The translations under genes and the position numbers were made by a program. The notes beneath the pieces were generated by a model. That model saw only the letters and a list, made by a program, of their open reading frames with translations. It was not told where the DNA came from and did not search any database. A DNA stretch of 25,608 nt from a virus, in IMG/VR virus record IMGVR_UViG_3300017760_000077, positions 1 through 25,608 of that record. One strand, 5' to 3'. Below, piece by piece: positions 1 through 25,608 of this stretch; position 1 is the stretch's first letter; the number at the start of each line of letters is the position of its first letter.

Positions 1-580
1 CTTGCCCCCTTTGCCATTCGGTCTTGAGCCTGGATTGCCTGCTCTTGGAGTAGCCCAAGATGAAGACTCGCTTTCTTTGATGTGGCGCGCCAACTTCACA
101 CGCTGAGAATACTCCTGCCTCTGTTGCGTAACCCAACTCTTCCAGTCTTCGGATGACATATTTGAAAACGGATTCTCCATCTGCTGTTTTGGCTGAGATG
201 ATTCCTTCGACATTTTCAAAGATAACTGCGTCTGGCTGACACTCTTTGATTCCTCGCTCGATGTGAGGGAATAGATGTCTGGGGTCTTCAGTTGCCTTCC
301 GCTTTCCTGCAGAACTGAAAGGTTGGCAGGGAAAACCTGCTGACATAATAGATACCTTTCCACGAAACTTTCGGTATGGGAAGGTTTTAAGATTCGTGAA
401 GATAGGTGCTGCATCCAAGAAGCCCTTTTCCATCTTCTCAACCAGGTTTTGGATAGCGAAGGCTTCGATCTCCACATAAGCGATTTCTCTGATATTTGGG
501 AGAACTCTTCTGAGTCCAAGCCCAAGCCCTTCATATCCGCTACATAGCGAGAGGTGTGTAATTGTTTTGGTATTATCCAC
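1..580 (-). CDS. C5-cytosine DNA methyltransferase, N-terminal 193 residues (cut by window edge)
   Basis: This enzyme transfers a methyl group from S-adenosylmethionine to C5 of cytosine in DNA. The frame opens with GTG at 580; no ATG lies in this frame before the upstream TAA, so GTG is the only reasonable start. Visible C5-MTase motifs, in order, are an SAM-binding motif I (LSLCSGYEGLGLGLR, residues 10-24), the catalytic motif IV GFPCQPFSSAGKR with Cys85, motif VI ENV (122-124) and motif VIII QRKRVFIL (168-175). The target-recognition region and C-terminal motifs lie beyond base 1. It is the last gene seen in a leftward operon, 33 bases after a PP-loop protein gene. Phage C5-MTases usually protect DNA from host restriction. 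Family call is secure; target sequence unknown. Confidence 0.93.
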   Translation of the reverse strand, partial: MDNTKTITHLSLCSGYEGLGLGLRRVLPNIREIAYVEIEAFAIQNLVEKMEKGFLDAAPIFTNLKTFPYRKFRGKVSIMSAGFPCQPFSSAGKRKATEDPRHLFPHIERGIKECQPDAVIFENVEGIISAKTADGESVFKYVIRRLEELGYATEAGVFSACEVGAPHQRKRVFILGYSKSRQSRLKTEWQRGQ

Positions 581-613
581 ATTGTGTCTTTCTTTTTGGT
601 GTTATTATTTTAG

Positions 614-1501
614 TTATAAGCCGCACATGCCTTCGCATTCAGCTTTGAAATCCCATACTTGCTGACCTTTGTCTTCGTCGGAGTCAAAGTCTACCTCAGA
701 TAATGGCTTACAAGAGTTGTGTAAATATACTTCCATTCTCATCTGCTCATTACTTTGCTTGAAAGTCTTTCTGATCTGTTTGTCGAAATCAATGGCTTTT
801 GCGAAGTTTGTGGGGTCTTTGTCTCTGAGTCTTCTCCACTCTTCATCTGAATGAAAAGGGCAATAGAAGCAAGCAGACCGAGGCGGTTCCGGGTAGCCAT
901 TAGACTGCATCCAACTAAGGCATTGAGCGCGAGTCATTCTTTTCTCAATTAAGGGCCATCTATGTTGCGCCCAAGGGTCTCTAGAGTCTTTCATTCTTTG
1001 CAACTCATCCCAAGATATGCCAATCCATTGAGTAACTGTTGCTTCCTTTTGACCCCTTTTAATATTACATAATTCTTTTATCTTCTTATGTATTGGTCGA
1101 ATCTTATAATCTGCTGTGCATTTTCTGCCTATCGCTGCGGTCTTCTTACCATTAGGAGAAATACCAAATAAGGGTATCAGTTGCCTTATGTATGTTTCTC
1201 CAACCTTGACCCCCTTGCCTGTTTCTCTCTGTTTCGTTGTAAGGGTTAAGGAGTCTTCAGTTAAGTCTCCATTGGTTACTGTATAGACTGGGAATGGAAC
1301 TTGGGTCTTGAGATACTCTAACCAATCATATACCTCTTCTGGCTCGGCTTGTGTATCTGCAAAAATGGCAAAGTCCGGCATAGGTTTGATTTCTCCTTTA
1401 GCAGCCATAAGAGCTAATGTAGAAGATTGAACTCCTGCTCCTAGGCTCAATACATTGTATTTAGTGGGAGTAATATCGGATAAGAATGAGGGAGTATTCA
1501 T
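614..1501 (-). CDS. PAPS-reductase-like PP-loop ATP pyrophosphatase
   Basis: This 295-residue protein belongs to the adenine nucleotide alpha-hydrolase superfamily, of the phage type usually labelled phosphoadenosine phosphosulfate reductase. The PP-loop is SLGAGVQSS at residues 19-27. A conserved RKCTADYKIRPI stretch (126-137) and WIGISWDELQRM (159-170) follow. Cysteines at 128, 194, 211 and 214 (the last two as CFYC) could hold an iron-sulfur cluster or act in sulfur transfer. Relatives include true PAPS reductases and DndC-type DNA phosphorothioation enzymes; nothing here proves either activity. It sits between a PD-(D/E)XK-like protein and a C5-cytosine methyltransferase, which points to nucleic-acid modification more than sulfate assimilation (inference). 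The leader has no Shine-Dalgarno and is A/T-rich. Confidence 0.8.
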   Translation of the reverse strand: MNTPSFLSDITPTKYNVLSLGAGVQSSTLALMAAKGEIKPMPDFAIFADTQAEPEEVYDWLEYLKTQVPFPVYTVTNGDLTEDSLTLTTKQRETGKGVKVGETYIRQLIPLFGISPNGKKTAAIGRKCTADYKIRPIHKKIKELCNIKRGQKEATVTQWIGISWDELQRMKDSRDPWAQHRWPLIEKRMTRAQCLSWMQSNGYPEPPRSACFYCPFHSDEEWRRLRDKDPTNFAKAIDFDKQIRKTFKQSNEQMRMEVYLHNSCKPLSEVDFDSDEDKGQQVWDFKAECEGMCGL

Positions 1502-1503
1502 AT

Positions 1504-1965
1504 TTAAAATTTATTTAATTGAGTTTGTTCTAAGCAGTAGCTTTTGCCATATCCTAAATCAAGTAAGTTTTCTTCTTTGATAAGGTCGGCTTTATATACC
1601 CATCCAACAAATGAGACTGAGTTTTTATCTACGACCGCCAAAACATATCTATCTATGTCCGGGTTCACCTTTAAGCTAGCGAGCAGCTTGCCAGACTTGT
1701 AGATAGTCGATTTGATATCATACCTCTCTCCATTGAGTATGCCATCTGCAGAGCCAGATCGAGGTTCAAGTCCTAGATCAAAGAAGCAGTTGTATTTTTT
1801 CGCAAAGGCATACTCAGCGATAACCCCTCTTATGTCTGCTAGTGTGCCATTTTGATTACCCATCTTCCTATCGGTAATATTATTTCCACGAGCTACCAAA
1901 GACCTCATACTGCCAATGATTTGGCATGTAGCCATTTCTGATTCTCTGAGTGTTACTGTGACCAT
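1504..1965 (-). CDS. PD-(D/E)XK nuclease-like protein
   Basis: A 153-residue protein that I read as a small restriction-endonuclease-fold protein. The pattern is GVIAEYAFAKKY with Glu51 on the first helix, then SADG with Asp74, then RYDIKST with Asp83 and Lys85. This matches the E...D...(D/E)xK layout of the fold. The following LLASLKVNPDIDRYVLAVVD looks like the core strand pair. No partner domain is present. It overlaps or abuts neither neighbour: the gene begins 4 bases after the primase-helicase stop and ends 3 bases before the PP-loop gene, so it is co-transcribed with both. Possible roles are a resolvase-like or modification-linked nuclease. The assignment rests on motif spacing alone. 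Confidence 0.55.
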   Translation of the reverse strand: MVTVTLRESEMATCQIIGSMRSLVARGNNITDRKMGNQNGTLADIRGVIAEYAFAKKYNCFFDLGLEPRSGSADGILNGERYDIKSTIYKSGKLLASLKVNPDIDRYVLAVVDKNSVSFVGWVYKADLIKEENLLDLGYGKSYCLEQTQLNKF

Positions 1966-1969
1966 TGTT

Positions 1970-3973
1970 CTAGTTGGTTAGAAAGTAGTTGCCGGCGGTC
2001 TTGTGTATCTTCTTAGAGTCACTTAAAGTTTTTAGCATCCTATGTATAGTGCGGTTAGTGACATCAAATTTAGTAGCCATAGATGATACGAAGTCTGAGG
2101 GGTCTACACCTTGGCCTCCTACAGATTTGATTTCAGATAGTATGCGCCCTGCAGTAATCTTCTGCCCAGGACGCTTTAGCTTACCTGCATCCAAGTCCTT
2201 TCTAGGGCTGAATAAAGGGAAGTCCCATTCTACTACAAAAGGCTCTTTTCCGGGGAAGTTGCGTAGAGCAGAGTGAACAGTATAGCAGTTATCTTCCTCG
2301 TGGGCTGTAAGTCCCATAATGGTATCTGGGTCTCTAGCAAATACTCCAGAGCCGCTAACTCGATCTAGTGGGTCTTTCTCTGCTTGGTTACCCTTAGAGT
2401 AGTGCGCACCAAATGCTACAGAAGCCCCTGTCTGCTCTACTATAGCCTCTACCTCATTCATTAGGAGACCGATATCGCCGGCACTATTTTCGTCTCTGTC
2501 TCCTAATGCTTTATATATGGGATCTACTACAAGCAAGGCACAGCCATTATTCATACGCTCCTTCATAGCATCTAGGACTATACTTAGGTCGTTGGTCTGA
2601 CCCCGTAGAGACCATACCTTTAGATTCTTTGGGACTCCATCTAATCCCATCGCCCTGCAGACTTGCTCTGATCTATCTAGGAAGAATAGATGTGGAACTT
2701 CAAAATTGAGATAGATAACATCGAGGCCAGTATCTACTGTATCATGTCCAAACCAAGGAGTCCCACTTGCCACCGATGCAGCCAAGTTAAGTAGCGTCCA
2801 AGTCTTATAAGACTTTGAGCCACCTCCTAAGACCATCTTTGTGCCTCTGTGTAGAAGCCCATCAATAAGGACTGGATAACGGATAATGATTTTCTTCTTT
2901 AAATCTTTGGGGTATTCGTCTCCCCCGGTCCAAAGAGATAGGTTTCCTATTATCTCCTCTCTCCTGGTTGGCTTTGCTTCCTGCTCTTCTTCTTTAGAAT
3001 CATTCTTATTATAATAATCACGCCCATCTATTGGATTATTTTTTTCTCCAAACTCTTCGGCTAGAGACTTGGCAGCCTCTTTAAAATCGCCCCTATATTC
3101 TGCAGTAGTATATAATGCAAAGGCTGAGTAATTCCTAAGTGGCTCTAATGGGGAAGCTCCATCTGTGTAACAAAAGAAACTACCATCGCTTCTAAGCTCC
3201 CCGGAGACTCCCCGGGATTTTCCGGGCCGTGTGCAGTAGGTTCTGTCTCCATCGCCCCTCTGTATCTGCCATCCAAGCCTCTGCAGTATGGCTACAGATC
3301 GCTCTCTTATATTTGGAGACTCTTCATATCTATCTCCAATCCTACCCCCCTGGGGGGTCTTTTTCTCATATACTTGAGTAGAATTTTCTGCTACATAGAC
3401 CGGCAACTCTACCGCATCTGGAGCGTAATGCACTTCGCTATCGTGGCTAAGAAAGCAAAGTCTGCTGACATCTTTACCACTTTCATCTGCAGTAAGACCA
3501 TAGGTAGCCAAGTAACGCTTTGCAGATTCAAATGCCTCTGCATGTCTCTCAACACTCTTAGGGATTGCAAATATAGCCTTCAACCCATTGGCGCTTGGCG
3601 ATACAAATGCAGCGACTATATGAGGATCAAACCTCATCTCATCTACCTTGCTCGACGGGGCTTCAATCTTGTCTACATCCATACAGATCAGACCAGAGTG
3701 TTCTGTGATATCCTTACTAGACCGCTTGGCAAACTGGCCACTAAACATCACAGCAGGAAGGTTTCTTTTGAGTTCAGATGCACGATCTAAATCTCCTCCC
3801 TCTGTTGCTTCTCTAACTGCAGTTATGTTTTTGGCAAATCGCCCGGCCCCAGTTCTGATCCATTGGATGACCTTATCGAGTTCAAAATCTTTGGTGGTCG
3901 TGCTTCTTGCTTGTTCGACGATGCTAATAGTTCTAGTTCCATAGTTGTTTGTCGTGCTTTGTCCTTCTGCCAT
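1970..3973 (-). CDS. Fused primase-helicase (BT4734/VirE-N-like primase plus RepA/AAA_25-type ATPase)
   Basis: This 667-residue replication protein has three parts. Residues 15-195 resemble the BT4734/VirE N-terminal archaeo-eukaryotic primase-type domain, with the acidic pair in LICMDVDKI (Asp99, Asp101) and SPSANGLKAIFAIP (125-138). Residues 225-310 form a linker module with YCTRPGKSRGVSGEL and a FALY...GDFKEAAKSLAEEFG end, often found beside phage primases. Residues 345-600 are a RecA-fold ATPase with Walker A-like GGGSKSYKT (383-391) and Walker B LLVVDP (480-485). Residues 605-667 look like a winged helix. The usual glycine before Lys-Thr in Walker A is tyrosine (389), a known kind of variation in this subfamily. 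It probably primes and unwinds phage DNA. The first 50 codons overlap a small ORF in another frame. Confidence 0.85.
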   Translation of the reverse strand: MAEGQSTTNNYGTRTISIVEQARSTTTKDFELDKVIQWIRTGAGRFAKNITAVREATEGGDLDRASELKRNLPAVMFSGQFAKRSSKDITEHSGLICMDVDKIEAPSSKVDEMRFDPHIVAAFVSPSANGLKAIFAIPKSVERHAEAFESAKRYLATYGLTADESGKDVSRLCFLSHDSEVHYAPDAVELPVYVAENSTQVYEKKTPQGGRIGDRYEESPNIRERSVAILQRLGWQIQRGDGDRTYCTRPGKSRGVSGELRSDGSFFCYTDGASPLEPLRNYSAFALYTTAEYRGDFKEAAKSLAEEFGEKNNPIDGRDYYNKNDSKEEEQEAKPTRREEIIGNLSLWTGGDEYPKDLKKKIIIRYPVLIDGLLHRGTKMVLGGGSKSYKTWTLLNLAASVASGTPWFGHDTVDTGLDVIYLNFEVPHLFFLDRSEQVCRAMGLDGVPKNLKVWSLRGQTNDLSIVLDAMKERMNNGCALLVVDPIYKALGDRDENSAGDIGLLMNEVEAIVEQTGASVAFGAHYSKGNQAEKDPLDRVSGSGVFARDPDTIMGLTAHEEDNCYTVHSALRNFPGKEPFVVEWDFPLFSPRKDLDAGKLKRPGQKITAGRILSEIKSVGGQGVDPSDFVSSMATKFDVTNRTIHRMLKTLSDSKKIHKTAGNYFLTN

Positions 3974-4026
3974 AATAGTTTGTCGTTTAGTTTTTTCAGT
4001 TCCTCAATTAAATCTGATTTCTGCAT
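3823..4026 (-). CDS. Possible small coiled-coil protein overlapping the primase-helicase start
   Basis: A 67-codon frame begins with ATG just 4 bases after the upstream membrane-protein stop and runs 151 bases into the primase-helicase gene in another frame. Its first 36 residues are rich in Leu, Glu and Lys (SDLIEELKKLNDKLLWQKDK) and would form a charged helix. The part beyond that overlaps primase coding sequence and looks less protein-like. Without it, a 57-base gap would remain in an operon whose other gaps are mostly under 30 bases. It may be a real overlapping miniprotein or a by-product of the primase sequence. No homologue is recognised. Confidence 0.35.
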   Translation of the reverse strand: MQKSDLIEELKKLNDKLLWQKDKARQTTMELELLASSNKQEARPPKILNSIRSSNGSELGPGDLPKT

Positions 4027-4030
4027 ATTG

Positions 4031-4273
4031 TTAGTAAATTAGGTTGGATAAAAGTAATCCGCTAGCAGTCCCAAAGGCTGCTCCACTAGCATAGATTAAC
4101 TTGTCATATAAGTTAGATACTGCCGCCCTTTGTGCATTAAAACACCAAAGCAGGGAGATTAAAAAGCCTACGCATACAGCACCTATTATTTTGCTATTAG
4201 CTACCTGCCAAGTGTTCAGACATATTAGAGTGACTTGCAGATAAGCATATAAGAAAGTAGTGAATCTAGACAT
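4031..4273 (-). CDS. Small membrane protein of unknown function
   Basis: An 80-residue, strongly hydrophobic protein. Hydrophobic segments lie at about residues 6-21 (FLYAYLQVTLICLNTW), 28-45 (KIIGAVCVGFLISLLWCF) and 60-79 (IYASGAAFGTASGLLLSNLI), so two or three membrane spans are likely. The loop QRAAVSNLYDKL carries positive charge. It overlaps the RuvC-like gene by 8 bases and is translated after it. Its place inside the replication block, far from the candidate holins, argues against a lysis role, but that is only context. I do not recognise a named family. Confidence 0.7.
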   Translation of the reverse strand: MSRFTTFLYAYLQVTLICLNTWQVANSKIIGAVCVGFLISLLWCFNAQRAAVSNLYDKLIYASGAAFGTASGLLLSNLIY

Positions 4274-4766
4274 CTAGTCTCCTTCCATATTCAGCTATCA
4301 GAGCTGCGTCTACAAACCCATCAAAAGGCTTTTTACTTCTAGCTGTTCTCCTCCAATCTTGCGTGGGCCAGATTTCTTGAGCAGCATTTAAACCTGCTAG
4401 CTTTGTATCAAATTTGCCCTTCATACCCTTGGGCTTACTCCAAAACTGTCTTTGCCAAGTTATCGCCCGGATGCACTTGTATTTGATTTTGTGTGATACA
4501 AGCAGAGCTTTGATGACAGCAAAAGAATATGTCATAGATCGGAGTCCTGCCGCACTAGGTGCGTGTCCTCCTGGGTCTTCTACAATGACTGTGCAACAGT
4601 CTCTTTTAAAGGCACTATTAAAGAGGTCGGATAGGGTCTCAATGTCTATTGATCTTTTTCTACCTTCTTTGTAGGTAGGCATAGGTCGCATATCTTTTAT
4701 TTTATGCCCTTCTATTGCTACAATAGCACCATCGAGACCACAATCTACCCCTATATATCTGCTCAT
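4266..4766 (-). CDS. RuvC-like Holliday junction resolvase
   Basis: A 166-residue RNase H-fold endonuclease that should cleave Holliday junctions and other branched DNA made during phage replication and recombination. The acidic active-site residues are visible: Asp8 in YIGVDCGLDGAI, Glu63 in VIVEDPGGHAPS, and Asp149/Asp153 in FDGFVDAALIAEYGRR near the C-terminus. Length matches bacterial RuvC (about 170 residues). The start overlaps the stop of the preceding coiled-coil gene in an ATGA arrangement, which implies translational coupling. It lies between that miniprotein and a membrane protein in the recombination block. Confidence 0.85.
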   Translation of the reverse strand: MSRYIGVDCGLDGAIVAIEGHKIKDMRPMPTYKEGRKRSIDIETLSDLFNSAFKRDCCTVIVEDPGGHAPSAAGLRSMTYSFAVIKALLVSHKIKYKCIRAITWQRQFWSKPKGMKGKFDTKLAGLNAAQEIWPTQDWRRTARSKKPFDGFVDAALIAEYGRRLDV

Positions 4767-4957
4767 TCTCTCTCAGAGGTTTCTACAAGCAGCTTCTCCT
4801 TACTTCGTGCTAGCTGATTAGATAGAGATTCTAACTCCTCTTCTAATTCTGAATTACGGGCTGTGAGAGCATCACATGCTCTAGTCATTGCACTTAATCC
4901 TTTCTGTAACACTTGCTCCGATGTTGGAGAGAATACAGCCTTAGTAGCTACTGCCAT
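4763..4957 (-). CDS. Small coiled-coil protein of unknown function
   Basis: A 64-residue protein. Residues 30-64 (TARNSELEEELESLSNQLARSKEKLLVETSERE, given here by its span) have heptad-like Leu spacing and high Glu/Lys content typical of a dimeric coiled coil. The start codon follows the upstream HTH gene stop directly, and the stop overlaps the RuvC-like start as ATGA. Tight packing on both sides supports a real gene. A partner role for the resolvase is possible but not shown. Confidence 0.6.
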   Translation of the reverse strand: MAVATKAVFSPTSEQVLQKGLSAMTRACDALTARNSELEEELESLSNQLARSKEKLLVETSERE

Positions 4958-5272
4958 TTATAATAATCCTTTCTTGGTTAATTGTTTTTTCCACTTGTAA
5001 AAGCTCGTAAAATGTAATCCGGCCATAGAACAGATTTCTGTCCTTCTGTAATGCGGATAAACATTTTGTAGTCTAAATACCTCTTTTACATATTCCAACT
5101 TCTCTTGGTCAGACAATGCGTTATGTAGTTTGCAAGTGTCCTTAAAGACTTCAGCACTACCAAATTTTCGTTCACAGTCTTCATTAAGTTTGATTTCTTT
5201 CTCAATCCTTTGGTGCGCCCAATGAACGAAATTAGTGACTGAATCTGTATGAGTTTCATATTGTATAGACAT
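4958..5272 (-). CDS. Helix-turn-helix protein
   Basis: A 104-residue protein whose C-terminal third looks like a DNA-binding HTH: YRRTEICSMAGLHFTSFYKW at residues 75-94, followed by basic KKQLTKKG. The N-terminal 60 residues are helical and charged. The SFYKWKK pattern recalls HTHs of IS3-type transposases and of phage regulators, but no catalytic domain is present. It follows a 55-codon miniprotein and precedes a coiled-coil miniprotein with no gap. It could regulate the replication block or assist origin recognition; neither is demonstrated. Confidence 0.6.
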   Translation of the reverse strand: MSIQYETHTDSVTNFVHWAHQRIEKEIKLNEDCERKFGSAEVFKDTCKLHNALSDQEKLEYVKEVFRLQNVYPHYRRTEICSMAGLHFTSFYKWKKQLTKKGLL

Positions 5273-5293
5273 ATAATATAGCTTTGGTAACTT

Positions 5294-5461
5294 CTATAAA
5301 TCTGTGTCCAATATTCTACTCTGAGCGCGTAGAACCCTATCTATGTGGGATATCTTTTTTTCGATTTTATCTCTTTTGATAATCAAAACTTCCCGGTCTG
5401 TAACGAGCTTTGTGATCTTGGCAGATACTAAACTGCCTACTCTGTCTTGCTCTATCAACAT
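5294..5461 (-). CDS. 55-residue basic coiled-coil miniprotein
   Basis: A short frame read directly from the minus strand. ATG at 5461 overlaps the end of the DnaA-domain-IV-like gene by 7 bases, and TAG is at 5296-5294. The product begins MLIEQDRVGSLVSAKITKLV and ends with RVLRAQSRILDTDL. The middle (TDREVLIIKRDKIEKKISHI) is strongly charged and likely helical. Upstream of the ATG is GGAGTTGGGCTT, one of the few SD-like sequences in the window. It fills what would otherwise be a 180-base gap. Function unknown. Confidence 0.55.
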   Translation of the reverse strand: MLIEQDRVGSLVSAKITKLVTDREVLIIKRDKIEKKISHIDRVLRAQSRILDTDL

Positions 5462-5757
5462 AAGCCCAACTCCTCCTCTATAGCTTGTAGCATATTGCGG
5501 TATTGTGGGCGCTCACTTAACTTCTTTTCGGCTTGCTTCAGAGAGTATGTTACTGCACTTCTGTCACGATTGAAAGACCTAGCGATTTCTTGGTCTGATA
5601 GGTATAAGTGATCCTTTGCTATCTTATAACAAAGGTTACGGACTAAGACTACAGAATTGTGTCTTGACGCACCTCTTAGTATTTTCTGGGGCTTACCAGT
5701 TACTTTGGTAGCGGCGTTAATGATTGTGTGATTATTGATTAGTTTAGTTCTTAACAT
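5455..5757 (-). CDS. Stand-alone DnaA domain IV-like DNA-binding protein
   Basis: A 100-residue protein made almost entirely of a domain like the C-terminal DNA-binding domain of the replication initiator DnaA. From residue 11 to 98 it follows the DnaA layout: a first helix (IINAATKVTG), the KILRGASRHNSVVLVRNLCYKIAKDH helix pair, LSDQEIARSFNRDRSAV at 53-69 corresponding to DnaA's L(P/S)xEIGxxFGxRDHSTV signature, and a final helix pair. In DnaA this fold reads DnaA boxes. The AAA+ domain is absent. It starts at the stop of the exonuclease gene (overlap of 1 base). It may bind a phage origin or compete with host DnaA (inference). Confidence 0.78.
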   Translation of the reverse strand: MLRTKLINNHTIINAATKVTGKPQKILRGASRHNSVVLVRNLCYKIAKDHLYLSDQEIARSFNRDRSAVTYSLKQAEKKLSERPQYRNMLQAIEEELGLC

Positions 5758-6548
5758 TATGATCGTGGGTCGTATTTCTTGAGATGCCTCCAGATGGAAG
5801 CTATATTAGTTAGAACCTCATACTCAGATTCTAAAGTTTCTTGGTCATACACAGCCTTTTCTATACGCCCAGGTTCGGTAGTAGATATATAGATATTGGC
5901 CCCGTAGCATTTATCCAAACTCCCAAATGCAGCCATAGCGTAGGCGGCAATCTGTGTGGCTTGGTAATCAAAGGGAGTGACTTTAACGCCCTCTTTGGTC
6001 TTTTTAGTTTTGAAGTCTATGATGATATTAGCGTTGCCATATTTAGCCATCATATCGACTCGCCCTGCATAGCCTTCTGCACTATTAACGACTACATCTT
6101 CCCTTCGGATATCAGTAAGGTTAAGAGTGTTTAGATACTCTATGGTAGGGTTTACATATTGTGCTAAATCTTCTGACGGGCTAACCCCATCGAAGTATGC
6201 GTCTATAGCATCGTGGATTTTAGTTCCAAGCTCTGCCGCATCGCTAGTTTCTTCAAAACTTCTTTCTAGCACTCTAGCATAGTATCTATCATCTGGCTCG
6301 CCTTCGTCTCTAGAAGTCTCTAGCGTTGCCTCAATAGCTTTGCCAAGTTTCCATCGATCCAACCCCGGTTTTGACATTATACCAAATAAGGTAGTCACAG
6401 AAGGAAGCAGGTTATACTTCCTTGCATCACGAAGAGTAGTATTCCTTTCCCCATCGCCCTTGCTTTTCTTTATAGTATAAGCAGGAACACCATCCCTGGT
6501 ATACCAATGGGAACTTACTAAATCGTTTTTCTTTTCTATTGTAGCCAT
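5757..6548 (-). CDS. RecB/Cas4-type PD-(D/E)XK exonuclease
   Basis: A 263-residue nuclease. Counting from the chosen start, the RecB-family motifs are GTKIHDAID with His112, EGYAGRVDMM with Asp165, IIIDFKTKKT with Asp178 and Lys180, and the QATQIAAYAMA helix with Gln199 and Tyr203. This set is typical of phage RecE/Cas4/AddB-like exonucleases used in recombination or end processing. An ATG at 6572 would add MALPYFLI, but it lies in the loop of a terminator hairpin, so ATG at 6548 (MATIEKKNDL) is preferred. It lies immediately after the SSB-like gene and before the DnaA-like gene, as expected for a replication-recombination set. Confidence 0.82.
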   Translation of the reverse strand: MATIEKKNDLVSSHWYTRDGVPAYTIKKSKGDGERNTTLRDARKYNLLPSVTTLFGIMSKPGLDRWKLGKAIEATLETSRDEGEPDDRYYARVLERSFEETSDAAELGTKIHDAIDAYFDGVSPSEDLAQYVNPTIEYLNTLNLTDIRREDVVVNSAEGYAGRVDMMAKYGNANIIIDFKTKKTKEGVKVTPFDYQATQIAAYAMAAFGSLDKCYGANIYISTTEPGRIEKAVYDQETLESEYEVLTNIASIWRHLKKYDPRS

Positions 6549-6550
6549 AA

Positions 6551-6586
6551 TTAAAAAATAGGGTAGCGCCATATCAGACGCTACCC
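6551..6586 (-). terminator. Rho-independent terminator after the SSB-like gene
   Basis: Inverted repeat GGGTAGCG (6561-6568) and CGCTACCC (6579-6586) with a 10-base loop. On the minus strand the stem is followed by TATTTTTTAATT, a good terminator tail. It begins 9 bases after the SSB-like stop codon and ends just before the exonuclease start, so it could lower expression of downstream genes relative to the SSB-like gene. Confidence 0.75.
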
Positions 6587-6594
6587 CTTTTAGG

Positions 6595-7173
6595 TTAGAA
6601 TGGGCAGTCTGCTTCGCTTCCTGCTTGCGGATTCCAAGGAGCAGGAGCGGATGCTACTGCCGATGGAGTTGGTGTGGGACTCGCAGGAGCTACTGGAGTC
6701 GGAGCTTGCGGTTGTGCAAACTGTTCAATCGGTATGATCTGAGCGCTATAATCTGCCAAACTAGTTTTAGCAGGTGTAATGCGAGCGATCTTAGGATATG
6801 TAGTCCCCATCTGAGATACTACATGTTCAACAGATATGACTGCACCTTGTCCTTTAAGTGTGCAATAGTCCCATCCATACTCTGGAGCTTTACCAAGCCA
6901 CGCAGTCAGAAACTTGTATAATGAAGACTTCGGAGATCCGCTTATCTTCATCTCAAATGTCTGAACCTTGTAGAGTCTTCCATCTTGTGCTTTGAGACCG
7001 AAAAGAAAGCGAGTAACATCTATGTCCTCCATCTCTTCGGATTGATATTTTTTACGAGGCACGGAAAATTCATCCGCTATGTCTATACAAGTAGCGACAT
7101 AATCGCCACTTGGTGCTAGTTCGTCTATTTGAAAGCCAGACGAGGATTCGGCTTTAGCTGTTAATACTGCCAT
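6595..7173 (-). CDS. Single-stranded-DNA-binding-like protein with acidic C-terminal tip
   Basis: A 192-residue protein. Residues 15-135 form a compact domain (SGDYVATCIDIADE..., VTRFLFGLKAQDGRLYKV, SPKSSLYKFLTAWLG). A Pro/Ala/Thr-rich flexible linker (about 150-180) leads to the tip EADCPF. Phage and bacterial SSBs end in an acidic tip of the DDDIPF kind that recruits partner proteins, and the resemblance here is clear though not exact. Position next to the exonuclease and primase-helicase supports an SSB role. The core does not let me assign a named SSB family. The leader contains AAACCAATAA. A strong hairpin terminator follows the stop, hinting at higher expression than the genes downstream. 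Confidence 0.6.
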   Translation of the reverse strand: MAVLTAKAESSSGFQIDELAPSGDYVATCIDIADEFSVPRKKYQSEEMEDIDVTRFLFGLKAQDGRLYKVQTFEMKISGSPKSSLYKFLTAWLGKAPEYGWDYCTLKGQGAVISVEHVVSQMGTTYPKIARITPAKTSLADYSAQIIPIEQFAQPQAPTPVAPASPTPTPSAVASAPAPWNPQAGSEADCPF

Positions 7174-7178
7174 AGTTT

Positions 7179-7562
7179 TTATTGGTTTAGGTTATGTGAA
7201 GCTATTGCGTCACGCGAAAATAATTCTTTTTTTACTTTTTCCCAATACACTAAGGTAGCTTCCTTTTTATATCCATTAGGGCCACCATTGTGTATGCGAG
7301 CTATATCTTGTATAGTTACTGGCCGACCGATACGCTTTTCAGTAGCGTATCGAGACATATAAGCCAGAAACATATCTATTGATTTTTCACGATCAAAAGC
7401 GTCTTCGTGCTTCCAATCCTTGCCGGCAAACTCTGCTGCATCTGCAGCATATGAAGCGTGTATTTGCAGCGCTCCATAAGCCAGGCCATTATCTCCTATA
7501 GCCTGGTCATTACCGCTAGATTCAACAGTAATGAGGGCTAGAATAAGGGTCATTATATTCAT
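7179..7562 (-). CDS. Lytic transglycosylase/lysozyme-fold lysin
   Basis: A 127-residue SLT-type muramidase domain expected to cut peptidoglycan glycan strands. The catalytic glutamate is Glu14 in ITVESSGN. GALQI and IARIHNGGPNG are the other conserved blocks of the family. ATG at 7562 is chosen because the catalytic helix begins immediately after it and an AACCAATAA leader element lies 20 bases upstream. An ATG at 7646 would add 28 residues with no domain content. No signal peptide or membrane anchor is visible beyond the hydrophobic first helix. It lies about 2 kb from the candidate holins, at the head of the replication block, so it may act in lysis or, less likely, in entry. Confidence 0.75.
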   Translation of the reverse strand: MNIMTLILALITVESSGNDQAIGDNGLAYGALQIHASYAADAAEFAGKDWKHEDAFDREKSIDMFLAYMSRYATEKRIGRPVTIQDIARIHNGGPNGYKKEATLVYWEKVKKELFSRDAIASHNLNQ

Positions 7563-7680
7563 AATAGTGTTTTTTATTGGTTTATTGCCGCCACGAGGAT
7601 TCGCAGCGACATAGTAAAAAAAGGCGAATAACCGGGGAACAGTCAATGATTAGCTGTTCAGTTGTGCAGTAAAATAGAGC
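7563..7680 (-). promoter_or_regulatory. Intergenic leader ahead of the lysin and replication block
   Basis: This is the largest gene-free stretch together with the hairpin next to it. It contains TTGACT on the minus strand and a TACTAT about 24 bases later. That spacing is too long for a sigma70 promoter, so I only mark it as the most likely place for one. The end carries AAACCAATAAAAA before the lysin ATG. Confidence 0.3.
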
Positions 7681-7717
7681 TAAAAATACCAAATATGCCC
7701 AGATATTGGTATTTTTA
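7681..7717 (-). terminator. Hairpin terminator after the acidic-protein gene, possibly bidirectional
   Basis: TAAAAATACCA (7681-7691) pairs perfectly with TGGTATTTTTA (7707-7717), and an inner ATAT pair extends the stem across a 1-base bulge. Both sides end in A/T tracts. On the minus strand it follows the stop of the acidic protein (7736) by 18 bases. It separates the metallophosphoesterase/kinase unit from the lysin and replication unit. Confidence 0.65.
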
Positions 7718-7735
7718 GTAAGTTATTCACACTTT

Positions 7736-8005
7736 TTACTCTTCTTCGTCTTCTTCTGGTGTCCAGGGGGGCGGTTCATCTTCCTCCTCTTCCCAGTCGA
7801 TTTCTACATCTGTATCATCGGCTCTCTTTTCTTCTTTAAGCATATCGAGAGCTTCTATGTAGAGAGCTTTCTCTACCAAAGAGTTGTTTGCTTCGTGCCA
7901 CACGCTACCATCCTCATACTGGACTACGATAGCATAATTAGGGAAGTGTTCACCTAATATTGCTTTGGCCTTTTCGTATCCGTCCTCGGTAGCCTGCATA
8001 ACCAT
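7736..8005 (-). CDS. Small protein with a highly acidic C-terminal tail
   Basis: An 89-residue protein when started at ATG 8005 (MVMQATEDGYEKAKAILGE). A TTG ten codons upstream is in frame but overlaps the kinase gene and is less likely. Residues 5-65 look like a small alpha/beta domain (AKAILGEHFPNYAIVVQYED, then a helix LVEKALYIEALDMLKEE). The last 25 residues are mostly Asp, Glu, Pro and Trp (VEIDWEEEEDEPPPWTPEED), a DNA-mimic-like or chaperone-like tail. It follows the dNMP kinase and is closed by a terminator. No family recognised. Confidence 0.6.
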   Translation of the reverse strand: MVMQATEDGYEKAKAILGEHFPNYAIVVQYEDGSVWHEANNSLVEKALYIEALDMLKEEKRADDTDVEIDWEEEEDEPPPWTPEEDEEE

Positions 8006-8024
8006 CAAATTGTATGTTAAAACA

Positions 8025-8558
8025 TTAGGTCGCAAATTCTATTATCCTTTCAGCGGCTTTATATTCATCATTAGCATCGCAGACCATATCTATATACATT
8101 TTGTTAATCGGTTGCTCGCTTGCATGACTATCTATCCCATACTCAAAGCCGGTGCGCTCTAGTAATATTACAGCCCCATCCTGCCGCTCAATCCATTCTG
8201 CCTCATTATCAAACCTGCAATCATCTATAATAATTATTTTAGCTCCTTCATATTTAGCTTGTAGAACTCTTTTCTCCATAGCCCACAGCCAGATATCTTC
8301 AGCTACCATCCCCCGGCCCCACTCTGTTCCGAGCGTTTGTAGGAGTTGCCTGGCACTTTTACCCAAGCCAGCAATAGGAGTTTCCTTCATGCTCTGATCG
8401 AGCATCAAATCACTCCGGACACCCATCGCCTGCAGCATTAGGCGCATAGGATCAGCAAATGACATTATCTCTACCTGCCTATCTACATTACTTGCTATGG
8501 CTTTTGCTACTGTAGTTTTGCCAACTCTCTTAGGGCCAGTTAGTGCTATGACTTTCAT
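8025..8558 (-). CDS. Deoxynucleoside monophosphate kinase-like protein
   Basis: A 177-residue P-loop kinase. The Walker A is GPKRVGKTT at residues 8-16. SFADPMR (33-39), the LLQTLGTEWGR block (73-83) and IIIIDDCRFDNEAEWI (109-124) match phage dNMP kinases of the T4 gene 1 type. Such enzymes convert dNMPs to dNDPs to feed phage DNA synthesis. The start overlaps the metallophosphoesterase stop (ATGA type), so the two genes are probably co-translated. Confidence 0.8.
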   Translation of the reverse strand: MKVIALTGPKRVGKTTVAKAIASNVDRQVEIMSFADPMRLMLQAMGVRSDLMLDQSMKETPIAGLGKSARQLLQTLGTEWGRGMVAEDIWLWAMEKRVLQAKYEGAKIIIIDDCRFDNEAEWIERQDGAVILLERTGFEYGIDSHASEQPINKMYIDMVCDANDEYKAAERIIEFAT

Positions 8559-9676
8559 ACTGTTTTGAAGTGTCTTGTAAGCAATCCCTCAGTCTTGTGA
8601 TATTCAAAGGCGCTAGCTCCTTTCTGTGATCCTATATATCCAGAATTAGCGTGCCAGGCGTCTGTAGCACAAAGTGCTTCTAAAAATTCGACTACCAACC
8701 CGCTCTGCTCATCAATCATGACCGGGGCGATAGATTTTTTATGATGCACGTGACCGCATTTTAGATGCCTATATTTGGTAACGCCCCACTCTGCTGCGAA
8801 TTCTGCTGCGATAATCATAGGCCACTTAATAGCCGGGACTTTATCACCGTGCGCCCATACTAATAAATTATCTCCCCATATGAGATGTTTGCGTGGGCTA
8901 GGGCCAGTTTTAACCTCGATGTTGCGGCACTTAGAGTAGAAAGCCTTGAGGACTTGCCCAAGCCATAGTTCTGAGTGATTGGAGTGATTACCCTCAAGAA
9001 CTACAATCTCCACTTCTGGGGCTATTGTCGCAGCGATATTAACGCATTCTGTGCAAGCCGATATTATATAATTAACTATACGGTGATAGCGTGAATCAGC
9101 GTCCAAAATATGACCGCTCCCAGGGGTTTGGTTTGTTCTGTTATCTACGTGAAGCATATCGCCACCAAATACTAGAACGCACTTGCCGGGACTATCTGCC
9201 CGGCTTGCTAGGGACTCTGTGGCAGAAACCATTCTCTGAGCTGCAATATCACAGTTATAGTTCTCATCTAATGTCTCTTTCTCATCGGCATACATACCTA
9301 CATGAGCATCATATATATCGATCTCAAAGAGTATGTCCTGCTTTATTCCCCTACCGCTTTTTTTAGGGACTTTACCCTTGCCCTTAACTTCGCTGCAAAG
9401 GCCAGAAACTACATCCTGCAAGAGTTGTAAGGAGGGATATTGCCTTCTCCACTCTTGAACTACTTCCCCGTCGGCATTGTATTGGACAGTAGAATTCTTA
9501 ATATCTATGTGGTCTGGAGTCGGAGCTTTAGACCTCCAGGGGACATCCCCATTCGCCTCTAGTGTCTTAATGACTGATCGCACATAAGTTCTGTTCTTCC
9601 CCAGAAACTCTGCTGCCCCTCGATAGCTATTAGTTTTTAGGTATGCTTCTAAGACTTGTTTTTGCTTATTAGTCAT
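8555..9676 (-). CDS. HTH-metallophosphoesterase fusion
   Basis: A 373-residue protein. The N-terminal 40 residues (QVLEAYLKTNSYRGAAEFLG then RTYVRSVIKTLE) form a winged-helix or HTH. Residues 115-370 are a calcineurin-like phosphoesterase with the full metal-binding set: DAH (123-125), GGDMLH (171-176), EGNH (228-231), AHGD (275-278) and CGHVHH (307-312). Possible substrates are phosphodiesters in DNA or nucleotides; the DNA-binding head suggests DNA. HTH-plus-phosphoesterase proteins are widespread in phages but mostly uncharacterised. It overlaps the dNMP kinase gene by 4 bases and comes after three small membrane-protein genes. Confidence 0.82.
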   Translation of the reverse strand: MTNKQKQVLEAYLKTNSYRGAAEFLGKNRTYVRSVIKTLEANGDVPWRSKAPTPDHIDIKNSTVQYNADGEVVQEWRRQYPSLQLLQDVVSGLCSEVKGKGKVPKKSGRGIKQDILFEIDIYDAHVGMYADEKETLDENYNCDIAAQRMVSATESLASRADSPGKCVLVFGGDMLHVDNRTNQTPGSGHILDADSRYHRIVNYIISACTECVNIAATIAPEVEIVVLEGNHSNHSELWLGQVLKAFYSKCRNIEVKTGPSPRKHLIWGDNLLVWAHGDKVPAIKWPMIIAAEFAAEWGVTKYRHLKCGHVHHKKSIAPVMIDEQSGLVVEFLEALCATDAWHANSGYIGSQKGASAFEYHKTEGLLTRHFKTV

Positions 9677-9718
9677 TTATGTAGACTGACATGTATCAGC
9701 CGGCTGTAAAGGAGTGGG

Positions 9719-9871
9719 CTACTTCCTTTTATTATGGAAGTCGAAAAGAACTTTTACCTTCTCTGATAAAGACTCGATATTATAGTGCATTTTAGCTAAG
9801 ACTATTATTAAGGTTATTAGTCCTAATGCTACAGGCCAGAGAGCAGATATAAATCCTAGCAGTTCATTCAT
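9719..9871 (-). CDS. 50-residue membrane miniprotein (lysis-cassette candidate)
   Basis: A short frame read from the minus strand: ATG at 9871 overlaps the stop of the holin-like gene as ATGA, and TAG is at 9721-9719. The product has one hydrophobic segment (FISALWPVALGLITLIIVLA, residues 7-26) followed by a charged amphipathic tail ending KVKVLFDFHNKRK. This resembles small phage membrane proteins with a C-terminal KVxxLFDxxNK tail. It may be an accessory holin or spanin-like component. Translational coupling to the upstream gene supports it. Confidence 0.6.
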   Translation of the reverse strand: MNELLGFISALWPVALGLITLIIVLAKMHYNIESLSEKVKVLFDFHNKRK

Positions 9872-10272
9872 TTAACCTGGGAAGATCCGAAGTAAAAACC
9901 TACGATTGCTAGGGCGGTCTGCCGGACTTCTGGCAAAATTGCATATCCACTAACTAACTCCCACTTTTTGCTAGAAAATAGACCGAACAGGTAATTAGTA
10001 TCCTTTTGAACTGATACTCCTATGTCTGTAAAAGATATTAAGAAAGGTGCAGCGATAATAGCAAACATAGTGCAGACTACTATAAACCTGCGTATCCAGG
10101 CCCCAGATGCTCCACCTCTTTTTGAGGCTGCATCTGCACTAGCATCAGCTACCTCCTGCTTCTTTATTGTTTGCTCGAATAATCGAGCTTGGTTCTGAGC
10201 CTGTGTAGCGATCATCTTCATTATGAATCCGCTTACACCGCCTCCTAGCATAGCTATAAGTTCTGGGGTCAT
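9868..10272 (-). CDS. Holin-like membrane protein
   Basis: A 134-residue protein with hydrophobic segments at about 5-20 (LIAMLGGGVSGFIMKM), 62-82 (RFIVVCTMFAIIAAPFLISF) and 108-130 (SGYAILPEVRQTALAIVGFY, ending FYFGSSQVK). Between the first two is a polar helix rich in Ala, Gln, Lys and Asp. The layout and the C-terminal FYFGSS ending resemble three-transmembrane phage/GTA holins, which form the membrane lesion for lysis. It lies between two other small membrane genes. Holin assignment rests on topology and context, not on a decisive motif. Confidence 0.6.
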   Translation of the reverse strand: MTPELIAMLGGGVSGFIMKMIATQAQNQARLFEQTIKKQEVADASADAASKRGGASGAWIRRFIVVCTMFAIIAAPFLISFTDIGVSVQKDTNYLFGLFSSKKWELVSGYAILPEVRQTALAIVGFYFGSSQVK

Positions 10273-10296
10273 TGTTTATCTAGCCTATGCTTGGCA

Positions 10297-10458
10297 TTAC
10301 CTTTTTAATATTTCTTTTGTTAGTTTATAAATAGAAAGCCCTAAGAAGATTAAAGTAGCTAGCCCTACTACGAAGCTGACTACAGCGTTTACGCTTTGTA
10401 ATTCCATACAGGCAAAGAACCCTGTAGACCCTACTGTTCCTCTAACTAAAGTTTCCAT
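10297..10458 (-). CDS. 53-residue single-span membrane miniprotein
   Basis: A short frame read from the minus strand, ATG at 10458 and TAA at 10299-10297. It lies 2 bases after the tail-fibre stop and 24 bases before the holin-like start, filling an otherwise empty 188-base gap. One hydrophobic stretch (VNAVVSFVVGLATLIFLGLS, residues 23-42) is followed by a short basic tail (YKLTKEILKR). Likely part of the lysis group with the two neighbouring membrane genes. No family recognised. Confidence 0.6.
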   Translation of the reverse strand: METLVRGTVGSTGFFACMELQSVNAVVSFVVGLATLIFLGLSIYKLTKEILKR

Positions 10459-10460
10459 TA

Positions 10461-11843
10461 TTAAATTAAATTAACCCAAGCTCCATTTTCATAGCCTTGA
10501 AACTTGTTGAGAGTGCTATTATAAATAACCATCCCATTGACAGCAGTAAGAGCATCTCTCTGGGTAGTAGTCACCGCTCCAAATTGAACAAAAGAATTGG
10601 CAACCATTTTTAAGTTAGTTGCGAATTCAACTTGGTCAGAGCTACCAAAAATAACAACGCCATCTCCATTGTTGTTTCTCAACTCTCTTCCGTCTAAGTC
10701 TATGGCAGTTTCTCCGTCATATTGTATTTCAGCAGCATCTATTACTATTCCGGTGCTGCCACCTACTTCGACGTGGGCTGAAGCCTTTAGAACTCCCCCG
10801 GATGCTATGTTTGCGCCAGTAATGTCTCCACCAGACATTACAATATTTCCATCATCATCTACAAACTGAAGCTGACCGCCATCAAATTCTAGGTAGCTAC
10901 TGGTGATTGTAACATTGTCTGTAAACTCTGCTCCGTCTATCGTGGTTGATCCTATTAAATTAGTAGTTCCTTCAAACTGTGCATCACCATCAAACTGTGC
11001 ATCTGCACCAAAGGTCGCAGTTTCACCGAACTCTACTTGATCGTCAAACGAGACCTCTCCACTAAATGTTGGATCTGGAAATGCTTCTAAAAATGCACTA
11101 GCAGATGGAGGCATGCCGGGAGGTGTAGGAACTGTTCCATTGAAGCTCTGGCCGATGACTTCCCCCAAAATAGTTACAGGAGCTTGCAAAACAGTCGTAA
11201 TGTTGCCGCTACTGCTTGTTAATTCAATCTCGAAGAAACTCGTTGCTGTTTGTTCAGTTGCAAGTAAATCGTATATGCCAGACGTATTTAGGTCTAGTGT
11301 TCCATTGATACCGCTACCAGATATATTGCTAAAGGTGCTAGTAAAAGCTAGTGGATTTCTATAAATCCTCCAAAGCCAAGTTTCTGGAGTGCTGGAGTCC
11401 CCGGTAATCATCCGGGCTACATCGACGGTGCTGCGAGGGCTTAAAAGTCTCTGATCTATAGTAGGTATTGTTTGTGTGCCATTAGCAGCAAATTGTATTT
11501 TAAAAACAAACGGGGCTAGCTCTGTAACAGTAGCATCGGCAACTGCAGAGTCTATGATTGCTTCTAACTCTGAAGCTGAATGATTATAATTTAACGTGTT
11601 ACTGGTGTCTATTGTATAAGTGCCAGCATTGGGCCGGGCGTCTGACCCACCAACCGCTACCCTAACAGAAGAATAGCTTTGTATGTTTTGTAACCCACTA
11701 CTATTTACTGCATAAAGATTCAAATCAATCGAATCTCCGGCTACAAGTTGCGTAAAAATTGCAGACCTAAAATCTGTAGCACTTCTAACACTTGCAGCTC
11801 GCAAGTTAGTTGCATCTAAATTTATATATAAAGATCGAGCCAT
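10461..11843 (-). CDS. Tail fibre or receptor-binding protein
   Basis: A 460-residue virion protein. The N-terminal 230 residues begin ARSLYINLDATNLRAASVRS and contain LVAGDSIDLNLYAV, like baseplate-attachment domains of fibres. Residues 250-310 carry short repeats of the FDxxxxFxGxAxFxG kind (VSFDDQVEFGETATFGADAQ), typical of a trimeric beta-helical shaft. Residues 310-400 continue with beta-rich segments, and the end (RDALTAVNGMVIYNSTLNKF then QGYENGAWVNL) is a fibre tip motif common in phage and bacterial surface proteins. It follows the sugar-nucleotide dehydratase gene and precedes the lysis group. Confidence 0.75.
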   Translation of the reverse strand: MARSLYINLDATNLRAASVRSATDFRSAIFTQLVAGDSIDLNLYAVNSSGLQNIQSYSSVRVAVGGSDARPNAGTYTIDTSNTLNYNHSASELEAIIDSAVADATVTELAPFVFKIQFAANGTQTIPTIDQRLLSPRSTVDVARMITGDSSTPETWLWRIYRNPLAFTSTFSNISGSGINGTLDLNTSGIYDLLATEQTATSFFEIELTSSSGNITTVLQAPVTILGEVIGQSFNGTVPTPPGMPPSASAFLEAFPDPTFSGEVSFDDQVEFGETATFGADAQFDGDAQFEGTTNLIGSTTIDGAEFTDNVTITSSYLEFDGGQLQFVDDDGNIVMSGGDITGANIASGGVLKASAHVEVGGSTGIVIDAAEIQYDGETAIDLDGRELRNNNGDGVVIFGSSDQVEFATNLKMVANSFVQFGAVTTTQRDALTAVNGMVIYNSTLNKFQGYENGAWVNLI

Positions 11844-11864
11844 ATAAAACTAACAGGATGTCAA

Positions 11865-12848
11865 TTACTCCTGCCACTCTTCATGGCTACGAACATGCTG
11901 AATTACCTCATCAAAAGTTTGATCCAGGTCGATTGGCGGTCTCCACCCTGCCTTATATATTTCGCTGCTATCTAAGGCGTATCGAAGATCGTGGCCTGCT
12001 CGTGTTTTATGAAAGTCTACAAACTCATATTTTAGCTCTTTGCCCATCCTGTCGGCAATCTTTTGGGCTAGTTCCAGGTTGGTGATCTCCTCTAGTCCGG
12101 CTATATTAAACTTGGTCATCCTTTTGCTTGGGCCATAAACAGCAAAATCTATCTTCTGAAGCATAAATAACCAAGCATCGGCTAGGTTTCGGCAGTCTAT
12201 ATACATCCTAGAGCCTATCTTACCTGGTTGCCCGTGAACTGTAACAGCCTGTCCCTTATGCACTCTCGACACTATTTTAGGCAGATACTTCTCTGGGTCT
12301 TGCTTAGTCCCAATCATATTCATGCAATGAGTAACACCTACAGGGACTTTATATGTTCTCCAATAGGCAAAGGCTAGAGCGTCTTGAGCAGCTTTTGACG
12401 CTGCGTATGGATTAGACGGAGCTATGACATCCCATTCGTGGTGGCAATGCTCTCCATAAGCCGACCCAAATACTTCGTCGGTTGAGCAATGAATAAATTT
12501 CTGCAATCCCGGAGCGTTCCGGGCAAATTCCAAGATATTGCCCATTAGCCTGGTATTGGACTCCCAAACATAGATGGGGTCTTCTATTGATGTATCTACA
12601 TGGGATATGGAGGCACAATTTATTATATAATCTACTGTGCCTATTCTAGCCTCAGTTCTCTTAGATATAGGAGAATTAAGATCATGGCAGATCATAGTGT
12701 ATCGAGGGTCTGCTGAAACTCTTTCAGCATCTCCCATATGCCGGAAAGAATCGAGTCCGATTATCTTCCAATCTGTATTATTTATAGCCCACTCTACTGT
12801 GTGAGATCCGACAAAGCCGGCACTTCCTGTCACTAATAATGTTTTCAT
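11865..12848 (-). CDS. dTDP-glucose 4,6-dehydratase-like SDR enzyme
   Basis: A 327-residue extended short-chain dehydrogenase. The NAD-binding motif TGSAGFVGS is at 7-15; the catalytic STDEVFGS block (122-129) and the YAASK motif with Tyr148 and Lys152 follow. RAGHDLRYALD (283-293) is characteristic of RmlB-type dehydratases, which make dTDP-4-keto-6-deoxyglucose, a precursor of deoxysugars. The Thr-Asp-Glu triplet favours dehydratase over simple epimerase. The exact nucleotide-sugar substrate cannot be read from sequence. The gene overlaps the glycosyltransferase stop by 4 bases and is set among tail-fibre genes, so the sugar may end up on the virion or the host surface. Confidence 0.85.
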   Translation of the reverse strand: MKTLLVTGSAGFVGSHTVEWAINNTDWKIIGLDSFRHMGDAERVSADPRYTMICHDLNSPISKRTEARIGTVDYIINCASISHVDTSIEDPIYVWESNTRLMGNILEFARNAPGLQKFIHCSTDEVFGSAYGEHCHHEWDVIAPSNPYAASKAAQDALAFAYWRTYKVPVGVTHCMNMIGTKQDPEKYLPKIVSRVHKGQAVTVHGQPGKIGSRMYIDCRNLADAWLFMLQKIDFAVYGPSKRMTKFNIAGLEEITNLELAQKIADRMGKELKYEFVDFHKTRAGHDLRYALDSSEIYKAGWRPPIDLDQTFDEVIQHVRSHEEWQE

Positions 12849-13876
12849 ATGAATTTATGGAAAGGAGTTCTCCTATATCTTAGATGCCCTCTAGTTTCTC
12901 CCTCTGTTTCGTGATAACTCTTTAGGACTACGAGTCCTTCCTTTTCGTCCCTTACTACGTGGTCGCAGATTGTGTGCGTGATGCAGCAAAATCGCAGGCC
13001 CTCTGGATGCCACTTCCTCCAATTTAGATATAAATCTTGAGTGCCACCCCCATCATACCCGTCAAAGTGTGCTAGCGAGGCTGCCTTTTTACTCATTAAA
13101 GTGCAGCCAAGGCCAGTCCAGTCTGTCTCAATTACTGCTCCTCTCCCAGTTCCGACATGGCTATTATCTAGCCACCCTCTGCGTCTCCACTTCTTAGAGT
13201 TAAGCTCAAAGACATTACCGATAGGAGGACACTTCTTAATTCTATCCTGGATGCGAGTCATTCTTTTATGTTCCTTCTCAAAAGACTCTATAGATATATC
13301 TTTATTATCTAATCTCTCTTTACAGGAATCGAGCAAAATTTTTAGCTTACCGGGGAGAATCCTCTCTTCTGGTAAAAAATCCTCTGCAATCGGATGCGTG
13401 TAGCTTCCATATCCTCCTAAAAAACTCCCTCCTCCCTGCGAAGGATAGGTAACAAAAGCGACATCATAGTATCCATCATCGAATCTAAGCATATCTAGAG
13501 AAACAGATAGAGCGTTATGTGGAACTAGAACATCTGCCTCTACGCTCCAAAGAAGGTCGCAGCCCCAGTTACGAGCGCGATCAAATCCTACAGACTGAAG
13601 GGTAGCTATAAGAATTTGCCTTTCTTTTTTATAATGTTCTCCACCTTCTTCTAGATCAATAGATAATATATCTCTATCAAATCCCTCTGTAATTTTTTCT
13701 AGTCTGCTCTCACTCTCTTTGTCTGTAACGAGTATGAGTCGATGTTCTATATTTTTTGAAGCGTAATCCATAGCGCACTTGACCCTTCTTAGACATACCT
13801 CTAAAGGGTCAAGATAGGATTTAGTTGCTACAATTACTGTCGCTACTTTAATAGAAGCCTGGTCTAGATCGTGCAT
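12845..13876 (-). CDS. GT-A-fold glycosyltransferase-like protein
   Basis: A 343-residue protein with GT2-like features: ATVIVATKSYLDPLEVCL at the start (12-29), LLWSVEADVLVP at 108-119 with an ExD in the place of the metal-binding DxD, DWTGLGCTLMSK at 252-263 and GGTQDLYLNWRKWHPEG (277-293), the last resembling the acceptor-side acidic block. His301 and CDHV (304-307) may complete the metal site. It probably transfers a sugar from a nucleotide donor. Its start lies 29 bases inside the end of the Ser/Thr-rich fibre gene, and its stop overlaps the dehydratase start, implying coordinated synthesis. Acceptor unknown. Confidence 0.72.
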   Translation of the reverse strand: MHDLDQASIKVATVIVATKSYLDPLEVCLRRVKCAMDYASKNIEHRLILVTDKESESRLEKITEGFDRDILSIDLEEGGEHYKKERQILIATLQSVGFDRARNWGCDLLWSVEADVLVPHNALSVSLDMLRFDDGYYDVAFVTYPSQGGGSFLGGYGSYTHPIAEDFLPEERILPGKLKILLDSCKERLDNKDISIESFEKEHKRMTRIQDRIKKCPPIGNVFELNSKKWRRRGWLDNSHVGTGRGAVIETDWTGLGCTLMSKKAASLAHFDGYDGGGTQDLYLNWRKWHPEGLRFCCITHTICDHVVRDEKEGLVVLKSYHETEGETRGHLRYRRTPFHKFI

Positions 13877-16586
13877 ATGTTTTAGTTAATATAGCTGACC
13901 CAGGGAAATTTTGTGATCCAACAATCATCTCAGTTCTAGTAGATATAAACAATGGAGTATGCTTGTCTAGCTCAGTAGAAGAACTCCCGTAAAAATTATT
14001 CAAATTTCCTGCGATTTCTGTAGTTTTAGCAGAGTCGTTTCTATCTACTAATGTCATTTTATGACTGTGTGCGTAAACAATAGTCCCTTGAGAATCGTAA
14101 TGTCTACATCCACCAAAATACAATCTTAGCCCAGTAGCACCGCCATACGCTGTTGTATCATGGACAGTTAATACATCGGCTATACCTCCTGCTCCATCAA
14201 TATTTTTAAATATCTTATCAAAGTTTCTATATCCTGTAACAGTATCAGTAGTATTAGTTGTGTCCCCGGTAGGCAAAGTGCTAGTAACTTCAAGTGTGCC
14301 TGTAAAGGTCGCTCTAGATTCTATTCTGCTCCCAGTTCCGTCATAAGTTATGCTATTATTTAAAGCATCGTAGACAGTTAAAGTTTCGTCTCTAATTAAA
14401 TATCTAAATCCATTGATAGAAAATATTTGAGCATTAGGGATGGCGTAGCTCTCATCGGTCATAGTTGTAACAGAAACAACTGTAGCATCATCACTAGCAG
14501 CAGGAAACGATTGAGTCGTTGTAGACAAAAAGGGCGTAGTGTATTGTATGTTAGGAGGGCGCAGATTGTCTCTCTGATCTATTTTCGTAGTGCTATCAGA
14601 TATATAAACTATGCCTACGACTCTACTAGAATAGGTAGCAAGATTAGGTCGCGGAGCAGCCTCAATTATAGTGTTCCTTTGAGATATATTTCTAATTAAA
14701 GTTTTGCTTACTCCAAAATCAGCAAAACCTATACCCGTAAATGAAGTTTCTGTATAAATTGATTCAGCTATAAACCTAGACGCATCTACAAAACTTTTTA
14801 CTTTATCGAGATCAAAGTAGGTTTGAAGCGTGGCTACTGCTCCCTTTTGATTGTTACTAGTGAAAGTATAACTTGTAGCTCTATTATATGTAGTAATAGT
14901 GCTTTGACTTTCTGTAGTATCTGACCTATTTTTTGTATCACTACTTGTGGTATCAAAATAAAGTGTGCTTATCCCTACTACTGTGTCGCTCGATGTCGCT
15001 GCTTTTCCTTTGAAATTATAATTATTATAATATGTAGCTGTCGGAGAGTTACTATTTATAGTTATAATTGTAGTCTCTGTAGATGAAAACCCTACATAAC
15101 TTTTCCCCTCCAATGTAGTTGTAGTAGGCCTTACAAATACAAACTCCCCAGATGAGGTCTCTGAGCCGACTGGTGACATTTGTAATGGTATCCTACTAAT
15201 TTCTTTATCACCAGTATTTATTTCTACAAGCGTAGAGACTTGATCTGTCTTAAACGTAGAGAAGTCTAAGGAGCCGGCTAAACTAGTATCGGTAATTCCA
15301 TAAACTCCCCACCCTCCTTCATATACATTTGAAGATACTCTGATAAGTTGAAAATCATAAGGAGAAGTAACTGAATCATTTGTTTCTTCGACTGTAGTAT
15401 ATGTATAAGTCTCGTAAGTCTGAGAGGCATCTGTAATAGTTACAATATAACTTCTCATAGTATCTGTATTACTAAGAGAACTCGGAAGGTTATAAACTTT
15501 TGAAACTTCTGTAGATGTAGAACCCTCAGTTAATCCTCCCGGAAATCCCTCTTGGTCGTAGATGACGCGAGAATCAGTAGTGCTGAAATAAGAAAAAGAA
15601 TTTTGTAATGCGCTTACAGAACTGCCAGAAGTGCTACTTGTAAAGCTGGTTTGGTTAGGCTCGCCCGATGCTGTAGTAGAACCAGCCTCCGTGTCTAAAT
15701 AGGTAGTTGTAAAAGTGTGTGGGCTGTCATTTGAATCGTAATAAACTTCAGATAAACCGCTAGCATAGATATTGTTAAAACTAGTTGTTCCAGCAGTAGT
15801 ATTACCTCCTGTCGATATTCTGGTGTATGCTGCAGTAGATTTGACAGTTATACCATCTGAATCTGCTTCGTATTCAAAATCAGTTTTACTAAGACTAGAT
15901 ACTGTGTATGCTGCATATACTACCTCGTTAATTGTCCCAGCAAGATTGTTCCGAGAGCTAGTGGTAGTTCCATTGTTTTCGTGAGTAGATCCCCCATTGC
16001 CGCTTTGAGTCCTGCCGCCTGCTATGCCTCGAAAGCTAGCTCTAGATTCATAAGAGTTGTCTCTTTTAAATAAATTAGAATCACGCTGAGTTGAAGCTAT
16101 TTGAGAACTGCTCGCTGTTAGAACTCCAAAAGTAGTAAAGGTATGAAATACTGCACCTTGATTACTAGCTGTAAAGGTAGGGTTGCCAGTTGTTTCACTT
16201 CCAAAAGTGTGATCGGTCTGAGAGTAAGTTGTAGTAGACCAACCTGCATCTTTAGATCCAGAATTGTTTACTTCAGTATTCCCAGAAAAGCCATTACCGA
16301 TTCTTGAAAGCGTTGAAGTCCTTCCGGATTCTGTTGTTACCCCTAAAAAAGTATTTGTCTTACTAATTCCACTTGTTTCCAGTCCAGGTATTGCCCCTTC
16401 TTCAGAGTGTGAAACGCCGCCTTGAGTATAATCGTTTCTAGTCGCATCTGATCCGTCTGATGTATCGTGAATGACCTGAGTAGAACTAGACCCAGTAGTC
16501 CGACCCTCTGGAAAACGAGAAACAGGCATCCTTGAATACCCTATAGAGCTAACATAACTAGCGTAATTTCTAGTAGGAATCTCCAT
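13848..16586 (-). CDS. Ser/Thr-rich large tail or fibre protein
   Basis: The largest protein here, 912 residues. By count, 64 of the first 200 residues are Ser or Thr, and the bias continues throughout with many Gly, Asn, Tyr and Asp. Only one Cys (in LRLYFGGCRHYDS near 840) was noticed. No enzymatic motif is visible. Such composition suits an extended beta-rich virion fibre or sheath-like appendage, and its position after two tail genes supports that. A glycosyltransferase gene overlaps its end and a sugar-nucleotide dehydratase follows, so the Ser/Thr side chains could be glycosylated (inference). It may be a receptor-binding protein; the sequence gives no homologue I can name. Confidence 0.7.
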   Translation of the reverse strand: MEIPTRNYASYVSSIGYSRMPVSRFPEGRTTGSSSTQVIHDTSDGSDATRNDYTQGGVSHSEEGAIPGLETSGISKTNTFLGVTTESGRTSTLSRIGNGFSGNTEVNNSGSKDAGWSTTTYSQTDHTFGSETTGNPTFTASNQGAVFHTFTTFGVLTASSSQIASTQRDSNLFKRDNSYESRASFRGIAGGRTQSGNGGSTHENNGTTTSSRNNLAGTINEVVYAAYTVSSLSKTDFEYEADSDGITVKSTAAYTRISTGGNTTAGTTSFNNIYASGLSEVYYDSNDSPHTFTTTYLDTEAGSTTASGEPNQTSFTSSTSGSSVSALQNSFSYFSTTDSRVIYDQEGFPGGLTEGSTSTEVSKVYNLPSSLSNTDTMRSYIVTITDASQTYETYTYTTVEETNDSVTSPYDFQLIRVSSNVYEGGWGVYGITDTSLAGSLDFSTFKTDQVSTLVEINTGDKEISRIPLQMSPVGSETSSGEFVFVRPTTTTLEGKSYVGFSSTETTIITINSNSPTATYYNNYNFKGKAATSSDTVVGISTLYFDTTSSDTKNRSDTTESQSTITTYNRATSYTFTSNNQKGAVATLQTYFDLDKVKSFVDASRFIAESIYTETSFTGIGFADFGVSKTLIRNISQRNTIIEAAPRPNLATYSSRVVGIVYISDSTTKIDQRDNLRPPNIQYTTPFLSTTTQSFPAASDDATVVSVTTMTDESYAIPNAQIFSINGFRYLIRDETLTVYDALNNSITYDGTGSRIESRATFTGTLEVTSTLPTGDTTNTTDTVTGYRNFDKIFKNIDGAGGIADVLTVHDTTAYGGATGLRLYFGGCRHYDSQGTIVYAHSHKMTLVDRNDSAKTTEIAGNLNNFYGSSSTELDKHTPLFISTRTEMIVGSQNFPGSAILTKTYARSRPGFY

Positions 16587-16592
16587 TTTTAT

Positions 16593-17174
16593 TTAAGATA
16601 CCTGCCAAGAATAATATATATCGTGGTCGTATTCTCCAATATCTACAGTTTCCTTCGGTGTTTGAAACTGTTCTTTTACGCTTGCTGTTAGATTACCAGT
16701 TCTTATTTGGAAATGGTCTAAGTCAGTTATAGTAGCGATTAGGACTTTAAAATCTCCGGGAGCTTTATCTTTCTCAATCTTAAATGATTCTGGAGGGCTA
16801 CCATCTACTTTTAGCTCTGCTGAAGATATTTCAGAATCATTATTTATGCTTACCTCTACAGATAAATACTGAATGTTAGAAGATGAACTAAAATCTACCC
16901 CTCCTACTGGGGTTATTAGTTCATTATTTATTGTCCCCGGGTTTACTGCTATAAAATCTTCTCGAACCTCTATTATCTCTAGAGCTTCATAGCTTCGTGG
17001 ATTGGCTGCATCACCTCTTATAGATATGGTCAATCCTCCATTCTGATCCGACTCTATCTCAATACCATTTTTGCCCTTAGAATTAGTAATGGCATTTATA
17101 GTATCTATAATTTCATTAGCCTTGTCTGTATCTAATAGAGATGGAGATTCGCCTTTCTGGAGTCTTGGGATCAT
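16593..17174 (-). CDS. Minor tail-associated protein of unknown function
   Basis: A 193-residue acidic protein. It begins MIPRLQKGESPSLLDTDKAN, followed by EIIDTINAITNSKGKNGIEI (residues 21-40), a start often found in small phage baseplate or fibre-linked proteins. The rest is beta-rich with no enzymatic motif (LEIIEVREDFIAVNPG, IQYLSVEVSINNDSEISSAE). It overlaps the preceding gene by 4 bases and ends 6 bases before the 912-residue fibre gene. A role in attaching the fibre is plausible from order alone. Confidence 0.6.
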   Translation of the reverse strand: MIPRLQKGESPSLLDTDKANEIIDTINAITNSKGKNGIEIESDQNGGLTISIRGDAANPRSYEALEIIEVREDFIAVNPGTINNELITPVGGVDFSSSSNIQYLSVEVSINNDSEISSAELKVDGSPPESFKIEKDKAPGDFKVLIATITDLDHFQIRTGNLTASVKEQFQTPKETVDIGEYDHDIYYSWQVS

Positions 17175-17941
17175 ACCTTTACAGTAGAAACTATTTCATA
17201 AGTGTGCTTATAGTAAATATTACCTGCATATATTCCACTAGCTATCCTAACTTTAGGAGAGGGAGCATCGGTCTTAAAAGCAAAAGCAGTCTCGGTATCT
17301 ATGCTAACATTTACTTGAGGATCGCCAGTTCGTAACATATATCCTACATTAAATTCTCCATCTGCAAACGAGTTTTCATCCTGCGAAACAGCAAATGCCA
17401 TTTTAGTATCAATATTCCCATCTTTGATTTCCTCTGCTGTTAGTAACACGTATTCATGTTTTACTCTGCAAGCTACATTTATAGTCCCACTCTTTTCTTC
17501 AAAACTTGTATAGCCGTCTTCATTAAAAAAGTTTACATCGCTAATAGATTGAACATTCAAATAGTTAAACAGATAAGCTGTTCCGATTGTTATTCCTCCT
17601 CCACCTATAATGCTCACGCCTCTGAACTTTAGATAGGGTATATTTATAGACTCAAAGGAATACCATGTATCTGGGATTTTAGCCCATCGAGTTGTGACTT
17701 TAAAAAACCCCCCACCTATATCGGATAGAGTTTCTTCGTAAGCATAATGTAGCTTATGAACCTCGTTCTCCTCTCCAACTAAAAGAGGTATATAGTTAGC
17801 TTTATCTACATACGATACTGTAGCTATAACATCGGATGTAGGGATGCTTGAGTCTTTTTTAAAATAGTTAGAGTTAGGGTCTAGCGTCTTTTCTCCATCG
17901 ACTAGCGTGCTGGGCAAATCTCCAAATCTTTCGTATGACAT
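17171..17941 (-). CDS. Tail protein of unknown function downstream of the tape measure
   Basis: A 256-residue protein with mainly beta-type sequence, including GGGFFKVTTRWAKIPDTWYS (about 85-105) and GTINVACRVKHEYVLLTAEE. The gene begins 3 bases after the tape-measure stop, the place where siphovirus distal tail or baseplate hub proteins are usually encoded. I see no decisive family motif. ATG at 17941 is supported by a tight junction. Confidence 0.6.
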   Translation of the reverse strand: MSYERFGDLPSTLVDGEKTLDPNSNYFKKDSSIPTSDVIATVSYVDKANYIPLLVGEENEVHKLHYAYEETLSDIGGGFFKVTTRWAKIPDTWYSFESINIPYLKFRGVSIIGGGGITIGTAYLFNYLNVQSISDVNFFNEDGYTSFEEKSGTINVACRVKHEYVLLTAEEIKDGNIDTKMAFAVSQDENSFADGEFNVGYMLRTGDPQVNVSIDTETAFAFKTDAPSPKVRIASGIYAGNIYYKHTYEIVSTVKV

Positions 17942-17944
17942 AAT

Positions 17945-19702
17945 CTACTGTGAAACAAATTTCCCCTCCAGAGTTGCGTTAATCTTTTCTAGTAAAGAAT
18001 TGGTATCACCCTCCCCATCTATCTGCTTTTGTAAACCTGCTTGCATTTCTTTCTCACTAAACTTCTTGCCCTTTACGCCACCGACAAACTGTTGAAAAGA
18101 CCCGTCCCCCATCTTTTCAAATCTTATATCCTTTCCGTCCTCTGCCTTGCCTTTGCCTGCTATGTTGGCGGCTTTCTTGAGATCATGGCCAGTTAGCGAG
18201 CTTCTCTTTTCTCCTTCTTCTCCTTCTGCTTCTTCTCCTGTCTTATCTCCTTCTAATACTTCTGCTTCTTCTCCTGTCTTATTAGCTAGAGATGTAGCTT
18301 CCTCTTGAGAGACATTATACTCTCTCATTATATCTAGGATTCTCTGCGCGAGAGTCGCTCTTTTTTCTAGAGCTGCTTGAGCTTCCTTATCTCCTTTAGC
18401 TTGCTCTCTAAGAGCCTCGAGCTTCATGTCTTTAATTTGTTCCTCTAGAGCTTCGAGCTTCTTTTTCTTTTCCTCCTCTTCGGTCAGAGCCTCCCCATTC
18501 CCACCTTCTCCTGCTTCTCCTGCTTTGGGTTTAGGTGCGCTAATTCCTTCTAAATCTCCTGCCGCTTTGATCAAATCATTAAAGGCTTTCAGTCTATCTT
18601 TGAGAGCTTTTGCTCTGGCTGGGTCTGTCTCTGTGGCAATTTGATCCTCAAGAGTCTGGCCTAAATCTTTAGCCTCTTGTATCTCTTTATCTCTTTCTTT
18701 AGCTCTGTCTTCCGCTGCCTTTTTCCTCTCAGCCTCCTCTTTCTTTATGAGGGCTACTCGATCCTCAATCATCTTCTGCATTTGCTGAGTCCCACCTCTT
18801 CCTCCGGGTAGATCATCAAAAGCTCCTTCTGCTTGTAGGTCTAGTTTGGCCTTGAAAGTGATTTCATCCATCCCTCCCATAAAGAGCATTTCGCCTATAA
18901 AAGTCCCAAGATTTTGAGTGCCTTCTACTATCTTTGTAAGCATTGTAGATAATGCTCCGGTAAGCGTGGTAACAGCCGGGAGTAGAGTAGTTCCTATCTC
19001 TGTTCCTGTCTCAGCTAACTCTTTCTTCAAAAACTTAACTTGATTGGCGGCACTATTGGCGGTCGAAGCCGCATCTCCATTGGCAGTCCCCAGGTCTCTT
19101 ATCATTATCGACTGAACAGCCAAAGCCTTTTGAGCTGCGTTCATCTGGCCTACGCCGTCAAATATTCCTAGATTTAACCCTTCCTGCTCTAGCCTCGCCT
19201 GGTTAATCACAATACCAAGCTGCTTCATCGGTTCAAACTCCCCGGAGATAGCACTTCTTATCTTAGTAAATGCCTCCTCAATCGGTAGGTTATGGAAACT
19301 GGCTATGTCCCCGGCTACCTTTACCAACTCCACAGAAAAGGTGTTGGCTGCGTCTGAGTTCAAACCAAAGGCTTTAGCCATAGAAGCAAATGTAGCTAGA
19401 GCGTCCTGCATCTCTGCAGTAGTGCTAGGAATAGTCTGTCTTAGTTCCTCTACCTTTTCATTCATTTTGGCAGTTGCCGGCCCAAATACAGATTCAAACT
19501 TTGAGGCTGTTTCGGCAGCTGCCAGAGCCAGGCTACCCATACTTTTAACCAGTCCGATGCCAGCAAATGCCGCACCGACCTTCATAAACTGGCCTACAGC
19601 TGACTTACCAAAAGCACTAACTCGCCCTTGTGCGGTTTTAAGACCTCTTGAAAATGCTTTGGTGTCTACACCAAGTTTTGCTAGTAGTGAAAAATTAGCC
19701 AT
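17945..19702 (-). CDS. Tail tape measure protein
   Basis: A 585-residue protein. The N-terminal 280 residues are of the tape-measure kind: LGVDTKAFSRGLKTAQGRVS, ASKFESVFGPATAKMNEKVE, FHNLPIEEAFTKIRSAISGE and QLGIVINQARLEQEGLNLGI. A hydrophobic segment lies at about 240-275. Residues 310-500 are a Lys/Glu-rich helical region with a duplicated TGEEAE unit. At roughly 0.15 nm per residue, the known tape-measure rule, a tail near 88 nm would be expected, though the charged region makes this loose. It overlaps the preceding chaperone-like gene by 8 bases. Confidence 0.88.
   Translation of the reverse strand: MANFSLLAKLGVDTKAFSRGLKTAQGRVSAFGKSAVGQFMKVGAAFAGIGLVKSMGSLALAAAETASKFESVFGPATAKMNEKVEELRQTIPSTTAEMQDALATFASMAKAFGLNSDAANTFSVELVKVAGDIASFHNLPIEEAFTKIRSAISGEFEPMKQLGIVINQARLEQEGLNLGIFDGVGQMNAAQKALAVQSIMIRDLGTANGDAASTANSAANQVKFLKKELAETGTEIGTTLLPAVTTLTGALSTMLTKIVEGTQNLGTFIGEMLFMGGMDEITFKAKLDLQAEGAFDDLPGGRGGTQQMQKMIEDRVALIKKEEAERKKAAEDRAKERDKEIQEAKDLGQTLEDQIATETDPARAKALKDRLKAFNDLIKAAGDLEGISAPKPKAGEAGEGGNGEALTEEEEKKKKLEALEEQIKDMKLEALREQAKGDKEAQAALEKRATLAQRILDIMREYNVSQEEATSLANKTGEEAEVLEGDKTGEEAEGEEGEKRSSLTGHDLKKAANIAGKGKAEDGKDIRFEKMGDGSFQQFVGGVKGKKFSEKEMQAGLQKQIDGEGDTNSLLEKINATLEGKFVSQ
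18224..18282 (-). repeat. Short tandem duplication inside the tape-measure gene
   Basis: A 23-base sequence starting TTCTGCTTCTTC occurs at 18224-18246 and again at 18260-18282, offset by 36 bases, exactly 12 codons. It encodes two copies of KTGEEAE. This is an in-frame duplication in the low-complexity region, consistent with length variation of the tape measure. Confidence 0.8.
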
Positions 19703-20303
19703 TGTATCGCATCCTCTTATATTCGTTAGCCCTTGCCTGCTGAGTTATTCCATTCCGGAGACTATACTTATCTCCTAGATTACGCTTTATAGTGCGTTGT
19801 AATAGCTGTAAACAGCACGACATGGGAGTATCGAGTATCTGTGCTAGACTCCACCCATAAGAACTCGCCAGGCTATCTATGAGAGTGCAAATATAGACAG
19901 AACTTTGATTGGTGTTATCCTCTTTTTTATTAGATCCGCTAGCAGGCATATCGTTAAATGCGGAATAGTAGAAGCTGATTACTTCATTGCGTAAGGATTC
20001 TGATCCTTCTAATGCCCTAGCTATCTTTCTAATCTGTCCTACCTTAAAAAACCTTTTTTGCTCAATAAGAGTCCAAACTAAATGCACATAATCATCTAGC
20101 TCCGGGGTTTTACCGGTAGTTATCCGATTCTCAGCAAACTCTAGCTCTAGAATATCTTTGGGAGTTATGTGCCTAAGTTTAAAGCACCCCACCTGTTGGG
20201 GGATACCTAGAAGACTCTCTAGCCTTAATCTTTTCTCAAAAGCTATTGCTTGGTCGATGCGCTTTTTGGCGGCATCATCAAAACTAACCGCCTGCCAAGC
20301 CAT
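19695..20303 (-). CDS. Tail assembly chaperone candidate
   Basis: A 202-residue helical protein placed between the tail-tube-like genes and the tape measure, where siphoviruses encode the chaperone that holds the tape measure before tube assembly. Sequence blocks include RLRLESLLGIPQQVGCFKLR, HITPKDILELEFAENRITTG and DDYVHLVWTLIEQKRFFKVG. It reads as one uninterrupted frame; I found no obvious slippery heptamer or second frame of the lambda G/GT type. It overlaps the tape-measure start by 8 bases. The call is based on position and size more than on a recognised motif. Confidence 0.55.
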   Translation of the reverse strand: MAWQAVSFDDAAKKRIDQAIAFEKRLRLESLLGIPQQVGCFKLRHITPKDILELEFAENRITTGKTPELDDYVHLVWTLIEQKRFFKVGQIRKIARALEGSESLRNEVISFYYSAFNDMPASGSNKKEDNTNQSSVYICTLIDSLASSYGWSLAQILDTPMSCCLQLLQRTIKRNLGDKYSLRNGITQQARANEYKRMRYNG

Positions 20304-20306
20304 GTT

Positions 20307-20690
20307 TTATGAAATATCTGTTAGCGGAGTCAGCGAAGACTCTTTCATTACAAATCCAGATATAGACAAGCGAACATAATCTTCCTGAGCTTCAGTAACT
20401 TCTACCCCAGTTATTGCTATTAGGTTGCTGTCATAACTAATGGTATCTCCTATTTTTGGAGTATCTGAATCCACATTCTCTCCAAACTGAACTCCAAGGC
20501 TCACTTCTATCCTTTGTGGCACTATTTGAGAGCCAATGGGTTTGCCATTGCCATCATCAATATCTACCCGGTTGGCTGTAATGCTTTCAGAATAGCTTTC
20601 AACGATGTAATTTGTTCCATCAATAGTAGCCTTGCCAGCAGTAAATCCAAACTTCTGTGTGCCGTCTTGTTGTCCTGGTGAGTATCCCAT
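20307..20690 (-). CDS. Tail-tube-like protein, paralogue 2
   Basis: A 127-residue protein. Residues 30-70 contain VESYSESITANRVDIDDGNG and then KPIGSQIVPQRIEVSLGVQ, which match the neighbouring 116-residue protein at most positions (VESxSxSxTxNRVDIxDGNG pattern). Positions before the chaperone candidate and tape measure suit a major tail or tail-adapter protein. A short C-terminal extension (KESSLTPLTDIS) distinguishes it from its neighbour. Small beta-sandwich tail-tube-like fold is inferred, not seen. Confidence 0.6.
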   Translation of the reverse strand: MGYSPGQQDGTQKFGFTAGKATIDGTNYIVESYSESITANRVDIDDGNGKPIGSQIVPQRIEVSLGVQFGENVDSDTPKIGDTISYDSNLIAITGVEVTEAQEDYVRLSISGFVMKESSLTPLTDIS

Positions 20691-20703
20691 AATATAAAAT
20701 ATT

Positions 20704-21054
20704 TTAACTGTTAATCTTTAAGTATCCACCTAGATTGAATCTTTGATAATCGGCTGCGGTTTCTGTTTTTTCTACAGATGTAATCATCATAATTGAATTT
20801 TCTCCACTTGTTTGATATCCAGAGGTAAGAGTTATTTCTGCTCCAATCTCAGGTGCGCTGCCTGTTCCTACTTGAACTGTCGCTGTGACTTCAGTTCTTC
20901 CTGTAGTAATTGCAGCCCCAGCAGGCTCGCCATTTCCATCGTTAATATCGACCCTATTACTAGTCTTGCTAATAGAAAAACTCTCTACTACTAGACTATT
21001 GATAGTGGTTTCGGAAATCCCAAATAGTTGGTCTCCATCGTTTGTTATTGCCAT
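20704..21054 (-). CDS. Tail-tube-like protein, paralogue 1
   Basis: A 116-residue protein. Residues 22-62 (LVVESFSISKTSNRVDINDG, then NGEPAGAAITTGRTEVTATV) align without gaps to its neighbour downstream, showing a tandem duplication with divergence. It follows the tail completion-like gene after a 42-base leader containing AACCTTTAAAAA, the longest spacing in the tail block, so it could be the more highly expressed tube subunit (inference). Confidence 0.6.
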   Translation of the reverse strand: MAITNDGDQLFGISETTINSLVVESFSISKTSNRVDINDGNGEPAGAAITTGRTEVTATVQVGTGSAPEIGAEITLTSGYQTSGENSIMMITSVEKTETAADYQRFNLGGYLKINS

Positions 21055-21096
21055 ATCTAAAATTTTTAAAGGTTAGTTCTAATAAGATTTATATTG

Positions 21097-21891
21097 TCAA
21101 TCTAAGATGTCCCACCTCGATGAGTGTGTGCAGAATTTGATCTCATAGGTAAGAGTTGAAATCCCCAAGTCTCCATCTACTTCAAAATCTGTTCCAGCCG
21201 GCCTCATATACTTAACTGAGTAGTCCTCTAAAATGTATCCCTGTGAAACTGTAGGAGCAGGATCAGAACCGCCTGCTGATACAGTAGCCCAAGACGAAAC
21301 ATTCCAGGGATGGAATCCGCTTGGTGTTCCTGTGTAGAAAACAACATCTGAGCCGTCTTCTTCTACAGATATTTCCCACTCATTAGAGTCAGTATAAATA
21401 ATCTTTCCGTAAGAAGCTCCAGATGGCTTTTCATAAGTGTATCGGCCAGCGTGACCGGGTGTAGAGGTTTTGCTATAAACTCCATTTACTATAGAAGATC
21501 CTGCTCCGGTTACTATAGCGGAGTTTATTGAAGCAGTTGTCCAGTTACTAGAGCTAAGAAGCATAGACTCTCTGACCTTTTTCCTTATTGCCCTATGAGT
21601 CTCTGCAGGGGTCAGCCCGGTAGAAGCGTCTGTGCTGCTATCGCTCAGATCGCTGATTATTCTAAGTATAAAATTCATAGAATACTGGGAATAATTAAAT
21701 CTGTCTTGCTGATCTAAAGTTGAAGGATCTTCTGCACCCTGCAGTTCCGCATTTATCTCTACGCGAGGGATTGTAAAATTTCCTTGGTCTAAGGAAGCTA
21801 CAAGCTGCAAATCAGAATAAGCGCTTAAATCTGTAGCCAGGAAGCTCTTAGCTGCAGTTTCAAAATTTGTCTCAAAGTCTAATATATTCAT
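21097..21891 (-). CDS. Tail completion/terminator-like protein with an inserted beta module
   Basis: A 264-residue protein. Residues 1-125 (FETAAKSFLATDLSAYSDLQ, then NFTIPRVEINAELQGAEDPS and YSMNFILRIISDL) and 217-264 (YILEDYSVKYMRPAGTDFEV and ISTLTYEIKFC) look like the two halves of a minor tail protein that ends the tube at the head side. Between them, about residues 126-216 form a module with VTGAGSSIVNGVYSKTSTPG, YTYEKPSGASYGKIIYTDSN, EWEIS and a SAGGSDPAPTVS exit. This VNGxYxK type module occurs in many unrelated phage proteins. It probably displays on the virion surface. Confidence 0.6.
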   Translation of the reverse strand: MNILDFETNFETAAKSFLATDLSAYSDLQLVASLDQGNFTIPRVEINAELQGAEDPSTLDQQDRFNYSQYSMNFILRIISDLSDSSTDASTGLTPAETHRAIRKKVRESMLLSSSNWTTASINSAIVTGAGSSIVNGVYSKTSTPGHAGRYTYEKPSGASYGKIIYTDSNEWEISVEEDGSDVVFYTGTPSGFHPWNVSSWATVSAGGSDPAPTVSQGYILEDYSVKYMRPAGTDFEVDGDLGISTLTYEIKFCTHSSRWDILD

Positions 21892-21893
21892 AA

Positions 21894-22439
21894 TTATCTT
21901 TCAAACTCCGATGCACAGTCTAATCGTCGAGTAACTCCTACAGCATCGTCATGAATTGTCATAACTTTAAAGCTAGTAGTTCCGTCGCTAAGAATCTCCC
22001 CTTTAGATGGAAGAGTAGAGTAATCGGATTTACATATATAAAATTTGGTGTCTATATTTTCTTCTCTACCATCCTCAAATATTTCAAAACTACTCTCTGC
22101 GTCTTGTTTGTTAGCGGTGTAGATATTTGTATCTCCTACTTCAACGCTACACACTACTGGGCCACCTGCTGGCCCAGTAACAGAATAAGTTACAAAAGTA
22201 GATGACCTGCTTAGTATTGGGAAGATTCCATTATAATCAGATACGCTCGATCCGCTTACCTTAACATAGGTCGCAGACGTATCTAATCCAGTCACCGATG
22301 ATATTGTAACGACAGTCCCAGAGGCAGAAAGCTGCCCTACTTGCGACTGAGTTAGAACGACAAATTTGGAAGACAAGGTTACGCTTATCTGAGATATAGC
22401 GAATTTTAGATTATCAGTTATAAGATTCGTTAGGCTCAT
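21894..22439 (-). CDS. Head-tail connector-like protein with an inserted Ig-like module
   Basis: A 181-residue protein. The ends (MSLTNLITDNLKFAISQISV at 1-20; TANKQDAESSFEIFEDGREE at 108-127; LPSKGEILSDGTTSFKVMTI at 143-162) fit small head-tail joining proteins with a turn around a lifted beta strand. Residues 38-102 look like an added module: VVTISSVTGLDTSATYVKVS, SDYNGIFPILSRSSTFVTYS, then PAGGPVVCSVEVG. It is the first gene after the capsid terminator and lies 3 bases from the next gene. No Shine-Dalgarno is visible. Confidence 0.6.
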   Translation of the reverse strand: MSLTNLITDNLKFAISQISVTLSSKFVVLTQSQVGQLSASGTVVTISSVTGLDTSATYVKVSGSSVSDYNGIFPILSRSSTFVTYSVTGPAGGPVVCSVEVGDTNIYTANKQDAESSFEIFEDGREENIDTKFYICKSDYSTLPSKGEILSDGTTSFKVMTIHDDAVGVTRRLDCASEFER

Positions 22440-22464
22440 CTACTAAGGAGACTTGTGTAAACAA

Positions 22465-22496
22465 AAAGCCCTCCCGGATAAGACCGGGGGGGCTTT
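22465..22496 (-). terminator. Strong Rho-independent terminator after the major capsid gene
   Basis: AAAGCCCTCCCGG (22465-22477) and CCGGGGGGGCTTT (22484-22496) form a 13-pair stem with one wobble pair and a 6-base loop. On the minus strand the stem runs into TTTTT. It begins 22 bases after the capsid stop codon, separating abundant head proteins from the connector and tail genes. Confidence 0.88.
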
Positions 22497-22518
22497 GAAT
22501 ACATACTATGAAAGTATT

Positions 22519-23436
22519 TTAGACAGCAGCGATCTTCTGACCTGCGTGAGTGTTAATCACAACTTCGTCTACGCTGTTGTAGACACGAAGGACATCGCTC
22601 TTGATTGGCTCATCACGATAAACTTCTGCTGTGAATACTCCACCATCTGGGCCAAACGAAAGTGTGCGTCCGAAACCTCCGTTAGCGAAATCGCCACCGC
22701 CTACTTGTGCAACATAGATTTCACTTGTAGACCAGATTTTAGATCGGTTAGAAGTGTTACCCTTGGCATTGCTATTGTAGCGAGTTGGAGTAACGATGAT
22801 TTCATTGACACCAAATGCGTCCAGAAGGACTTGGCGGTTGGTGTATGTTCCATTGCCATTGAAGATGCCACGAACATCATTGGTATTGATCATCTCATTA
22901 AATAGAGAAGTCTCGATGATAAGAGCGACATTGTCGTAGAAGCCATGTGCGTTAAGACGCTCTACTGCGTTTTGGATGTCGATGATAGGCTTTGCATCCG
23001 CAGCATTTGAAAATGCTGCTGTAGCGTCTGTGCTTGCGAAGTTTGCACCAGTAAGGGCGGCTGCACAACGAAGTTCGTGGCCGACCATAAGGTTGCGTTG
23101 TAGCTTCTGAGCGATTGCGGCAGATGCGTCTGATACGCCTGCTTCACTTGCGGCAGTTTCGTCTTCGTCCGGAAGAACGCCTTCAAGAGCATATTGAACA
23201 GTAGCATAAGTTTGCTTGTTGTATTCAAAGTCTTGGCGTGGGAATAATGACCCGGCTGCTCTTGCTTTAGAAGTGTTGTTATCAAACTGGTCTGTGCCGA
23301 AGGTTGGATACTCGCCAACTTTGCTAGAGACATTACGAACTGGGAAGATCTTAGTGCCTACGAATTGGTTTTCCCCAATCTTGTTAAGGGCTTCCGATAG
23401 AATCGGATTGAAGGATGTATTTGTGTATAAGCTCAC
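22519..23436 (-). CDS. Major capsid protein
   Basis: A 305-residue protein whose beginning is typical of phage major capsid proteins (TNTSFNPILSEALNKIGENQ then FVGTKIFPVRNVSSKVGEYP). A long helix-rich middle (SDASAAIAQKLQRNLMVGHE) and ADAKPIIDIQNAVERLNAHG with VALIIETSLFNEMI correspond to the spine-helix and P-domain region of HK97-type capsids. LLDAFGVNEIIVTPTRY and the C-terminal VYRDEPIKSDVLRVY are standard late blocks. The start is GTG at 23436. Its place after a decoration gene and before a strong terminator supports high expression. Confidence 0.88.
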   Translation of the reverse strand: MSLYTNTSFNPILSEALNKIGENQFVGTKIFPVRNVSSKVGEYPTFGTDQFDNNTSKARAAGSLFPRQDFEYNKQTYATVQYALEGVLPDEDETAASEAGVSDASAAIAQKLQRNLMVGHELRCAAALTGANFASTDATAAFSNAADAKPIIDIQNAVERLNAHGFYDNVALIIETSLFNEMINTNDVRGIFNGNGTYTNRQVLLDAFGVNEIIVTPTRYNSNAKGNTSNRSKIWSTSEIYVAQVGGGDFANGGFGRTLSFGPDGGVFTAEVYRDEPIKSDVLRVYNSVDEVVINTHAGQKIAAV

Positions 23437-23456
23437 TTTTTAAAATGGGTTAAAGA

Positions 23457-23825
23457 TTATTGAAAGAAAGCGATCTCGATTACATCTCCATCATCTGCGG
23501 CTGCTTCAAGAGCTACGCCAATGCGAGTTGCGTTCGCCAAGGATTTTTCGACCTTACCACCTGTGTGAGTAAAGACGTTGTCCCCGGCTGCGATTGCTTC
23601 AGAGGCAGTCACATATGCTGTGCCACCTCCATTGATAAGTGATATAGGAGTTGTTTCGCCACTTGATGCGCCACGAGTTGTGACACCTACAACTGGCAAT
23701 AGAGTGCCAGTTTCTGCTTTGACTACATCTCCGTCTGACTCGATCTTTACGACAAGATACTCATCTAGAGCTTCGCCTGCCTTGAAAGACCGGATAGAAT
23801 TCTGAACTGTTGTGCTAGAAGACAT
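23457..23825 (-). CDS. Capsid decoration (DUF2190-like) protein
   Basis: A 122-residue small beta-rich protein. It has the AGEALDEYLVVKIESDGDVV opening, LPVVGVTTRGASSGETTPIS, the AYVTASEAIAAGDNVFTHTG block, and the ending TRIGVALEAAADDGDVIEIA, all typical of capsid cement proteins of the DUF2190 group. It binds the outside of the mature capsid in relatives. It is transcribed between the protease/scaffold gene and the capsid gene. The leader has AACCAATAATAA 21 bases before ATG. Confidence 0.8.
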   Translation of the reverse strand: MSSSTTVQNSIRSFKAGEALDEYLVVKIESDGDVVKAETGTLLPVVGVTTRGASSGETTPISLINGGGTAYVTASEAIAAGDNVFTHTGGKVEKSLANATRIGVALEAAADDGDVIEIAFFQ

Positions 23826-23844
23826 GATTATATATTATTATTGG

Positions 23845-24375
23845 TTAGAGTTTAAAAATTTGTGGCTGCTCTTTTCCTAAACGGATAGTAGCTGCAAATT
23901 CTGAAATGCCATGTTCTTTGGCAAATTCTGCGATTATTTTACTGCGGTTAGCCTGGCTTGGCTCATAGACATCATCGCTAGTAGATCCTTCTACTAGTTC
24001 TGTGCCTTCGATCAACTTTTCTAGCTTTACGACCTTAGAAGAAAGTTCTTCGGCTTTTGCCTTCATCTTCTCTTCGTCTTCGTAGTGCTTGTTAAGTTCT
24101 TCGTCCTTCTTAGCCATCTCTTCCTCATGCTCGGATACAGCTTCTTCCTTCTTAGCCATTTCCTCTTCATGCTCTGCAAGTTTGGCTTTGAGTTCCTCAA
24201 TCTCTTTTTTGAGAGCTTCAAGTTCCTCTTCCTTTTCATCGAAGGACTTTTTAAATCCTTCAAGCTCGGCTTCTGCCGCGAGTTTCTCTACTGAAAACTG
24301 TGTAGCCTGCTCGGTCAGAGAAGTCTTTTCATCTTCTAGAGAATCATTTAATTCGATAAGTTCTGCTTTGGTCAT
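23845..24375 (-). CDS. Possible nested scaffold protein from an internal start
   Basis: ATG at 24375 (MTKAELIELNDSLEDEKTSL) lies exactly at the boundary between protease and coiled coil, in the same frame, and would give a free 176-residue scaffold. The 17 bases before it read AACCCAATAATCATAAG, close to the AACCAATAA leaders of other genes here. Nested scaffold genes inside protease genes are known in lambda (Nu3 in C). Direct evidence for use is lacking. Confidence 0.4.
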   Translation of the reverse strand: MTKAELIELNDSLEDEKTSLTEQATQFSVEKLAAEAELEGFKKSFDEKEEELEALKKEIEELKAKLAEHEEEMAKKEEAVSEHEEEMAKKDEELNKHYEDEEKMKAKAEELSSKVVKLEKLIEGTELVEGSTSDDVYEPSQANRSKIIAEFAKEHGISEFAATIRLGKEQPQIFKL

Positions 24376-25608
24376 CTTATGATTATTGGGTTTGTCAATT
24401 TTACAAAATAATCCACGCTGATTCGCAGCAGGACTATCCACGAAGTCTGCACTAGATACTTCGTCTACCCTAATAGAAGGATAATCAAACAAAGCATCAT
24501 CTGGCCTTTCATCGGTGGCAACATCCCCCTCTGCTGTAGACCAAGCACTATCGGCTGAAAATACTATAGAGAGACCAAATCTCTCTGGCATCTTTTCAGC
24601 CATTTCAAATAGTCGGTTGTATTTACGAGAATCATCATCCCGGAAGGACTCAAATGCCTGGAAGTCTCCCAGCAATCTATCTCCTTCAATTCTAAAGTTA
24701 TCAAACATCCCTATCTCACGAGTAAGGCGATCTTCAAAAAGCGCTCCTCGGTGGGTTATGTAAGCCGGCAACTTAGTGCCATCTAGCTCGTCCTCGATAG
24801 TCTCGAGCGATTGGCTATCTACATATAGCCCGTGACCCAAAGCGGGGCCAACAGATATTAGGGATACAGCAGACATAGTTCCTGCTTCTTTGTCGATCTG
24901 CGTCTCAGTCATGCTGGACGCACTAAATGCAAATTGGGTTGGCATACTATTCATCTTCTGTTTGTCAATTTCAGCTAGTTTTGATATAGCCCATTCTACA
25001 CCAGAAGTTCCTCCCCAGGCATCCCACATCAATCCACCGCAGCCTTCGCCATATGGGACATCCTTATGCTGTTGGTGTCTTTTGAATGAAGCCATCCGGG
25101 CGATGGTAGCTCTAGTTATTCTTTCCTTATTGGCTAATTGGTTAGCTCTTTTCCATCCTACCGGAGTCCCACAATCGTTATCTGGGTTGTCGGATTTGTA
25201 TTTCAAAGCCCTTTTAGCGTTGTTACTGGCCGACTCCGGGTAGTCGTTATAACTCTCCTGCATAGATATTCCGGTAGCTTTCCACGCTGCACACCAATAT
25301 TGAGGTCTTACTGGAGCTTCAAACTTATCACAGTAGTAACGATGTTCATCGGTCTCTTCCAGGTGTGTGCAGTTTATACAGGCTTGCCCCTTTGTATCTC
25401 CGTCCTTACGGCTCTTGCGATACTTCTCCGGTAATTTAGATGGGATTGCTTCTCCGTCTGGGTATCTCCGGTGACTGTCAGCCTGCTTTTTATTCCCGGC
25501 TTGTGGATGAGATTTTGGCAGCAGGTCTGTGTCATGCTTACCACTTCTATATTTGAGATTCCGAAGCGCATACAGAAAGCTATTTACCCTTGCTTGCGCC
25601 CATTGCTC
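23845..25608 (-). CDS. Multidomain prohead protease/scaffold protein (5' end outside window)
   Basis: The frame is open from the right edge, giving at least 587 residues. Residues 1-35 (EQWAQARVNSFLYALRNLKY, then HDTDLLPKSHP) are the end of a domain common in phage head proteins. Residues 77-109 hold a Cys motif: CINC, then YYC and APVRPQYWCAAW, like HiPIP-type zinc or iron-sulfur sites. Residues 116-206 are a helical module (ESYNDYPESASNNAKRALKY, then GCGGLMWDAWGGTSGVEWAI). Residues 245-405 are a prohead protease with His in ITHRG, Ser in FGLSIVFSAD and the VSSADFVDSPAANQ tail. Residues 410-555 are a Lys/Glu coiled coil, the scaffold. ATG at 25263 begins only at residue 116; the motifs upstream argue against it as the start. 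Confidence 0.78.
   Translation of the reverse strand, partial: EQWAQARVNSFLYALRNLKYRSGKHDTDLLPKSHPQAGNKKQADSHRRYPDGEAIPSKLPEKYRKSRKDGDTKGQACINCTHLEETDEHRYYCDKFEAPVRPQYWCAAWKATGISMQESYNDYPESASNNAKRALKYKSDNPDNDCGTPVGWKRANQLANKERITRATIARMASFKRHQQHKDVPYGEGCGGLMWDAWGGTSGVEWAISKLAEIDKQKMNSMPTQFAFSASSMTETQIDKEAGTMSAVSLISVGPALGHGLYVDSQSLETIEDELDGTKLPAYITHRGALFEDRLTREIGMFDNFRIEGDRLLGDFQAFESFRDDDSRKYNRLFEMAEKMPERFGLSIVFSADSAWSTAEGDVATDERPDDALFDYPSIRVDEVSSADFVDSPAANQRGLFCKIDKPNNHKMTKAELIELNDSLEDEKTSLTEQATQFSVEKLAAEAELEGFKKSFDEKEEELEALKKEIEELKAKLAEHEEEMAKKEEAVSEHEEEMAKKDEELNKHYEDEEKMKAKAEELSSKVVKLEKLIEGTELVEGSTSDDVYEPSQANRSKIIAEFAKEHGISEFAATIRLGKEQPQIFKL
24104..24174 (-). repeat. In-frame duplication in the scaffold coiled coil
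   Basis: Two nearly identical 29-base units at 24104-24132 and 24146-24174, 42 bases (14 codons) apart, encode repeats of EHEEEMAKK. Two heptads have been duplicated, so coiled-coil register is kept. Confidence 0.75.

Follow-up and report, generated by a model that had tools for sequence, protein, structure and literature searches.

The comparative evidence assembled here points to a gene unit that recurs across dozens of lineages of uncultured phages and pairs a nearly invariant glycosyltransferase (GT) with a large Ser/Thr-rich protein that is conserved in its composition but not in its sequence. The data support the view that the two form a conserved unit: their genes are neighbours in essentially all complete loci, relocate as a pair and are missing as a pair. 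This joint gain, movement and loss suggests that the phages coat a part of their own virion with sugar, and we think it probable that, while the particle is assembled in the cytoplasm, the phage O-glycosylates the Ser/Thr-rich protein of its tail region.

Results

The window, i.e. the whole stretch of DNA that was analysed, is a virus record of 25,608 bases whose main genes all lie on the minus strand (Table 1). In the order of transcription, a gene at 23845-25263 is followed by the major head protein gene, small head/tail genes, the tape measure gene and a 256-aa gene, then by the 193-aa gene and the genes of the 912-aa Ser/Thr-rich protein, the GT and the dehydratase, and finally by the genes of the 460-aa fibre-like and the 134-aa protein and by DNA metabolism genes. 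The cassette is placed in the tail module because of the nearby tape measure gene. In a preliminary description of this DNA, the Ser/Thr-rich, GT and dehydratase genes had been presented as a series of overlapping genes followed by a second fibre gene. The coordinates and overlaps given there are correct (29 bases between the GT and the Ser/Thr-rich gene, 4 bases between the dehydratase and the GT gene), and the 460-aa fibre-like gene is indeed next in line, although it sits just outside the span that had been described.

Table 1. Features of the window discussed in the text
Feature	Position	Strand	Length (aa)	Remarks
Major head protein	22519..23436	-		phrog_1005, 2.3e-33; GT-independent bait for relatives
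Tail tape measure protein	17945..19702	-		phrog_1535, 4.6e-18
Tail-region gene between tape measure and trio	17171..17941	-	256	synteny in relatives
Small tail-region protein, third member of the trio	16593..17174	-	193	found ahead of the Ser/Thr-rich gene in almost all GT loci
Ser/Thr-rich tail-region protein, putative acceptor	13848..16586	-	912	30.4% S+T; hypervariable among relatives
GT-A-fold glycosyltransferase (GT)	12845..13876	-	343	predicted fold and invariant motifs; at least 82 related loci
RmlB-like sugar-nucleotide 4,6-dehydratase	11865..12848	-	327	PF01370/PF16363, ~5e-40; phrog_540, 6e-71; clade-specific add-on
Second fibre-like protein	10461..11843	-	460	C-terminal phrog_25721 match, 7.7e-05
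Small gene	9868-10272	-	134	bait that mostly yielded other phage types

The GT had been described as GT-A-like, and its AlphaFold model (mean pLDDT 77, confident in the N-terminal half) bears this out, as it shows a GT-A fold with a Z of about 17 and finds 269 matches in the PDB at E<=0.001, with Z up to 17.3. At the level of sequence no match to the protein was found in Pfam-A, PHROGs or NCBIfam, nor by tblastn at E<=0.01 in 50,697 phage records, and PF00535, the Pfam GT2 family, is matched by a single one of 24 GT family members with an E of 0.079, which does not reach the curated cut-off. In the analysis as a whole, matches of the PF06419/PAZ and ATG16 type were discarded as chance or coiled-coil. 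The alignment of the family contains some 50 nearly invariant columns. Both E113 and D115 of a DxD-type metal motif (E113-A-D115), located at the end of strand 108-113 in the model, are invariant in all 82 listed loci, and so are T279-Q280-D281, H301 and H306, which are candidates for the xED-type acid and the C-terminal His (model confidence is low for residues 276-283), as well as H322 and H331. These invariant residues would be expected of an active metal-dependent GT-A enzyme. Among the solved structures nearest to the model are those of COLGALT1, RmlT, TarP and GalNAc-T2 (Z 15.7-17.3), which have the same fold but share 11-16% identity with the GT; no family stands out, and the substrate is not readable from them. 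Since polysaccharide, teichoic acid and protein glycosyltransferases are nearly tied in Z, the fold does not tell the class of acceptor; for this reason COLGALT1, the best PDB match and a protein glycosyltransferase, was dropped as evidence for a protein acceptor.

The first 200 residues of the 912-aa protein, for which about 32% Ser+Thr (S+T) had been noted, contain exactly 32%. The richness is not limited to the N-terminus, as S+T amounts to 30.4% over the entire protein; in blocks of 100 residues it ranges from 21 to 40% and is high over most of the length. Cys, Trp and Pro are scarce, and no strong periodicity of the beta-strand type is seen in the spacing of Ser and Thr (lag-2 mean z 0.6). 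No family match was found in Pfam, PHROG or NCBIfam, tblastn gave no match in cultured phage records, and a scan with the single sequence found no relatives; a profile of the protein reached six. Homologues in L007, L016, L010 and L009 are 42-20% identical to it. The AlphaFold model obtained together with relatives (5 sequences) is uninformative (pLDDT 29.5), and therefore no fold is claimed. Given this outcome and the absence of a family match, the earlier naming of the protein as a fibre has no direct support. What is left to argue for it is the position of the gene, which comes after that of the tape measure and a pair of small genes of the tail region and makes the protein a putative but not a proven fibre.

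A profile search with the GT returned 91 viral contigs, and the best 80 of these together with two contigs from bacterial genomes constitute the 82 loci listed. The bacterial contigs are labelled Kiritimatiellaeota B1221 and Chthoniobacter flavus, and among 289 genomes of the phylum shared by these two bacteria they alone match the GT, which gives a lead towards Verrucomicrobiota as possible hosts of phages of this kind. The GTs of the 82 loci form 47 clusters at 90% and 7 clusters at 60% identity. The 193-aa gene has a detectable homologue in 72 of the 82, and all of these 72 have one large gene in the space between this homologue and the GT. In the remaining ten loci the GT is found near the start or end of the contig, with L067 as a real exception, where it lies near ribonucleotide reductase genes and has no recognisable partner. 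In four loci (L036, L038, L069 and L070), an inversion has put the 193-aa and Ser/Thr genes on the strand opposite to the GT, which they still adjoin. Finally, L021 contains the 193-aa gene, the Ser/Thr gene, the GT and the dehydratase and no other recognisable gene of the window, which indicates that the four-gene set can move as one.

The large middle proteins, 44 after de-duplication, have a median S+T of 29.3% (5-95%: 21-36%) as compared to 13.7% for 166 further ORFs of at least 300 aa from these loci (Mann-Whitney p 1.7e-20; because the loci are not fully independent, this p value and the one below are descriptive). Six of the 44 have S+T of only 18-23%, like ordinary fibres. In sequence, the middle proteins fall into 37 groups without mutual BLAST similarity (E 1e-5). 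Within the clade of the window, the median identity to the window proteins is 78% for the GT and 83% for the dehydratase, and the 912-aa protein is BLAST-detectable in only 8 of 30 loci.

GT-free loci for comparison were fetched with the 134-aa gene and represent mostly other phage types. The S/T-richest ORF of at least 400 aa in each such locus has a median S+T of 19.6%, and a content of at least 24% is reached in 7 of 66 GT-free loci (7 of 123 ORFs of at least 400 aa) as opposed to 38 of the 44 GT partners. The Ser/Thr richness of the GT partners is thus not due to chance (p 2.7e-13 against the S/T-richest ORFs of the 66 loci). Homologues of the 460-aa fibre contain 17-26% S+T, with a median of 21%.

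With the major head protein as bait, 13 of 15 loci with at least 7 kb of downstream sequence were found to carry the GT and the Ser/Thr protein. In L233 and L240, GT, dehydratase and Ser/Thr protein are all missing, and a search throughout both contigs did not find the GT. The 460-aa-type fibre stays, the 193-aa gene is reduced to an N-terminal form of roughly 100 aa, and a 310-342-aa protein with 14-15% S+T is present instead. The two are related, partial contigs, and their joint absence of the three genes perhaps reflects one event. With the 193-aa gene as bait, the GT was present in 17 of 17 loci with enough sequence, and it follows in each of the six loci that the Ser/Thr profile retrieved. 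Profiles of the 193-aa family and of another Ser/Thr group proved too variable for scanning. A search for homologues of the Ser/Thr-rich protein that lack the GT came back empty: every such relative found on a continuing contig has the GT, so that this check, proposed in the preliminary description, did not go against the cassette. The expectation that the putative fibre always travels with both enzymes is borne out for the GT but not for the dehydratase, whose gene comes directly after that of the GT in all of the 26 close relatives and adjoins it in no distant one.

The dehydratase itself was correctly recognised as RmlB-like. It matches Epimerase/GDP_Man_Dehyd (E about 5e-40), contains the motifs CSTDEVFG and YAASK, scores 138 bits with the SDR domain PF01370 (cut-off 20.9), and has dTDP-glucose 4,6-dehydratases as its best PDB matches. 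Thus, it resembles RmlB in its SDR fold and in its STDE and YxxxK motifs, but differs in that its TIGR01181 score of 209.6 bits stays below the equivalog cut-off of 365.1, and for this reason the donor nucleotide and the product are not assigned from the family. A weak homologue is present in L067 some kilobases from the GT, and among the genes downstream of the GT that were tested in distant relatives Pfam detected no sugar-nucleotide enzyme. Judged by its distribution, the dehydratase is an optional, clade-specific add-on to the unit of GT and Ser/Thr protein. The cassette as originally proposed is hence narrowed down: the pair of GT and Ser/Thr protein stands by its adjacency, inversion and joint absence, whereas the dehydratase is non-essential to it.

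Discussion

To our knowledge, virion glycosylation has been documented for few groups of phages. We infer catalysis, acceptor and sugar in the present case as follows. Acting in the host cytoplasm, the GT-A enzyme would take a sugar from a nucleotide-sugar and attach it to Ser and Thr side chains of the large protein whose gene lies immediately upstream, and this protein would then become part of the tail tip or of side fibres. In the clade of the window, the RmlB-like dehydratase may supply or alter the donor, namely a 4-keto-6-deoxy sugar nucleotide that is perhaps finished by host enzymes, and in the distant relatives the donor would come from the host. The GT would accept any acceptor of the right composition, and such tolerance would allow the surface protein to be swapped and to diversify while the enzyme hardly changes. 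The strongest argument for this mechanism is that the enzyme hardly varies whereas its partner keeps its composition but not its sequence, taken together with their joint absence and with an adjacency that persists across inversion. The benefit to the phage might lie in shielding, in protease resistance or in the tuning of adsorption.

How does this compare with systems already described? For the mycobacteriophages Che8, Corndog and Myrna, capsid and tail-tube proteins are reported to be glycosylated by phage-encoded enzymes (Freeman et al. 2023, as described in PMC12363180, PMC11256854 and PMC12619734). The present proposal resembles these cases in that a phage GT would work in the host cytoplasm on a structural protein of the virion, and here the GT gene is linked to a putative acceptor gene of the structural module. 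Different from the capsid and tail-tube subunits that serve as acceptors in these accounts, however, the candidate acceptor is a tail-region protein that is large, Ser/Thr-rich and hypervariable and whose gene adjoins that of the GT, and the cassette GT differs from the mycobacteriophage GTs in so far as a comparison at the sequence level, by tblastn against the phage records, yielded no match. The serine-rich repeat adhesins of bacteria likewise combine a Ser/Thr-rich surface adhesin with linked cytoplasmic glycosyltransferases, GtfA and GtfB, in one gene cluster, and their acceptor is set by composition (PMC6973325). Then again, GtfA/GtfB is a two-protein complex with DUF1975 that works alongside accessory Sec export (PMC6973325), whereas the cassette has a single GT-A enzyme in a phage tail context; with its GT-A fold and no match in Pfam, this enzyme does not qualify as a GtfA/GtfB homologue. 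A literature search found no paper on this GT family or on the trio of 193-aa, Ser/Thr-rich and GT genes, which is not proof of absence. Phage virion glycosylation as a kind is thus known, while the enzyme family and the type of acceptor appear to be new.

If O-glycosylation is true, the gene pair would provide a genomic signature for spotting glycosylated phage tails and a candidate new family of protein O-glycosyltransferases usable in the laboratory, and it would offer a testable explanation for the diversification of a phage surface protein that nevertheless stays coated. More tentatively, we may be looking at a widespread, unannotated phage system for making virion glycoproteins akin to mucins or serine-rich adhesins, in which one GT with composition-level choice of acceptor lets the tail-tip protein be swapped freely and yet remain coated, and possibly acts in trans on other Ser/Thr-rich virion tails as well.

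But could the enzymes not be directed at the host instead? According to this alternative, which had been raised in outline in the preliminary description, GT and dehydratase would alter host surface glycans (O-antigen or capsule) and thereby block superinfection or the re-adsorption of progeny to debris, and the Ser/Thr-rich protein would be the receptor-binding protein for the unmodified glycan. Such a role would explain why a gene for receptor binding is linked to a sugar gene and why the two are replaced jointly, and the list of nearest folds does contain teichoic acid and polysaccharide enzymes. It is weakened, however, by the lack of predicted transmembrane segments in both GT and dehydratase, by the lack of an integrase or resolvase in seven related, possibly incomplete contigs, and by the tight tie of the GT to a hypervariable structural-region gene. 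Moreover, 37 unrelated partners are hardly what one would expect of a conserved GT with a single specificity, and the steady Ser/Thr richness of the partner would be left unexplained. We therefore regard modification of the host surface as unlikely, and as less likely than O-glycosylation of the Ser/Thr protein.

The GT might also have its target elsewhere, be it modified phage DNA, the 193-aa protein or further proteins of the virion, for instance the gene-264 homologues with S/T tails, in which case the composition of its neighbour would be incidental to a beta-rich adhesin. In line with this, gene-264 homologues in L004, L006 and L023 have C-terminal tails of Ser and Thr only, a serine-rich repeat gene adjoins the GT in L082, and the 193-aa gene is constantly present too. 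However, extreme S/T tracts elsewhere in the GT phages are not clearly commoner than in controls, the S+T content of the GT partner exceeds that of other phage fibres, and the GT resides in the tail module rather than amid DNA-modification genes, all of which makes a target other than the Ser/Thr-rich neighbour improbable in our opinion. Finally, tail-fibre regions are known hot spots of exchange, and L021 has the trio and the dehydratase in a chassis without recognisable head or tail genes of the window, but that GT and variable adhesin simply hitch-hike as cargo of such a diversity hot spot without interacting is very hard to reconcile with an adjacency that holds in 72 of 72 listed loci over 47 GT clusters and survives inversion, and with the joint absence of the two genes.

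The two GT-less phages that were retrieved by their window-type major head protein (L233 and L240) keep the same surrounding phage genes and carry a different protein in place of the Ser/Thr-rich gene, the glycosyltransferase (GT) and the dehydratase, preceded by a shortened 193-aa gene. This replacement is a cassette swap. A family search with the L233 copy of the replacement protein gave no match. One GT family member, that of L067, lies apart from the trio formed with the 193-aa and Ser/Thr-rich genes: neither partner was seen with it, and this enzyme is possibly put to different use.

Repeat sequences occur in further GT-bearing contigs, namely in L082, a Kiritimatiellaeota B1221 contig that also contains phage tail genes, and in L044, where the repeats of two neighbouring putative genes are TNTETGTETQTSTQ-like and SSSRSQ-like. 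In addition, one virion-module gene of some GT-bearing relatives ends in C-terminal tails composed almost purely of Ser and Thr. These tails may serve as additional glycan acceptors; they are not significantly enriched in GT-bearing relatives as compared to controls.

At the window end, a Pfam search with the 295-aa protein adjoining the methylase gave no match; by eye it looks like a PAPS-reductase-type (ATP pyrophosphatase) protein. Finally, the similar 127-aa and 116-aa genes apparently are a tandem duplication of one tail-region gene, which is present in one or two copies in relatives.

Features of the window and related loci
Feature	Position	Remark
GT family member	L067, around 7998-9110	104-kb contig; ribonucleotide reductase genes nearby
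Ser/Thr-tailed virion-module gene	L004:854-1729	homologue of window 21097-21891
Ser/Thr-tailed virion-module gene	L006:512-1165	homologue of window 21097-21891
Ser/Thr-tailed virion-module gene	L023:473-1462	homologue of window 21097-21891
Tail-region gene, 127 aa	window 20307-20690	adjacent to 116-aa gene
Tail-region gene, 116 aa	window 20704-21054	adjacent to 127-aa gene
Replacement protein	L233:15925-16857	
Replacement protein	L240:12049-13077	
Serine-rich repeat gene, 462 aa	L082:9083-10471	SSSDSSLSSDSS-like; S+T 55%; directly after GT
ORF with long repeats	L044:2909-3841	upstream of trio
Neighbouring ORF with long repeats	L044:3847-4632	upstream of trio
C-5 cytosine DNA methylase	window 2-580	PF00145, 7.6e-37; cut by window end
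295-aa protein	window 614-1501
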